DNA of 64,000 bases from a virus. Below the pieces are notes generated by a model. The model saw only the letters and a program-made list of their open reading frames with translations. It was not told where the DNA came from and made no database searches. Below, piece by piece: positions 1 to 64,000 of this stretch (positions within the stretch are counted from its first letter, which is position 1; every line of letters begins with the position of its first letter). The stretch lies in the IMG/VR virus record IMGVR_UViG_3300049324_000034, positions 1-64,000 of that record; one strand, 5' to 3'. A program made the position numbers and the translations under genes.

Positions 1-7774: not shown

Positions 7775-8590
7775 CCACTAACTGGGGTCCACTTCCGGAG
7801 CGTCAACCGCTTCGAGGTGGGTACGCCGCTGCATCGTCAGGTCGCCGACGCGATACGTCGTGCGATCACTGACGGCACCCTTGTCGCAGGTGAGACCCTG
7901 CCCGGTGAGCACACGATCGCCGAGATGGCCGGCGTCGCTCGCGCCACGGTGCGCACCGCCATGGATGATCTGGTAGCTGAGGGCCTGATCGTGAAGCGTT
8001 CGGGGTGCCCCACCCGAGTTGTGACCCCACCACAAGTCCGCCGGATGTCGACGCAGCGATACCAGGAGGCCCTGGACGCGATCCGCGCCAACGACGGCCG
8101 CCATCCGCTGTCGTCGGCGTTCACGGCGGATCACGGCGTGAAGTGGCCGGAACACAACGTGTTGGCCCACTACGTCGAAGAGCCGGCCAGTGAGGACTTC
8201 GCGGCGCGCCTGGGGCTGGCACCCGGAACGATGGTGCTCACGCGGGAGCTGATCAAGCAGGTGCGCGGGGTGACGGTGCAGCTGCAAACGTCAGTGATTC
8301 CCTTAGGCCTCGTGGCCGGCACGCCGGTCGCTGACCCTGATCGGCAGCCCTGGCCGGGGGGAACCCTGGCGGAGCTGTACTCCGTGGGGCTCGTGGTGTC
8401 GCGTGTCCTGGAGGAGGTCAGGGTTCGCCCCCCGACGCCGCGCGAGCGTCAGGTTCTGGGTATGGATGTGGTGGGCCCGGTGGGGGAGATCATGCGCGTG
8501 TTCTACGCGGGGGACCGGCCGGTGGAGTGTTCGATCGCGGTGATCGAGGCATCGAGCTACGTGCTCAGTTTCGAGACCACGATCACGTGA
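7772..8590 (+). CDS. GntR-family transcriptional regulator (HutC/UTRA type)
   Basis: A 272-residue repressor. Residues 10-80 form the GntR winged helix, with the signature LPGEHTIAEMAGVARATVRT and the recognition helix following. The C-terminal 160 residues resemble the UTRA effector-binding domain of the HutC subfamily (alternating strands, VLTRELIKQVRGVTVQLQTS). In Streptomyces plasmids such regulators (the TraR/KorSA group) repress transfer genes to prevent lethal TraB expression. Divergence from the SpdB-like gene and the shared operators at 7.7 and 9.4 kb fit that role. It carries a TTA leucine codon near 8305. Its stop overlaps the next start by GTGA. Confidence 0.9.
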   Translation: MPLTGVHFRSVNRFEVGTPLHRQVADAIRRAITDGTLVAGETLPGEHTIAEMAGVARATVRTAMDDLVAEGLIVKRSGCPTRVVTPPQVRRMSTQRYQEALDAIRANDGRHPLSSAFTADHGVKWPEHNVLAHYVEEPASEDFAARLGLAPGTMVLTRELIKQVRGVTVQLQTSVIPLGLVAGTPVADPDRQPWPGGTLAELYSVGLVVSRVLEEVRVRPPTPRERQVLGMDVVGPVGEIMRVFYAGDRPVECSIAVIEASSYVLSFETTIT

Positions 8591-8853
8591 CCCATCCCCA
8601 GCAGCAGCCCGGTTACCTCACGACCCGCGTCGGGCCGGGGGGACGGCTGGAGATCTTGCACGCTGATCCGGTGGTGGAGTGCACTGATCGGTTCTTGCGC
8701 AGTGTGATGGCGGCGCCCACTGAGACGCTGGGCGAGTGCGAGGGTCCGTCGATCGTGTTGGTCACGTTCATGGGAACAAACAGGTCGGTGACCTACATGA
8801 TCGGTCCGTACGACGAGGCGCGTGATCTTTACACGCTGCGCTGGCCGGACTAG
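8587..8853 (+). CDS. Hypothetical protein coupled to the GntR gene
   Basis: An 88-residue protein starting at a GTGA overlap with the regulator stop. It shows a mix of strands and short helices (VGPGGRLEILHADP, GPSIVLVTFMG) with no known motif. Overlap with the repressor suggests a regulatory partner or immunity function, but nothing in the sequence proves it. It is followed at once by the oppositely oriented tRNA-like gene. Confidence 0.65.
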   Translation: MTHPQQQPGYLTTRVGPGGRLEILHADPVVECTDRFLRSVMAAPTETLGECEGPSIVLVTFMGTNRSVTYMIGPYDEARDLYTLRWPD

Positions 8854-8864
8854 TTCTACCTGAG

Positions 8865-8941
8865 TTGGCCGCCTGGGAGTCGAACCCAGGGCCGCCCCGC
8901 ACGGCGCCGTGCGGGCCGCTCTGCCGTTGAGCTAGCGGCCA
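8865..8941 (-). tRNA. tRNA-like gene with abnormal anticodon arm
   Basis: Read leftward: 7-bp acceptor TGGCCGC/GCGGCCA, linker TA, D-arm GCTC-AACGGCA-GAGC (close to bacterial tRNA-Gly), T-arm CTGGG-TTCGACT-CCCAG and discriminator A, without encoded CCA. Acceptor, D and T arms are all intact. Between D and T arms, however, there are 28 bases instead of about 23, and they form a perfect palindrome CCCGCACGGC-GCCGTGCGGG. No 7-base anticodon loop fits, and the loop has no T at position 33. A normal decoding role is therefore doubtful. It may be a tRNA mimic, a damaged tRNA or an attachment site. Confidence 0.55.
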
Positions 8942-8949
8942 ATTCTTTC

Positions 8950-9129
8950 CTACCAGTCCCCGTCGGTGCCGACGACGTAGCTACCGTCATTCTGGCTGGA
9001 GTTGGTGGGCGGGTTGGGACAAAAGCCGGGGGTGTCGCCGCAGGCGAGCGCGGGCGCGGCAGTGAGGACGGCGCCTCCGGTGAGGGCACCGGTCACGGCG
9101 AGGACGGCAAGAGCGGGACGGAGGTTCAT
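8950..9129 (-). CDS. Small secreted protein (59 residues)
   Basis: A leftward ORF beginning MNLRPALAVLAVTGALTGGA with a clear signal peptide ending around APALA, then a mature part of about 30 residues with one close cysteine pair (CGDTPGFC) and a GSYVV-GTDGDW tail. GGAAGGA lies upstream of the start. It closely follows the 9147 gene on the same strand. Unknown function; a lysogen surface or surfactant-type peptide is possible. Confidence 0.65.
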   Translation of the reverse strand: MNLRPALAVLAVTGALTGGAVLTAAPALACGDTPGFCPNPPTNSSQNDGSYVVGTDGDW

Positions 9130-9146
9130 GGCGGGGATCCTTCCGG

Positions 9147-9386
9147 TCAGTGGCTGATACGGCTTATATCGCCGACCGCACCCCGCGTGTTACAGACCGC
9201 TTCGTTGATCGCGGCTGCGGCGATCTCACCGCAACGGTGGGCCTGCCGAGCCCGGCCATGGCAGGGGTCTTCCCTTAGGGCATTCAGGTGGGCGCGCCAG
9301 TTTTTGATCTCCCGCGCGGCGTTGTCGAGCAACGTCAGCGCGTCGGTCACGTCATCCGCATAGGTGCGAGTGCATGGTTGGGCCAT
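9147..9386 (-). CDS. Small helical protein, probably leaderless
   Basis: A 79-residue mostly helical protein (DDVTDALTLLDNAAREIKNW) with four cysteines. A -10 box TACTGT ends six bases before its ATG, so the transcript should be leaderless. Its promoter overlaps the shared GGACAGCTGGACAGC operator and diverges from the sigma-factor operon. Unknown function; position suggests a regulatory or early role. Confidence 0.65.
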   Translation of the reverse strand: MAQPCTRTYADDVTDALTLLDNAAREIKNWRAHLNALREDPCHGRARQAHRCGEIAAAAINEAVCNTRGAVGDISRISH

Positions 9387-9392
9387 GCGCTC

Positions 9393-9451
9393 ACAGTAGC
9401 ACCTGTCCGGACAGCTGGACAGCTACGGAACTCACCCAGTAGACTGGCCCT
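9393..9451. promoter_or_regulatory. Divergent promoter with shared GntR-type operator
   Basis: The perfect palindrome CTGTCCGGACAG (9403-9414) runs into GGACAGCTGGACAGC (9409-9423). The stretch GTCCGGACAGCTGGACAGC matches 17 of 19 bases at the GntR gene promoter. Leftward there is TACTGT (9398-9393). Rightward there is TGGACA (9416-9421), an 18-base spacer, TAGACT (9440-9445), six bases and CGTTCCGG. One repressor bound here would block both promoters. Confidence 0.6.
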
Positions 9452-9481
9452 CGTTCCGGTATCACCGAGGGAGGGATAACT

Positions 9482-9775
9482 GTGTCGACTCTGCAAACGC
9501 TTGACGAACGAGGCCCGTGCAAGGTATGCAACGCCACCGTCGTCGTCAGGATTCGCCGCGATGGCGGAATCCCCGTCACCGCTGACGGCTACACCGGTCT
9601 CACCGACGACGGCGACGACTACGTCTGCCGCGACCACTACTGTCCTGTGTGCGGCGGCTACCACACCAACGCAGCCGCGTTCGACCGCTGCGCCCACGAG
9701 GGCGTCGAAGGGGTCGACATGACCCCGCCGTGCAGCATCGAAGCTGCCTACGCGGTGCTCGGGGCGAGCGCATGA
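9482..9775 (+). CDS. Zinc-finger protein ahead of the sigma factor
   Basis: A 97-residue protein starting at GTG after GGAGGG. It has CKVC at residues 13-16 and a second cluster CRDHYCPVCGGYH (about 49-61) with a later CAHEG, which suggests one or two zinc sites. It ends in an ATGA overlap with the ECF sigma gene. Small zinc proteins next to ECF genes are often anti-sigma factors, but the usual HxxxCxxC motif of ZAS anti-sigmas is not seen, so that role is a guess. Confidence 0.7.
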   Translation: MSTLQTLDERGPCKVCNATVVVRIRRDGGIPVTADGYTGLTDDGDDYVCRDHYCPVCGGYHTNAAAFDRCAHEGVEGVDMTPPCSIEAAYAVLGASA

Positions 9776-10488
9776 GTACTGCCGTCGTCCCGCACTTCCG
9801 CTCCAGCATGCGCAAGCGACGCCCCGCTGACGAGGTTGAGCGCGGGGACTGCTGGGATCTCGTCGCATCCGCCCAAGGTGGGGACTCCGCCGCGTTCGGC
9901 ATGCTCTACGAGAGATACGTCGATGTGGTGTTCCGTTTCGTCCTCTACCGCACCGTGGACCGGCCCACCGCCGAAGACCTCACCAGCGAAACGTTCTGCC
10001 GGGCGCTGAAGCGCATCGACTCGGCGCACTACCAGGGCCGTGACGTCGGCGCGTGGTTCGTCACCATCGCCCGCAACCTCGTCCTCGATCACGTGAAGTC
10101 CAGCCGTCAGCGCCTGGAGATGCCTTCAGGCGATGCGATCGACACGGGCGAAAGTGCTTGGCCGAGCCCGGCGAACATGCGTTCAGTGGGGTTCAGCAAG
10201 CAGATGCGCCGCCAGGTCTTCGCGATCGGCCTCACGGAGGACGCCGACCCCGGCGAGGAGGCCACCAATGTGGTCTACCTCGACCACGCGCGCACCGCGC
10301 TGGATCGGGCCCGGAGTCAGCTCACCGCCGGTCAGCAGGAAGTACTGCACCTGCGGTTCGACCTGGAGCTGTCGGTCGCGCAGACGGCCGCCGCGATGGG
10401 TGAGGGCTATAACGAAGGGGCGGTGAAGGCGTTGCAGCACCGCGCGGTGCGCCGGCTGGCTGACCTGCTCCCCGAAACGATCCGGTGA
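9772..10488 (+). CDS. ECF RNA polymerase sigma factor (BldN-like)
   Basis: A 238-residue sigma-70 family protein. The start is the ATGA overlap; the open frame upstream is a shadow of the zinc-protein gene. Region 2 spans about residues 28-95 (AFGMLYERYVDVVFRFVLYR, then AEDLTSETFCRALKRI), and region 4 spans about 175-232 (LTAGQQEVLHLRFDLELSV). Spacing and the AEDLTSETF motif resemble Streptomyces BldN-group ECF factors. A phage- or plasmid-borne sigma could redirect host polymerase to element promoters. The operon promoter carries the GntR-type operator, so it should be silent while the repressor is active. Confidence 0.88.
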   Translation: MSTAVVPHFRSSMRKRRPADEVERGDCWDLVASAQGGDSAAFGMLYERYVDVVFRFVLYRTVDRPTAEDLTSETFCRALKRIDSAHYQGRDVGAWFVTIARNLVLDHVKSSRQRLEMPSGDAIDTGESAWPSPANMRSVGFSKQMRRQVFAIGLTEDADPGEEATNVVYLDHARTALDRARSQLTAGQQEVLHLRFDLELSVAQTAAAMGEGYNEGAVKALQHRAVRRLADLLPETIR

Positions 10489-10817
10489 ACACCGGACCCG
10501 ATAAGAGAAATGGTGGTGGTCGCATGTCGACTATGCGAGATGTGCACGTGGGGCACGTCCGGACCGCTCGCAGCATGGCGGTGAGGGGCAACGCCAACCG
10601 CATCGACAACATCGACGAGCTGGAGGAGGCCGCACTGGCCCTGCCGGAGCACGCCAAGACGTTGCAGTGGGCCGCCGAACGCCTGCGCTTGGCCAACAGG
10701 GTGATGACCGAGATCGCCGACAAGCTGGGCGAGGTGGTCGAGTTCGAGCACATGGCCCGGCGGACTGACGCGGTTGTGGCAGCGCGGGAAGCCGCAGAGA
10801 CGGGGGTGCGGGCGTGA
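10485..10817 (+). CDS. Hypothetical helical protein in the sigma operon
   Basis: A 110-residue protein, GTG start overlapping the sigma stop (GTGA); an internal ATG at 10524 is an alternative. The sequence is mainly amphipathic helix (IDELEEAALALPEHAKTLQW, later RLRLANRVMTEIADKLGEVV). It ends in a GTGA overlap with a similar-sized helical protein; the two may form a coiled-coil pair. Function unknown. Confidence 0.65.
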   Translation: MNTGPDKRNGGGRMSTMRDVHVGHVRTARSMAVRGNANRIDNIDELEEAALALPEHAKTLQWAAERLRLANRVMTEIADKLGEVVEFEHMARRTDAVVAAREAAETGVRA

Positions 10818-11119
10818 CACTGGATGACGTGATGCAGTCGGACTTCGCTGTCCGGGAGCGGACTGAGGCGAGCATTCGGGGTTTGCACAGCGTGCACACC
10901 GAGGTGGCTTACGAGATCGCCGAGCAGGTGGCGCACGATCACGCGGAGCGCCTGGAGCGGTGCGCGGCGGACCTGCCTGGGCAGGCTGTTGCACTGAGCA
11001 GCGTGATCGAGGCCCTGCGGGCGTCGCAGCGCAACCTGCGCTGGGCGGAGGAGACGCTGGGACGCCTGGTTAGTGATTTGCGCACCGACGCGCGGGCGCA
11101 GGAGCCGGATTCGGTGTGA
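10814..11119 (+). CDS. Hypothetical helical protein, end of sigma operon
   Basis: A 101-residue protein with long predicted helices (TEVAYEIAEQVAHDHAERLE and LRASQRNLRWAEETLGRLVS). It shares size and character with the preceding gene and is translationally coupled to it. Like its neighbour it has heptad-like spacing of Leu and Ala. It is the last gene before a terminator. Function unknown. Confidence 0.7.
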   Translation: MTLDDVMQSDFAVRERTEASIRGLHSVHTEVAYEIAEQVAHDHAERLERCAADLPGQAVALSSVIEALRASQRNLRWAEETLGRLVSDLRTDARAQEPDSV

Positions 11120-11127
11120 GGTCCGTG

Positions 11128-11156
11128 TTTCACTGACCCAATGCTCCATGTAAATT
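11128..11156 (+). promoter_or_regulatory. Promoter upstream of a terminator
   Basis: TTTCAC (11128-11133), a 17-base spacer and TAAATT (11151-11156) form a good vegetative-type promoter in an otherwise GC-rich region. The predicted start, near 11163, lies only about seven bases before a strong intrinsic terminator, so most transcripts would end after about 32 bases unless read-through is allowed. Confidence 0.45.
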
Positions 11157-11169
11157 GCATATGCATGAG

Positions 11170-11194
11170 CCCCCGGTTAATTCCGGGGGTTTTT
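11170..11194 (+). terminator. Intrinsic terminator with T-run
   Basis: CCCCCGG-TTAATT-CCGGGGG followed by TTTTT, flanked by outer TGCAT repeats. It is the most classical rho-independent terminator in the window. It ends the sigma operon and could attenuate entry into the head operon. Confidence 0.85.
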
Positions 11195-11217
11195 GCATGT
11201 CAAGGGGGGCTGTAACT

Positions 11218-11304
11218 GTGAGCGACCTAAAGATCACGAGAGGTGCACGGCCATGGCACGACACCGAGCCCGGAATCTGCTCGGTTGCGGAGTTCTACGG
11301 TTGA
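11218..11304 (+). CDS. Possible 28-residue peptide at head operon start
   Basis: GTG preceded by AAGGGGGG at eight bases opens a 28-codon frame (beginning VSDLKITRGARPWHDTEPG). The strong ribosome site suggests translation; the peptide may be a leader or the remnant of a longer gene. It overlaps the start of the next frame. Confidence 0.3.
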   Translation: MSDLKITRGARPWHDTEPGICSVAEFYG

Positions 11305-11441
11305 CCAATCACCGTGGAGTCAGCATCCATTTGCCCCTGAAGCCCGAGCTACTAAGGATGGTCACGGCACTGAATACGGCACCAACCCCCAGGGAGCTAC
11401 TGCGCCGCCCACGTCGCAACATCGTGGTCCTGGCCCGGTGA
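11253..11441 (+). CDS. Hypothetical 62-residue basic protein
   Basis: A small basic protein (starts MARHRARNLLGCGVLRLTNH). Its start has a weak GAGAGG upstream, and its stop overlaps the GTG of the following membrane protein by GTGA, which supports real translation. G/C preference at third positions is only moderate. Function unknown. Confidence 0.45.
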   Translation: MARHRARNLLGCGVLRLTNHRGVSIHLPLKPELLRMVTALNTAPTPRELLRRPRRNIVVLAR

Positions 11442-11641
11442 CCGAACCGACGCCCCCGACCCCGCGCGACCCGGAGATCATCCGGGATGTCTCCGCCGTG
11501 GGGCTGGGGGTAATCGGGGCCACCCTGATCGGAGTGTCCCTGTGGGGACTGTGGGGATGGGCGATCGCCGGACTGTGGTTCGGTGCCGTTCTGATCGCCC
11601 TAGCGGGACTGATCGGATTCGCGGCGGACAAACCCGTATAA
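11438..11641 (+). CDS. Small two-helix membrane protein
   Basis: A 67-residue protein starting at the GTGA overlap. It has a Pro/Thr-rich N-terminus and two adjacent hydrophobic helices (about 24-40 and 43-60) built from Gly, Leu, Ile and Trp. It resembles the many short membrane proteins scattered through this element. Function unknown. Confidence 0.65.
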   Translation: MTEPTPPTPRDPEIIRDVSAVGLGVIGATLIGVSLWGLWGWAIAGLWFGAVLIALAGLIGFAADKPV

Positions 11642-11774
11642 TCGACGCTGGCGACCACCACCCGCCAGCATCACCCCTCCTATCGACGCGCCGGGCTCCC
11701 ACTCCCCGGCGCGTCGATGCGTTCCGGGCCTTCCGGCGTGGCTACATTGACCCGTCCGATCTTCGGAGGTGGTT

Positions 11775-13448
11775 GTGGCCCGTCGCTTCCTGCCGGCCCT
11801 GCGCGCGCGTTTCGCTGGGGCAGGCAGTCAAGGTGGCGGCCTGGACTCCCGAGTGGTCACCGGCCCGCGCGGCTACATCGTTCCCGGCCAGCCCTACGCC
11901 GTCGACTGGGACACCGACCGGGCGGTGCGCGAAGGCTACAGCTGGAACCCGTACGTCTTTCGCTGCGTGGAGTTCATCGCCGCCAATGAGCGCGCCAGAC
12001 AGATCGTGCTGCGCCGTGACAACCCCAACGACGGGGAGGTCATCGACCCCGGCCAGCAGGACCGGGAGCAGAAGCGGATCCTGCGCCGCCTGAACCGCCG
12101 CGCCAATGAGTGGGAGATCGCCCAGGTTTGGCGTCACCGCCTGGCCGCCCAGTTCATGCTGTCCTCACGCGGAGTGTTCGTCGAAGCGGTCCGCACGCGC
12201 GGCGGGGGCATCCATTCCCTGTACCTGCTTGACCCCGATTCGGTTCTCCCCGTACCGGGGCGGCGGAAAAAGAACCCGCAAGATCCGAATGAGATCGGTG
12301 TCGTCACCCCCATCGAGTCATTCCGGGTGACCACTGCCGTAGCCAACGGTTCCCCCCGGTGGGATTGGCGGCCACCGTTTGACCCCAACGCCACCCCGGA
12401 GGACCAGCCCAGCGGCATCGTGTGGCTGCGCTCCCCGCACCCCACGATGTTCGAGCGCGGCATGTCCCCCATGGAAGCGGCCGGCCTGTCCGCTGACCTG
12501 GATCGCTACGCGCGGCTCTACAACAGAAGGTTCATGCTCGAAGATGGCCGGCCGGGCGGCATCCTGGCCGTGAAGGGCCCGCTGGACCCGAACTATGAGG
12601 ACGTGCTGGCGGCGCGGTTCAACGGTGGCCCCAACGTTTCCAACGCCCGCACCACCGTCATCGAAGCCGACGACATGGCGTGGACGGACACGTCCGGGAC
12701 ACCACGGGACACCCAGTGGGCCGACACGATGGACCGCACCAAACGCGAGATCTGTGTCGCGTTCGGACTGCCTGAGTCCGTGGTCTCCGATGCGTCGGGG
12801 CAAACATTCGATAATGCTGATGCTGATTACGCTAAAGCGTGGGAACATTGCATGTTGCCGTTGTTCCGGTTATTGGACGCGCAATTGGATGTCCTGTCAC
12901 CGGGCGGCTATGACGATGAGACTTACCTCTCCCATGATGTTTCCGATGTGTGGGTGCTGGGCCGGCACCAGCGCGCCGATGAGGACCGCGCGGCGGCCGA
13001 CCTCGACCGGGGCGCGATCACCATCGACGAGTACCGCGAAGTGTGCGACCGCGATCCCCTGGACGTCCCTGGCTCGCGCGTGCTGTGGATCCCCTCAGCG
13101 CGACTGGCCATCGACGACGGCAAACCTGAGCACGACGGGGACGCTCACGCCGCCGGCAACGCCCCCATCGGCAACGGGCAGCTGGGTATGGCACCGGCTG
13201 GGGGCGCGGGCGGTGCCGGGGTGCCCAACGCGCTGCCGGCGGGGTTCGGTGTTGATCCGAGCGCGGACCTGGAAGGCCCTGGGCAGGGCGGGGGGGCGCC
13301 GGACGCTGCGGTGATGGCGGGGCCACCGAACCAGCGGGCCATCGGGCAGGCCGACCGCACCGCGCCGGGCAGCGCGGTCGACGCCGCGCCAGTTCAGGTC
13401 AAGAGCCTGGAGGATGAGCAGAGCGGGGGGCGACCCGCTCGCCGCTGA
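11775..13448 (+). CDS. Phage portal protein (HK97 type)
   Basis: A 557-residue portal that forms the dodecameric ring for DNA packaging and exit. I choose GTG 11775 (GGAGGT at six bases) over GTG 11769. Supporting features are the N-terminal core (AVREGYSWNPYVFRCVEFIA), the central HPTMFERGMSPMEAAGLSA segment typical of HK97 portals, and the later FGLPESVVSDASGQTFDNAD. The last 130 residues are Gly/Ala/Pro-rich and end in VKSLEDEQSGGRPARR, where K543-S544 matches the proposed maturation-protease site. A TTA codon lies at residue 366. The 3' end overlaps the MuF gene by 35 bases. No terminase lies just upstream, which is unusual. Confidence 0.93.
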   Translation: MARRFLPALRARFAGAGSQGGGLDSRVVTGPRGYIVPGQPYAVDWDTDRAVREGYSWNPYVFRCVEFIAANERARQIVLRRDNPNDGEVIDPGQQDREQKRILRRLNRRANEWEIAQVWRHRLAAQFMLSSRGVFVEAVRTRGGGIHSLYLLDPDSVLPVPGRRKKNPQDPNEIGVVTPIESFRVTTAVANGSPRWDWRPPFDPNATPEDQPSGIVWLRSPHPTMFERGMSPMEAAGLSADLDRYARLYNRRFMLEDGRPGGILAVKGPLDPNYEDVLAARFNGGPNVSNARTTVIEADDMAWTDTSGTPRDTQWADTMDRTKREICVAFGLPESVVSDASGQTFDNADADYAKAWEHCMLPLFRLLDAQLDVLSPGGYDDETYLSHDVSDVWVLGRHQRADEDRAAADLDRGAITIDEYREVCDRDPLDVPGSRVLWIPSARLAIDDGKPEHDGDAHAAGNAPIGNGQLGMAPAGGAGGAGVPNALPAGFGVDPSADLEGPGQGGGAPDAAVMAGPPNQRAIGQADRTAPGSAVDAAPVQVKSLEDEQSGGRPARR

Positions 13449-14754
13449 CGCCCTCCCGGCGTTGGCCGCGCAGGCCGCGATGGTCTCCGAAGCTCCCCCC
13501 GATCCGGAGCCCGGACCGATCCGTTCCGCTCTGGCCGATCACGGTGCGGCCCGCATCGACCGGGCGGTGGCGTTAATGGACGCCGCGATCGGCGGTTACA
13601 ACGATCGCCTCGAAGCGGTTGTCGAGGCCCGCATGCGTGGCCCGAAAGCCCGCAAGGGCACCCGCTTCTGGTCCGATGGGGTGAAATCGGTATCAGGGCG
13701 AGGGGAAGTGGCCTCTTACGGACATAGAACCGAAGTCAAGGCCCTCGACGCGTCCTACGTGCTACCCGAGCGGGTGGTCACTGAGGTCGCCGACGCCGTA
13801 CGTCCGGTGGGGTTGCGGATCGTGGCGGACGCTTCCGCAGCTGTCGCGAAGTCCCTGGGGCGTCCGAACACGGGGCTCGCGGCACTGGACTGGTCAGCGA
13901 TCTCCAGCGCGGTCGACTCGGTAGTGGGGCGGATGCTGGAAGTCAACGAACGCCACGCCGTCGACATCCGCCGGGAGATCCTGAACGCCGACTCCACGGC
14001 GGGGAACCTGTCTGAGGCGATCGACCGGGTCATGGAGGCCACCAAACGCGGCGGCCGATGGCTACTGATCAACGGGCGCACGCTGGCCACAGCGCTGGCT
14101 GGGGATGCAGCGCTGGGGGCGGCGAAAGCCCTGGGCGTCACCCACACTCAGTGGCTGTCGAGGCGTGATGACCGGGTGCGCCACACCCACGTCGAAGCCG
14201 ACGGGCAGATCCGGCCCGTGGGGGAGAAGTTCGCTGTCGGTGAGTTCGGGTTGCGCTTCCCCGCTGACCCGCTGGTGCTGCCGGCCGGGGGCCGCGAAGT
14301 GTTCGGGTGCCGCTGTTCGCTGCTTTTCTCGAGACCGGCCCCCGATAAGGCCCGCGCGGTGGGCCTGGCGCAGCGCGGGACACCGAAGGCGGCGACCCGG
14401 TTACTGCGGGCGGGGATCCCCCGCACCCATGGTCCGCTGGTGGTCAGTGCACCGGAGCTGGGGGAGCCGATGGCGATACCGGAGCTGGCGGTCCCGGCTG
14501 ACGTGGTGGGCTACCGGGTGCTCGGTGGCGAGGTGGCGGTGACACCGGGACAGCAGTTGTCTTGGCCGGGTGCGCTGGCGCTGGCGCTGGCCCCGCCTGT
14601 GGTCGCGGGGGCGGCGGTGCTGGCGGTGACGGTGCCGGCGGGCACGCTGGTAGGCGTCTCGGGTGGGGCGCTGGTGCTCGCGGCGGGCGTGGTGCTGGCG
14701 GTGGCGGCCGTGTCGGCGACTCAGATCGTGGCTACGCCGGTCGCTGCGGCTTAG
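13414..14754 (+). CDS. MuF-type minor head protein with C-terminal membrane segments
   Basis: A 446-residue minor head protein. Residues about 235-310 show the MuF core: LSRRDDRVRHTHVEADGQIR, then VGEKFAVGEFGLRFPADP and the final GCRCSLLFSRP. The N-terminal half is helical. Unusually, the last 80 residues contain two strongly hydrophobic helices (about 385-410 and 413-440) that could insert in a membrane. MuF proteins are ejected with DNA and often carry effector tails, so this may be a pore-like tail. K-S sites at 91-92 and 146-147 (KSLG) match the proposed protease motif. Two TTA codons occur (residues 54 and 330). Confidence 0.88.
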   Translation: MSRAGGDPLAADALPALAAQAAMVSEAPPDPEPGPIRSALADHGAARIDRAVALMDAAIGGYNDRLEAVVEARMRGPKARKGTRFWSDGVKSVSGRGEVASYGHRTEVKALDASYVLPERVVTEVADAVRPVGLRIVADASAAVAKSLGRPNTGLAALDWSAISSAVDSVVGRMLEVNERHAVDIRREILNADSTAGNLSEAIDRVMEATKRGGRWLLINGRTLATALAGDAALGAAKALGVTHTQWLSRRDDRVRHTHVEADGQIRPVGEKFAVGEFGLRFPADPLVLPAGGREVFGCRCSLLFSRPAPDKARAVGLAQRGTPKAATRLLRAGIPRTHGPLVVSAPELGEPMAIPELAVPADVVGYRVLGGEVAVTPGQQLSWPGALALALAPPVVAGAAVLAVTVPAGTLVGVSGGALVLAAGVVLAVAAVSATQIVATPVAAA

Positions 14755-14763
14755 GGTGCGCCC

Positions 14764-14931
14764 ATGATCGGACTAATTATCGGCCTGCTGATCCTGTGGG
14801 TCATTCTGGGCATCATCGGCGCGGCGGTGCACGTCGTGGGGTGGCTGCTCTACGTGGCCATCGTGTTGTTCGTCGTCACGGCGATCTGGGGCGCGGTCAC
14901 CCACTCCCGCAGCGGCAGCGGCCGGACCTGA
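14764..14931 (+). CDS. Small two-helix membrane protein
   Basis: A 55-residue protein (starts MIGLIIGLLILWVILGIIGA) consisting of two membrane helices separated by a short VHVVGW turn, with a basic tail HSRSGSGRT. It directly follows the MuF gene by nine bases and precedes a terminator. It may act with the membrane-tailed MuF protein. Function unknown. Confidence 0.7.
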   Translation: MIGLIIGLLILWVILGIIGAAVHVVGWLLYVAIVLFVVTAIWGAVTHSRSGSGRT

Positions 14932-14938
14932 GACGCCG

Positions 14939-14975
14939 CGAAACCCGGCCCGCTTGCTACACGGGCCGGGTTTCG
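14939..14975. terminator. Bidirectional hairpin terminator
   Basis: A perfect 14-bp stem (CGAAACCCGGCCCG and complement) with a 9-base loop ends in TTTCG. It sits between the converging 14764 and 15017 genes. Confidence 0.8.
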
Positions 14976-15016
14976 CATGGCCGTAGACCGGGGTCCAGAG
15001 TCTGGCCCGATCGACT

Positions 15017-15274
15017 TTACGCCAGGGCGGCGATGGTGGCGCAGATGAACAGGACCATCACGGCGAGGCATACGTAGCCGATGACGAGTCCGGCGGTGGC
15101 GAGGCCCTTGCCCTTCTCTCCGGTGAGCTTGATCTGGTTGTGGGCGATGTGGCCGAGGACGAGCCCCACCGGCCAGCAGAAGAACGCGAAGACCAGCGAC
15201 AGGATCGCCAGGGTGTTGGTGCGCGGGCTGGGGGTGGTGGGTTCGGCGGCTGGGGTGGTGACTGCTGTGGTCAT
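15017..15274 (-). CDS. DUF4190-like membrane protein
   Basis: An 85-residue protein with a Thr/Pro-rich N-terminus, a first membrane segment (LAILSLVFAFFCWPVGLVLG), the HIAHNQIK motif and a second segment (LATAGLVIGYVCLAVMVLF). This TM-HIA-TM layout is the signature of DUF4190 proteins common in actinobacteria. It diverges from the DUF932 gene and shares an inverted promoter element with it. Cellular role unknown. Confidence 0.8.
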   Translation of the reverse strand: MTTAVTTPAAEPTTPSPRTNTLAILSLVFAFFCWPVGLVLGHIAHNQIKLTGEKGKGLATAGLVIGYVCLAVMVLFICATIAALA

Positions 15275-15293
15275 GCGGTGCTCGCTTTCGGTT

Positions 15294-15391
15294 GGGTCGG
15301 AACGCTTACGGCCGGTACATCGCAGAGTTGCGGGGCTGCGTTACAGTTGCGGCAATAGCGCAGCCCCGCTACACTCGAAAGTGTTCCGACC
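15294..15391. promoter_or_regulatory. Divergent promoter region with inverted GCGGGGCTGCG elements
   Basis: GCGGGGCTGCG (15330-15340) and CGCAGCCCCGC (15359-15369) form an 11-bp inverted repeat between the DUF4190 and DUF932 genes. Rightward: TTGCGG (15347-15352), 17 bases, TACACT (15370-15375), six bases, TGTTCCGACC. Leftward, CGTTCCGACC (about 15302-15293) also precedes the gene. The same CAGCCCCGC element recurs at 35 and 37.3 kb. Confidence 0.55.
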
Positions 15392-15414
15392 GCACCCGAC
15401 AACTGGAGACCTCA

Positions 15415-16407
15415 ATGACCGCAGCACTCGCGACCGCTCCCGCCATCGACGGCCGCATTGACGCCATGGCCACCCTGGGCACCGACGTCCGCCACTCCGG
15501 CTCCGCCCACCAGGCCCTCATCGACGCCGGGATCGCCGGCATGTACGTCCGCAAGGTCCCGGTCCTCTCCGCCAACACGGGCACCCTCGTCGAAGGCCAG
15601 TACTGCCTGGAAAACGCGCTCGGTGAGCCCCTGCACAACATCACCGTCGGGGACGACTTCCAGGTCGTGCAGTTCGAGGACAACGCTGACGCCCTCGACG
15701 CCGTCGCCCGCCAGACCGGGGCCACCATCGCCAACGCCGGCAAGATCGACGTTCGGCACTACGGCATCGGCGGGGCGCGCGCGTTCGTCTCCCTGGAGCT
15801 GCCCGAGCCCATCGTCATCGGCGACGACCGCATGATCGGCTACATCACCGCGTTCATGTCCCACGGGCAGTCCTCGAACCACTTCATTCCCGGTGCGAGG
15901 CGCGCATGGTGCGCCAACCAGCAGTCCCAGATGGTCCGCGAAGGCCGCGACCTGAAGGTCACCATCCGGCACACCTCCTCAGCGCTGGAGCGCACCGCGC
16001 TGGCCGGTGACACCCTGCTGGCCACCGTCGCCGGCATGCGCGACCTGGAAACCGAAGGCCGCGAAATGCTCGCCACGCCCGTCACCGATGACGAGTTCGG
16101 CACGATTATCGACATCATGTACCCGCTCGGTGGGGAGTCCAAGGCCGCACAGACCCGCTACGACAAGCGCGTCGAAGCCCTCCAGGAGCTTTACACCGGT
16201 CCCACCAACGCCAACATCACCGGCACCGCGTGGGGCGCCTACCAGGCCATCAATGAGTACGGCCAGTGGGTGCAGGGCATCCGCAGTGGCGGTGACGACA
16301 ACCTCGACCGGGCCCGCGCCCGCCGGGCACTGACGTCCTCGACGCTGGCCGCCACCCAAGTCAAGGCCTACACCGTGATCCGGGAGATGTACGGACTGGC
16401 CGCCTGA
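15415..16407 (+). CDS. DUF932 phage/plasmid-like protein
   Basis: A 330-residue protein of the DUF932 (phage/plasmid-like TIGR03299) family, recognised from the layout GMYVRKVPVL, then YCLENALGEPLHNITVGDDF, FMSHGQSSNHFIPGARRAWC and the later RHTSSALERTALAG. The start is the ATG after ACTGGAGACC; the longer frame upstream crosses the promoter. The family is widespread on plasmids and phages; its biochemical role is not settled. The gene lies inside the head cluster with its own promoter, so it looks like an inserted cassette. Confidence 0.85.
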   Translation: MTAALATAPAIDGRIDAMATLGTDVRHSGSAHQALIDAGIAGMYVRKVPVLSANTGTLVEGQYCLENALGEPLHNITVGDDFQVVQFEDNADALDAVARQTGATIANAGKIDVRHYGIGGARAFVSLELPEPIVIGDDRMIGYITAFMSHGQSSNHFIPGARRAWCANQQSQMVREGRDLKVTIRHTSSALERTALAGDTLLATVAGMRDLETEGREMLATPVTDDEFGTIIDIMYPLGGESKAAQTRYDKRVEALQELYTGPTNANITGTAWGAYQAINEYGQWVQGIRSGGDDNLDRARARRALTSSTLAATQVKAYTVIREMYGLAA

Positions 16408-16616
16408 TGCGCTACAAGACGCTCTCAGAGCTGCAAGCCGCTTACGCGTCAGGCGACGATTTGAGCCCAGTGATCCTCGACAATGACACGGTTGACGCCT
16501 ACTCCAACACTGAGGTCAATGATCACGGCGAAGACCTCCAGATCTACCACTCCGACCCGTGGGCGATCCTCCGTGAGGCCCTGACCTTATTGAACATCCC
16601 CTGGGACGGGGCCTAA
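16407..16616 (+). CDS. Hypothetical acidic protein coupled to DUF932
   Basis: A 69-residue acidic protein (LSPVILDNDTVDAYSNTEVN) whose ATG overlaps the DUF932 stop in a TGATG junction. A TTA codon lies near the end. No known motif is present; it is probably a partner of the DUF932 protein. Confidence 0.7.
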   Translation: MRYKTLSELQAAYASGDDLSPVILDNDTVDAYSNTEVNDHGEDLQIYHSDPWAILREALTLLNIPWDGA

Positions 16617-16712
16617 CCCACAGACTCCCAGGGACCTCCAGAAGCGGGCATCGGGGAAGGATCGCTCACGACTGGCGCAGGCCCAATCGCCGGGTGGGAG
16701 CCGGTGCAGTAA

Positions 16713-16758
16713 GGAACGGTTCCGCTCTCCCTCGTCGGAACAAGAGCGGAACCGTTCC
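16713..16758. repeat. 16-bp inverted repeat made of two GGAACNGTTCC palindromes
   Basis: GGAACGGTTCCGCTCT and its exact complement flank a 14-base loop. Each arm contains its own palindrome GGAAC-N-GTTCC. It could be a terminator for the DUF932 operon (no T-run) or a double operator for the gene at 16840, whose leader holds CGTTCCGG. The rest of the 223-base gap (16617-16839) shows no gene. Confidence 0.6.
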
Positions 16759-16839
16759 GGGACGGTCCCCCTGCCTAGTGGCACTGGGCGGGGTGGCCGT
16801 CCCCTCGCCCGTTCCGGCACCCCGCAGACAGGAGACCCC

Positions 16840-17388
16840 GTGTCCGCCATATCTGAATCCGGTGATCGCTACCACCGGATCTCCACTGTCCTGGCCCACT
16901 ATCAGGCCCCTATGTTCATCGTCGCGCTCACCGTCGACGCCGCGCTCGCGCTGACCCATCAGGCCCGCACCCCGGCCGGTTACGTCATCGGTTTCGTCGC
17001 CCTCTTGGCCGTCATGGCGACCATGCTGGCGGAGCTGCGTCACTCCCGATCACCGTGCGAGCGGTGCGCCGCCAAGACCCCCCTGGATCCGCAAGCCGCA
17101 GTGCAGCGCCGCGCCCGGTGGCTACGGTTATTCCACCTCCTCAACAGCGTTCCCGCGCTCACCGTGCTGATCGTGCTGTATGTCACGGGAATCCTCGTGC
17201 TCCCCGCTGACTTCTCCTCCTACCTGGCAGAGGCGCCGCTGTACCTGTTCTGGGCGGTGGCGGCAGCCGCGAACCTCATTCACCGACCGCTGGAGCCGTG
17301 GTGCCCACAGTGCAACTGGGGCGACGGCGGCGACGAGGAAGACGTACCCGCACCGTCACCCGTTCCGGCCGCCACCAACACCCACTAG
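16840..17388 (+). CDS. Four-helix membrane protein with two CxxC pairs
   Basis: A 182-residue protein with about four membrane helices (about 22-38, 45-63, 97-122 and 128-146). Between helices 2 and 3 lies CERCAAKTPLDPQAAVQRRA, and after helix 4 PWCPQCNW, so two CxxC pairs may face the same side and bind one metal or form disulphides. GTG start after CAGGAG. The leader contains the CCCGTTCCGGCACCCC element (16808-16823) found before the first gene of the window. Function unknown. Confidence 0.75.
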   Translation: MSAISESGDRYHRISTVLAHYQAPMFIVALTVDAALALTHQARTPAGYVIGFVALLAVMATMLAELRHSRSPCERCAAKTPLDPQAAVQRRARWLRLFHLLNSVPALTVLIVLYVTGILVLPADFSSYLAEAPLYLFWAVAAAANLIHRPLEPWCPQCNWGDGGDEEDVPAPSPVPAATNTH

Positions 17389-17395
17389 GAGCGTC

Positions 17396-17560
17396 ATGAA
17401 GCGTTGGCACATCCTGCCCCGGCGCGTGCGCCGATTCCTTCACACCCACGGGTACTGCAACTGCCCCGCCAACCGCCGACTGCGCGAGCCGTCGCCGCAG
17501 CAACGCCGCCTCGACGCTGTTGAGCGGGCCATCCAGGAGCGTCGCCGTGGCACTTCGTAG
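17396..17560 (+). CDS. Small basic protein
   Basis: A 54-residue very basic protein (starts MKRWHILPRRVRRFLHTHGY) with a CNC motif near residue 22. It has AGGAG upstream and overlaps the next gene by 14 bases. Possibly nucleic-acid binding from its charge; otherwise unknown. Confidence 0.65.
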   Translation: MKRWHILPRRVRRFLHTHGYCNCPANRRLREPSPQQRRLDAVERAIQERRRGTS

Positions 17561-17939
17561 ATCGAAGCTCAAGCGCAGCAGCCAATTCCAGCGCATCGAA
17601 GACCTACCCTCGTGGCTCCGCGACAAGATCGAAGCCGATCGGACGCTGTGGCACGACGGCAAGTCCAAGACGTGCATGCACAACCCGACCCCCCGAAACG
17701 GCATGCCCGTGGTGATGTCCGCCGCGAAGTGCGGGCTCGTCGTTTGCGGCCTGTGCACCGACCTGGTGACCGCACCCAGTTCCCGCCGCGTCGCGAACCT
17801 CACCTGCGACGGATGCGGTCACGTCGTCGAGGACACCGCTACCGATCACCTCGTCGGGGCGATGGCGAAGCTCCAGGGTCTGACGTACGTCTTCGCCGTG
17901 TGCTCACTGTGCCGGGGTCGGATGTCGCAGGCCCGTTAA
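17547..17939 (+). CDS. Zinc-binding hypothetical protein
   Basis: A 130-residue protein. The start is GTG 17547 after CCAGGAG. A basic N-terminus (LRRSKLKRSS) is followed by several cysteine pairs: CGLVVCGLC (about 62-70), CDGC (about 88-91) and a final CSLCRG. Spacing is consistent with two treble-clef or ribbon-type zinc sites. Unknown function; followed by a terminator. Confidence 0.7.
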   Translation: MALRRSKLKRSSQFQRIEDLPSWLRDKIEADRTLWHDGKSKTCMHNPTPRNGMPVVMSAAKCGLVVCGLCTDLVTAPSSRRVANLTCDGCGHVVEDTATDHLVGAMAKLQGLTYVFAVCSLCRGRMSQAR

Positions 17940-17944
17940 CGCGA

Positions 17945-17970
17945 ACAGCCCGCCATTGCTGGCGGGCTGT
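17945..17970 (+). terminator. Hairpin terminator
   Basis: ACAGCCCGCC-ATTGCT-GGCGGGCTGT, a perfect 10-bp stem directly after the 17547 gene. The following stretch to 18120 holds a small GAGGC-ATA-GCCTC hairpin (18005-18017) but no clear promoter. Confidence 0.75.
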
Positions 17971-18120
17971 CCCGGTTCCGGCCTCACCCGAGGGTTATCC
18001 CACAGAGGCATAGCCTCAATGTGGGTCCCGAGATCCGCAAGGCCGAGTGTAACAGGGCAGTGCGGGCGATTCCAGATCATGCGGCGTGCCCCAGCTCCCG
18101 TCAGCGCCGTGGCTGACACC

Positions 18121-18390
18121 ATGCGCTACGTGCAGCTCACTATCGGTGCCCGCGTGCACTACCGCAGCCACGGAAGCCCCATCCTGATCGACGGGTCGCA
18201 GGTCCACGCGCCCAAATGCCGTCCTGCTGATGTGGTCGAGATCATGGGCGGCGAGTTGTGCACCCTGTTCGTGATTAACCCGTCGGGCATTTTCTTTGAC
18301 GAGTGCCGCCACGATGAGTCCCGCTGGCCCAAAGAGCCCCCCGGTACTGGCGGCACCTGGCACTGGCCGTGTGACGTGGTTGATGGCTGA
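18121..18390 (+). CDS. Hypothetical small protein
   Basis: An 89-residue protein (starts MRYVQLTIGARVHYRSHG) that appears beta-rich. The exact start is uncertain: ATG 18079 is also in frame and neither has a good SD. Its stop overlaps the next gene by eight bases. No known motif. Confidence 0.6.
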   Translation: MRYVQLTIGARVHYRSHGSPILIDGSQVHAPKCRPADVVEIMGGELCTLFVINPSGIFFDECRHDESRWPKEPPGTGGTWHWPCDVVDG

Positions 18391-20257
18391 CGAGGCGCCG
18401 AAGACCTACAGCGGGGGCATGCTCGCACTGATCCCCGACAATCCCGGTGAGCTGGTTGTTGAGGGCGGTGACCCTGCCGAGCAGATTCACCTCACGCTGC
18501 TCTACCTGGGCGATGACGTGGCGCAGTGGCCGGCGGGGCAAGCCCAGCATCTGAAAGAGCTGATCACGGCGAGCGGGCCGGGTCTGGACGCGGTCACCGC
18601 CCGAATCATGGGCCACGCCGTGCTGAACCCCGACGGGGACGCCGGCAGTGACAAAGAACCGTGCGCGGTCTACCTGGTGGGCGACACGCCCGACCTTGAC
18701 CCGCTGCGCAAATGGGCCACCTGGGTCATGGCCACGGGTGAGGATTACCCGGATCTACCCGACCAGCACACCCCTGTCCTGTGGCATGTGACGGCCGGCT
18801 ACGGGATCGGTATCGACGCGTTGAGCTACATCGGCCCGGTGCGCTTCGCCACGCTGCGTCTCGCGCTGGCTGGTGACGTGCTCGATGTGCCGCTGGGAGA
18901 TCAGGAGGCGGGCATGCCCGGACCACAGGTCAAGTCGATCACGTTCACGCCACCGAAGGCGGTGCGCGACGCGGCGGAGGGTCTGGACGGCCCGTACGCG
19001 CAGGAGGTGATCGAGGGCAAGGCCCTGGATATGTCGGGGCTGATCTGGGTCGCGGGGGCGTGCGGGCCGGCGGGATTGTCGTGGGCTGGGGACATGATGG
19101 GCCGCGCGGAGGTCAAGGCCGCTGTGCGGGAGATGAACATGGGCCGGGTGGTCAACGACGGCCCGCGCCTGGAGTCCATTGATGATCTGCACCGGGCGAT
19201 CGAGGAGCACGGGAACTGCCCGGCTGAGGATCGGCCGGCACGGGTGCGGGTATTACGGGGCCACGCGAAGCGCCTGGGGGCTAACGCGCACACCCTGTCC
19301 CGCATCGACACCCTGGAAGGCGCGAGCACCGACGGCAGCGGTACGAAGTCTGCACCTGAGGATGAGGTTGAGACGAAGTCGTGGGCGCCCGGTAATGCCG
19401 CGCCCGCGCCGTTGCCGCACCTGGCCGCGCTGCACGCCGCGATCCGGGCGCACCCGAAGGTCCGCGACAGCCACAAGGCCAAGCACAAGGAACACCTCGC
19501 GGCCGAGGCGATCCGGTTGGGCGCCGAGCCCCACGTGCACGCCCAGATCGGCTACCTAGAGCCGCACTCGTTCCATGGGAAGTCCCTGGAGGACGGGGTC
19601 GAGGTCAAGGTCACCTCACCGTCGCCGGGGGCGTCGCGGTTGCGTAACTTCTGGGCACGCACCGCTAAGGGCCGGGCGAAGTGGAAGCCGGGCATTCCCG
19701 GTGATTTCAAGCGCCTGCGCCGGCACCTGGCGAAATACGTGCACAATCCGCGCATCCTGAATGGTTTGACCGCGAACATCCACAAGATCGCCACGGGTGA
19801 GTGGCCCGGCAAGAACGCGCACACCGCGAAAGCCAAGCCCGGCAAGCCGATCACTTATGGCGTGAAGTCTCTGGTCGATTGGGAGTGGGATGCCACGGAG
19901 ATCAAGAGTCTGGCTGCGGCCGAGCCGGACCTAGCGGAGATGTTCGCCGGCATCGACGACTGGGGGCAGATCTTCGATGAGCCGTGGGTGGCGGGTTACC
20001 TCGCGGAGCTGGCCGAAGCCCAGGGCGACACCGATGAGGACGCCGAGCCGGCCAGTGAGGTGGAGCGCACCGCCGCGCTGGCCGCGTTGGGCTCCAAGCT
20101 CGTCGCCGACCCCGACCCCGTGGTGGTCGAGGAGGCCGAGCCGGAGCCAGATGCGGACCCGGTCGACGAAGCGCCGTCGGGCGACCCGGACTCCGGCGCT
20201 GATGACGGTGGCTGGGGCGCGCTGTTCGAGGCGGCATCGGCGGAGGCCGTGACGTGA
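18383..20257 (+). CDS. 2H-phosphoesterase head protein with multiple protease sites
   Basis: A 624-residue protein. Residues 1-165 form a 2H phosphoesterase domain with both catalytic motifs: IHLTLLYLGDD (H36, T38) and WHVTAGYG (H135, T137). Such domains cut 2',3'- or 2'-5'-linked and cyclic nucleotides; phage members include the anti-CBASS nuclease Acb1. The rest has two related helical motifs (RGHAKRLGANAHTLSRI and KEHLAAEAIRLGAEPHVHAQ) and an acidic C-terminus. K-S sites stand at 184, 322, 332, 400, 495 and 508, several as VKSL or IKSL. They match the proposed prohead protease motif, so the protein probably enters the head and is cut into pieces. Start at ATG 18383; ATG 18314 is an alternative. 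Confidence 0.75.
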   Translation: MADEAPKTYSGGMLALIPDNPGELVVEGGDPAEQIHLTLLYLGDDVAQWPAGQAQHLKELITASGPGLDAVTARIMGHAVLNPDGDAGSDKEPCAVYLVGDTPDLDPLRKWATWVMATGEDYPDLPDQHTPVLWHVTAGYGIGIDALSYIGPVRFATLRLALAGDVLDVPLGDQEAGMPGPQVKSITFTPPKAVRDAAEGLDGPYAQEVIEGKALDMSGLIWVAGACGPAGLSWAGDMMGRAEVKAAVREMNMGRVVNDGPRLESIDDLHRAIEEHGNCPAEDRPARVRVLRGHAKRLGANAHTLSRIDTLEGASTDGSGTKSAPEDEVETKSWAPGNAAPAPLPHLAALHAAIRAHPKVRDSHKAKHKEHLAAEAIRLGAEPHVHAQIGYLEPHSFHGKSLEDGVEVKVTSPSPGASRLRNFWARTAKGRAKWKPGIPGDFKRLRRHLAKYVHNPRILNGLTANIHKIATGEWPGKNAHTAKAKPGKPITYGVKSLVDWEWDATEIKSLAAAEPDLAEMFAGIDDWGQIFDEPWVAGYLAELAEAQGDTDEDAEPASEVERTAALAALGSKLVADPDPVVVEEAEPEPDADPVDEAPSGDPDSGADDGGWGALFEAASAEAVT

Positions 20258-23200
20258 CCACAACGTTCCCGGATGACGTCGAGACTCCGGAGGACATGGA
20301 CGCGCTGGAATGGAAGGCGCTGCCCACGGCGGAGATGACCTCCCCGCTGACCGGGGTGATCGGTCACGACGACGCCGACGGCACGATCACGGCGCTGGTC
20401 GCGGTGTCCGGGGTGGTCGATGAGGTTGGTGACGTCATCGTGCCAGGGTCGCTGGCTACGGCGATCAAGCGGCTGAAGCCCAAGGGCGTGATGTCACACA
20501 ACTGGTCGGCGAAGGTGTCGCGACTGGTGTGGTCGAAGGAACTCATGCCGGGTGACCCGCAGCTGCCCAGGACGACCCCGCAGGGCGAGCCGTGGCCGGC
20601 CAACGCGGGCGGTCTGCTGATCAAAGCGAAGTACAACCTGGATAAAGAGATCGGCCGCGACGCTTACGCGGACGCCAAGTTCTACGGGCCGGAGGAATGC
20701 TTCTCCATTGGGTACAAAGTGCGCCCCGGTGGCTATCGGATGCGCAGCGGCAAACGTTACCTACACGATTACGATCTGTATGAGTGGTCCCAGGTATTGC
20801 ACGGTGCACATAAGCTCGCGCACTTGACGGGGGTGAAATCCCTTTCCGAGACTGTCGCCGACGCATGGTATGATGACCCTCGTTCCGGTGTCACCGACGA
20901 GGGGACCACTGTGCTTGATGGCGTGGAGTACAAGGGCATCCGTGTCGTGCGCGACGCCGAGTTCTGGGGCATGCCCCTGGGCACCCCCATCAAGGCCGGC
21001 ATGCGCCCCCGCAGCGGCCAGACACCCACCACCGCGCAGATCGCGGCCACCACCGCACCCGGCAGCGCGGACGCCAAGCCTGAGGTCCCCGGCAAGCCCG
21101 GCGTCCCCGGTGCTGCCGGCGTACCTGGCGCGCCCGGTGACCCCGCCCTGGCCCCGCTCGCCCCACCCGGCCCCGGTGTCCCCAAAGCACTGGCCGCGCT
21201 GCACCAGCGCTACCAGGAACTCAATGAGCAAGTCCAGCAGACCCCGGCGTTCGGTGACTCCAGCCTCGCCGAGAACTCCCTGGCGATGCTCGCCCAGTTC
21301 GCCGCCCCCGGTGCCGATGTCCACGCGTCCACCGACGGGCAGCTCGCCGCCGTCCACGGGCCCGCCGGCTGGACAATCGTCGACACCGCCAACGCGGGCA
21401 GCGGCCTATCCAACGCCGCCCAGATCCCCCCCGACGCGCCCCCCGACCAGATCGACGCCGCTCTCGAACACCTCACCCAGATCGGCATCCCCTGGGATGA
21501 CATCGAAGCGCGTAAGAAGCGGTGGGCCAACGCGAAGCAGAAGACGGCCGACCAGCAGGCCGTCCGTGACGTCCTGTCTCAGATCACCCCGTTCTCCGCC
21601 CCCGCACCCGTCGGCGAGGACGACGCGGCCGGTGCCCGTGATGACGCCGAGTCGGCGATCGCCACCCAAGACCGTGATGGGCTCGCTGAAGCCCTCACGC
21701 GGATGGGCCTGCCGCCCGATCAGGACCCCCGTGAGATGGCCGCCAGTCTGCTGGTGCTGCCATCGGAGGTCGCCGCCAAACGTCTCGACGCGGTCGCCGC
21801 GCAAGCCGTGATCCCCCAGGTAGGTGCTGCCCCCGATGGCGGGCAGCAAAAGCCGGGCGTCGCAGGCCCGGCTCCGACGGTTCCACCGGGGGCAGCACCG
21901 CACGCTAACCCGCCCGCGCCCGTTAAGCCGAACCCGGTAGGCACCGCCCACGCTGACGGCACCACCACCGTGACGGCCGGTGCGAACACCATCCCCGGCG
22001 GCCACGACCTGCCCCAGACGCCGCCCGCTGCCCCGGAAGCGCCGGCCGCGCCCGCTGATGACCGCAAGTACGGCACCCCGGTGCTGGTCAACACCTACGG
22101 GGTGAAGCCCGGTAGCTACCCCACAGTGAAAGCCAGTGAGGTCCGTACGGGTGACCACGTCATGCTGTCGCGCCACGATGGCGGCAAGGTCACCCAGGCC
22201 AAGCCGGGCCGCACCGGGCAAACACTGATCACCTACGACGACGGCACGGGTGGCGGCACCCAAACCCGTGGGGTTAAGAACGGTTCCGCGCTGCCGCTGG
22301 TGTCCGCCGGCACGCCGGCTGTCGACCCGAGCAAGCCCCAGGCCGCGCCCGAGCACGAGTACAAGCCCACCGGCAACCACAACGCCCCCGAGAAGCTGAC
22401 CGACGCGCAGCTCGCGGCGGAGTCTGAGGCAGCGCACAAGCGGCACATGGCGGCCCGGTCGAACAATCTGCCCAAGAACTCCCTGGAGTACAGCGACTCG
22501 AAGCTCGCCGCTACCCGCTTCGGTGACGAGGCACGCCGCCGGGCCGCCGCGACCGTCGCGGAGTCGACACCGGCCCCCGAGGTCGACGCTCACCCGCTGG
22601 TCACCCCGGCCGCCCCCGATGACGCCGCTCTGCTCGCCCAACTGTCCGGGCATGTCACCGCGCCGCAGTTGTCCGCCGCGCTGGCGACCATCGCCCGCGA
22701 CCAGAGCGACCCGGCGCTCGCCCACGCGGCGACCATCGCCCGTGGCAGTCTGGATTCCCCGTCGGCGAAGACGCCGGAGAAGCTGGCCGCTGAGCTGATC
22801 CGGGTTAAGAACCAGATGGCGCAGGCGCCTGACTCGGCTACTTTGCACGCCACTCTGGACGGCCTGGAGCGCATCGTTAAGGCGCTGAAGGCCGATAACT
22901 CGAAGATCCAGGTGGGCGGCAAGGCCCGCGCGGGCTCCCCGCAGCGCCAACTCCTGCACGAGAACCTGGCCGAGTACACCCGCCACGTTCGGGGCGCGCT
23001 GCACGCTGACGAGAACCCCGACAAGCCCGCTGACCAGCCTCCGGCGACCGCACCGGAGGGCACCGGAGGGCCGGAGGCCAAGCCTGACCCGCTGCGGCCC
23101 GCGCCGGGGCAGGTCAACTACACCGCGATTCAGAAGCGCAGTCACCCCGCCTATCGGGACGCGGCACTGCGCCAGCTTGATGACGCTGAGCTTGCGTCGG

Positions 23201-26200
23201 TCAAGCGGGAAGCCGCCCGACGCGGTGGGCACGGCGCCAACATGGCCGACAGTGTCCACACGGAGGAGATCCGTCGTCGCATCACTCCCGACGAGCTGCG
23301 CAAGCGCGCCGACAAGACGGGCGGTGGCGCGTCCGACGGTGAAGCCAAGCGGATGCGGGACCGCGCCGACGATTACGAGCGTCGCGACGCCGCCGGCATC
23401 GGCCGCCATGACTTCGCGGCCCTGCCGTTGGGCGAGCACCCGAAGACACCGGAGTCCACTGGCGGGGAAGTGCCCGAAGGCACCCCGGACGGCACCGTGC
23501 CCGTGCCCCCGGAGGTCGCCGACTCCGCTCACCGCATCCGGGGTGAGGCCCTGGGCCTCACGGACGGCCCCGATGGGCAGGAGGAGGTCACCCAGGAGGT
23601 CGCCGACCGCCAGGAGCGGGTGGCGGCACTGCTGGAGACCGGGGAGACCGGCCTGGCCGACCAGACCGACCCGCAGCTGCACGAAACCCGCAAAGACCTC
23701 ACCGACGAGCTGGCGCTTCAGGACGAGCTGCACCGTCGCGACACCGAACGCAAGCGGGAAGCGGCGGTCAAGAAGGCGGAGGCCGGGGCGTCTTCCGTGT
23801 CGGCGACGGACGCCCCGGCCGGGCCGGAAGATACCGGCCCGAAAGTCCGTCCCGGTGTCGCGGGTGCCGCTGAGGATCTGGGCGACGCCCTGAACGCGAC
23901 CCCGCGCGATGACGCTGCGGTCGCGGTCGCCGCTGAACGCTTCGCGAAGATGATGCGCCGCCACGGGGAGTCCACGGCGTTCGACGACATCCGCACCGCC
24001 ATCGGTGACGGTGACGTTCACACCGCGATCGCTTCCGGGAAGCTCAAGGCCGGCATGCTGTTCACCGCCGCCGGGGCGTTGCGTGAACAGCGTCGGGTGA
24101 AGCGCAATGAGGGCGCGAAGGCCCGCCGGCTCGCGAAGCGCCTGGACCGTGACCGGATCAAGTCCCTGATCGGTTCAGTGGATGCGGAGTTGCGTCGCCG
24201 TAAGGGCGCGACCGAAGATGGCAAGCGCGGCGCGGCGAACGTGGCCATTGGTCCGGTTTCGAGCACCGCCGCGCCGTCCAAGACCGCCCCGGCCGCCGAG
24301 CCCGCACCGCACCCGCAGCAGGCCCGTCGCGACGAACGCGACGCCCGCCTAGCCGCCGACGGCAACCGCGTTCAGCGCGCCCAGGAGCACATGCGGGAAG
24401 CCCGCACCGCCGCCGATGGCGGTGATTTCGAGGGCGCATTCGCTCACCTCGATCAGGCGCAGGAACTGAATCCGGAGCGCCAGCGACTCTGGGATAAAGC
24501 GCGTGGAATCGTCACCGGGCAGCGCGACCGCAGTAAGTCCACCGCTACACCAGCGGAGCCCGATCAGGCTCGTCGTGCTGAGTTCGATAAGGCCGTCGCT
24601 GAGGACTTCCCCCCCGACGCCTCTGTGCGACTGTTTCAAGACTGGGATCGGGACCACTCCCGCCCTGACCTGGCCAGCGATGTCACCGCTGTTCGCCGAG
24701 CCCGCAATGGTTACGTCACTGTGCGGGAGTCCAAGGGCACCACAGTTGACGTGTTCCCACGGCAGCTAGAGCTGGTCGGCAGCGCCCAGGGTGCACAATC
24801 GCCCCAGAGAGAGGGTGATGATCGTGGGAGTTCTGGCGAGACAAACCGAAGCGTGGTACCGGACGTACCAGCCGCAGACGTACGCGGGGATCAAGGACAA
24901 GCAGACGTTCTTCGCCGATCTGGAGGAGCAAGCCCGCCAGCAGATACAGCAGACAGCCGACCAGCTGGCCGGGCCGGATCCGGAGGGGGAGACCTACCAG
25001 GAGAAGCTGGGGCGCCTGAACGCCGCGCAGCAAGCGGCGACAGAGAAGGTGATGCGGGAGTTCCTGATGAGCCCGCCGCCCCCGAACGCCCCGGACAACG
25101 CGCTGCCACTGCCGGCGACACCGGACCCGTCGATGGTGCCGACGCAGGACCCGATAGATCAGGCGCTGACTCAAGCGCTGGCGGACTTCCAGGAGGCGGC
25201 CGACGAGCTGAGGCGTCAGGAGAGGGAGAGCGCGAAGGCGGCGATGCCGACACTGCCGGCGCGCCCAGCGCACCTGAGTTAACCGAAGCCGACCAGCCCA
25301 GCGCCGACATTGGGCAGGTCGATGCGATCCCCGACACCGGGGAGTCCTTTCACCCCACCGGGCTGGACGACTTCGCTCCGGCCGGTAAGAAGTCGAAGCT
25401 CGAAGCGAACCTCGCGGCGCTGCGCACGTTGCGCCAGTTGCAAGACGACCGCCGCAGCGCCACCCCCGAAGAGCAGGCCGTGCTCGCTCGCTGGGCCGGT
25501 TGGGGTGGACTGCCGGAAGTCTTCGACGACAACAAACCCGAGTACGCGAAACAACGGGAGGAGCTGCGTGGACTGCTGTCGGACTCTGAATGGGCAGAGG
25601 CTCGCCGCAATACCCTCAACGCCCACTACACCGACCCCCGCGTGGTGCAATCGCTGTGGAAGGCAATGGGAGATCTGGGGTTCGACGGTGGTCGCGTCCT
25701 CGAACCCGGCTCCGGATCCGGAACGTTCATCGGATTCGCGCCCGGCAACGCCGACATGGTCGGAGTCGAGTTGGACTCGACGACAGCTGCGATCTCTCGT
25801 GCCCTCTACCCGCACGCGACGATAAGAAACGAGTCCTACGCGGCCACCCGGCTACCGGCCGGCTCGTTCGACGCGACGATCGGCAACGTCCCCTTCGGTG
25901 ACTTCGCCCTGACCGACCGGGTGCACAACCCCAATCGCAAGATGTCGATCCACAACCATTTCATCGCCAAGGCCCTGGCCCAAACCAAACCCGGCGGGCT
26001 AGTCACCCTGCTCACGTCGCGCTACACCCTGGACTCGAAAGACTCCGCCGCGCGCAAGAAGCTGGCCGAGCTGGGCGACCTGGTTGGTGCGGTGCGCCTG
26101 CCTACGGGGTCGCACTCCCGGATGTCGGGCACCGATGTCATTGAGGACGCCCTGATCTTCCGGCGCCGGGAGCCCGACGCGGCACCGTTGACGTCGCAGG

Positions 26201-29200
26201 ACTGGGTGAACTCCCACGATCAGGACATCAACGGTCACACGGTCACCATCAACGACTACTTCACCGCCCATCCCGAGCAAGTGCTGGGTGAGGTCACCGC
26301 AGAGGCCGGCCAGTACGGCAGCGGGTCACTGATCGTCAAGGGCGACAAGACGATGGCGGACCTGCCGGCCGCGCTGGACCGGATCGTGGAGTCGGCGAAA
26401 GCCGACGGCATCACCGCGTCGCCCCGCATGGAAGGCCTCACGGCGTTCACCACCCCCGACGATGACCGCCACGAAGGCCACATCGCTGCCCACGAAGACG
26501 GCACATTCACCCAAGCCGAACAGGGCACCGCCGTGCCCCTGGACGTGCCCGCCAAGCACGCTGACGCGGTGCGCGGGCTGATCGGCCTACGCGACACCCT
26601 GCGGTCCCTGCTGGCCGCTGAAGCGGCTTCGGTGTCGGACTCCCCGGACATCAAGGCGCTGCGCAAGCAACTCAACGACCGCTACGACGCGTTCGTGAAA
26701 AAGTACGGCCCGGTCAACCACTACACGCTGACCAAATCTGGGGCGCGCAAGCCCGACCCGGCCCGCAACCTGTTCCGCAAAGACCCCATGTCGGCGATCG
26801 TCCGCGCCCTGGGCGCTTACGACGCCGAGACCGGCACCGAGGCGAAGACCAGCATCTTCCGCAAGCGCGCCAGCACCCCACGGGAGATCCCCACCCACGC
26901 CGACAGTCCCGAGGACGCCGTCGCGCTGTCCATGGACACCTACGGCCGGGTGGACCTCCCCGCGATCGCCACCATGCTGGGCACCGATGAGGCCGGCGCA
27001 CGGGAACGCCTGGGCGATCTGGTCTTCGAGCAGCCGCCACTGTCAGCGGCCGACGCCGACGCCGCGTTCCGCGCCCACATCGAAGAGGCGTCCGGGATTG
27101 CCAGCGACGGCGGGCGTTTCGGTGGGATCTCAGCGGGCCTGAACCTCGACGACGCCCCGGACACCTCCGTGCTGGACTCCGTCGGGGAGGCGGTGCGCTC
27201 CGAAGGTTCCCTGGAGCCGGCCGCCGCGTATTTGTCCGGCAACGTGCGCCGCAAGCTCGCCGCCGCCCGCGAGGCCGCCAAGCGCGACGACCGCTTCGCC
27301 AAGAACGTCACCGCGCTGGAAGCGGTGATCCCCCCGGACCTGGGTGTCGACGAGGTCGACGGGCGTCTGGGCGCGGCGTGGATCCCCGCCGATGACGTTC
27401 GGGCGTTCATGGTGGAGCTGCTTTCCGACGGTGATGACCCGTACAACTCCATCAAGGTCTCCACGTCAGGTGGCGGCATCTGGACCGTGGAAGGCGGCCA
27501 GTGGGGCACTAAGGCCACTGAGGAGTGGGGCACTGACCGGCTTTCCGCCGGGGAGATCATCCAGTCCCTGCTGGAGCAGCGATCCATTCAGGTCCGCGAC
27601 ACCATCAAAGACGCCGACGGTAAGTCGAAGTCCTACCCGAACTTAGAAGCGACCACGGCCGCCCAGGCCAAGGCTGAGGAGTTGTCGGACCGGTTCTCCG
27701 AGTGGCTGTGGGAGGACTCCGATCGCACTCGGCGCCTGCTGGCCGCCTACAACAACCAGTTCAACGCGATCCGGTTGCGTTCCTACGACGACATGCCACG
27801 GGTGTTCCCCGGCATGGCCGACAGCTTCGACCCTTTCGATCACCAGGTGGGCGCGGTCAACCGCATGGTGTCCGAGCCGTGCGCGTTGCTCGCCCACGTT
27901 GTCGGCGCCGGCAAGACCGCCGAGATGGCGATGGGCACCGCTGAGCTGAAGCGCCTGGGTCTGGCGAACAAGCCCGCCATTGTCATCCCCAACCACATGC
28001 TGGAGCAGTTCTCCAGCGAATACATCCAAATCTACCCCAACGCTAAAATCTTGGCCGCCGGTACCGATGACCTGACCGGGGATAAGCGCCGGGAGTTCGT
28101 CGCCCGCGCGGCCACGGGTGAGTGGGATGCCATTATCCTCACTCAAAAGGCCATGGAAGCCATTCCGATGTCGCGCCCGGCGATGCAAGCCTACATCGAC
28201 CGGGAAATGGCGACGATGAAAGCGCAGCTCGCGTCTGCGCAGGCATCGGCGGCGGGTGACTCCGCTAAAGAGAAGACCGTTAAGAAAATGGAGAACTCGC
28301 TGATCAAGGCTGAGGAGGCCCTGAAGGCGAAGCTGGACAAGGTCAAAGACGCCGGGGTGAGCTGGGAGGAGACCGGCATCGACTACCTGTGTGTTGATGA
28401 GGCGCATATGTACTCCAACCTGCGCACCATCTCCAACATCCAGGGCGCGGGGGCGACCGGGTCGGACATGGCGTCGGACCTGCACATGAAAATGGAGCAC
28501 CTGCGGGCGAACAATAAGTCGGGCCGGGTGGGGACGTTCGCCACGGGCACCCCGATCCGCAACACGGTCACCCAGGCTTACATCATGCAGCGCTACCTCG
28601 ACCCTGAGACGTTGCGCCAGGCCGGTATTCACTCATTCGACCAGTGGGCGGCGACGTTCGGCAAGACTGTTGATGAAATGGAACTCAAGCCCGAGGGCAC
28701 CGGGTTCCGTCAGACCACTCGTTTCGCGAAGTTCCGCAACGTCCCTGAGTTGCTCAGATTGTTCCACCTGTTCGCCGATGTGAAGATGGCCGATGACCTG
28801 AACCTGAAGACCCCGAACCTGACCACGGGTGGGGTGCAGAACGTCATCGTGCCGGCGTCGCCGGAGCTGTCCGCCTATGTCCAGGAGCTGGGCCAGCGCG
28901 CCGAAGATGTCCGCAACGGCAAAGTCAAGCCCGAAGAAGACAACATGCTCAAGATCTCCGGTGATGGCCGCAAGGCCGCCCTGAGCATGGCGTTGGTGGG
29001 GCAGAAGCATCAGCCGGGCAAGATCGAACAAGCGGCCGACAACATCTACAAGATCTGGGATGAGAACAAAGACCGGCCCGTGCCGAAAGACATCAACGAC
29101 CCCGCTGGTGGCGACGACCCGCCGCCCGGTGGCATGCAGATCGTGTTCTGCGACATGGGCACCCCCGGCGGTGCCGGCATGAACGCGTATCAGAAGTTGC

Positions 29201-31188
29201 GTGACGAGCTGGCCGCCCGTGGCATGGACCCGAAGTCGATCCGGTTCATGCACGAAGCCAAAAACGATCGGGAAAAGGCGGAGCTGTTCGCCGCCGCCCG
29301 CAACGGTCAGGTCTCCGTGCTCGTGGGGTCGACGGAAAAAATGGGTGTCGGCACCAACGTGCAGCGCCGCGCCGTCGCGCTGCACCACCTCGACGCCCCG
29401 TGGCGCCCCAGCGATGTGGAGCAGCGCGACGGCCGGATCATGCGCCAGGGCAACACCAACGCGGAGGTAGCGATCTTCCGCTACGTCACTGAGGGCAGTT
29501 TTGATGCCTATATGTGGCAGACGCTGGAGCGCAAAAAGAAGTTCATCGACCAGATCATGCGCGGCAAGATGGGCGACGTCCGGGAGATCGAAGACGTCGG
29601 CGACACCGCCCTGTCCTACGCCGAAGTCAAGGCCCTAGCCACCGGGAACCCGCTGCTCATGGACAAGGCGAAAGTCGACGTCACGGTCGGCAAGCTCACC
29701 CGCCTGGAGCGCCAGCACGCCAGGACCCAAACCAACCTGCGCCGCGACGTGGTCTCCTACGGGGCCAACGCGGAACAAGCCGACGCTGACGCCGCCGCCT
29801 ACAACGCCGCGATCGCCAAGCGCACCGACATCAGCGGTGACAAGTACTCCATCAACGTCGCCGGCATTACCGCCCGGACCCGCGCCGACGGGGCGACCCT
29901 GCTGAAGTCGGCCATGCAGGACCAGATCCGGGAACGCCGCTACGGCTACGCCGGCTCGAAACCCAAACCGCTGGCCACCATCGGCGGTCACGTGCTGCTG
30001 GGCCAGCCCGAGATCCACTACGACAAGCTCGGCACGAAGCGCTTCGGGATGACGCTGTCCTGGGAGGGCCTGCCCGGCACCATCGTGCACATCAGCCCCG
30101 ACGACGTCGACAAGCTCGGCGCGGGCATCAACACCACCCTGACGAACTCCCTGAACAATCTGGAGTTCCGCCGCGACCTCCAGGTCGACCGGGCGACGTC
30201 GCTGCGCAGCGAAGCCGAGACGATGAAGGCCCGCATCGGGGTGCCGTTCGCCCACGCTGAGGCCCTGAAGGAAGCGACAGCGGAATCAGCCCGGTTGCAG
30301 GCCGCCATGGAGGCCGCCGGCATGAAGGGCGACACCGGCCCGCAACAGGATGAGGCCACTAAGGGCCTGGCCACGGCACGAACGAAGGCCACCGTGAAGG
30401 TCGGTCACATGGGCCGGGGCAGCGCCGGGCCGGAGAAGGACCGCCTGAAGCGGTTCTCCATCCCCGCCGCGTCCCCTGACGCCGCCGCGTCACCGGATGG
30501 CACCCTGGCTGCCCTGGGCAGCGGCGACAAGCTCCAGGTGTTCATGACGTCGGACGGGGAGCTGGTCCCCCGACCCGATGACGCGCGCGGGGCGATCGAC
30601 AACGTCCACGCCCTGCTCGATGACCTCGCGGCGCTGGACTTCCCGTGGGCCGAGGGGCACTGGGCGATCAACCGTCGCATTCAGCCCGGCTACAGCGGTG
30701 GCTACGAGGCCCCGGACTACTCCAAGCCTTATGAGGAGCGCGAGCGGATCCGCAAGGCGAAAGAGGCCGCGCGACAGGCCGAGGTTGATGCGGAGCGGGC
30801 GAAAATCGACGCGGTGTGGAAGCGTCACCTCGTGGGCGCTGCGGAGGAGAAGACGGCCGAGTCGCTGGTCGATGAGTGGACGATGCTGCGCGCCGCCCGG
30901 TTGGGTGTCGAGTTCAAGCTGCGCACCGAGCAGGGCCCCAAACCGTCGGACACGGGCGCGGATGGCCCCGACACTGACGGCGATGACGATGTGGAGTCCT
31001 ACGAGGACACCGTCATTGAGGGCTACCGCTACGTCATGGACGCCGCCGGCATCCTCGTGAAGGTCGCGCCCTGCCCGGAGTGCGGCAACGACATCATGAT
31101 CCCCGCCTACGGGATGGTCGGCACGGCACCGTGCCCGTCGTGCGGCACGGGCGCGTTGCAGGGCCGGGCGACCGCCACGGTGGGCTAG
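20254..31188 (+). CDS. Prohead protease fused to giant polyvalent methylase-helicase protein
   Basis: A 3,644-residue fusion starting at a GTGA overlap. Residues 25-185 are an HK97-type prohead protease (MSHNW at 80-84 with H82; FSIGYKV from 150 with S151). TGVKSL (192-197) directly after it is a likely self-cleavage site. Collagen-like, disordered and helical regions follow. From about 1690 comes a DarB-like module: WAGWGGLPEVF (about 1748), N6-methylase motif I LEPGSGSGTF (from 1816), motif IV GNVPFG (1877-1882). Then an SNF2-type helicase: Walker A VGAGKT (2550-2555), DEAH (2715-2718), GTPIRN and EQRDGRIMRQGN. A zinc ribbon (CPEC from 3607, later CPSC) ends it. Such polyvalent proteins are packaged in phage heads to resist host restriction. 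Between 24818 and 25282 a separate gene occupies another frame. Confidence 0.9.
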   Translation: MTTTFPDDVETPEDMDALEWKALPTAEMTSPLTGVIGHDDADGTITALVAVSGVVDEVGDVIVPGSLATAIKRLKPKGVMSHNWSAKVSRLVWSKELMPGDPQLPRTTPQGEPWPANAGGLLIKAKYNLDKEIGRDAYADAKFYGPEECFSIGYKVRPGGYRMRSGKRYLHDYDLYEWSQVLHGAHKLAHLTGVKSLSETVADAWYDDPRSGVTDEGTTVLDGVEYKGIRVVRDAEFWGMPLGTPIKAGMRPRSGQTPTTAQIAATTAPGSADAKPEVPGKPGVPGAAGVPGAPGDPALAPLAPPGPGVPKALAALHQRYQELNEQVQQTPAFGDSSLAENSLAMLAQFAAPGADVHASTDGQLAAVHGPAGWTIVDTANAGSGLSNAAQIPPDAPPDQIDAALEHLTQIGIPWDDIEARKKRWANAKQKTADQQAVRDVLSQITPFSAPAPVGEDDAAGARDDAESAIATQDRDGLAEALTRMGLPPDQDPREMAASLLVLPSEVAAKRLDAVAAQAVIPQVGAAPDGGQQKPGVAGPAPTVPPGAAPHANPPAPVKPNPVGTAHADGTTTVTAGANTIPGGHDLPQTPPAAPEAPAAPADDRKYGTPVLVNTYGVKPGSYPTVKASEVRTGDHVMLSRHDGGKVTQAKPGRTGQTLITYDDGTGGGTQTRGVKNGSALPLVSAGTPAVDPSKPQAAPEHEYKPTGNHNAPEKLTDAQLAAESEAAHKRHMAARSNNLPKNSLEYSDSKLAATRFGDEARRRAAATVAESTPAPEVDAHPLVTPAAPDDAALLAQLSGHVTAPQLSAALATIARDQSDPALAHAATIARGSLDSPSAKTPEKLAAELIRVKNQMAQAPDSATLHATLDGLERIVKALKADNSKIQVGGKARAGSPQRQLLHENLAEYTRHVRGALHADENPDKPADQPPATAPEGTGGPEAKPDPLRPAPGQVNYTAIQKRSHPAYRDAALRQLDDAELASVKREAARRGGHGANMADSVHTEEIRRRITPDELRKRADKTGGGASDGEAKRMRDRADDYERRDAAGIGRHDFAALPLGEHPKTPESTGGEVPEGTPDGTVPVPPEVADSAHRIRGEALGLTDGPDGQEEVTQEVADRQERVAALLETGETGLADQTDPQLHETRKDLTDELALQDELHRRDTERKREAAVKKAEAGASSVSATDAPAGPEDTGPKVRPGVAGAAEDLGDALNATPRDDAAVAVAAERFAKMMRRHGESTAFDDIRTAIGDGDVHTAIASGKLKAGMLFTAAGALREQRRVKRNEGAKARRLAKRLDRDRIKSLIGSVDAELRRRKGATEDGKRGAANVAIGPVSSTAAPSKTAPAAEPAPHPQQARRDERDARLAADGNRVQRAQEHMREARTAADGGDFEGAFAHLDQAQELNPERQRLWDKARGIVTGQRDRSKSTATPAEPDQARRAEFDKAVAEDFPPDASVRLFQDWDRDHSRPDLASDVTAVRRARNGYVTVRESKGTTVDVFPRQLELVGSAQGAQSPQREGDDRGSSGETNRSVVPDVPAADVRGDQGQADVLRRSGGASPPADTADSRPAGRAGSGGGDLPGEAGAPERRAASGDREGDAGVPDEPAAPERPGQRAATAGDTGPVDGADAGPDRSGADSSAGGLPGGGRRAEASGEGEREGGDADTAGAPSAPELTEADQPSADIGQVDAIPDTGESFHPTGLDDFAPAGKKSKLEANLAALRTLRQLQDDRRSATPEEQAVLARWAGWGGLPEVFDDNKPEYAKQREELRGLLSDSEWAEARRNTLNAHYTDPRVVQSLWKAMGDLGFDGGRVLEPGSGSGTFIGFAPGNADMVGVELDSTTAAISRALYPHATIRNESYAATRLPAGSFDATIGNVPFGDFALTDRVHNPNRKMSIHNHFIAKALAQTKPGGLVTLLTSRYTLDSKDSAARKKLAELGDLVGAVRLPTGSHSRMSGTDVIEDALIFRRREPDAAPLTSQDWVNSHDQDINGHTVTINDYFTAHPEQVLGEVTAEAGQYGSGSLIVKGDKTMADLPAALDRIVESAKADGITASPRMEGLTAFTTPDDDRHEGHIAAHEDGTFTQAEQGTAVPLDVPAKHADAVRGLIGLRDTLRSLLAAEAASVSDSPDIKALRKQLNDRYDAFVKKYGPVNHYTLTKSGARKPDPARNLFRKDPMSAIVRALGAYDAETGTEAKTSIFRKRASTPREIPTHADSPEDAVALSMDTYGRVDLPAIATMLGTDEAGARERLGDLVFEQPPLSAADADAAFRAHIEEASGIASDGGRFGGISAGLNLDDAPDTSVLDSVGEAVRSEGSLEPAAAYLSGNVRRKLAAAREAAKRDDRFAKNVTALEAVIPPDLGVDEVDGRLGAAWIPADDVRAFMVELLSDGDDPYNSIKVSTSGGGIWTVEGGQWGTKATEEWGTDRLSAGEIIQSLLEQRSIQVRDTIKDADGKSKSYPNLEATTAAQAKAEELSDRFSEWLWEDSDRTRRLLAAYNNQFNAIRLRSYDDMPRVFPGMADSFDPFDHQVGAVNRMVSEPCALLAHVVGAGKTAEMAMGTAELKRLGLANKPAIVIPNHMLEQFSSEYIQIYPNAKILAAGTDDLTGDKRREFVARAATGEWDAIILTQKAMEAIPMSRPAMQAYIDREMATMKAQLASAQASAAGDSAKEKTVKKMENSLIKAEEALKAKLDKVKDAGVSWEETGIDYLCVDEAHMYSNLRTISNIQGAGATGSDMASDLHMKMEHLRANNKSGRVGTFATGTPIRNTVTQAYIMQRYLDPETLRQAGIHSFDQWAATFGKTVDEMELKPEGTGFRQTTRFAKFRNVPELLRLFHLFADVKMADDLNLKTPNLTTGGVQNVIVPASPELSAYVQELGQRAEDVRNGKVKPEEDNMLKISGDGRKAALSMALVGQKHQPGKIEQAADNIYKIWDENKDRPVPKDINDPAGGDDPPPGGMQIVFCDMGTPGGAGMNAYQKLRDELAARGMDPKSIRFMHEAKNDREKAELFAAARNGQVSVLVGSTEKMGVGTNVQRRAVALHHLDAPWRPSDVEQRDGRIMRQGNTNAEVAIFRYVTEGSFDAYMWQTLERKKKFIDQIMRGKMGDVREIEDVGDTALSYAEVKALATGNPLLMDKAKVDVTVGKLTRLERQHARTQTNLRRDVVSYGANAEQADADAAAYNAAIAKRTDISGDKYSINVAGITARTRADGATLLKSAMQDQIRERRYGYAGSKPKPLATIGGHVLLGQPEIHYDKLGTKRFGMTLSWEGLPGTIVHISPDDVDKLGAGINTTLTNSLNNLEFRRDLQVDRATSLRSEAETMKARIGVPFAHAEALKEATAESARLQAAMEAAGMKGDTGPQQDEATKGLATARTKATVKVGHMGRGSAGPEKDRLKRFSIPAASPDAAASPDGTLAALGSGDKLQVFMTSDGELVPRPDDARGAIDNVHALLDDLAALDFPWAEGHWAINRRIQPGYSGGYEAPDYSKPYEERERIRKAKEAARQAEVDAERAKIDAVWKRHLVGAAEEKTAESLVDEWTMLRAARLGVEFKLRTEQGPKPSDTGADGPDTDGDDDVESYEDTVIEGYRYVMDAAGILVKVAPCPECGNDIMIPAYGMVGTAPCPSCGTGALQGRATATVG
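20869..20913 (+). promoter_or_regulatory. Internal promoter and ribosome site inside the giant gene
   Basis: TATGAT (20869-20874), six bases, then CGTTCCGGTGTCACCGA, followed by GAGGGGA and an in-frame GTG at 20911. The stretch matches the sigma-operon promoter leader (CGTTCCGGTATCACCGA at 9452) at 16 of 17 bases. It would yield a protein lacking the first 219 residues, that is, the polyvalent part without the protease. Confidence 0.5.
24818..25282 (+). CDS. Overlapping gene embedded in the giant ORF (+1 frame)
   Basis: A 154-residue protein in the +1 frame of the giant gene, beginning MIVGVLARQTEAWYRTYQPQ and mostly helical (FFADLEEQARQQIQQTADQL, later LADFQEAADELRRQERESA). Third codon positions here are strongly G/C in this frame and A/T-rich in the giant frame, so this is the frame under coding selection. 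AGAGAGAGGG lies just before; GTG 24815 or 24827 are alternative starts. In the giant protein the same DNA reads as a disordered Gly/Ala/Asp/Arg linker. Family not recognised; a partner of the methylase-helicase is plausible. Confidence 0.75.
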   Translation: MIVGVLARQTEAWYRTYQPQTYAGIKDKQTFFADLEEQARQQIQQTADQLAGPDPEGETYQEKLGRLNAAQQAATEKVMREFLMSPPPPNAPDNALPLPATPDPSMVPTQDPIDQALTQALADFQEAADELRRQERESAKAAMPTLPARPAHLS

Positions 31189-31197
31189 GGAATAAGA

Positions 31198-31252
31198 GAC
31201 GGCCCCGTCGGGGGGGGATCGGGGCCGTCGGGCTGGGGCTACTTACCCCAGC
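31198..31252 (+). terminator. Double hairpin terminator after the giant gene
   Basis: First stem GACGGCCCC/GGGGCCGTC with a 14-base loop (31198-31229), then GCTGGGG-CTACTTA-CCCCAGC (31232-31252). A third hairpin, ATGGCGGC-GTGTCGCT-GCCGCCAT (31277-31300), follows. The capsid gene therefore probably has its own promoter in 31300-31430, though no clear consensus is visible there. Confidence 0.7.
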
Positions 31253-31435
31253 GGGGAGACCTTCACTGTAGCTGACATGGCGGCGTGTCGCTGCCGCCAT
31301 TTGCGTCACCAGTGATCTACTGCGCGCAACGCGCCTGGTACTGACCGGTGCGAGTCCCCGAGCACGATGGGGGTTCGCTTCGGCCTACCCGCTTCCCGTG
31401 CTCGAACACACACCGAGCGCAAGGGAGACGCGGCA

Positions 31436-32791
31436 GTGACCGCACCTACTCTCGACCGCCACGACAAAGACCTCATTGATCGTGGCAAGGTCGAAGTGAA
31501 GTCCATCAACGCACAAATGGACGAGATCACCAAGTCAGGTTGGCTCGACGGCGAAGGCAACATGCACGTCAAGCCCGAAGCCCTCACCGAGTTCAAGGCC
31601 CTGCTGGCCAAGGCTGAGGAGACTCACGGCATCGTCACCGCCCTGGAGCGCAAGGGCCTCCTGGATGAGTGGCTGGACGCCCCTGCCGGCACCCCGGTGG
31701 CGATGGGTGGAGCCCCGGCCGGTATCGGCATGACGGCGATGCCCGAGTACAAGTCATTGGGGCAGCGCTTCGTCGAGTCGGATGCTTTCAAGAGCCACCG
31801 TGACTCCGGTTTCATGGACAAGGCGTTCGCTATCGAGGGCGAGGAGATCACCTCCCCCAACGGCGGCGTGCAGTACAAGGATGTCCACTCCGGCAGCATC
31901 GGCACCGTTGTGCACCCCGGTTTCGGCACGGTGCAGCGGGCCCCGATGGTGAGCGCACCGATGCTCACCTGGCGGGTGCGTGACCTGTTCCCGCAGATGA
32001 ACACCAACTCGGTGATGATTGAGTTCATCGAGGAGCTTGGGTTCGTCGATGCGGGCGACAACGCTGCGGCGATGATTCCCGAGCGCGACGGTCTGAGTCC
32101 GGAGAACTTCGGTCTGAAGCCGAAGTCCCAGATCCACTTCAACATCAAGACCACGCCGATCCGGACTCTCGCCCACTGGGTGCCCGCGTCGCGCAACGTG
32201 CTTGATGACGAGCCGCAGTTGCGGGGAATCATCGACACCCGGCTGCTTTACGGCCTGCGGTTGGTCGAAGACCAGCAGCTGCTTCTGGGTGACGGCACGG
32301 GACAGAACCTGCTGGGCATCTTCAACACCCCAGGTATCCAGTTGTTCCCCTCTGGCGGCTATCACGCACCGACTAACGAGACCTACGTCGATGCCATTCG
32401 CCGGGGCGCCACTCGCGTCATGTTGGCACAGTATGACCCGACCGGCGTGGTTGTGCACCCTTACGACTGGGAGCGCATGGAATTGACTAAGGACACCCAG
32501 GGCCGCTATTTGGTCGCGGGGTCGGTCACTTCCGGTGCGGAGAAGCGGCTGTGGCAGATGCCCGTTGTCGCTACTCCGGCGTGCCCTGAGGGCACCGCGC
32601 TGATCGGCGCTTTCGGGTTGGGCGCGCAGGTTTTCGACCGCATGCAGTCCAACATCCGCACCGCTGACCAGCATGCGGACTTCTTTATTCGTAACGCCAT
32701 CGTGGTCCTGGCCGAAGAGCGGCTGGGGTTGGCCGTCTACCGTCCCGCTGCCATGGTCAAGGTCAACCTGGCCGCCGCGATCGCAGCCTGA
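31436..32791 (+). CDS. Major capsid protein (HK97 family)
   Basis: A 451-residue precursor of the shell protein. GTG start after AAGGGAG; the longer frame upstream is non-coding leader. Residues 1-105 are a charged helical delta domain that should act as internal scaffold. EYKSLGQRFVESDAF follows, and K106-S107 corresponds to the HK97 gp5 cut at K103|S104, whose mature chain also starts SLG. The mature 345 residues show the usual HK97 segments (LGFVDAGDNAAAMIPERDGL, the RTLAHWVPASRNVLDDEPQL P-domain region, LLGDGTGQNLLGIFNTPGI). A second K-S lies at 22-23. Confidence 0.95.
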   Translation: MTAPTLDRHDKDLIDRGKVEVKSINAQMDEITKSGWLDGEGNMHVKPEALTEFKALLAKAEETHGIVTALERKGLLDEWLDAPAGTPVAMGGAPAGIGMTAMPEYKSLGQRFVESDAFKSHRDSGFMDKAFAIEGEEITSPNGGVQYKDVHSGSIGTVVHPGFGTVQRAPMVSAPMLTWRVRDLFPQMNTNSVMIEFIEELGFVDAGDNAAAMIPERDGLSPENFGLKPKSQIHFNIKTTPIRTLAHWVPASRNVLDDEPQLRGIIDTRLLYGLRLVEDQQLLLGDGTGQNLLGIFNTPGIQLFPSGGYHAPTNETYVDAIRRGATRVMLAQYDPTGVVVHPYDWERMELTKDTQGRYLVAGSVTSGAEKRLWQMPVVATPACPEGTALIGAFGLGAQVFDRMQSNIRTADQHADFFIRNAIVVLAEERLGLAVYRPAAMVKVNLAAAIAA

Positions 32792-32823
32792 TCGGCGACT
32801 AGCACAAGAATAGGAGTAATCGA

Positions 32824-33300
32824 ATGGCTATTCTGGCCGCCGATGGCACCACTGTGCTGAGTCTCACGGCGTTGCAGGCCAAGACCACCGATGTTCCCGC
32901 GACCGATTGCATCGTCAACGAGGACATTTTCGAGACGTTCAACTACGCCCCGTATAAGGACAATTTCAAGAACTTTGACGGGGAGCGCCGGATCAAGTTC
33001 AAGGCCGGCGAGCAGGTGCGCAAGGCCGACATCGTCGCGCTGTTCCCGGCCGCGTCGGTTCTGTCGATCAGCCCGGCCACGGGTGCCGCCGCTGGTGGCA
33101 CTCCAGTCACGATCAAGGGTGTCAACTTCGACGGTGCGTCGGGTGCCGCCCTGGGTGGCGTGGCGTTGACCAGCTTCACGGTGGTCAACAACACCACCAT
33201 CACGGGTGTCTCCGGTGCGCACTCCGCTGCCACTGTGGCCACCACGGTGACCGACGACAGCGGGACTTTGACGCTGGCCGCCAGTTACGTCTACGTGTGA
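32824..33300 (+). CDS. Capsid decoration protein with IPT/TIG (Ig-like) domain
   Basis: A 158-residue protein. The first 75 residues form a small domain unique to the family (IVNEDIFETFNYAPYKDNF); residues 78-158 are an IPT/TIG fold (SISPATGAAAGGTPVTIKG, GAALGGVALTSFTVVNN). Ig-like domains after capsid genes commonly display on the virion surface and bind host cell surfaces. AGGAG precedes the ATG by nine bases. The position just after the capsid gene supports the call. Confidence 0.8.
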   Translation: MAILAADGTTVLSLTALQAKTTDVPATDCIVNEDIFETFNYAPYKDNFKNFDGERRIKFKAGEQVRKADIVALFPAASVLSISPATGAAAGGTPVTIKGVNFDGASGAALGGVALTSFTVVNNTTITGVSGAHSAATVATTVTDDSGTLTLAASYVYV

Positions 33301-33304
33301 TGAA

Positions 33305-33346
33305 GCGAAACGGGGCCGACGCCCACTCGGGTCGGCCCCGTTTCGC
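33305..33346 (+). terminator. Strong hairpin terminator after head genes
   Basis: GCGAAACGGGGCCGAC and its perfect complement (16 bp) with a 10-base loop, ending in GTTTCGC. It closes the head operon. Confidence 0.85.
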
Positions 33347-33359
33347 ACGTTTGCGCAGC

Positions 33360-33587
33360 GTGTGGGCATCGCCGCGTACGTGGCGACGGTTTCACGGGGC
33401 GATGACGGTGGTGTGGCTCTTGCTCGGCATCCCGTCGGTGTTGTGGTGGCGGGAGTCGATCGCCTGGCTGGTTTTCATGAGCGTGTGGGCGAACGTGGCG
33501 GGTCACTTCTCTGGCTGGCAGGGCTCGCGCGCGGAGGACAACGCGGGGTCAGCCGACGCTGGCCGGGAGGGCTCCGTAGGCGAGTAG
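33360..33587 (+). CDS. Small membrane protein
   Basis: About 75 residues with a basic N-terminus (WASPRTWRRFHGAM) and two membrane helices (TVVWLLLGIPSVLWW and AWLVFMSVWANVAGHF). The frame is open from 33297, but that start would include the terminator, so I use GTG 33360; ATG 33402 is also possible. Its 3' end overlaps the opposing 33549 gene by 39 bases. Function unknown. Confidence 0.6.
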   Translation: MWASPRTWRRFHGAMTVVWLLLGIPSVLWWRESIAWLVFMSVWANVAGHFSGWQGSRAEDNAGSADAGREGSVGE

Positions 33588-33758
33588 CGCCCGGATGAGT
33601 CCGGCGAGCGCGGCGGGCTCGACGTAGACCTGCTCCCCGTCGGCGGCGAGGGAGTCGAGGTCGGTGAGGATCTGCTGCCAGGTCTTGCCGTAGGTGCCGT
33701 CGAGGGTCAAGACCAGCCCGCCGGCCGATTCGACCACATTACGTGAGCGACTGATCAT
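33549..33758 (-). CDS. Hypothetical small protein
   Basis: A 69-residue protein (TWQQILTDLDSLAADGEQVY), last gene of a four-gene leftward operon headed by the DUF2786 gene. It is predicted helical with a hydrophobic C-terminal helix (ALAGLIRALLAYGALPA). Six bases separate it from the preceding gene. Function unknown. Confidence 0.55.
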   Translation of the reverse strand: MISRSRNVVESAGGLVLTLDGTYGKTWQQILTDLDSLAADGEQVYVEPAALAGLIRALLAYGALPASVG

Positions 33759-33764
33759 GGCGGG

Positions 33765-33956
33765 TCAGCCGATCGGGAATCGGAGTAGCGACCAGAGAAA
33801 AAAGATCAGGAAGATCATCGTGACGAGCGCGGGGACGGCCGTCGCCACCAACGGGGCCACTGTGTAAACGACCAGCGTGATCCCCAGGCAGGCAACTGTG
33901 ATGCCGCCCAGGATCTTCGCGGTCTCGACCTCGAAGGGCTCGCGGGGTCCGCTCAC
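33765..33956 (-). CDS. Small two-helix membrane protein
   Basis: A 63-residue protein starting at GTG 33956, which overlaps the upstream stop. Two hydrophobic helices (KILGGITVACLGITLVVYTV and a second near the C-terminus) leave only a short acidic head. Part of the DUF2786 operon. Function unknown. Confidence 0.6.
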   Translation of the reverse strand: MSGPREPFEVETAKILGGITVACLGITLVVYTVAPLVATAVPALVTMIFLIFFLWSLLRFPIG

Positions 33957-34255
33957 GGCTGGTCCTCCGTCCAGTGCTCCATGCAGTGCCGGCACGGCGC
34001 CATCACGAAACCGCAACCGCAACCGCCGCAGTCGAAGTCGACCATGCACTCGCGGGTGTAGGGCTGCACTGAAGCGCGGGACCGATCGGGTCCGTGCGCC
34101 GCGTAGGCACCGTCGTAGCGTTCCGGGTCTCGCTGCGGGGCGTGCTCGCTCGGCGGTGCGGCCACCGCATCGGAGACCAGTGGCGCCTCATCTTCGACCG
34201 TGAGCAGCCATTCCCGGTCAACGGCGTTCCACACGCAGCCCTCGCCGGGCCTCAT
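33953..34255 (-). CDS. Zinc-motif hypothetical protein
   Basis: A 100-residue acidic protein with a C-terminal cysteine cluster (CMVDFDCGGCGCGF, then APCRHC) that is likely a zinc ribbon. The start overlaps the DUF2786 stop by ATGA and its end overlaps the next gene by GTGA. Function unknown. Confidence 0.65.
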   Translation of the reverse strand: MRPGEGCVWNAVDREWLLTVEDEAPLVSDAVAAPPSEHAPQRDPERYDGAYAAHGPDRSRASVQPYTRECMVDFDCGGCGCGFVMAPCRHCMEHWTEDQP

Positions 34256-34962
34256 CGGATCGCCGCCTGACGGGTGCGACTCACGCGGCGGTCGGTGCCG
34301 ATGTCGGCGTTGCGCCCGGCGATGGCGCCAGCCCCGCCGCCGCTGCCGGTGAGGTTGCGCTTGAACGGCTTGCCCAGCTTGGGGAATAGGTCATCGAAGG
34401 TGTCGGCGACCAGCGCGGCGCGGTCACGGAGCACGAGCGCGGTGGACGGCCCGTCGCTGACGTGTTCGGTCACGGCCTTGGCGTGCGCGGCTTTCAGGCG
34501 CTTCTCGATGACGTAGGCGAAGCCCAGCCACCAGGTGCGCCGGTAGGCGGCAATGGACTCCATGGCGTCCCAGGGGCGCTGGCGGACCACCTGGGTGGTG
34601 CCTTGTAGGAGCAGGCTCGTGTAGAGCATTTCGACGAGTTCGAGGTCGGCGGGCATGCCTACGACGGTGGCGTAGTCGCTGGTGCGGGTGGTGCCGAAGA
34701 TGGCGACCTTGCAGCCCAGTGGTTCGGTGACGCACCCCAGCAGGGTGGCCTTCTCCAGGCTGTAGGGATTGTCGAAGTTGATGCGGATAGAGGTGGCGCT
34801 GGGGCGCCGGCCGCTGACGGCGTCGATGTGGGCCTGTTCTACGCCGTGGGTGGTCATCATTTCGAGTGCCTTGGCGGTGCAGCTGTCGGCTTCGGCGGGG
34901 AACTCGGTTGATTCGGCCTTGGCGAGCAGGCCACGGATGCGGGCGAGGACTTTGGGGTCCAT
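34252..34962 (-). CDS. DUF2786 protein
   Basis: A 236-residue protein with the DUF2786 hallmark at its N-terminus (RIRGLLAKAESTEFPAEADS). ATG 34962 is chosen for the GAGGGAGA upstream. DUF2786 proteins are frequent on actinobacterial phages and plasmids; their activity is not established. The C-terminus is basic and flexible. First gene of the leftward operon, divergent from the secreted-protein/sortase operon. Confidence 0.8.
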   Translation of the reverse strand: MDPKVLARIRGLLAKAESTEFPAEADSCTAKALEMMTTHGVEQAHIDAVSGRRPSATSIRINFDNPYSLEKATLLGCVTEPLGCKVAIFGTTRTSDYATVVGMPADLELVEMLYTSLLLQGTTQVVRQRPWDAMESIAAYRRTWWLGFAYVIEKRLKAAHAKAVTEHVSDGPSTALVLRDRAALVADTFDDLFPKLGKPFKRNLTGSGGGAGAIAGRNADIGTDRRVSRTRQAAIR

Positions 34963-34991
34963 GTGGGTGGGTCTCCCTCGTACGGTCGGTC

Positions 34992-35031
34992 GGAACGAGT
35001 CCAACCCTACCATGGTTGCACAGCCCCGCAA
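34992..35031 (-). promoter_or_regulatory. Promoter of the DUF2786 operon (TANNNT-N6-CGTTCCG family)
   Basis: Read leftward: TTGCGG (35031-35026), 16 bases, TAGGGT (35009-35004), six bases, CGTTCCGACC. The spacer carries the GGGGCTG element seen in other promoters of the element. The rightward sortase operon has its own -10-like TAATGT near 35084 and a CCCGTTCCGGCCCC leader (35111-35124). Confidence 0.55.
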
Positions 35032-35141
35032 CACGCGGGTTCCTGAGAGGACCCTAAGAGCGTGACCGTCCGTACACGCGCGGTAATGTCCGCTCGCTAC
35101 CGGAGCACCACCCGTTCCGGCCCCACGTAAGAGGAGATCAC

Positions 35142-35861
35142 GTGCGCGCACGCAAGACCATCCTGACCGCCGTCACGGCGGGGGCATTCCTGCTCCCCCT
35201 GGCGATCGCCGCCCCCGCCTCCGCCGACCCCGGCCCCCGCCCGCTGTGCGAGAACCACGTCAACTGCGACGCCGGCAACCGTGACCTCATCCGCGTCAAC
35301 GTCGGCATCGGCAACGGCGGCAACTGCGATCAGGACCGGCTGCTCCTGGTGCAGGTCCGGATCGACGCCGGCCGGCGCGACCAGCAGGTCTCTGACGCCC
35401 AACGTGAGGACCGCAACGCCCGAGAAGCGCTGCGCACCGCACAGAACACCTATGACTCCGCCGTCGCGGGATTCCACGCGACTCCCCCCACCGCCACCCA
35501 GGGCGACGTGAACCTGGCCAAGAATCGGCTTGACGCCGCGCAGACCAGAGCCAACACCGCCCGGCGCCACCTCGACGAGGTGCGGGAGTCCGGTCGCCTG
35601 CTCGACGCGAAGATCGCCCTGCTGACCGACCGGATCCACGGCTCCGAGTGCGCCACCCCCGCCCCGCTGCCCGTACCGGTGCCCGCGCCCGTGGACACCC
35701 CCGACCAGCCGCCCGCACCCGTAACCGACCAGCCGGCACCCCCGACGGTGATCAACAACGGCCCCATCGTCGTGACTCCCCCCAGTAACCCGCAGGTCGG
35801 CGAGGTTCCGTCGGGTCCCGCCCCCACTGGTGGTGGCGCCCTGCGCGACCAGATCTCTTGA
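35142..35861 (+). CDS. Secreted coiled-coil protein with Pro-rich tail
   Basis: A 239-residue protein. GTG start after AAGAGGAG. The signal peptide (LTAVTAGAFLLPLAIAAPAS) is cut near ASA-DPGP. A globular Cys-containing head (about 30-65) is followed by a coiled coil of about 100 residues and a Pro/Thr-rich C-terminus. No LPXTG plus anchor is present, so it is not an obvious substrate of the sortase encoded next. Possibly a lysogen surface protein. Confidence 0.8.
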   Translation: MRARKTILTAVTAGAFLLPLAIAAPASADPGPRPLCENHVNCDAGNRDLIRVNVGIGNGGNCDQDRLLLVQVRIDAGRRDQQVSDAQREDRNAREALRTAQNTYDSAVAGFHATPPTATQGDVNLAKNRLDAAQTRANTARRHLDEVRESGRLLDAKIALLTDRIHGSECATPAPLPVPVPAPVDTPDQPPAPVTDQPAPPTVINNGPIVVTPPSNPQVGEVPSGPAPTGGGALRDQIS

Positions 35862-36487
35862 TCCGTGGTCGCGTCGCACTGCTGTCTGCGTTAGCAGTGC
35901 TCGCCCTCGCTACCGGCTGCTCAGCGGCCGGTAGCGGGGACACCCCCCCTCCGAGCGCCCCGCCGGTTCACAACATGGCGGCACCGCCCCCGGTGCAGCC
36001 GGCCAGCATCGACATTCCCCAGATCGGGGCGCACTCGTCGCTGATACCGATCGGCATCAACCCGAAGACCAAAGAGCTGACAGAGCCCGACGTCACGCAC
36101 CCCCAGCAGGCCGCCTACTACTGCCAGACCGACGTGATCCCCGCGACGTCGTGTAAGTCCGGGGTGGTGCCCGGTCAGGCCGGTCCGTCGATCATCATCG
36201 GGCATGTTGACGGGTCGGTCGTGCACGGTGCACACCAGGAGGGGATCTTCTTTCACCTCCACGAGCTGCGCGTCGGCGACAAGATTTCAGTGACCCGCGT
36301 GGATGGCACGGTGCTCAACTACACCGTCTACCGGCTCATACAGAAGCCCAAGCCGCAGTTCCCCACCCAGGAAGTCTACGGCTACACCCCGGTATCGGAG
36401 TTGCGCCTGATCACTTGCTCCGGTCAGTTCATCGGGGGACAGTTCGGCTACGCCGACAACACCATCGTCTTTGCGAGGCTCGCCTGA
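35858..36487 (+). CDS. Class F sortase-like transpeptidase (lipoprotein)
   Basis: A 209-residue sortase. TTG start overlapping the previous stop. The N-terminus has a lipobox (ALATGC), so the enzyme is probably lipid-anchored outside the membrane. The catalytic set is visible: IIIGHVDG (His), RLITCSG (Cys) and a C-terminal IVFARL (Arg). Layout and the Pro-rich spacer resemble actinobacterial class E/F sortases. Both flanking genes are secreted proteins of the same operon, but neither has a classical sorting signal. Confidence 0.88.
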   Translation: MIRGRVALLSALAVLALATGCSAAGSGDTPPPSAPPVHNMAAPPPVQPASIDIPQIGAHSSLIPIGINPKTKELTEPDVTHPQQAAYYCQTDVIPATSCKSGVVPGQAGPSIIIGHVDGSVVHGAHQEGIFFHLHELRVGDKISVTRVDGTVLNYTVYRLIQKPKPQFPTQEVYGYTPVSELRLITCSGQFIGGQFGYADNTIVFARLA

Positions 36488-37074
36488 TGAAGCACCGTCG
36501 CCGTCGCTCAACCACCCCGTATCTCGCTGCCCTCGCATCGGTGGGCACGGTCGCGGCGATGGTCGCGGTCCCCGCTGCCGCCACCGCCGACCCGTGCCCG
36601 GTGGGGCAGATCGTGGGCGGCAACGTGCTGTGCGAGCCCATCTTCACTCCCGGCGACGGACTGGCCGCGCCTCCCCCGCCTGGGCTGGGGGGTCCGCCGC
36701 CGCGCGCGGTGCCGGTCGTACCACCGTGCCAGCCGCCGAAGGTGCTCTCGGGTGTGCTGTGCGTCGAGGTCGGCCCGCCCGTGGCAGCGCCGCCACCTAT
36801 GGTCGTACCGCCAGCGCCGGTCGCACCCCCGGTGATGGCGCAGCCGGTTCACCGGGCACCCGTCCGGCCGGTACCGCTGCCCCGACCGCATCCGATAGTG
36901 CGCCAGCCAGTCGCGCCGCCGCGTCACGCAGCCACGCTGCCCGCGCTGACCCCGCCGGCCCCGCCGGCCCCGGTGGAGTCTGCGCCGGCCGCTCCGGTCG
37001 CCCAGGACTGCCCACCGCAGGAGGCGCTGGTGACCATTCGGGTCGCCTGGGTACCGCTGCGGGTGGGCCTCTGA
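36487..37074 (+). CDS. Secreted Pro-rich protein with duplicated Cys motif
   Basis: A 195-residue secreted protein with a signal peptide after basic MKHRRRRS. Two related segments, CPVGQIVGGNVLCEP and CQPPKVLSGVLCVE, flank a Pro-rich linker; a longer Pro/Ala region leads to a last CPPQEALVTI element. It is coupled to the sortase gene by TGATG. It probably forms an extended wall-spanning protein. Role unknown. Confidence 0.75.
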   Translation: MKHRRRRSTTPYLAALASVGTVAAMVAVPAAATADPCPVGQIVGGNVLCEPIFTPGDGLAAPPPPGLGGPPPRAVPVVPPCQPPKVLSGVLCVEVGPPVAAPPPMVVPPAPVAPPVMAQPVHRAPVRPVPLPRPHPIVRQPVAPPRHAATLPALTPPAPPAPVESAPAAPVAQDCPPQEALVTIRVAWVPLRVGL

Positions 37075-37091
37075 CAGCCTGGCAGACGTAG

Positions 37092-37136
37092 GCCCCCGGT
37101 CCGGCTCTCCGCGAAAGCGCGACTCCCACCGGGGGC
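37092..37136. terminator. Long-loop hairpin terminator
   Basis: GCCCCCGGT and ACCGGGGGC pair across a 27-base loop that itself can form a small GCG-AAA-GCGC fold. It lies between the secreted-protein operon and the leftward 37147 gene. Confidence 0.6.
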
Positions 37137-37146
37137 ATCGCTTTGT

Positions 37147-37308
37147 TCAGAGCAGGTTCGGGCGCTCACTGCTGACGATGGGTGTGCCGGGTCCGAGGCC
37201 GTAGTCGGCACGGATCGCGGCGAGCGCCTGTTCGGGGCGCAGTTCCACGCGGATCCGCTGCGGGGGCAGCACGGTCATGATGTCGCGTAGCTCTGTGCAG
37301 TCGGTCAT
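37147..37308 (-). CDS. Hypothetical 53-residue protein
   Basis: A leftward ORF (MTDCTELRDIMTVLPPQRIR) with a well-formed second half (VELRPEQALAAIRADYGLG) and strong G/C third-position bias. It diverges from the YdjM-like gene across the 37.34-kb promoter. Function unknown. Confidence 0.6.
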   Translation of the reverse strand: MTDCTELRDIMTVLPPQRIRVELRPEQALAAIRADYGLGPGTPIVSSERPNLL

Positions 37309-37334
37309 GCCGCAGCGTAGAACGCTGGCGCGTG

Positions 37335-37378
37335 TTCCGCAGCCCCGCAGTTAACTGGTAGAGTAGGTGTCGTTCCGG
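37335..37378 (+). promoter_or_regulatory. Promoter of the YdjM-like gene (TANNNT-N6-CGTTCCG family)
   Basis: TTCCGC (37335-37340), 18 bases including CAGCCCCGC and TTAACT, TAGAGT (37359-37364), six bases, CGTTCCGGTC. GGGGAGG follows and then the leader peptide ATG at 37395. Confidence 0.55.
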
Positions 37379-37394
37379 TCTACGGGGAGGCGCC

Positions 37395-37415
37395 ATGCGT
37401 AGCGACCGCTTGTGA
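37395..37415 (+). CDS. Six-residue leader peptide (MRSDRL)
   Basis: A strong GGGGAGG site drives ATG CGT AGC GAC CGC TTG TGA, whose stop overlaps the next ATG as TGATG. The main gene has no SD of its own, so it is probably translated by re-initiation after this leader. Confidence 0.5.
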   Translation: MRSDRL

Positions 37416-38614
37416 TGTCCACCGGGCACTCGATCTCGGGTGCCACCGCCGGCTACGGCGTTTGCCTGTTCTTTGAGCTGTGCAGTGGCATCAACCTCGC
37501 GTGGGGCATCCCGCACATCGTGGCCGTCATCGTCGCCGGCTGGGCCAACTGGCCCGACTGCGACACCCGGAAGTCCACCGTGACCACATCGCTGGGTGCG
37601 CTGACCATCGCACTGCATCACCTCGTCGTCACCCTGTGCGCGGTCATCTACTACGCCACCCGATCTGAAGCCGACGACCCCAAAAAGCCCGTCATCCACC
37701 GGGGCGCCACCCACACCTGGCCCGGTGCCGCGTTCATGGGCGCCCTGGTGGCCGTGATCTGCGCCGTCTGGCCGCACTGGGGCACACCCATCGTGCTGGG
37801 CATCTCCCTGCACTGGGCCGCACGCGGGCTCTACATGCCCACCAACCCCGATCGACAGCTGTCCGCCAGTCGCCTGAAAGGCAAAAGCGCGCCCCGTCGC
37901 CTGGGCATCGTCATCTACCACAACATTGGGCTAGCCCTGAAACACGTTGCCGTGAAAGCGATGCGCTCAAAGTGGGTACCGCTGCCAGGGAAGTACCTGC
38001 GCGCATCGGGCCGCTCCGGCACGGCAGCAGTGTGCATGGGCCTCGCGTTCTACCTCACGCAATTCACTGGCGGGGCCCTAGACACCCACTGGACGGGGCT
38101 GCTCGGCGCTGCCGCGACCCTGGGGTGCCTCACGCACATGCTCGGCGACTCCGTCACCGAATGCGGCATCTGCTGGCTGTTCCCGTTCAAGCACCCCCGC
38201 ACCGGTAAGCGCTGGGAGTTCGTGCACCTCCCGAAGTGGCTGGCTTTCAAGACCGGCAAGGCCTTCGAGATCGGCATCATGTACCCGCTACTCATCGCGG
38301 GGGCGTTCGTCGCCGCGCCGGGCGGCTACCCGCTGGTCGCCCGCATGGTCACCGCGTGGCGTGACGGTGCCGCCATGGCCATGGCGTTACCGTTCGGCGC
38401 ATGGCCGATGACCACAGAGACACCCGCAACGATGCCGCCGCAGCGGTGCGCAACCGTCGCACGAGCACCCCGAAGCCGTCCCGCCCCCAAGCGGTGCTCG
38501 GCGGGGGCGACACGGCCCCCGAATCAGCGCCCGTGTCGACGCCCGCCGGGTCGGCCGCGCGGTCGCGGCAGCTTGAGGTCTCAGCGGACCCGGCGTCCCC
38601 GGCGCACACCCTGA
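37415..38614 (+). CDS. YdjM-like (DUF457) membrane-bound metal-dependent hydrolase
   Basis: A 399-residue membrane protein with several helices and the DUF457/YdjM signatures: PDCDTRKST, HRGATHTWPGA (about 95-105) and THMLGDSVTECGICWLFPF (about 246-264). The conserved His and Asp residues should bind metal at the membrane surface. The last 70 residues (from about 330) are Arg/Pro-rich and overlap the 38401 gene, whose frame has the better codon bias, so this tail is probably not conserved. It has its own promoter and is not part of the virion. Confidence 0.8.
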   Translation: MSTGHSISGATAGYGVCLFFELCSGINLAWGIPHIVAVIVAGWANWPDCDTRKSTVTTSLGALTIALHHLVVTLCAVIYYATRSEADDPKKPVIHRGATHTWPGAAFMGALVAVICAVWPHWGTPIVLGISLHWAARGLYMPTNPDRQLSASRLKGKSAPRRLGIVIYHNIGLALKHVAVKAMRSKWVPLPGKYLRASGRSGTAAVCMGLAFYLTQFTGGALDTHWTGLLGAAATLGCLTHMLGDSVTECGICWLFPFKHPRTGKRWEFVHLPKWLAFKTGKAFEIGIMYPLLIAGAFVAAPGGYPLVARMVTAWRDGAAMAMALPFGAWPMTTETPATMPPQRCATVARAPRSRPAPKRCSAGATRPPNQRPCRRPPGRPRGRGSLRSQRTRRPRRTP

Positions 38615-38889
38615 CCGGTTCATGGATCGCGGGGCACACCACCTCAGCGGACTACGAGCCAGCCAAGGACGACGCTTACTACTCCTGGTATCCGGAAGGT
38701 TGCCAGCAGCCGTCGTGCCGGAAGCTGTGGAACCGTGGCCAGCACGTGCTGCGCAGCGTTTATGCCCGCTACGGCGGTGACGACGCCCCCAACACTCCGG
38801 AGACGGCGATGCCCGTGAATGAACCCGGCGGGGGCCTGCTCAGTGAGGCGCGCGGAACCCAGTCGCTGGGCGCGGGCGTCGGAGTCTAA
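38401..38889 (+). CDS. Hypothetical protein at head-tail junction
   Basis: A 162-residue protein. The first 75 residues are disordered and Ala/Pro/Ser-rich; the second half is ordered (DDAYYSWYPEGCQQPSCRK, then RSVYARYGGDDAP). It follows the accessory insertion and immediately precedes the connector gene, so it is the first gene of the tail operon. It overlaps the end of the hydrolase by 214 bases. Function unknown. Confidence 0.7.
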   Translation: MADDHRDTRNDAAAAVRNRRTSTPKPSRPQAVLGGGDTAPESAPVSTPAGSAARSRQLEVSADPASPAHTLTGSWIAGHTTSADYEPAKDDAYYSWYPEGCQQPSCRKLWNRGQHVLRSVYARYGGDDAPNTPETAMPVNEPGGGLLSEARGTQSLGAGVGV

Positions 38890-39492
38890 GTGGCCCTGGT
38901 TGTCACTGTTCAGCAGGTCAACGACTACCTGTCGAACCCCCCGTGGAGCGCGCATCAGACTGCTACGTGCGCGCTGCTACTCGCACGCCGCCAGACGGAC
39001 TTAGAACGGTGGATGCGCTGCCCCATCGACCCCGTGGAGCGCACCGAGGTAGTGCCGATCCTGCGGCGCACGGGGATCGTGGCGGCCAGCGCCCCAGTGT
39101 TCCGGGTCATCGACATCGACGGGGTGACAGCTGGTGGGTCGGCCACCTATGGGATGTCCCTACCCGCGCCGTACTCGTGGCGTGAGGAGGGCTGGATCGG
39201 TGTTCCGGTCGCCCCCGACACTCTGGCCTACACCTCACGCCCGTTTTCCCTGACCACCCCCCAGGACTACGACCAGCGGATCACGCTGCACTACATGGCC
39301 GGCTGGGGGCCGGTCGGTGACATCGTGGGGGCGATCGTCGACAAGGTGGGCGCGACGATGCTCAACCGTCACGACGACACAGTCGTTGCCCGCGCGCTGG
39401 ACGCGAAAGAGCCACCCGCGCTGAAAGAGGGCTGGACTGACGACGAACTGCTGATGCTGCGGTCCCGGCGACGGTTACGGACCAGCGGATGA
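38890..39492 (+). CDS. Head-tail connector (gp6-like adaptor)
   Basis: A 200-residue protein starting at GTG directly after the previous stop. The N-terminal QQVNDYLSNPPW motif, the helical ALLLARRQTDLERWMR segment and the later YDQRITLHYMAGWG are typical of actinophage head-tail adaptors, which bind beneath the portal and extend the DNA channel. Position between capsid and tail-completion genes agrees. Confidence 0.7.
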   Translation: MALVVTVQQVNDYLSNPPWSAHQTATCALLLARRQTDLERWMRCPIDPVERTEVVPILRRTGIVAASAPVFRVIDIDGVTAGGSATYGMSLPAPYSWREEGWIGVPVAPDTLAYTSRPFSLTTPQDYDQRITLHYMAGWGPVGDIVGAIVDKVGATMLNRHDDTVVARALDAKEPPALKEGWTDDELLMLRSRRRLRTSG

Positions 39493-39974
39493 TCCGGGTT
39501 AGCATCGAGGGCCTGGATCAGGTGCGCCGCAACCTCGAAGAGATGCGGGCACGGTCGACGGAGCTGTCCCCGGCGTGGGAGGAGTTCTTAACGTGGTGGG
39601 CGGTGACCAACGTTGAGCAGTTCAACTCACGCGGGGCCCGCTGGCGCACCCCGTGGGCACCATTGATGCCGGCCACGATCGCGCAGAAGCGCGGTCAGGG
39701 GTTCCTCAGTGAGCCGCTGGTGCGCACGACGTCGATGCGCTCGGAGTTGACGCGGCGCCCGCTGGGCGTGGAGCACATCCGGGCTCACGAGGTCGAGGCC
39801 GGCACTGACATCTCTTACGCGCACTTCCACCAGTCCGGTACTCGCCGGATGAAGGCCCGCCGGCTGATCAACGCTCACCAGGTCGCCGCTGAGGGGGCGG
39901 CGAGTTCGACGGTGCTCACGTGGATTATCGACGGGGTGCCCAACACGGGCGGTTCTAGGAAGCTGGAGCGGTGA
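39489..39974 (+). CDS. Tail completion / virion morphogenesis protein (Mu gpG-like)
   Basis: A 161-residue protein. The segments ARWRTPWAPLMPATIAQKRG and SYAHFHQSGTRRMKARRL match the phage virion morphogenesis family, which joins finished heads and tails. A TTA codon lies near 39587. Coupled at both ends by 4-base overlaps. Confidence 0.8.
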   Translation: MIRVSIEGLDQVRRNLEEMRARSTELSPAWEEFLTWWAVTNVEQFNSRGARWRTPWAPLMPATIAQKRGQGFLSEPLVRTTSMRSELTRRPLGVEHIRAHEVEAGTDISYAHFHQSGTRRMKARRLINAHQVAAEGAASSTVLTWIIDGVPNTGGSRKLER

Positions 39975-40306
39975 CCATGTGCCCCTTCTGTGAACGCATC
40001 GCCGCCGGACAGTTCTCCCCGGTGACGGCGAACTCTTACGCGGTGGTCTTCGAGCCGCTGAACCCGGTCGTTGCGGGACACCTACTGGTGGTGTCGCGCC
40101 GGCACATCATTGACGCCACGTCGGACCCGTTCACCACGGCGAAGGTGATGGAGCTGGCGGCGACGATCGCCCGTGGCTGGGGCGACGCCAATATCATCAC
40201 GTCGATCGGTTCGGCCGCCACCCAGACCGTGCCGCACCTCCATGCACATCTGGTGCCCCGCTACGACGGGGACGGCCTGAAGCTGCCCTGGAGCGACCAG
40301 CTGTGA
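39971..40306 (+). CDS. HIT-family nucleotide hydrolase/transferase
   Basis: A 111-residue histidine-triad protein starting at a GTGA overlap. CPFCERI at the N-terminus is the usual zinc pair of HIT proteins, AGHLLVVSRRHI is the conserved core and HLHAHLVP is the HxHxH catalytic triad. HIT enzymes hydrolyse nucleoside phosphoramidates or dinucleotides. It is fully coupled into the tail operon, where no structural role is known, so it may be a late auxiliary enzyme. Confidence 0.9.
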   Translation: MTMCPFCERIAAGQFSPVTANSYAVVFEPLNPVVAGHLLVVSRRHIIDATSDPFTTAKVMELAATIARGWGDANIITSIGSAATQTVPHLHAHLVPRYDGDGLKLPWSDQL

Positions 40307-40935
40307 CCGTGCCGTCTGAGCATGGTGCGATCGCCGTGCGGGATCAGGTGGCGAACCTGCTCATCGCTGATCTGCCGGGCCGGATCGCGGGCATGGTGCA
40401 CTTGTGGGCGCTGGGTGAGAAGGAGATCCCCACCCCGGACATGATCACTTCGGGGGAGGCGGCGGACAACGCGCTGGATCACCGGGGTGACACCTGGGTC
40501 GAGGTCATCACCCCCAGGCTGATGCCCCGCACCCGTGCGATGGGCCTGAACAACCTGGGCTACATGATCTACCGTTACCGCTACACCGCGCGGATCTACG
40601 TCTGGGTGCTGTCGAAGGAATGGAAGACCACCCTGGATCAGCGTGACCGGCTCGCCGCCGCGTGCCGTGACTCACTGATGACCTACCCGACACTGGCGCC
40701 GCCGCCGGCTTTCGGGGACACCGGGTTCCTGCTCAATCCCGCCACGATCTCCGAGGAGTCATCGGAGCCGGTGCGGCTGAAGACCACCCACGTCCGGGCC
40801 GCCGCGCTGTTGGCTTACGAGATCGACCACGAGTACCCCTCCGGGATCCCCTCGACCCTGCCGGACCTGGGGACGTTCGACACGTTGGATCTGCGCGTCA
40901 CCCTCGTCCCGTTCACGCACCCGATCGGAGCTTGA
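40303..40935 (+). CDS. Probable tail terminator / head-tail joining protein
   Basis: A 210-residue protein with an alpha/beta look (DTWVEVITPRLMPRTRAMGL, YRYTARIYVWVLSK). It lies between the gpG-like protein and the sheath, where contractile phages encode the tail terminator. The call rests mainly on position. GTG start at the HIT stop. Confidence 0.6.
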   Translation: MTVPSEHGAIAVRDQVANLLIADLPGRIAGMVHLWALGEKEIPTPDMITSGEAADNALDHRGDTWVEVITPRLMPRTRAMGLNNLGYMIYRYRYTARIYVWVLSKEWKTTLDQRDRLAAACRDSLMTYPTLAPPPAFGDTGFLLNPATISEESSEPVRLKTTHVRAAALLAYEIDHEYPSGIPSTLPDLGTFDTLDLRVTLVPFTHPIGA

Positions 40936-40938
40936 CCG

Positions 40939-41145
40939 ATGGCCACCGCGAGTAAGAAGTCCACCCCCAGCACTTTGATCAACCCCGGTAAGGCGGGCGT
41001 GGTCTACACCGATGCCGGGGACAGTCTCGGCGGCGGGGAGCGCGTCGAGGTCGCCGAGGTCGACGACGTGGGGCGCACCGCGCTGGACACGGGACAGCTA
41101 CTGCTGGCCCCACCGAAGGCTGACGGCGCGTCGCGGACTGACTAG
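40939..41145 (+). CDS. Hypothetical small protein before the sheath
   Basis: A 68-residue protein with a Lys/Ser/Thr-rich start (ATASKKSTPSTLINPGKAG) and an acidic middle (GGERVEVAEVDDVGRTALD). The pattern of an N-terminal loop then short strands resembles small proteins found next to sheath genes in other actinophages; role unknown. Confidence 0.65.
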   Translation: MATASKKSTPSTLINPGKAGVVYTDAGDSLGGGERVEVAEVDDVGRTALDTGQLLLAPPKADGASRTD

Positions 41146-41195
41146 GCCCTTCGCGATGCGATGATCCGCCCCGTGTCCACATCCGGGAGGGCCGC

Positions 41196-42659
41196 ATGGC
41201 TGTAGGTGTCACCGTCACCCGCACCGCTGCGGCCGGCTCACTGTTCCCCATCCCCGTACCGAGCGCGTCCTACTTCGTAGTAGGGCTGGCTGCACGCGGG
41301 TCGGCCACCGATGTGGCGCGCGTGACGTCACTGGCACAGTTCGAGGCCACCTTCGGCACCCGACCGTCCTACGGCAACCTCTACGACGACGTCGCGATGT
41401 TCTTCGCTGAGGGCGGCGGGGAGGCCTACGTCGCTCGTGTCGTCGGCCCGGCCGCCACCCAGGGCTCCCTGGGGACGCCGCTGGTCGACCGGGCTGGGAC
41501 GCCGCTGTCAACGTTGCAGGTGACCGCCAAGGGCCCCGGCTCGTGGTCCTCAGACGTCACGGTGCAGATCCTCGCGGGCACGGTGCCCAACACGTTCATC
41601 CTCTCGATCCTTTATCTCGGGATCGAAGTGGAGCGTTACGCCAACCTGTCTTCCCCGCAGGACGCGGTCACCAAAACCGCCGGCAGCTCGTGGGTCGCGG
41701 TCACCGACCTCGCGTCGGCCACAGTGGCGCCGAACAACAACCCGGCCGTCGTCGGCCCGGTCGCGCTGGGCGCGGGCACCGATGACCGCAGCTCGGTCAA
41801 CGCCGCCTCACTGGTCACCGCCCTGGCCCGCTTCGGTCCCCAGTACGGGGACGGCGCCGTGGCCATCCCCGGTGGTGGCGACGCCACCCACGCCGGGCTG
41901 ATCTCACACGCGAAGCAAAACAACCGTCTCGCGATCCTGGTGTCCGCGCGCGGGTCGACGGCCACCCAGCTCGCCACCCTGGCCGCGTCCTACGACTCCG
42001 AGTACGCGGGACTGTTCGGCCCGTGGGTGCAGACCCGCGACGCTTTCGGCGGCCTGTCCTCCATTCCGTGTGACGGCTACATCGCGGCTGTGCGGGCACG
42101 GGCGCACCGCGACGTCGGACCGTGGCAGGCCCCAGCGGGTGACCGCGCCCGCTCGGTCGTGGTGGTGGCCCCGGATCAGATCTTCGACTCCGCCACCTCC
42201 AATGCCCTGGAGGACGCGAAGGTCTCCCCGATCCTGCCGGTGTCCGGTGGGGTCCGGCTCTACGGCTGGCGGTCGCTGTCTTCCGACATCGCCAACTGGC
42301 GGCTGCTCACCGGCATTGACGTCATCAACCGCATCGTCGTCGCCTCCCAGCAAGCCCTGGATCCGATGGTGTTCTCCACCATCGACGCGCGGGGGCACCT
42401 GCTGGCCCGCGTCGAGGGCGCCCTGACGGGGCTCGTGCTGCCGATGGCTGACGCTGGCGGGCTCTACCCGTGGATCGACGCCGACCCGCTGGGCGGTACC
42501 CCGATCGAACGTGACCCCGGCTTCTCGATCACCACTGACCCCAGCCGGGAGGTGGCCAGCGCGAACATGGTGCAGGCGACGTGCGCGGTGCGGGTTTCCC
42601 CCACGGGGGCGTTGATCGCGCTCACCGTCACCAAGGTCGGCGTGACCCGGCGATTCTGA
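41196..42659 (+). CDS. Contractile tail sheath protein
   Basis: A 487-residue sheath subunit. The N-terminal strand SASYFVVGLAARGSATDVAR and FFAEGGGEAYVARVVG begin the conserved core. The C-terminal domain (DVINRIVVASQQALDPMVFS, LARVEGALTGLVLPMADAGG) ends in strands that interlock neighbouring subunits (VRVSPTGALIALTVTKVG). It identifies the virion as a myovirus. GGGAGG precedes the ATG. Confidence 0.93.
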   Translation: MAVGVTVTRTAAAGSLFPIPVPSASYFVVGLAARGSATDVARVTSLAQFEATFGTRPSYGNLYDDVAMFFAEGGGEAYVARVVGPAATQGSLGTPLVDRAGTPLSTLQVTAKGPGSWSSDVTVQILAGTVPNTFILSILYLGIEVERYANLSSPQDAVTKTAGSSWVAVTDLASATVAPNNNPAVVGPVALGAGTDDRSSVNAASLVTALARFGPQYGDGAVAIPGGGDATHAGLISHAKQNNRLAILVSARGSTATQLATLAASYDSEYAGLFGPWVQTRDAFGGLSSIPCDGYIAAVRARAHRDVGPWQAPAGDRARSVVVVAPDQIFDSATSNALEDAKVSPILPVSGGVRLYGWRSLSSDIANWRLLTGIDVINRIVVASQQALDPMVFSTIDARGHLLARVEGALTGLVLPMADAGGLYPWIDADPLGGTPIERDPGFSITTDPSREVASANMVQATCAVRVSPTGALIALTVTKVGVTRRF

Positions 42660-42670
42660 GGAGTAGGTAG

Positions 42671-43084
42671 ATGAAGGCTGCGGCACGTCAATTCTTGGTC
42701 ACGGTGGCCGCCTTGGGCTCCCGGACGTTCACCGAGCAGACCGGCGGTGAGAAGAAGTCCGATGTGACGAAGTGGCGCGACGGTGGGGCGATCTCCAGCG
42801 ACAACATTTTCTCCCCCCCGGAGACGTCGGATGTGGTGGTGAAAAACGCCTACGACTCCGATGTTGACGGCGCGATGCTGTCCAACCTGCTGGGGCAGGT
42901 GGGGGTGCTGTCGACCACGATCACTAAGGTGCCGCTGTTCGGGGATATGTCCCGGATCGCTGGGGTGAAGCCGTTCGTCTACACCGGGGCGGTGCTGTCC
43001 GGGGTGAAGCTCCCCGACGTCAACGCCAACTCCGGTGAGGCCGCCACCTACGAGCTGACCTTCGCGGTGAACAACCTGAGTTAG
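42671..43084 (+). CDS. Tail tube protein
   Basis: A 137-residue protein directly after the sheath. The pattern FLVTVAALGSRTFTEQTGGE, VTKWRDGG and a final GEAATYELTFAVNNLS matches short tube subunits of contractile tails, which stack in hexameric rings inside the sheath. Order sheath-tube-chaperone-tape measure is canonical. Confidence 0.88.
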   Translation: MKAAARQFLVTVAALGSRTFTEQTGGEKKSDVTKWRDGGAISSDNIFSPPETSDVVVKNAYDSDVDGAMLSNLLGQVGVLSTTITKVPLFGDMSRIAGVKPFVYTGAVLSGVKLPDVNANSGEAATYELTFAVNNLS

Positions 43085-43100
43085 CCGCCTGCGGGCGGTG

Positions 43101-43138
43101 CGGGCCGGTCTCGGCTTCACAGGGGCGAGACCGGCCCG
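43101..43138 (+). terminator. Hairpin terminator after tube gene
   Basis: CGGGCCGGTCTCG and its complement (13 bp) with a 12-base loop. It may lower expression of downstream genes relative to sheath and tube, which are needed in many copies. Confidence 0.75.
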
Positions 43139-43169
43139 GACCGTCTGACCGCCCCTGTGAGGAGATCGC

Positions 43170-43739
43170 GTGACCAACGTTTACGACCCTCTTGCCCCCC
43201 AGCCGGACATCTACACCGCCACACGCCCGTCCGATGATCCGCAGATAGCCGCCGCGCCGCCCGCGATGTCGAGTCTCGATGACCTGCGCCTGGCGCTGGA
43301 TCAGGCCAGTGAGGTCGCTGATCAGGACTTCCCCGACTTCGAGCTGTACTCCCCCGGTGACGTGATCCGCTTGACCTGCTCAACGGATCTGGCGCAGCCG
43401 GACTTGAAGCGCATCCAGCTCGCGGCGCTACCACTGGCGGCGCGGCGCAAGCGCATCCCGGACCTAAAGAAGCTCGACGAGGTCACGATGTACGCCGGCC
43501 TCATCGGTGAGCAGGTCACTGAGATCGCCCTGAAGCAGCCCGACGGCTCCTACCGGCCGCTAGCGGGTGGGTTCGACTCCCCGGCGGTTCTTGCGGCGTT
43601 CGGGGCCGCTGAGGCAGCGGTGGCGGTGCAGCGCATCTTCGTCAAAGACGTGTTCCTGCTGCGCGCGGGGGAGGCCCTGCTGGATCGCTGCGGCTACGGG
43701 GAGTCCAAGCCGGGCGAGAGTGATGCGGACCCTACATAG
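43170..43739 (+). CDS. Tail assembly chaperone 1 (gpG-like)
   Basis: A 189-residue protein between tube and tape measure, the constant position of the tail assembly chaperones that coat the tape measure during assembly. It starts at GTG after GAGGAG. The C-terminal half (FDSPAVLAAFGAAEAAVAVQ) is helical. The TAG stop is preceded by the probable frameshift site for the next product. Confidence 0.75.
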   Translation: MTNVYDPLAPQPDIYTATRPSDDPQIAAAPPAMSSLDDLRLALDQASEVADQDFPDFELYSPGDVIRLTCSTDLAQPDLKRIQLAALPLAARRKRIPDLKKLDEVTMYAGLIGEQVTEIALKQPDGSYRPLAGGFDSPAVLAAFGAAEAAVAVQRIFVKDVFLLRAGEALLDRCGYGESKPGESDADPT

Positions 43740-43960
43740 CGCCGCATCCGCGCGAGCTGCGGCGTGAAGCGACCATCGAATGGCTAGCGGGCTTGGGGCT
43801 GGTGCGGGAAGCGGCGATGGTGGCGCGGATGTTCCGGCAGGACCCGGCCGCGATGCTCGATGACGGCGGTGACGACTGGCGGATGCTGGTGCGGATCGCG
43901 GCGGCCCGGTATGTGGCCCGCAGTGAAGAGGCCGAAGCCAAGCGCGCCCAGCAGTCCTAG
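43724..43960 (+). CDS. Tail assembly chaperone 2, made by -1 frameshift
   Basis: The -1 frame opens after a TGA at 43721 and has no start codon before conserved-looking sequence (YIAPHPRELRREATIEWLAG, then VRIAAARYVARSEEAEAKRA). The 0-frame stops at 43739, so the ribosome would have to shift within GAT GCG GAC CCT ACA. CCT read as CCC (GGACCCT, 43727-43733) is the best slip point, although it is not a classical XXXYYYZ heptamer. A gpGT-type fusion of about 260 residues is expected, as in most tailed phages. Confidence 0.7.
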   Translation, partial: CGPYIAPHPRELRREATIEWLAGLGLVREAAMVARMFRQDPAAMLDDGGDDWRMLVRIAAARYVARSEEAEAKRAQQS

Positions 43961-44028
43961 CCCCTGCGTGTCTGCCGGTCACCGACTGGCCGCGCTGCGA
44001 CGATCACCCCTGACCCTGGGAGGTGATT

Positions 44029-46569
44029 GTGGCCGGCGCTGACGACGACGTGCATATCAGGGCGTCGATGTCCGGCGACATCACCGAGGCACTGGACAAG
44101 GCCACGGTCGCGGCGGAGGAGGCCGATCACGCGCTTGGCTCCCTGGGTAAGACCGGGGTGAAGGTCGGTGAAGAACTCGACGAAGGAATGGACAGGGCCA
44201 AGAACTCCACCCAGCGCGCCCGCAACGCTCTGGGCCAGTTCGTGCCCGCCGCTAACGCCGCTGGCAACGCCGCTGCCGCGTCGGGCGCGAAGGCCGCAGC
44301 GGGCAGTCTCGGGTACACCAAGCTAGCCAACTCGGTCAAGGGCGCCACCCAGGCCACGAACTCCTCGACCGGCGGCGCCAAGAAGCACGTGTCGCAGCTG
44401 GAGGCGTGGGCGAAGTCGGCGGATAAGGCCAGCAAGGCGACCGGCGGCCTGAAGTCAATGATCATGCTGATCAAGTGGGGCACGATCCTCACGGGCGGCC
44501 AAGCCGTCGTCGGCATGCTGGTTTCCCTGGGTGCCGGCGCGGTGATGGCCGTGGGCCACATGGCGCCCCTGGTGGGCGTCGCGGGGGCGCTGGGGCCGGC
44601 GCTGTTCCTCGCTGCCGCCGGCATGGCCCTGATGAAGATAAGCGGCAAGGACATCGGGGCACTGCTGCGCCCGCTGACCAACGACTTCATGGCGATGCGC
44701 ATGGAGATCAGTCAGAAGATGGTGCCCGGCTTCCAGGCGTTCGATCGGGAGATCCATGATCGGATGATCCCCACCCTGCGCACCGGACTGGTGGGGCTGG
44801 CCGGGGCGTTCGGTGGCGCGGTCGCCCACGTCGGCGACATGGTCTCCGGGGCGCGCCAGGTAAGCCAGATCGGCACCCTGTTCGCCGGGGTGACCCCACT
44901 CGTCGGGCTGATGGGCAACTCCCTGGGCCACGTGCTGATCACGCTACTCAACCTGGCCGTCGCGGCGCTGCCCATGACGACGTCGATGGCACAGGGGCTC
45001 GACCGCGTCACCACGAAGCTAGACGCGTGGTCGAAGCGGATGACCGACTCCGGCAAGGCTCAAGCGTTCATGTCGCGGGCCTGGAATCAGCTCAAGACCG
45101 ACGGCCGGATCTTAGAAGACCTCATCGTCGGGCTGTTCCACATCTTCTCCATCGCGGGCGGGGTCGCGCGCGACCAGCTCGGCGGGGGCATGGAGACCGC
45201 CGCTAAGAGGTTCCGGGACTGGACGACGTCGGCGGCCGGCGCCGCCCGGATCACGAAGTTCTTCACCGACTCCGTGCCCATCCTGCGCGAGACGGGTCTA
45301 CTGCTACTGGCATTGCTGCACGGCATCAGTGGAATTGGCACCAACCCACAGGTCGCCGGGCTGATCCGGCAGATCCGCACGGAACTGCTACCGGCGCTGG
45401 GCGCGCTGTTCCACAACCTGGCCGGCACCAGTACCGGCGGGTTCGGCAGCGCCCTGGTCACCGCGTTCACCCAGATCGCGCTAGCCCTGAGCAAGATCCC
45501 CCTGGGCGGGCTGACGATCATCATTCAGGCGATCGCGGTACTCGCCGGGGGCATCGTCTTCCTAGTCGCCCACGTGCCCGGCCTGGGCCTGCTCATCGGA
45601 ACGGCCCTGACCCTGTTCACTGTGTTCGGCGCTGGCGCGAAGGCCGTGGGCAGCGTGTTGGGCCTGTTCGCCAAGGTCGAGAAAATCATGGAGTGGTCGA
45701 AGTCCATCGGCGCCCTGGGGTTCATCCTGCGCTGGGTGGTGCCGCTGTTCCAGGGGCTCGGCGAAGGGATCCTGTTCGTCGCCCGCTCCCTGCTCTACGC
45801 GGCCATCTCCAACCCCGTCGGCGCGATCATTGTTGGCCTTACGCTGCTGGTGCTGGCTTTCATCTACGCGTGGAACCACTACGCGTGGTTCCGCGACGGG
45901 GTCAAAGCCATCGGGCGCGCCGTTGTCGACGCGTTCATTTGGATGGCCCAAGCCGCCGCTGCCCCGTTCATCAAACTGTGGGACATCATCAAGGGCGCCT
46001 ACAACCTGATCGCCAAGGGCTGGAACCTGATCCCCACCATCGCGGTCCCCACCTGGGTGCCATTGATCGGGGGCACCAACTTCACCCTGCCGAAGATGCC
46101 GCTACTCGCCGAGGGCGGCGTGATCCAGTACTCCACCGCCATCGTTGGCGAGCAAGGTCCCGAAGCTCTCATCAAGGGCGGCCAGTTCCTGGGCATGATC
46201 GGCACGCACGGCCCGGAGCTGCGCACCGACCTCCCGCCGGGCGGCTACGTCGTGCCTAACCTGGGCACGTTGAGCAAGTTCCCGATGCTCGCCGACCGGC
46301 TACCGGCATCGGTCGCTGACGCGGTGGCCGGGGCGATCCCCGGTTACGGGGCACTGCTGGGCCGGGGCAGTGCGGCACCGGGCTCCCCGCACGTGTCGGT
46401 CAATGTCGACACCGGCTCGAAGGAAGTGGTCGACGCCATCAACGACCTGGCCGCTGCCGTGCTGGCCAGCACGCGCCGGCCACCCGACCAGCCGCCCCCG
46501 GTGCGCTCGTCTGAGCGTCTCGCCGGGCTGTCCGACCGGTACCGCTACAGCTCACCCAGGAGGCCGTGA
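44029..46569 (+). CDS. Tape measure protein
   Basis: An 846-residue protein starting at GTG after GGGAGGTGATT. It has a helical N-terminus rich in Ala and Lys (DITEALDKATVAAEEADHAL), then many hydrophobic segments typical of tape measures (TLLNLAVAALPMTT, AIAVLAGGIVFLVAHVPGLG, AIIVGLTLLVLAFIYAWNHY) and an Ala/Pro C-terminus. At about 1.5 angstroms per residue it predicts a tail near 125 nm. No muralytic domain is seen. A TTA codon stands at residue 362. Confidence 0.92.
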   Translation: MAGADDDVHIRASMSGDITEALDKATVAAEEADHALGSLGKTGVKVGEELDEGMDRAKNSTQRARNALGQFVPAANAAGNAAAASGAKAAAGSLGYTKLANSVKGATQATNSSTGGAKKHVSQLEAWAKSADKASKATGGLKSMIMLIKWGTILTGGQAVVGMLVSLGAGAVMAVGHMAPLVGVAGALGPALFLAAAGMALMKISGKDIGALLRPLTNDFMAMRMEISQKMVPGFQAFDREIHDRMIPTLRTGLVGLAGAFGGAVAHVGDMVSGARQVSQIGTLFAGVTPLVGLMGNSLGHVLITLLNLAVAALPMTTSMAQGLDRVTTKLDAWSKRMTDSGKAQAFMSRAWNQLKTDGRILEDLIVGLFHIFSIAGGVARDQLGGGMETAAKRFRDWTTSAAGAARITKFFTDSVPILRETGLLLLALLHGISGIGTNPQVAGLIRQIRTELLPALGALFHNLAGTSTGGFGSALVTAFTQIALALSKIPLGGLTIIIQAIAVLAGGIVFLVAHVPGLGLLIGTALTLFTVFGAGAKAVGSVLGLFAKVEKIMEWSKSIGALGFILRWVVPLFQGLGEGILFVARSLLYAAISNPVGAIIVGLTLLVLAFIYAWNHYAWFRDGVKAIGRAVVDAFIWMAQAAAAPFIKLWDIIKGAYNLIAKGWNLIPTIAVPTWVPLIGGTNFTLPKMPLLAEGGVIQYSTAIVGEQGPEALIKGGQFLGMIGTHGPELRTDLPPGGYVVPNLGTLSKFPMLADRLPASVADAVAGAIPGYGALLGRGSAAPGSPHVSVNVDTGSKEVVDAINDLAAAVLASTRRPPDQPPPVRSSERLAGLSDRYRYSSPRRP

Positions 46570-47261
46570 TGGCACTGGCGGTCATCCGTGACCCGGTGTC
46601 CGGGGTGAGCTTCACCGCTGTTCCCGGCCAGCGCGCCTACCTGCTCACTGAGGACGGGTCGGCGAGCTTCACGTTCCGTTTCGCGCCGCCGGTCATCGAG
46701 TACGGCGTGTGGGAGCAGGATTGGGTGCAAGTCTCGAGAGTGGGTCTCGTGCCGCTGCTGGTGCGCAAGGCCGACAAGCTCGACACGATGCGGTTCACCA
46801 TCAACATCGGTGACCCGGACGACTTCTACGGTGACCAGTCGGGCTACATCAACACGCTGAAGCTGGTCTCGAAGTCCCGGATGCGGGTCATGATGCGCTA
46901 CTCCGATCAGGAGGCCGGGCTGTGGCGGATCACCGCGCTGGCGGTGTCCAGTGTGTTGCGCCACCCGGACACGAACCTGATCATCCGGGCGACCGCCGAC
47001 ATCACGATGACCCGCGCCAGTGAGACCTCCCCGAACACCGGCCCGGTGTCCTCACCTGTGGCTCCCGCACCGGTCGCGGCACCGCAGAGCAATGCCCCGG
47101 CGAAGTCGTACACGACGGCACCGGGGGACACGCTGTGGGGGATCGCGCAGAAGCTCTACGGGCGCGGTGACCGGTGGCCGGTCATCTATGACGCGAACCG
47201 TGACAAGATCGCGACCCCGCAGACAATGGCCGTGGGGATCACGCTGGTAATTCCGCCGTAG
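46569..47261 (+). CDS. LysM tail/baseplate protein
   Basis: A 230-residue protein coupled to the tape measure by TGATG. Residues 1-150 form a beta-rich tail domain (GVWEQDWVQVSRVGLVPLLV). An Ala/Pro/Ser linker leads to a C-terminal LysM domain (YTTAPGDTLWGIAQKLYGRG to the end). LysM proteins at this position link tube tip and hub in contractile phages (gp53/gpX-like). Confidence 0.85.
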   Translation: MALAVIRDPVSGVSFTAVPGQRAYLLTEDGSASFTFRFAPPVIEYGVWEQDWVQVSRVGLVPLLVRKADKLDTMRFTINIGDPDDFYGDQSGYINTLKLVSKSRMRVMMRYSDQEAGLWRITALAVSSVLRHPDTNLIIRATADITMTRASETSPNTGPVSSPVAPAPVAAPQSNAPAKSYTTAPGDTLWGIAQKLYGRGDRWPVIYDANRDKIATPQTMAVGITLVIPP

Positions 47262-47997
47262 GAGGGCTCTCATGCCGTGGCTCAACGCTTTGATCATGCT
47301 CATCATCGGGGTGGTGCTGGTCGCCATCAACGGCCTGCTGCCCTACCCGCTCAGTGTCATCTGCTACATCGTGGGCATCATCGTGGCTATCGTCGGGCTG
47401 GTCTTGCTGATCGTCGGCCTGGTGCGGGGCAGCGGGTGGAACACTCGCGTCTAGGACGGCCGCCCGTGGAGTGCCCCGGCGGTGCCGTGCGACCGCGACC
47501 GCGAGTACCTGATCGCCGTGCGGGGTGCGCCCAGCGGGCTTGAAAACGGACAGCGCGGTGGCGCCGAGCAGGCATAGCAGTGCCAGCACGCGGGGCAGCA
47601 GGGTAGGGCCGTGCAGTGCAACGGTGATAGCACCGACGATGGTCAAGACGTACACGGCAACGACCTTGCCCACGATCCACCAGTAGCGGAACAGTCCCCA
47701 CACGGTGCTCGCCGACAGCGCGAGCCCGGTGACCAGCGAGACGGCCACGGTGGGAACCACCGCCCACCATGCCAGGTGGGCGATGAGGGCGCTCACGTTG
47801 GACGCTTCGACAGTGTTCCGGCTGGTGCGTCGGACGATCTCTAGGCCGACGACCGCGCCGTCGATGGTGAGCCATCCGACTGAGGCGGTGATGTGCACGG
47901 TCAGCAGTAGGGGCCGGGCCCACCGTGGGAGCCGCCAGACGACGGCGTGCGTCGTCCAGTGGGGCTCGTGCCCGGCAGGCCCGGCCGCGATGGTCAT
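47239..47997 (-). CDS. DUF2269-like membrane protein (antisense tail)
   Basis: A leftward gene among rightward tail genes. Residues 1-160 carry four membrane helices (LLLTVHITASVGWLTIDGAV, IAHLAWWAVVPTVAVSLVTG, later WWIVGKVVAVYVLTIVGAIT), the pattern of DUF2269-type proteins. The last 75 residues are His/Asp/Gln-rich and antisense to the 47272 gene, so that tail is probably not conserved; no earlier stop exists. It is a moron-like insertion with its own promoter side at 48.2 kb. Confidence 0.7.
   Translation of the reverse strand: MTIAAGPAGHEPHWTTHAVVWRLPRWARPLLLTVHITASVGWLTIDGAVVGLEIVRRTSRNTVEASNVSALIAHLAWWAVVPTVAVSLVTGLALSASTVWGLFRYWWIVGKVVAVYVLTIVGAITVALHGPTLLPRVLALLCLLGATALSVFKPAGRTPHGDQVLAVAVARHRRGTPRAAVLDASVPPAAPHQADDQQDQPDDSHDDAHDVADDTERVGQQAVDGDQHHPDDEHDQSVEPRHESPPTAELPA
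47272..47454 (+). CDS. Small two-helix membrane protein
   Basis: A 60-residue protein of two strongly hydrophobic helices (ALIMLIIGVVLVAINGLL and CYIVGIIVAIVGLVLLIVGL) with a short basic tail. AGGAGGG lies at ideal spacing. It follows the LysM gene by ten bases and overlaps the opposing DUF2269-like gene. Its make-up suggests a holin-like or small pore protein, which is not proven. Confidence 0.7.
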   Translation: MPWLNALIMLIIGVVLVAINGLLPYPLSVICYIVGIIVAIVGLVLLIVGLVRGSGWNTRV

Positions 47998-48182
47998 TCA
48001 GACATGCTTCCCCGCTGGTGGGGGATGCGGGCGAAACACGCCGGTTCAGGGGCGGGGTCGATGGGGGCATCGAGACAGCCGTGGACACCGTAGATGTCCA
48101 TGACGATCAGGGTGGTCTGTTCTCGACGCGCGGTGGAGCTACGAGACTCTTCACAGGGGTCCATCGAAGGATGCGACCACAC
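47994..48182 (-). CDS. Hypothetical small protein
   Basis: Up to 62 residues from GTG 48182; an internal ATG (MDIYGVHGCLDAPIDPAPEP) may be the true start. Its stop overlaps the DUF2269-like ATG by ATGA, so the two are one leftward operon. Function unknown. Confidence 0.5.
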   Translation of the reverse strand: MWSHPSMDPCEESRSSTARREQTTLIVMDIYGVHGCLDAPIDPAPEPACFARIPHQRGSMSE

Positions 48183-48342
48183 GTTACGTGATCAGGCAAT
48201 CACCCAGAGGTGCCTATCTTACTCACGCTGAGTGATCGGAGTGTCGGACCCTCCGAAGCCACGCCGCTGCGTAGGGTAACGCCGACGATCACCCCCGGCA
48301 CCTCCGGTAGCCCCGTCCACAGATCGGAGGCGCCCCCCGTCC
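48183..48342. promoter_or_regulatory. Divergent intergenic region with weak promoter matches
   Basis: The region separates the leftward moron operon from the rightward hub gene. Leftward, TAAGAT (in TGAGTAAGATAGG) and rightward, TAGGGT (about 48274) resemble -10 boxes. No other conserved element is visible; GGAGG precedes the hub ATG. Confidence 0.35.
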
Positions 48343-50208
48343 ATGGCCGCCGGTCAGATCCACCTCACCGGGCCACAGGTCGCCCAACTCGTCGTCGAGG
48401 TCAACTTCCCGCCGGAAGACCGCGTCACCATGGTCGCCATCGCCAAAGCCGAATCCGGCTGGACAGTCGACGCCATCAACACCGCCAACTCAAACGGCTC
48501 CACCGACCGTGGCCTGTTTCAGATCAACTCCGTTCACTCGCAGTACAACGCCCAGCAACTGCTGTCCGACCCCCGCTACAACACCCAGGCCGCCAAAGAC
48601 ATCTACGACTCCCAGGGCCTGAAAGCGTGGTCGACCTACAACGCCGGGGCGCAAACGCCCTACATGAACGAGTCCGCCCAAGCCGTCGCCAACGCGGGCG
48701 GGCTCGTCGGACTACCCCCCGTGGCCGGCTCAGACCCGGCCAGTCAAACCGTCGTCTACGGCCCGCCCGGTGGCGAGGAGGTACGCGCCGGCAAAGCGTT
48801 CCCACTGGAGTTCAATACCCCCACCGCCGACGGGTCGATCGGCATCATCCGCATCATGGGCACCCAGATCGCCGGCAGTCTCGGACTCCAGATCATCGAC
48901 GAGCCCACCTTCCGGGCCGCCATGGACATGGTCCCCCACATCACGTTCTCCGTGCTAGACCCCGGTTTCAACCTGTCCAACTCGAAGCTGTTCACCCCAG
49001 GCAACCTGCTCACCTGGCGCGACGCCACCATGCGCACCGACACCGTGTCCTACATCCCCGGTGACCACGGGCAAGGTCAAGCCGACGTCACCGCCGAAGA
49101 CGACATCGTCCACGCCCTGAAGCAGCTACGCGGGCCGCACACCGCGAGCAACATCGACGCCACCACGTGGCTGTTCCAAGAGATCTCCACCGTCGGCTAT
49201 GACCCTACGAAGTTCCTGCTCGGCGAGTCCGTGCCCACCCAGACCACCATCGCCCGCGACGTCTGGGACCCGTCCATGGGTGTCGTCGCCGACACCGAGT
49301 TTCCGTCCGCGTGGACGACGATCGTGCGTCTCGCGCGCGAGCTGGGCAAGTGGGTGTTCGTCTCCGGCCGGCGCATCGTCTTCGGCTCCGCCCAGTTCGC
49401 GATGGCCTGGGCCGCCGCCGCCCCCGTGCGCATCGGGTGGGACAACGCGGTGCCCGAGGAGGCGTTCATGGACATCCCCACCACCGTGCGCGCCACCATC
49501 GCCGACCGGGTGCAAACGTTGCAGGTCAAGGGGCGGGTGCCGCACGCGCGCGCGGCGCTGTTCCGCCCCGGTGTGCCGGTGGACGTCTACGGGGTGATGG
49601 GTGCCGACAACACCCCCAACATCCAGCCCCGCAACACCGCCGCCGCACCCATCCGCATGATGGTCAGCGACATCGAACACGTCCTGGCCACCGACACCGA
49701 CGGCGCCGACGTCACGTTCATTGAGCCCGTCAACCCCATCCCGCAACCGCCGGGATCCACCAACGACCCGAACAAAAACCCGCTCACCGCCGGGGCCGCC
49801 GGGATCAGCGGTGGCGGAGCCGATGGGCAAGTCGAAACTTTCGTGCGCAACGCCCTCCAGGAGACCGGCAAGACCTACGTCTACGGCGCCACCCCCGCCG
49901 CGACTGACCCCGACCCGCGTGCGTTCGACTGCTCCAGCCTGGTGCAGTGGGCGGCGACCCGCGCCGGCATCCCCAACGTGCCCCGCACGAGCGAGCAGCA
50001 GATCGCCGCGTGTGACCTGATCTCCGTGGCGACCGCCATCAACACGCGCGGGGCACTGCTGCACCAGCCTGGCCACATCGCCATCAGCTTGGGCAACGGG
50101 CGCACCATCGAAGCCAGCCAAGACGGGGTGCCCGTCGGCCAGCTCAACGCCACCGGCCGCAAGTGGGATCAAGGCGGCAAGCTGCGCGGGGCGTTGGGCT
50201 ACCTATGA
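48343..50208 (+). CDS. Baseplate hub with lysozyme-like and NlpC/P60 domains
   Basis: A 621-residue three-part protein. Residues 5-115 are a lysozyme-like (transglycosylase) domain: IAKAESGWTVDAINTANSNG with E37 as likely catalytic acid, then TDRGLFQIN and AWSTYNAG. The middle (about 140-480) is a gpD-like hub domain. The C-terminus (about 500-621) is an NlpC/P60 peptidase with FDCSSLVQWAATRAG (C530) and GHIAISLGNG (H578). It should cut both glycan and peptide bonds of the cell wall when the tail contracts. Two wall enzymes on one hub is unusual. Confidence 0.85.
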   Translation: MAAGQIHLTGPQVAQLVVEVNFPPEDRVTMVAIAKAESGWTVDAINTANSNGSTDRGLFQINSVHSQYNAQQLLSDPRYNTQAAKDIYDSQGLKAWSTYNAGAQTPYMNESAQAVANAGGLVGLPPVAGSDPASQTVVYGPPGGEEVRAGKAFPLEFNTPTADGSIGIIRIMGTQIAGSLGLQIIDEPTFRAAMDMVPHITFSVLDPGFNLSNSKLFTPGNLLTWRDATMRTDTVSYIPGDHGQGQADVTAEDDIVHALKQLRGPHTASNIDATTWLFQEISTVGYDPTKFLLGESVPTQTTIARDVWDPSMGVVADTEFPSAWTTIVRLARELGKWVFVSGRRIVFGSAQFAMAWAAAAPVRIGWDNAVPEEAFMDIPTTVRATIADRVQTLQVKGRVPHARAALFRPGVPVDVYGVMGADNTPNIQPRNTAAAPIRMMVSDIEHVLATDTDGADVTFIEPVNPIPQPPGSTNDPNKNPLTAGAAGISGGGADGQVETFVRNALQETGKTYVYGATPAATDPDPRAFDCSSLVQWAATRAGIPNVPRTSEQQIAACDLISVATAINTRGALLHQPGHIAISLGNGRTIEASQDGVPVGQLNATGRKWDQGGKLRGALGYL

Positions 50209-51191
50209 GCATGCAGCTCGCCGACTTCGGCACGATGCACCGGGGCCTCGTCGTGGCCGTCGACACCCACGGCGTCACCGTGGAGATTCCCCTGCTGGCG
50301 CCCAACGCCCCGATGGGGCCCTACCCGACAGCGGTGCCCAACCTCGCTATCGGTGAGGCGGTGCTGCTCTGCCAGATCTCCACCTCCCGCGACAGCCTCG
50401 CGGTGATCGGGCGCATCCCCGGCCGGGCGCCCACGATCGCCGAAATCCTCACCCTGGCCTCCACTCTGACCGCGATCCAAGCGGCGGCGACCGCATTGAC
50501 CACCCGCGTGACCACCGCCGAAGGCAACATCACCACCAACACGACCAACATCACCGCCAACGCTGTCGCGATCGCCGCCCATGGGGTGCGGCTGACCACC
50601 GACGAGACGAACATCGCGGCCAACGCTGCCGCGATCACCGCTCTGACCACGCGGGTGGGCACCGCCGAAACGAACATCACCGCCATTCAGGCGGCGGCAA
50701 CCGCGCTGGCCGCGCGGACGGCGGTGCTGGAGGACACCACCCGCGTAGGCGCGACCCGGTATGTCTTCCAGGCCGCCGACGCGACGGGGATTGTCAGCCA
50801 GACCACCCCACAGGCGACCAGTCTGATCATGTCGGTGCTCGCCGGGGCGACCTACGAGTGGGAGGCGCTGGTCATCGTTGACGTGCAGCCCACCCCAGGT
50901 TGCAAGATCACCTTCACGGTCCCCACCGGTACCGCCGTACCTCGTGTCGCGCCGTGGTTCTCCGGTGACCCCGCCGGCAACGCCGCCATCTGGCACGACG
51001 TGTTCGACGGACCCTCCTACGTCATGGGCGGCAAGACCGGCGGCGGGATGATGTCCTCGCGCCCCGCTGGCGGGCTCGTCGTCGCGGCCACCGCCGGGAA
51101 CTTCGCCATCCAATACAGTCAGAACGTCTCCGATCCGTCCACCACACTGTTCAAGGCCGGATCGAAACTGAAGATGACCAGAGTGGCCTGA
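50205..51191 (+). CDS. Baseplate spike protein (gpV-like) with coiled-coil and C-terminal domain
   Basis: A 328-residue protein overlapping the hub stop. Residues 1-75 fold like the gpV OB domain (FGTMHRGLVVAVDTHGVTVE, then GEAVLLCQISTSRDSLAVIG). Residues 80-185 are a Thr/Asn/Ala-rich trimeric coiled coil with repeated (N)IT-N and ALTTRV motifs. Residues 190-328 are a beta-rich head. It probably trimerises and sits at the tail tip. Confidence 0.75.
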   Translation: MSMQLADFGTMHRGLVVAVDTHGVTVEIPLLAPNAPMGPYPTAVPNLAIGEAVLLCQISTSRDSLAVIGRIPGRAPTIAEILTLASTLTAIQAAATALTTRVTTAEGNITTNTTNITANAVAIAAHGVRLTTDETNIAANAAAITALTTRVGTAETNITAIQAAATALAARTAVLEDTTRVGATRYVFQAADATGIVSQTTPQATSLIMSVLAGATYEWEALVIVDVQPTPGCKITFTVPTGTAVPRVAPWFSGDPAGNAAIWHDVFDGPSYVMGGKTGGGMMSSRPAGGLVVAATAGNFAIQYSQNVSDPSTTLFKAGSKLKMTRVA

Positions 51192-51213
51192 CCACTCGGT
51201 TACCTTGTTTCCC

Positions 51214-52266
51214 ATGGCCTTGCGAACGCACATCGTCGGCAGCGTCAGCCCCGACAACATCGTCGCGTCGATGAACCTGCTTGTCGACGAGCTGGGCGAC
51301 ACCATCACCACGCTGCCCTTCGAGCGCCGCCGCCACTGGGTCATCGAGTTCCTTGAGCAGCGCGCGCAGGACCCCCGCTACCGGATCCTGCGCCGGTCGC
51401 GCATGAGTGAAGACCGCGACCTGCGACCCCTGCTGGACCCGCCGCGCGCCATCCCCCGCCACGGCGTGAAGGTCACCGCCGACTCCCTGCCCCTGCCTTA
51501 CGCCGCTGAGGTCGCCTACGCGCTGCCCATCATGCGAGCAATCCCCAGGCTGCGCACCGCCGTACGCCCGCAGGCCGGCATCGCCGACCCCATGAACGTC
51601 GGTGGATTTTTCTGGCTCAACCCGATGCGCCATTACGACGCCGAGGTCGGCGCCGCGCTGCGCGAAATCGACCTCATTCATGGCCTCACTTTCGGCAACG
51701 CCGTCTACCAGTGGGAAGGCCCCCTGCAAACCGTCGCCGTCGCGAAAGCTCCCCGCCGACTACAGGGAGTAGTCGCCGAGAAGATGGCTCGTCGGGCGTG
51801 CGAGTTCATCGCCCAGTCCCCGAAAGACTCCGTCTGGATCCTGCACTTCTGTTACGGCAACAAAAATGACTCCCCGCTGGCCAGCCCGCCCGACGCCGGC
51901 CCGCTGGTGGAGCTGGCCAACGCGATGTGGACCTACTGGCCCAAAAATCAGATCCTCGACGCGATCCACCTCCCCTTCGGCGACCGACACCACCCCACCC
52001 CGTACTCCCGGCACTTCTACCTCCCGATGGGCGAGCTGATCGCGCCCGAGACGGTGCACATCTCCGCCGGGTTCGTCCGCGCCATGGTCGCGTCCAACCA
52101 CCCGCACTGGGAACCGCAGCTGGAGCAGCACCGCTGGGCCTGGGATGCCTTCACCCGGATGGTGAACCGTGACAACGTCGGATGCTCCACCGGGTGCGGC
52201 TGGGGCCGCCAGCCCGGCGCCGTAGTGGCCACCGCGAAGCTACTGTCGGCGGTCGCGCACTTCTGA
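51214..52266 (+). CDS. UROD/MetE-like (cobalamin-independent methionine synthase family) barrel protein
   Basis: A 350-residue protein with the layout of the actinobacterial UROD/MetE-like family: RTHIVGSVSPDNIVASMNLL at the start, ILHFCYGNKNDS (His-Cys of the zinc site) near residue 215, VELANAM, LDAIHLPFGDRHH and the C-terminal STGCGWGRQP (Cys of the zinc site). MetE relatives bind zinc and transfer methyl or one-carbon groups. No such enzyme is a known baseplate part, yet the gene lies between spike and gp25 on the same strand. It may be a late auxiliary metabolic gene. No good SD; it starts 22 bases past the spike stop. Confidence 0.7.
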   Translation: MALRTHIVGSVSPDNIVASMNLLVDELGDTITTLPFERRRHWVIEFLEQRAQDPRYRILRRSRMSEDRDLRPLLDPPRAIPRHGVKVTADSLPLPYAAEVAYALPIMRAIPRLRTAVRPQAGIADPMNVGGFFWLNPMRHYDAEVGAALREIDLIHGLTFGNAVYQWEGPLQTVAVAKAPRRLQGVVAEKMARRACEFIAQSPKDSVWILHFCYGNKNDSPLASPPDAGPLVELANAMWTYWPKNQILDAIHLPFGDRHHPTPYSRHFYLPMGELIAPETVHISAGFVRAMVASNHPHWEPQLEQHRWAWDAFTRMVNRDNVGCSTGCGWGRQPGAVVATAKLLSAVAHF

Positions 52267-52290
52267 CCCCGCGCGCCCCGCTAGAGATCA

Positions 52291-52307
52291 CCTGGCGACA
52301 TGCCAGG
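52291..52307 (+). promoter_or_regulatory. Hairpin sequestering the gp25 ribosome site
   Basis: CCTGGC-GACAT-GCCAGG forms a 6-bp stem whose 3' arm contains the AGG of the only SD-like sequence. The start GTG 52317 lies eight bases beyond; ATG 52308 abuts the hairpin. Folding could lower gp25 translation unless ribosomes arrive from upstream. Confidence 0.35.
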
Positions 52308-52316
52308 ATGCGCCAC

Positions 52317-52628
52317 GTGGCACAAGTGTGGGACTTCCCCTTCGCGCTCGGACCGGGCGGCTCGGTGGCCGTCGTCGATCAGAACTCCGACCGTGATGTG
52401 GAGAACCAACTCGCCGTCGCTGTCCTGACCCGCCCCGGCGAGCGGGCCACCGTGCCCACCTTCGGCATCGCCGACCCCGCGTTCTCCGGCTGGGAGGCAC
52501 CCGCGCTGTCGCGTCACGTCCTGGACTTCGGCCCGGCCGTCGACGTCACCTCCGTGCGGGTACGGCGCGGCGGGGACACCCGTGGAGACCGGGAAGAGGT
52601 CGCTATCGACTGGGAGCGCCAAACGTGA
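52317..52628 (+). CDS. Baseplate wedge protein (T4 gp25-like)
   Basis: A 103-residue protein of the gp25/GPW family: WDFPFALGPGGSVAVVDQNS, then ENQLAVAVLTRPGERATVPT and a final strand. Gp25 connects hub and wedge and starts sheath polymerisation. The start is uncertain (ATG 52308 or GTG 52317); the frame extends further upstream as a shadow. GTGA overlap with gpJ. Confidence 0.85.
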   Translation: MAQVWDFPFALGPGGSVAVVDQNSDRDVENQLAVAVLTRPGERATVPTFGIADPAFSGWEAPALSRHVLDFGPAVDVTSVRVRRGGDTRGDREEVAIDWERQT

Positions 52629-53785
52629 GCGCACCACTGATCAGGCCCCCCACCGACCTGGGCGCCTACGTCGACCTGCGTGTCTTCGACGTCCCCTCAT
52701 CGGACCTGATCTCAGCGATGATCGCCTACTACGGGATCGTCAACCCCGGATGGGTCGCCCGCGAAGGCAACACCGAAGTCGTTCTCATGGAAGCGATCGC
52801 ACTGGCCATCGCGGAGAACGTCGCCACCATCAACCGCCTACCCGGCGCCGTGGTCGAGGCGATCCTGCACCTCGCCGGGGTCGACAAGGACTTCGGTGCC
52901 CCCGCGATCGCCACGGCCACCATCAACGTCGCCGACGGCCTGGGCTACACCATTCCGACGGGGACGAGATTCTATTTGCCCTTGGCCACGGGCACGGTGG
53001 TGTTCCTGGCACAGACCCCGGACACCCAGATCCCCGCCGGGGCCACCTCAGCGACCGTGAGCCTCATCTCCCAGATCAACACCGCCGCCGCCAACGGGGT
53101 CGCCGCCGGGGCCCGGCTGGTGCTCGCCGACCAGCTGTCCATGGTGCAGACCGTGACCCTGGCCTCGACGGTGGCCGGCGGACGCGACGCCGAAACCGAC
53201 ACCGCGTGGCGTGATCGTGGCGTCGCCCGACTTCAGCGGCTTTCCGACTGTCTTGTGGTCCCGCGACAATTCAACGCCGCTGTTGATGAAGATGTGCGGG
53301 TCGGCCGCGTGATGACAGTGGATCTGTGGGATGGGTCTGTGGGCTCACCACATACGCCCGGCGCGGACCCCGGTCACATCACCATTTGCGTCCTGGACCC
53401 CACGGGGCTCCCCCTGACCACCCCGGACCTCACGAGCATCCAAACCACCATCCAAGCCCAGTCGGCGGCGATGCTCGCTGTGCACGTCATCAACGCCGCC
53501 CTGGACACCATCGCGGTGGTGGCCAGCATCCGCACCGCCGCCGGATTCACGCCCGCCACGGTGGCCGCCGCTGTAGTCGCCACGGTCCGCAACTACATCA
53601 ACCCGCTGACCTGGGCACCGGGCGCACCGCTGCGCCACAATGAGTTCGTCTCCGTCATCGACCAGGTACCCGGTGTCGACTACGTCGTCAGCGTCACCCT
53701 CAACGCGGGCTCTGGGGATGTCGCGGCGACCACACCAAAGGCCCTGCCGCAGGCCGGGACGGTCACCATCACCGAGGCGCCTTGA
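52625..53785 (+). CDS. Baseplate assembly protein J
   Basis: A 386-residue baseplate wedge protein of the gpJ family. Recognised from MIAYYGIVNPGWVAREGNTE, then NRLPGAVVEAILHLAGVDKD, GYTIPTGTRFY and the C-terminal VIDQVPGVDYVVSVTLNAGS. It forms the wedge with gp25 and gpI. Coupled at both ends. Confidence 0.9.
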   Translation: MSAPLIRPPTDLGAYVDLRVFDVPSSDLISAMIAYYGIVNPGWVAREGNTEVVLMEAIALAIAENVATINRLPGAVVEAILHLAGVDKDFGAPAIATATINVADGLGYTIPTGTRFYLPLATGTVVFLAQTPDTQIPAGATSATVSLISQINTAAANGVAAGARLVLADQLSMVQTVTLASTVAGGRDAETDTAWRDRGVARLQRLSDCLVVPRQFNAAVDEDVRVGRVMTVDLWDGSVGSPHTPGADPGHITICVLDPTGLPLTTPDLTSIQTTIQAQSAAMLAVHVINAALDTIAVVASIRTAAGFTPATVAAAVVATVRNYINPLTWAPGAPLRHNEFVSVIDQVPGVDYVVSVTLNAGSGDVAATTPKALPQAGTVTITEAP

Positions 53786-54072
53786 TGACCGATCCGACCG
53801 GCGACGTCATGAACCGCAACGCCTGTAGGAATTGCCGCCGGCCCATCTACCTACTCCGCAACATCGGCTGGCTACACGGTGAGCTGCCGCAGTACGCCTA
53901 CGAGACTCCCACTTGCGACCACGCCGTGCCGGTGGACCCGCGCTGCCCGCACTGCGATGACCTCGTGCCCGCGATCTCCGTGGTCGGTGGCGTGCAACTG
54001 GTACTGCATCACATGCCAGGCATTCGACGCCCCTGCCCCGGTAGCGGCACCCTGACAGCGAGACCGCAGTGA
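53785..54072 (+). CDS. Zinc-finger protein between gpJ and gpI
   Basis: A 95-residue protein with CRNCRRPIY (about 15), ETPTCDH, CPHCDDLVP and a final RPCPGSGT; the CxxC pairs could bind two zinc ions. Insertion of such a protein between gpJ and gpI is not part of the usual baseplate set. Start at ATG in the TTGATGA junction. Role unknown. Confidence 0.75.
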   Translation: MTDPTGDVMNRNACRNCRRPIYLLRNIGWLHGELPQYAYETPTCDHAVPVDPRCPHCDDLVPAISVVGGVQLVLHHMPGIRRPCPGSGTLTARPQ

Positions 54073-55268
54073 GCACCGTCATCCCCACCCTGCCGGCGCG
54101 CCCGGTAGTGAACGGTTTCGCGACCCGCATCTTCGACCGCCTCCCGGAGGCCTACCGGACCTTCGACGCGAACACCGGCTACCCGTTCCTGCTCTACATC
54201 GACGCCGTCACCCAGGAGCTGGGGGCGATCGACACCGTCATCGCCCGCATCGCTGGGCAGCGCCCAGTCGGACCCGCCGCGCCGCTGCCGTGGTCACTGC
54301 ACCCCGATGCGGTGGCCGACTACAACGCCAACCGCGTGCTGCGGCTGTCGGAACTGGGCGACCCCACGGTGGCCGACGCGGCGTGGCTGCCGTGGCTGGT
54401 GCAGATGGTCGGCGGCACCCTGGATCCGGCCGCGTCCGTCGCCGAGCAGCGCGACACCATCCGTTACGCCACCTCCGGCTGGCTGGCCGGCAGCGCGGCG
54501 AGCATTGAGTACGCGGCGCGCACCGCCCTGACCGGGTCGCAGTACGCGAAATGTGTTCCGCACATGACCGACGGGGGCGCGCCGGGCGGCCCGTGGGATG
54601 TGGCGATCATGACCCGGTCATCGGAAACCCCCGACCCGTCAGCGGTGCTCGGTGCGATCACCCGCAAGGGCGTCAAGCCCGCCGGGGTGATCCTGCACCT
54701 GGTGAACTTCGGTGCCTCCTGGGACATTCTGGAGTCCGCGCGCCCCACCTGGGACCTGTGGGAGTCCGACAGTCTCGGACCGGTCACCTGGGACCGGCTC
54801 GCCGACACGGGCCTGTCCTACGCCGACGTGCCCGGCAACCTGGTACCCAACGCGTCCTACGAGGTCAACGTCACCGGCTGGACGGCCGGGGCGAACACCA
54901 CGGTCACGTGGCTGGCCGGCGGCGTGGACGGCCTGGGGCAAGCCATCGTGCACGCCACCGCAGCGGGGCAGGTCAAGCTCACCTCCTCGACGTTCCCGGT
55001 GACCGCCACGCACGACTACCGAAGCGCGTGCTCCCTGAAGCCCAGCAACGTCCGTACCGGGCGCCTGATCCGCACGTGGTCGACTGGGGCGACGGCGACG
55101 AGCCCGGACTTCACCCTGGCGGCCGGCGTGTGGACCCGCGTGCCGTTCTTTGTGGCCACCGCCCCGACGGGGGCGACCACCGCCAGCGTCGCAGTGCAGA
55201 TCGACGGCATGGGCGTGGCGGAAACCATCGCGGTAGATGCGTGGGACGGTAGGGAATATCACGGTTAG
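54069..55268 (+). CDS. Tail protein I with C-terminal carbohydrate-binding-like domain
   Basis: A 399-residue protein. The first 220 residues match P2 gpI-type tail proteins (RIFDRLPEAYRTFDANTGYP, LLYIDAVTQELG, WLPWLVQMVGGTLDPAASVA). The rest is a beta-sandwich (NASYEVNVTGWTAGANTTVT, later AAGVWTRVPFFVATAPTGA) that resembles CBM4/9-type modules, so it may bind surface sugars. GTG start overlapping the zinc-finger stop. Confidence 0.8.
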   Translation: MSTVIPTLPARPVVNGFATRIFDRLPEAYRTFDANTGYPFLLYIDAVTQELGAIDTVIARIAGQRPVGPAAPLPWSLHPDAVADYNANRVLRLSELGDPTVADAAWLPWLVQMVGGTLDPAASVAEQRDTIRYATSGWLAGSAASIEYAARTALTGSQYAKCVPHMTDGGAPGGPWDVAIMTRSSETPDPSAVLGAITRKGVKPAGVILHLVNFGASWDILESARPTWDLWESDSLGPVTWDRLADTGLSYADVPGNLVPNASYEVNVTGWTAGANTTVTWLAGGVDGLGQAIVHATAAGQVKLTSSTFPVTATHDYRSACSLKPSNVRTGRLIRTWSTGATATSPDFTLAAGVWTRVPFFVATAPTGATTASVAVQIDGMGVAETIAVDAWDGREYHG

Positions 55269-55459
55269 TCATAGAGTGTGCCCAGGTCGCCTGGGGGTCA
55301 AGGCCGTCCCCGCCACTTCATAGTCCAGCGGTTAAGGTACGTTCGGCTGGGTCATTGTTGGGGATTCCGCCCGGCTGCCATGAACGTTCCTGCCCCCGGC
55401 GACCTGCCTCCCGCGTGTCACTCCCGGTCGGACCCCACTGCGCCTGACACGATCACGCC
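55269..55459 (+). other. Intergenic gap before the fibre gene
   Basis: 191 bases without a convincing gene. It contains a D-loop-like stretch (TAGTCCAGCGGTTAAGG) but no T-arm, and an open frame to 55463 whose stop overlaps the fibre start by GTGA but whose composition is not protein-like. A promoter for the fibre operon could lie here; no consensus was found. Confidence 0.4.
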
Positions 55460-57202
55460 GTGACCCTCACCCGCACCCCCCGGCTGGGGCTGGAGCAGTG
55501 GTCTAGTGGCGTCGACTCCCCTTCGCGGACCGGGTTCAACACCGACTACCTGGATTTAGAGACGCGGGTCGCGGTCGATCAGCGCACCGCCGGGGCGACC
55601 CTGCCGATCGGTTCACCCGCGCTGGTGTCCGCCGAATACTTCCAGCGCACCCTGGATTTGGGCTCCGGCGCCACCGCCTACGGGCTGTACCGCACCGACG
55701 CGGGCGGTACCTGGCATGCGCAGTCCTGGATCCCCGAGCGCCTGCTGGTGCGCCCCCCGGACACGACACCGGGTGTCACGACTGAGGCCCTGCGAATCGA
55801 GCACACCAGTGTCGCCACCGCTGGGCTGACCTCGTCATGGGATGGCACGGTCAAGGCCCGCACCGCTCTGATCCTGGGCAACGCCGCCGAGCCCACCATC
55901 GGCCGTCTCGCGGTCGGCTCCCTGGACTCACTGCCGGCGGCCGTGCGGGCCCGGATCACCGCGTTCGGGGTGGAGCGGGCGCTGGAGCTGAAGGCCGGCG
56001 ACGCCAACGTCACAGAGCTGCTGCGGGCGATCGACTCCAGCGGCAGCAACGTGTTGACCATCTCGGGCACGGGACAGCTCACATCCACGCAGAGCGCCGC
56101 GTTCGGTGGGGTCACGCCTAGTACGGCGGCGGGACTGTCGGTGGCACCGCAGGCCACTGGGGCCATCAACACGGGCCTGCTGGGCTACGGGCAGGAGTCC
56201 GCGCCGACACGGGTGATCTGGCAGGCGAACCGCTTCCAGCCGGGCAGCACCGACGCCGCGTCGATCTTCTCCGTGGCCCCGAATCTGATCAGCATCGGCC
56301 GGATCACCACGGACTGGACTGGTGAGCTGGACGTCGGGGCGAGCCTGGTGAAACTGGCCACTGCGCGTCTCGCGTGGTTCCCCAACGCCGCGTCGCAGTC
56401 GGGCTCCACTCCGTTCAACCCGTTCCCCGGCATGACCGGCTTCGTCGGGATTGATCAGACCAACGGCCTGAGTTCCACAGTGAGCACCCAGTTCAACAAC
56501 TACGGTGACCCGACGCGCGACGCCGCCCGTTTCGCCTCCTACCCGTCATCGACGGCGACGTGGACCGGTGACCTGTCCCGCTGGTACCAGGCAGAGATCA
56601 TCTCCGGGTCACCGGACTCGGTGATCGTGGCGAAAGTCAGCCCGTTCGGGCAGATGCTGTCCAACGCCCCGTGGCGGGGCAGCGGCACCAAACCGAACAA
56701 CCTGCGTGACGTCCGCCAGCCCGTCGTGCACACCAGCAAGAAGATCTGGGTGGTGCCGGGCGACTACCCCGACGGCCAGTTCGTCGCCAGCAACGGCAGC
56801 TTCACCTACGACTGGCCCACGATGACGGTGCGCAGCGCGTCGATCACGCAGCTAGAGGTCGAGATGCGCCTCGAAGCCCTGTTCTTTAAGCAGAACTCCG
56901 GCGCCAACCCTGACCGCCAGGTACTCCAGATCCGCTGGTTTTACTCCATCGGTGGGGGCTCGTTCACGCTGGCCGACACCGACTACCAGGAGGCCGCGTC
57001 CACGACGGTGGACTCCACCTGGCCGCAGGCACCCGGTGTTCAGAACACCTGGACGGTGACCGTTCCCGTCACGGCGGCGGCCGGCACCACATTCCGCATG
57101 CGCTTCCAAGCTCTGCTCTACGCCTACGCCAGTGACGCACGTCTGCGTCGGGCGGACCTCAAGGTGAGGGAAAGCATCGTCGAGACCTACACGGCGGCCT
57201 AA
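55460..57202 (+). CDS. Tail fibre protein
   Basis: A 580-residue fibre-like protein. It begins with a short baseplate-binding part (LGLEQWSSGVDSPSRTGFNT), has a repetitive beta-rich shaft with small residues (about 100-300) and ends in a globular region (FTYDWPTMTVRSASITQLEV, RMRFQALLYAYASDARLRRA) that probably binds the host. A TTA codon lies at residue 33. GTG start. Confidence 0.7.
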   Translation: MTLTRTPRLGLEQWSSGVDSPSRTGFNTDYLDLETRVAVDQRTAGATLPIGSPALVSAEYFQRTLDLGSGATAYGLYRTDAGGTWHAQSWIPERLLVRPPDTTPGVTTEALRIEHTSVATAGLTSSWDGTVKARTALILGNAAEPTIGRLAVGSLDSLPAAVRARITAFGVERALELKAGDANVTELLRAIDSSGSNVLTISGTGQLTSTQSAAFGGVTPSTAAGLSVAPQATGAINTGLLGYGQESAPTRVIWQANRFQPGSTDAASIFSVAPNLISIGRITTDWTGELDVGASLVKLATARLAWFPNAASQSGSTPFNPFPGMTGFVGIDQTNGLSSTVSTQFNNYGDPTRDAARFASYPSSTATWTGDLSRWYQAEIISGSPDSVIVAKVSPFGQMLSNAPWRGSGTKPNNLRDVRQPVVHTSKKIWVVPGDYPDGQFVASNGSFTYDWPTMTVRSASITQLEVEMRLEALFFKQNSGANPDRQVLQIRWFYSIGGGSFTLADTDYQEAASTTVDSTWPQAPGVQNTWTVTVPVTAAAGTTFRMRFQALLYAYASDARLRRADLKVRESIVETYTAA

Positions 57203-57205
57203 CTG

Positions 57206-57442
57206 ATGCAATACAAGAACCTGACCGGGCGCGACATCGACGCGCTGCGCGCCGAGCGGATCACCGTGCTGGAGGGCGAGCACTTCCGGCTCGTGCTGCG
57301 CCGCGAAGAGGCCGTCGAGGTTGCCGAGTTCGAGCAGCTCAGTGCGCAGCTGGCCGAGCTAGAGCGACGCATCGAGCTGCACCGGGCCGATGAGGCACCG
57401 ACCGAAGCACCCGCTGACGAGACCGTGAAGGGGTCCGCGTGA
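57206..57442 (+). CDS. Small coiled-coil protein
   Basis: A 78-residue protein (LTGRDIDALRAERITVLEGE) with a coiled coil in the middle (FEQLSAQLAELERRIELHRA) and an acidic tail. Three bases separate it from the fibre stop, and it ends in GTGA with the next gene. It may be a fibre chaperone, by position. Confidence 0.65.
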   Translation: MQYKNLTGRDIDALRAERITVLEGEHFRLVLRREEAVEVAEFEQLSAQLAELERRIELHRADEAPTEAPADETVKGSA

Positions 57443-57858
57443 GCACCCCCGAGGCGTCACCACTGACGAAGCCTTGGCGACGGATCCCCTTTCAGACGAC
57501 ACTGACCGCGATCATTCCCACAGTTCTGGGGCTCGCGCTGATAATCCAGTCCGGCCGATGGTTGCGCACCCCCGCCTACGGCAACCTGTTGCGCATCATG
57601 CCCGCCGACACCTGGGGCGCCATCTACCTCATCGTGGCGGCTTTACTGATCGGCGGCATCGTTTACCGGAAGTACCACGCTCTCGGCATCGCCGGACATA
57701 CAGCTGGCTTTGTGCTACTGGCGGTGTGGGAAGTGGGATTCATAATTCGGTGGATAACAGATCATAATACGACGATCGCCAACGTGCTCTCCTGGGGAAT
57801 CTTCCTGTCACTGCTCGTGTGGTCTGCGAAGACGGCCGCTCGGCGGCCGAGTCCGTGA
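57439..57858 (+). CDS. Four-helix membrane protein
   Basis: A 139-residue protein with about four membrane helices (TLTAIIPTVLGLALIIQSGR, AIYLIVAALLIGGIVY, TAGFVLLAVWEVGFIIRWIT, VLSWGIFLSLLVWSA) and a basic end. GTG start. One of three consecutive membrane proteins that could belong to the lysis set or be lysogenic. TTA codon near 57643. Confidence 0.7.
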   Translation: MSTPEASPLTKPWRRIPFQTTLTAIIPTVLGLALIIQSGRWLRTPAYGNLLRIMPADTWGAIYLIVAALLIGGIVYRKYHALGIAGHTAGFVLLAVWEVGFIIRWITDHNTTIANVLSWGIFLSLLVWSAKTAARRPSP

Positions 57859-58196
57859 ATGCCACAGTCCTCACCACAATAATCGGACTGGCTATCACGG
57901 CCATCGGAACGATCCTGTTCCCGCTCTACCTCAATCGCAGCAAGCACACCGAGACCGTCGCCGAACAGGACTCGGTAGACAGTCGCGAAGTAGCAAAGAT
58001 GTTCAAGGAAGAACGCGACCGGCTCCAGCTCCGCCTCGACACCATGCAAGCGAACTACGAGCGCCAGATGGCCACCATGGAAGCCGGGTGGCGCTCGCAG
58101 CACGACAAGGATCAGGCACAGATCAATGACCTGCGGGCTGAGCTGCAAGGCGTCTACCGCCAGCTCTACCAGCAGCCCCCGCGTCCCGCTCCGTGA
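57855..58196 (+). CDS. Membrane-anchored coiled-coil protein
   Basis: A 113-residue protein with an N-terminal membrane helix (VLTTIIGLAITAIGTILFPL) and a long coiled coil (REVAKMFKEERDRLQLRLDT, then QINDLRAELQGVYRQLYQ). The shape fits i-spanins or pore regulators, but gram-positive hosts have no outer membrane; function unknown. Confidence 0.65.
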   Translation: MNATVLTTIIGLAITAIGTILFPLYLNRSKHTETVAEQDSVDSREVAKMFKEERDRLQLRLDTMQANYERQMATMEAGWRSQHDKDQAQINDLRAELQGVYRQLYQQPPRPAP

Positions 58197-58999
58197 ATGC
58201 GACGCTCCTGGGGGCACTGCTGCTGGCGGTGTCCCTGGTGAGCGTGGTGATTTATATGAGTGCCCTGGGGCAATTACTGATCGGAACTCGACGGCCCGGA
58301 CTGGTGCGTACCGCCGTCTGTCGCCTGTTCGCCGCATTGCTCTATGTCGGGGTCGGACTGACCACTTTGCAAACCAGTCAGAACGGACCGCTCATCGGAC
58401 TGGGAGTATTCACCGTTGTTCAGCTCATGTGGCAAGCCAATTCCGTGGCCGACGTCAGGCTAGCCCGACAGGCGAGAGGTGATCGCATGCCAGACCCACA
58501 TTTCGACCCACCGGGCGTCACCGATCCAGTGGCGAATTACGCTGTGCCATTGCCTCCGGCCGTAGTCGCCGCCGAGATCGACCGGCTGTCGGAGAAGATG
58601 AACAAAATAACACGCCGCTTCGACAAGAAGCAGGAGGACGAAGCGGGAGAACGTGCCACCCACCAACTTTGGCGCGGTATTGTAGTGTTCGCTGTCATCC
58701 TGGGAATATGTGGTCTCATCTTCAGTTTGGTTGTGTTCGGTCGCGCCGATCGAGCCGACGCACTCGCCCAGCAGAATGCGCAGCTCATCGCCCAGATGCG
58801 CTTGACTCAGGATCGCTTGAACCTGTCAGTGCACGAGAATTGTGTGCTCTACGGGATACTCTTATCGACCTACAGCACCCGAGCTAAGGCCGCCAGCCCA
58901 GGGGGACCGGAAACTTACGACTCCGACTTCCGCAGGGCTCTCGCCAGCTCGGATCATCTCGGATGCAACTTGACCCCACCGCCGGGGCTGCCAAGCTGA
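58193..58999 (+). CDS. Membrane protein with two TM regions
   Basis: A 268-residue protein. Residues 1-80 hold three membrane helices, followed by a cytoplasmic linker and coiled coil (AAEIDRLSEKMNKITRRFDK), a fourth helix (GIVVFAVILGICGLIFSLVV) and an outer helical tail with two cysteines. Several TTA codons occur (for example near 58277 and 58862), more than in neighbours. Coupled by GTGA. Function unknown. Confidence 0.65.
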   Translation: MNATLLGALLLAVSLVSVVIYMSALGQLLIGTRRPGLVRTAVCRLFAALLYVGVGLTTLQTSQNGPLIGLGVFTVVQLMWQANSVADVRLARQARGDRMPDPHFDPPGVTDPVANYAVPLPPAVVAAEIDRLSEKMNKITRRFDKKQEDEAGERATHQLWRGIVVFAVILGICGLIFSLVVFGRADRADALAQQNAQLIAQMRLTQDRLNLSVHENCVLYGILLSTYSTRAKAASPGGPETYDSDFRRALASSDHLGCNLTPPPGLPS

Positions 59000-59200
59000 C
59001 CCACCCTTGCGTCGGGCTCTCGGCGCGTCGCCCCGATAACCCGGTGCGCACGCTCGATGATGGCGGGCGTGACCGAAGACCACGCGCAGCACGCTGGAGC
59101 CGTCGGGCACGAGCGGCACGGGCACCCGACCGACTCTGGCCGGTCGCTCATGCAGGAACTACGTCACATCCAGCGGCAGCACCGACACATTGGAGACCTC

Positions 59201-59479
59201 ATGGCTGACGAGCAGACCCAGATCGACCGCCTCAACACCGACGTGGGCAACTACGTCACCGCGATGCGTGGGCAGGTTCAGTCCCTGAAGGACCAGCTCG
59301 CCACCGTCTCGGGTCAGGTGTCGACCGCAGCGGCCGACCAGATGTCCGCTGATGCGCAGGGCCTGTCCGACACCCTGGACAAGCTGGAGGCCGCGTTCGC
59401 GCAGGACAACCCCCCGGCCGCTCCGGCTGACCCTGGCACCGGTACCGACCCAAACGCCCCGGCCGCCCGCCGTCGGTGA
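59201..59479 (+). CDS. Small coiled-coil protein
   Basis: A 92-residue protein (QTQIDRLNTDVGNYVTAMRG, QVQSLKDQLATVSGQVSTAA) that is an extended coiled coil with a Pro-rich acidic end. ATG 59201 is chosen for GGAGACC upstream; the frame is open to 59057. It overlaps the next short gene by GTGA. Function unknown. Confidence 0.6.
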   Translation: MADEQTQIDRLNTDVGNYVTAMRGQVQSLKDQLATVSGQVSTAAADQMSADAQGLSDTLDKLEAAFAQDNPPAAPADPGTGTDPNAPAARRR

Positions 59480-59565
59480 TCAGCAAGATCCTGGAGTTCC
59501 TGGCGATCAAGAAGTTGATCAATTGGCTTCGCGGTAAGCCGAAGCCGCCAGCCGACTCCGCATGA
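59476..59565 (+). CDS. 29-residue amphipathic peptide
   Basis: A GTGA-coupled ORF reading VISKILEFLAIKKLINWLRG followed by KPKPPADSA. The first half is a cationic amphipathic helix resembling membrane-active or phenol-soluble peptides. It ends just before a terminator and close to the lysis genes, so a role in membrane disturbance is possible. Confidence 0.5.
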   Translation: MISKILEFLAIKKLINWLRGKPKPPADSA

Positions 59566-59569
59566 ACGT

Positions 59570-59605
59570 CCGGTCCGGGGGGACTCCTCGCGCCCCCCGG
59601 ACCGG
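59570..59605 (+). terminator. Hairpin terminator before the endolysin
   Basis: CCGGTCCGGGGGG and its complement (13 bp) with a 10-base loop. The endolysin ATG follows 20 bases later with GAGGAGG, so the lysin may depend on read-through. Confidence 0.75.
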
Positions 59606-59624
59606 CACTTAACGAGGAGGACCC

Positions 59625-60575
59625 ATGCGCCACCCCTACCTGGGGAGCGTCCTGTGGTCCGACGTGTCGAAGTACCAGACCTGGGTAGACGACACCTACC
59701 CCTACCAGGTGCTCGCCATCCGCAGCAACGACGGCACCTACCGCGACGACAAGTTCCCCGCCAACCTCGCGTGGTCGAAGTACGCCCTGGACACGAGCCG
59801 GCTCCGGGCGCTGATCGACTACGTCGTGTACCGGCCCAACTGGCAACAGACCCTCGACACGCTCAAGGCGATGGTCGGCACCCCGGATCCCCGCATGGCC
59901 GTCATGGTCGATGTGGAGTCCTGGAGTGGCCAGATCAAAGGTGACCAGTCGGTTGGGGTGAACAACCTGGTCAACGGGCTGGCCGCCTGGCTCGGCGACA
60001 ACCGCAAGGTCATCGGCTACGGCAACACCGGAGACCTGAACAGCCTATGGCCCCGCAAGCCCACCGGAATGCGCCTGATCATCGCCGCCTACGGGTCGAA
60101 CCCGGACTACCCCGGCAAGCTGGGCCACCAGTTCACCGACGGCGTCACGAAAGATCACCTACTCGTGCCCCCGTTCGGCTACGCCGACGTCAACTCAGCC
60201 GACGGCTACGACATCGACTCATTCTGCACCGCGCTGGGGATCGGTAACCCGCCCACGTTAGGAGAAGACATGCCCGCCAACGAATGGGCCACCAGCACTA
60301 CCCCACAGCAACACGCGGCGTGCTACCCGATCGGTGCGAAGGTCTCCAGTCTGACCGCCCAGGGCTGGCTGAGCATCTTCCCCAGCACCGACGCCGACAT
60401 TCACGCCGACATCTACGGGGGTGGCCGGATCCTGGCCACCTTCACGGAGAAGGCCGCCGGGGTCAACAGATGGTGGAAAGAGCTGCCAGACGGCACGGAG
60501 GGGGCGCTGGTGACGATCTCGACGAAGGTGCCCGGTGTAGCCGGCTGGTGTTTGGAACTGAAGCCGAAACCGTGA
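59625..60575 (+). CDS. Endolysin, GH25-type glycosidase with C-terminal domain
   Basis: A 316-residue lysin. The catalytic TIM-barrel-like domain (about 1-205) shows GH25/DUF1906 features: LWSDVSKYQTWVDDTYPYQV, VMVDVES (acidic pair), AAYGSNPDYPGKLGHQFTDG and YDIDSFC. A C-terminal beta-rich region (about 225-316, TTPQQHAACYPIGAKVSSLT) probably binds the wall. No signal peptide, so export depends on the holin next door. A TTA codon lies at residue 212. Confidence 0.85.
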   Translation: MRHPYLGSVLWSDVSKYQTWVDDTYPYQVLAIRSNDGTYRDDKFPANLAWSKYALDTSRLRALIDYVVYRPNWQQTLDTLKAMVGTPDPRMAVMVDVESWSGQIKGDQSVGVNNLVNGLAAWLGDNRKVIGYGNTGDLNSLWPRKPTGMRLIIAAYGSNPDYPGKLGHQFTDGVTKDHLLVPPFGYADVNSADGYDIDSFCTALGIGNPPTLGEDMPANEWATSTTPQQHAACYPIGAKVSSLTAQGWLSIFPSTDADIHADIYGGGRILATFTEKAAGVNRWWKELPDGTEGALVTISTKVPGVAGWCLELKPKP

Positions 60576-60586
60576 GGGGAAAGTAG

Positions 60587-60952
60587 ATGCTGAAGATCTT
60601 CGGGCGCGAGCCCGCGCAGTGGGCGCACCTGCTGGGTGGCCTGCTGATGATGCTGGTGCCCATCCTGCACCTGACCCCCGACCTGACCGGTGCCGTCCTG
60701 GCCGTCATCGCCGCCGGATCCGGGATCCTCACCGCCGCCACGGCCGGTGCTGAGAAGGCCGCCCCGCTGGTCGCCGGCCTGATCAAAGCACTGCTCGCGG
60801 TTGCGATCGCCGTGCACTTCGACCTCTCGCCCGAGGTCCAAGCCGGGATCATGGTGTTCGTCGAGGCCACTGTCGGCTTCTACCTGCGCACCCAGATCGT
60901 CGCCCCGGTCGCTCCCGCTCCCGTACCTGTGGCGGCACCGCAAGCGATATGA
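60587..60952 (+). CDS. Holin
   Basis: A 121-residue membrane protein directly after the endolysin. Predicted helices lie at about 15-30, 34-53, 60-75 and 85-105 (HLLGGLLMMLVPILHLTPDL, LTGAVLAVIAAGSGILTAAT). Size, location and Ala/Pro-rich end suit an actinophage holin. AGGGGAAAG serves as weak SD. Confidence 0.75.
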   Translation: MLKIFGREPAQWAHLLGGLLMMLVPILHLTPDLTGAVLAVIAAGSGILTAATAGAEKAAPLVAGLIKALLAVAIAVHFDLSPEVQAGIMVFVEATVGFYLRTQIVAPVAPAPVPVAAPQAI

Positions 60953-61305
60953 GCCGGCCGAGCCTGAAGCAGGGGACATCGCGGACGGTCCGCGCTTTCA
61001 ACATCGTTGATGGCGCGGATCAGCCGCTGACTGTCACCGGCTGGCTTGTCCACGGGGTCGCCCGCGCCGACAACGATGAGGGCCCGGTGCTCGCCGAATG
61101 GTCGGACACCCCCACAGGTTTCCAGGGCCGGGCGACCGCGTCGGGGCGCACGGTGAACCTGTTCATCACCCCGGCGATGTCACTGGCCTGGGTTTGTGAT
61201 CGCGTCGTCATCCAGGCGAAGATCACCAATCCACTCGACGCCACGCAGGTGGAACGGATCATCGACGTGGTCTACGACTTCGACCGGGAGGTCATCCCCG
61301 CATGA
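60949..61305 (+). CDS. Hypothetical beta-rich protein
   Basis: A 118-residue protein (RTVRAFNIVDGADQPLTVTG, then VVIQAKITNPLDATQVERII) with the look of an Ig-like or BppU N-terminal domain used in baseplate/fibre adaptors. Coupled to the holin stop by ATGA. Call based on fold impression only. Confidence 0.65.
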   Translation: MSRPSLKQGTSRTVRAFNIVDGADQPLTVTGWLVHGVARADNDEGPVLAEWSDTPTGFQGRATASGRTVNLFITPAMSLAWVCDRVVIQAKITNPLDATQVERIIDVVYDFDREVIPA

Positions 61306-61604
61306 CACAGGGACTCGTGCTGCACCGTGACTGGGTGTGCGCCAAAGACTGCGGCAGCTCCGCACGCACCTACGACTCCGCCCTGCCCCACCACCCGTGC
61401 AAGGCCATGGCCGGACTCATGGTGCCCCTGATCCTCGCGGGCACGAAAGCCAAGGTCGAAGCACAGCCCAGGCAGGACTACGTCGGCAAAGAGATCGTGC
61501 AGCGCGACGCCGACGGCAAGGTTTGGATGTCCACGGTTGTCACCAGGGATGAGGGTCAGGACTGCTCTGTCTACGCCCCCACCGCACTAGGTAAGAGGGA
61601 GTAG
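61302..61604 (+). CDS. Hypothetical Cys-containing protein
   Basis: A 100-residue protein with CAKDCGSSARTY near the N-terminus, HHPCKAM and a late DCSVY. It resembles small zinc proteins of actinophage tail regions. Coupled by ATGA. Function unknown. Confidence 0.65.
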   Translation: MTQGLVLHRDWVCAKDCGSSARTYDSALPHHPCKAMAGLMVPLILAGTKAKVEAQPRQDYVGKEIVQRDADGKVWMSTVVTRDEGQDCSVYAPTALGKRE

Positions 61605-61606
61605 CA

Positions 61607-61918
61607 GTGACCGAGCAAGAGATCGAGCAGCAGCGGCGTGAGGACGTCGCCGCTGTTGACCTGCATGTGCGGGAGGTCGCCGCCGCGCAGGAGCGGGTCA
61701 ACGGGGCCGCCGACAAGGTCGAGAAGTTCACTGATCACCTCAAGAATCTCAAAGAAGATCTGCGGGCAGCGAAGGCGAACCTCGCGGTCGAAGAGGAGAT
61801 CCTGACGAAGGTCCGCAAGCGCGCCGCTGACGTTCTCGCCGAAGGCCCGGTCTCCATCAGTGGCGAAATGGTGTACGCGGTCGCCGAGACCGCCCACGGC
61901 CTGGGGAGCGTGAACTGA
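61607..61918 (+). CDS. Coiled-coil protein
   Basis: A 103-residue protein made largely of heptads (EVAAAQERVNGAADKVEKFT, LKNLKEDLRAAKANLAVEEE). It follows the previous gene by two bases and overlaps the next ATG by one base. It could be a chaperone or structural adaptor for the following fibre genes. Confidence 0.65.
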   Translation: MTEQEIEQQRREDVAAVDLHVREVAAAQERVNGAADKVEKFTDHLKNLKEDLRAAKANLAVEEEILTKVRKRAADVLAEGPVSISGEMVYAVAETAHGLGSVN

Positions 61919-62388
61919 TGGCGTTCACCGCCAGCCACATCAACCGTTCATACCTCGCGGATGTCCTCGACAACACCACCGCACTGGATCTCGGGTCGGA
62001 CGCTTTCAAGGCCGCCCTGTTCGGCAACACGGGCACCCCGGATGAGAACGCCACCTCCGCCAACACCGCGTTCGGCGTCGGCCAGTGGGTCACCGGTAAC
62101 GAGATCTCCCAAGCCGGCCAGTGGCCCACGGGTGGCGTCGCCCTGACCAGCCCATCACTGAACTCGGGCACGTCGGATGTGGTGTTCTTTACCGCCTCGA
62201 ACACTGCTTCCGGTGCGGCGGCGACCCTGGCGAACATCTACGGCGTCATGGTCTACGACACCACCGTGGCAACGCCGGTCGCCAGCCAAGGGATCTGTTT
62301 CAACTACTACGGCGGCCCCAACTCCGTCACCAACGGCACCTTCACCTCCGTATGGGCAGGTACCGGCATCGCGCGGTTCACTCTCTAG
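61918..62388 (+). CDS. Tail-associated structural protein
   Basis: A 156-residue protein (HINRSYLADVLDNTTALDLG, DAFKAALFGNTGTPDENATS) typical of small beta-rich proteins beside actinophage fibre genes. Starts in a TGATG junction. It probably forms part of the fibre or its base. Confidence 0.65.
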   Translation: MAFTASHINRSYLADVLDNTTALDLGSDAFKAALFGNTGTPDENATSANTAFGVGQWVTGNEISQAGQWPTGGVALTSPSLNSGTSDVVFFTASNTASGAAATLANIYGVMVYDTTVATPVASQGICFNYYGGPNSVTNGTFTSVWAGTGIARFTL

Positions 62389-62422
62389 GCGTTTGCTTGG
62401 GCTAACGGGATAGGAGCTGTGG

Positions 62423-64000
62423 GTGGCGACACGGCTCTATTTCAACAACACCACAGCCCCCTATACCCCGCCCACCATTCGGGGCACCTGGAGCACTACC
62501 GCTAGCGCAGTCACAAAGTTGCTGGGCGCGGTACACGACACGGGTGCGCCAGCCACGGTCGCCATCGCTGAAGCGGTCACCACTAACCCCTACAACGTGC
62601 TGTGGGGAAGATGGGTCTCCGCACCAGCGGTAGCCGCAGGGAACCTCTCCGGCGTCGTCTCCTGGGCTGTCGGTGTCAAGGAATCGAGCCTTAGCGCCAA
62701 CGATTTCCTGCGCATTCACATTTACGTCACTACCGGTAGCACCGACACCCCGCGCGGCACGCTGCTCACCAACCTCACCGACACGGTCGAGTTCACCACC
62801 ACTGCCGCTGGCATCTCCGCCCTCGACAAAGCGATCAGCACCGTGGCCGTGCAGGTCGGTGACCGTGTCGTCGTAGAGATCGGCTACCAGGCGCAGAACA
62901 CCGTCACCACGCCGTTCACCGGCACCATGAACTACGGCGGCAACCAGTTCTTTCGGGACCTGCTCGCCAACGGCGCCGGAGCACGCGGCACCGACCCCGC
63001 TACCCGCTTTGGCTGGGTGCAGTTCTCCGACCCGAACAACGTGCTCGCCGCCGCCCCGGTCGCCGCCGCGAACCGCTGTTGGAATCCGTCAGCGAAGACC
63101 TTCCAGGACTTCTGGTCAACGGCGGCCGGGACCACGGTCACCTCACCCCCTCAGACCGGCTTCAGCCGCACCACCGGGCTGCACGTCGTCGTCGGAACCG
63201 CCGGGGACCCGAACGTCAACCTCCCCGTAGTCCCGGCAGGCGTCGGGGAGACGTGGTCGATCTCCGTCCAGGCCAAGGGGTCGATCACTGCCGGGAACAC
63301 CACAACCTGTTGGCTGAACTTCACTGACGCAAACGGGAGCTTCCTCACCCCGAACCCTTCCCAGAACATCACGCTATCCAGCACTGCACAAACAATCACG
63401 TTCAACAATTACACCGCGCCCGCCAACACCGCCTATGTCGGAATGTCCATCGAGGGCACCGCTGCGGTCGGCGACACTTTCGACGTCACCTGCGCCTATT
63501 ACGACATTGTCAGTGCCGTACCGGGCTATAACGATGGCGATTCCACGCTGTGGTCCTGGGACAATGGCCTCACTGACGGTGACTCGGCATCGCGCGCCCT
63601 GCCGGCGACCAACGCCAGCGCACCCACGGCCACCGCGACAGCAGCGGCGAACAACCCGAGCACCACTGTCGCTCCCGCCGCCCCGAGCGCCACCAGCGCC
63701 GCCAGTGCGCCGGCCCCGGCCGCCAGCGTCCGAGCCAACCCCACGACAGCGGCCAGCGCGGCCAGCGCCCCCGTCCCGTCGGTGTCAGTGGCCGCCAATG
63801 CGATCACTGCCACCGCTGTAGGCAGCGCCCCCGCCCCGTCAGTGGCGGTGCTGGGCAACGCGGTCACCTCGACCGCAGTGGGCACCGCCCCGGCCCCCAG
63901 CGTGTCGACCAGTGTCAGCGCCACAGCCGCCACCGCCACGGCCACGGCGGCAGCCCTGGGCGCCACCGGCAAGGTCTCGCCCACACCGGGGGTCGCCACT
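62423..64000 (+). CDS. Fibre/adhesin protein (partial, runs off the window)
   Basis: At least 526 residues from GTG 62423 (AGGAG upstream), open to the end of the window. Residues 1-190 form a beta domain (TRLYFNNTTAPYTPPTIRGT), and about 220-370 a second one resembling a CBM-type sandwich (SWDNGL near 377). From residue 390 it becomes a repeat of Ala, Ser, Thr, Pro with a unit near APAPSVxVxxNAxTxTAxG, like extended adhesin stalks. Likely a host-binding fibre; the C-terminus is missing. Confidence 0.75.
   Translation, partial: MATRLYFNNTTAPYTPPTIRGTWSTTASAVTKLLGAVHDTGAPATVAIAEAVTTNPYNVLWGRWVSAPAVAAGNLSGVVSWAVGVKESSLSANDFLRIHIYVTTGSTDTPRGTLLTNLTDTVEFTTTAAGISALDKAISTVAVQVGDRVVVEIGYQAQNTVTTPFTGTMNYGGNQFFRDLLANGAGARGTDPATRFGWVQFSDPNNVLAAAPVAAANRCWNPSAKTFQDFWSTAAGTTVTSPPQTGFSRTTGLHVVVGTAGDPNVNLPVVPAGVGETWSISVQAKGSITAGNTTTCWLNFTDANGSFLTPNPSQNITLSSTAQTITFNNYTAPANTAYVGMSIEGTAAVGDTFDVTCAYYDIVSAVPGYNDGDSTLWSWDNGLTDGDSASRALPATNASAPTATATAAANNPSTTVAPAAPSATSAASAPAPAASVRANPTTAASAASAPVPSVSVAANAITATAVGSAPAPSVAVLGNAVTSTAVGTAPAPSVSTSVSATAATATATAAALGATGKVSPTPGVAT

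Follow-up and report, generated by a model that had tools for sequence, protein, structure and literature searches.

The window, a 64,000-nucleotide stretch (positions 1 to 64,000) of the IMG/VR virus record IMGVR_UViG_3300049324_000034, belongs to a record of 121,538 bases that is related to phages of actinobacteria. Its head and tail genes occur in the order portal, MuF, small genes, a 2H-like gene, a giant fusion gene, major capsid protein (MCP), tail sheath, and tape measure. The fusion gene is stop-free throughout, begins with a GTG codon preceded by GGAGG 7 nt upstream, and overlaps the upstream gene by 4 nt. The genes on which the analysis draws are listed here, with a slash marking a boundary or a candidate cut within a motif.

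11769 to 13448, plus strand: portal protein (phrog_2662, E = 3e-38), with the C terminus QVK/SLEDEQ
18296 to 20257 (start codon provisional), plus strand: upstream gene with a 2H-phosphoesterase-like head, repeats, VKS-type sites, and an acidic tail (phrog_18402, phrog_2659, and phrog_6439)
20254 to 31188, plus strand: whole fusion gene, encoding 3644 amino acids (388 kDa)
31367 to 32791, plus strand: MCP, the next gene downstream (phrog_10, E = 4e-47), with the delta-domain boundary EYK/SLG

An RNA polymerase sigma-factor-like gene (9649 to 10488; phrog_1740, E = 5e-18) lies upstream of the head genes, and a tRNA-like gene, its anticodon unassigned, occupies 8864 to 8941 on the minus strand. 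Near the sigma-factor-like gene, a 40-bp stretch (9445 to 9484) is 83% identical to positions 20874 to 20913 in the fusion linker.

Within the fusion gene, the following parts were distinguished.

20380 to 20835, plus strand: prohead protease core, residues 43 to 194 (alignments with HK97 gp4 and homologues; AlphaFold pLDDT of about 90)
20497 to 20499, 20704 to 20706, and 20782 to 20784, plus strand: codons of the predicted catalytic residues H82, S151, and E177, respectively (alignment)
20833 to 20841, plus strand: candidate autocleavage site 1, V194-K195/S196, cut after K195 (conservation; alignment with MK/S of HK97 gp4)
20839 to 20934, plus strand: disordered linker, residues 196 to 227 (AlphaFold pLDDT below 50, with disorder over residues 195 to 229)
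20926 to 20937, plus strand: candidate cleavage site 2, E225-Y226-K227/G228 (an ExK motif just upstream of the tag)
20935 to 21003, plus strand: head-cargo tag, residues 228 to 250 (GIRVVRDAEFWGMPLGTPIKAGM), recognized by its recurrence in other head-region effectors
23419 to 24213, plus strand: conserved all-helical "glue" region, residues 1056 to 1320 (BLASTP/phmmer, alignment, and AlphaFold)
25558 to 26214, plus strand: DarB-like N6-adenine methylase, residues 1769 to 1987 (27% identity to P1 DarB, E = 7e-21; phrog_10089)
27682 to 29595, plus strand: DarB-like SNF2/SF2 helicase, residues 2477 to 3114 (P1 DarB, E = 3e-20 and 4e-15; Pfam Helicase_C, E = 1.8e-5)
31072 to 31161, plus strand: zinc-ribbon-like C-terminal end, CPECG...CPSCG (read in the translation)

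The sequence-only reading had proposed that an HK97-type prohead protease and a DarB-like methylase-helicase are encoded together in a single frame, and both the ORF and the homology searches bear this out. It had also suggested looking for the same fusion in related phages. Six other IMG/VR contigs were found to encode protease and DarB without a break in the frame, with protease regions about 71 to 98% identical; one further relative is truncated ahead of the DarB part. dN/dS was below 1 in every segment compared, junction included, with a value of 0.21 against the closest relative and junction values of 0.5 to 0.7 against more distant relatives. Because the fusion recurs in six contigs and is, by these comparisons, conserved under purifying selection, we regard it as real, and misassembly, a frame artefact, and chance were ruled out on the same grounds.

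The N-terminal part of the protein resembles known prohead proteases at several levels. Residues 15 to 199 share 43 to 48% identity (tblastn) with the capsid maturation proteases that Gordonia phages and Brevibacterium phage Cantare encode, and the profile phrog_80, "head maturation protease," matches with an E value of 2.5e-14. TIGR01543 matched at E = 2e-7, which is under its curated cut-off; Pfam S78 gave no match for the window protein and scored above cut-off in close homologues, and a Pfam search with the whole window protein returned Helicase_C only. H82, S151, and E177 align with H65, S114, and E141 of HK97 gp4, in an alignment whose exact gap beside the histidine is ambiguous, and all three are invariant across 29 aligned sequences. 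Two of them, H82 and S151, had already been picked out as catalytic from the letters, and the refuting outcome named at that stage, a failure of the catalytic residues to line up with HK97 gp4, did not occur. Structure prediction of the protease part, likewise proposed earlier, gave a confident AlphaFold core (residues 43 to 194), and the 16 best PDB matches to this model were all T4 gp21 or herpesvirus proteases, with probabilities of up to 1.00 and a modest best E value of 0.007. The predicted structure belongs to the assemblin/herpesvirus protease fold, and homology identifies the N-terminal 195 residues as the prohead protease of the window virus. Like HK97 gp4 (Peptidase S78), it has the H/S/E positions, a K/S after the domain, and a gene just before that of the MCP; in contrast, HK97 gp4 has 225 amino acids and no cargo.

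The C-terminal part contains a methylase-helicase dyad homologous to P1 DarB by sequence comparison. BLASTP aligned P1 DarB to the window protein in three blocks, corresponding to the methylase, the N part of the helicase, and the C part of the helicase (E = 7e-21, 3e-20, and 4e-15), and the profile phrog_10089, "DarB-like antirestriction," matched with E = 0. The motifs that the sequence-only reading had listed were all recovered at the residues it gave, both in the protease region (H82, S151, and TGVKSL at 192 to 197) and in the methylase (LEPGSGSG at 1816 and GNVPFG at 1877) and helicase (VGAGKT at 2550, DEAH at 2715, and DGRIMRQGN at 3059). P1 DarB is a virion-packaged head protein that shields DNA in cis against type I restriction, and its first 30 residues suffice for capsid targeting; the P1 Dar proteins are reported to have no shared consensus signal (PMC9024508). 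By analogy, an anti-restriction role may be assigned to the DarB module of the window. The two proteins are alike in combining an N6-methylase with an SNF2-type helicase. They differ in that P1 DarB (2255 amino acids) is separate from the protease gene pro, with darB and pro flanking prt. With protease, methylase, and helicase in one chain encoded between the portal and MCP genes, the fusion fits the broad class of polyvalent proteins.

Between protease and cargo, two candidate cleavage sites flank the linker. At site 1, GVK195/SL directly follows the folded core, V194-K195 is conserved, and AlphaFold pLDDT drops below 50 exactly at this position. Site 1 also resembles K103/S104 of HK97 gp5 and the K/S of the window MCP. 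Our cleavage consensus was anchored on HK97 gp5, of which the mature form begins at S104, after K103 (chain 1ohg), with SLG following K103, and on the K/SLG boundary, mostly ExK/SLG, in over 50 capsid proteins whose genes follow those of related proteases. In the window, the pattern [VIYE]KS occurs 8 times in head proteins, the protease included, and 0 times in tail-side proteins (Fisher p = 0.0017). At site 2, the sequence right after EYK227/G228 is IRVVRDAEFWGMPLGTPIKAGM, which is the tag; the P1' residue is Gly rather than Ser, which counts against cleavage there. Both K195/S196 and K227/G228 are predicted, candidate sites that resemble the ExK/SLG boundary of capsid proteins. The earlier proposal of cleavage within TGVKSL remains credible, given the conservation of V194-K195 and the match to MK/S of HK97 gp4, K103/S104 of gp5, and ExK/SLG of MCPs. 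With a second candidate site directly before the tag, however, the first residue of the mature cargo may be G228 and not S196.

The junction also contains a weak in-frame start, a GTG at codon 220 with GAGG, from which separate synthesis of the cargo might also occur. In an alternative account, a restart near codon 220 would yield free cargo and the full chain would serve as protease, with the fusion mostly setting relative amounts. A GTG or TTG codon with a 4-nt Shine-Dalgarno match lies 9 to 12 codons before the tag in five of the seven DarB-type sequences (the window, L009, L012, L013, and L014), as this account would have it. Against it, these weak signals arise from Glu-Gly codons, are absent in L011 and L047, and do not occur at that distance in other fusion lineages. 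We consider such a two-product arrangement quite improbable, and separate expression of the cargo from an internal start was set aside because the signals are weak and unconserved.

The tag that follows site 2 has the consensus VRDxxxWGxPxGTPI, which many other effectors of actinophage head regions share. Its carriers include ADP-ribosyltransferases, HNH and zincin polyvalent proteins, MuF fusions, other protease fusions, and DalanDe gp27 in its N-terminal part; the genes for most of these lie between those for portal and capsid. In the AlphaFold model of the window protein, the region of residues 230 to 255 is partly ordered again after the linker. Of the 39 nonredundant copies of the tag, 25 are preceded by an ExK motif no more than 11 residues away, versus 1.2 expected and a maximum of 5 in 2000 trials; these copies came from homology searches and are not fully independent, and the upstream ExK was outside the counting pattern. 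The tag may be a marker of where mature head cargo begins. Three PHROG profiles (phrog_21406, phrog_960, and phrog_3895) contain the tag, and none of the three has a description of it.

Further occurrences were noted alongside these. Mass-spectrometry data have been published for Gordonia phages (PMC4524720). GMA2 Orf10, annotated as a "putative structural protein" (a hint only), has the tag, as do Gordonia phage head-region ADP-ribosyltransferases at or near their N termini (L016, 9965 to 10933; L006, 8862 to 9977). Outside actinobacteria, the cyanobacterial Microcystis phage Mwe-JY05 has the tag VRTAAGAARYGVPIGSVI in a gene annotated as "capsid maturation protease" (L019, 7786 to 7851). In L013, a small frame near 19562, flanked by the fusion on one side and the capsid gene on the other, bears a further copy of the tag, as does a small frame near 3250 in L039.

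Searches that used the protease alignment and the tag as queries yielded 72 protease loci and 20 tag loci, and at least eight further lineages combine an N-terminal protease with a long C-terminal part lacking DarB. L036 has the same protease and tag followed by a zeta-toxin-type kinase (Pfam, E = 1e-13) and a ParB-like domain. In L027, L035, L038, L042, L049, and L056, the same protease and tag precede a giant cargo with no named content, apart from an HEYGH motif read by eye in the end region of L049. Streptomyces phages, prophages, and phage-plasmids have NUDIX or 2H/LigT domains after the protease; these protease-NUDIX (L005 and L074) and protease-2H (L055, L061, and L109) fusions all lack the tag. 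Pfam found no cargo domain in most of the non-DarB fusions. Across these loci, the cargo is swapped behind a constant protease, which fits the protease as carrier. A 2H-like gene is kept upstream of the DarB-type fusions and has several candidate K/S sites; since Streptomyces relatives have the 2H domain on the protease chain itself, the same modules appear to be shuffled between neighboring genes. In one protease locus, L073 (9584 to 12460), an intein-like stretch of about 335 amino acids, starting with CADADTEILTQRG, splits the protease immediately ahead of the catalytic-serine motif, and Pfam S78 resumes at residue 617.

The cargo, with its long helices and low complexity, could instead have a structural or scaffolding part in the prohead, and the DarB domains would then act in the infected cell before assembly rather than after injection. 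Such a role would agree with the all-helical region at residues 1056 to 1320, which recurs in 13 of the 14 other fusions in the comparison, whether they carry DarB or not, while the cargo end differs; this region had no match in the viral structure library. Stand-alone relatives, moreover, have an acidic, scaffold-like tail where the cargo sits in the fusions. However, enzymes with unrelated functions take the place of the cargo in other fusions, the acidic scaffold-like tail is found in the upstream gene instead, and P1 DarB is a virion protein. A scaffold role for the cargo is hardly probable at all.

A stronger competitor, which we nevertheless judge unlikely, holds that loading is signaled by the tag rather than by the protease. 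Packaging of the cargo would go through its own N-terminal tag, in the manner of P1 DarB or T4 internal proteins, and the fusion would be a by-product of gene order (translational economy). Unfused effectors bearing the tag at the N terminus or close to it are encoded between portal and MCP (Chis gp22 and gp23 and Cantare gp11) or in the head region (Stormageddon gp19), and they favor the tag. Several tagged proteins begin with a short peptide ending in ExK, like a cleavable targeting peptide, and P1 DarB needs just 30 N-terminal residues. On the other side, the tag comes after the presumed cut, which would place it in the mature cargo and outside any propeptide that is removed, and the tagless NUDIX and 2H fusions, which are still fused, favor the protease as carrier. 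Loading by the protease and loading by the tag may both operate.

We infer that the fusion is a protease-cargo polyprotein, in which the protease carries the cargo into the prohead and then frees it, and we consider this the likely reading; loading followed by release is well supported by the sequence comparisons. The N-terminal protease domain would assemble inside the prohead and, being attached, would bring the 363-kDa DarB-like cargo along. At maturation, the protease would cut the capsid protein and itself at sites after Lys and before Ser, Ala, or Gly, the portal being a probable further substrate. Self-cuts in the linker at K195/S196 and K227/G228 would leave the cargo in the head, and hence in the virion, with the conserved N-terminal tag IRVVRDAEFWGMPLGTPI. 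On infection, the cargo would be ejected with the DNA and would methylate or occupy it, defeating type I restriction as P1 DarB does. There is a precedent for self-removal of a C-terminal extension: the prohead protease of SPN3US removes its own C-terminal propeptide (PMC10052503).

Further points count against the protease-cargo model. HK97-like proheads contain some 60 copies of the protease. If each copy were fused to a 363-kDa cargo, the load would be about 22 MDa, a stoichiometry problem that means free protease may have to be made too. In addition, protease and DarB of P1 come from separate genes and DarB is still packaged, so fusion is not needed in principle. A broader version of the model is tentative, with a chance somewhat short of even: a general modular head-loading platform in actinobacterial phages, in which an N-terminal maturation protease or, in other genes, a short peptide would import exchangeable effectors. 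Once freed at ExK, the effectors would keep a conserved N-terminal tag, VR[D/T]...[W/Y]GxPxGTPI, on which their retention or ejection would depend. DarB would then be one cargo among many.

Several known systems share parts of this arrangement. In polyvalent proteins, assemblin-like peptidases are described as "always" C-terminal, with a proposed processing role during assembly (Iyer et al. 2017, PMC5512222). The window protein is likewise a multidomain phage head cargo with a prohead-protease-fold domain, but its peptidase is N-terminal, so it falls outside the C-terminal assemblin type, and the peptidase is followed by two cleavage-like sites, the tag, and a swappable cargo. Gordonia phage DalanDe gp27 has the same protease family and about 1100 amino acids with the same tag near the N terminus; its order is reversed, with cargo first and protease last, which broadly fits the order of Iyer et al., and Pfam finds the protease alone. 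Streptomyces phage Gilgamesh gp52 and its phage-plasmid relatives have an N-terminal S78 protease, K/S sites, and a C-terminal enzyme, as in the window, but are about 640 to 830 amino acids long, carry NUDIX or 2H cargo, and lack the tag; a 4624-amino-acid giant, Gilgamesh gp48, is encoded by a separate gene nearby. T4 internal proteins are also head-loaded effectors freed by the prohead protease, with a short targeting peptide (mentioned in PMC9024508), whereas in the window the protease itself is the fused partner. The fusion of cargo to the maturation protease, which the sequence-only reading stressed, is new in part: protease domains in polyvalent proteins are known (PMC5512222) and Streptomyces protease-NUDIX and protease-2H fusions exist. 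Within a limited library, we found no description in the literature of N-terminal protease-cargo fusions (NUDIX, DarB, or effector-loading) or of the tag, and the N-terminal order, the DarB cargo, the cargo swapping, and the tag appear to be new.

The fusion offers a direct hypothesis for how very large anti-defense enzymes enter phage heads. It would also be a scaffold worth trying for loading foreign proteins into capsids. Together, the tag and the candidate cleavage rule make dozens of unannotated actinophage effectors recognizable.
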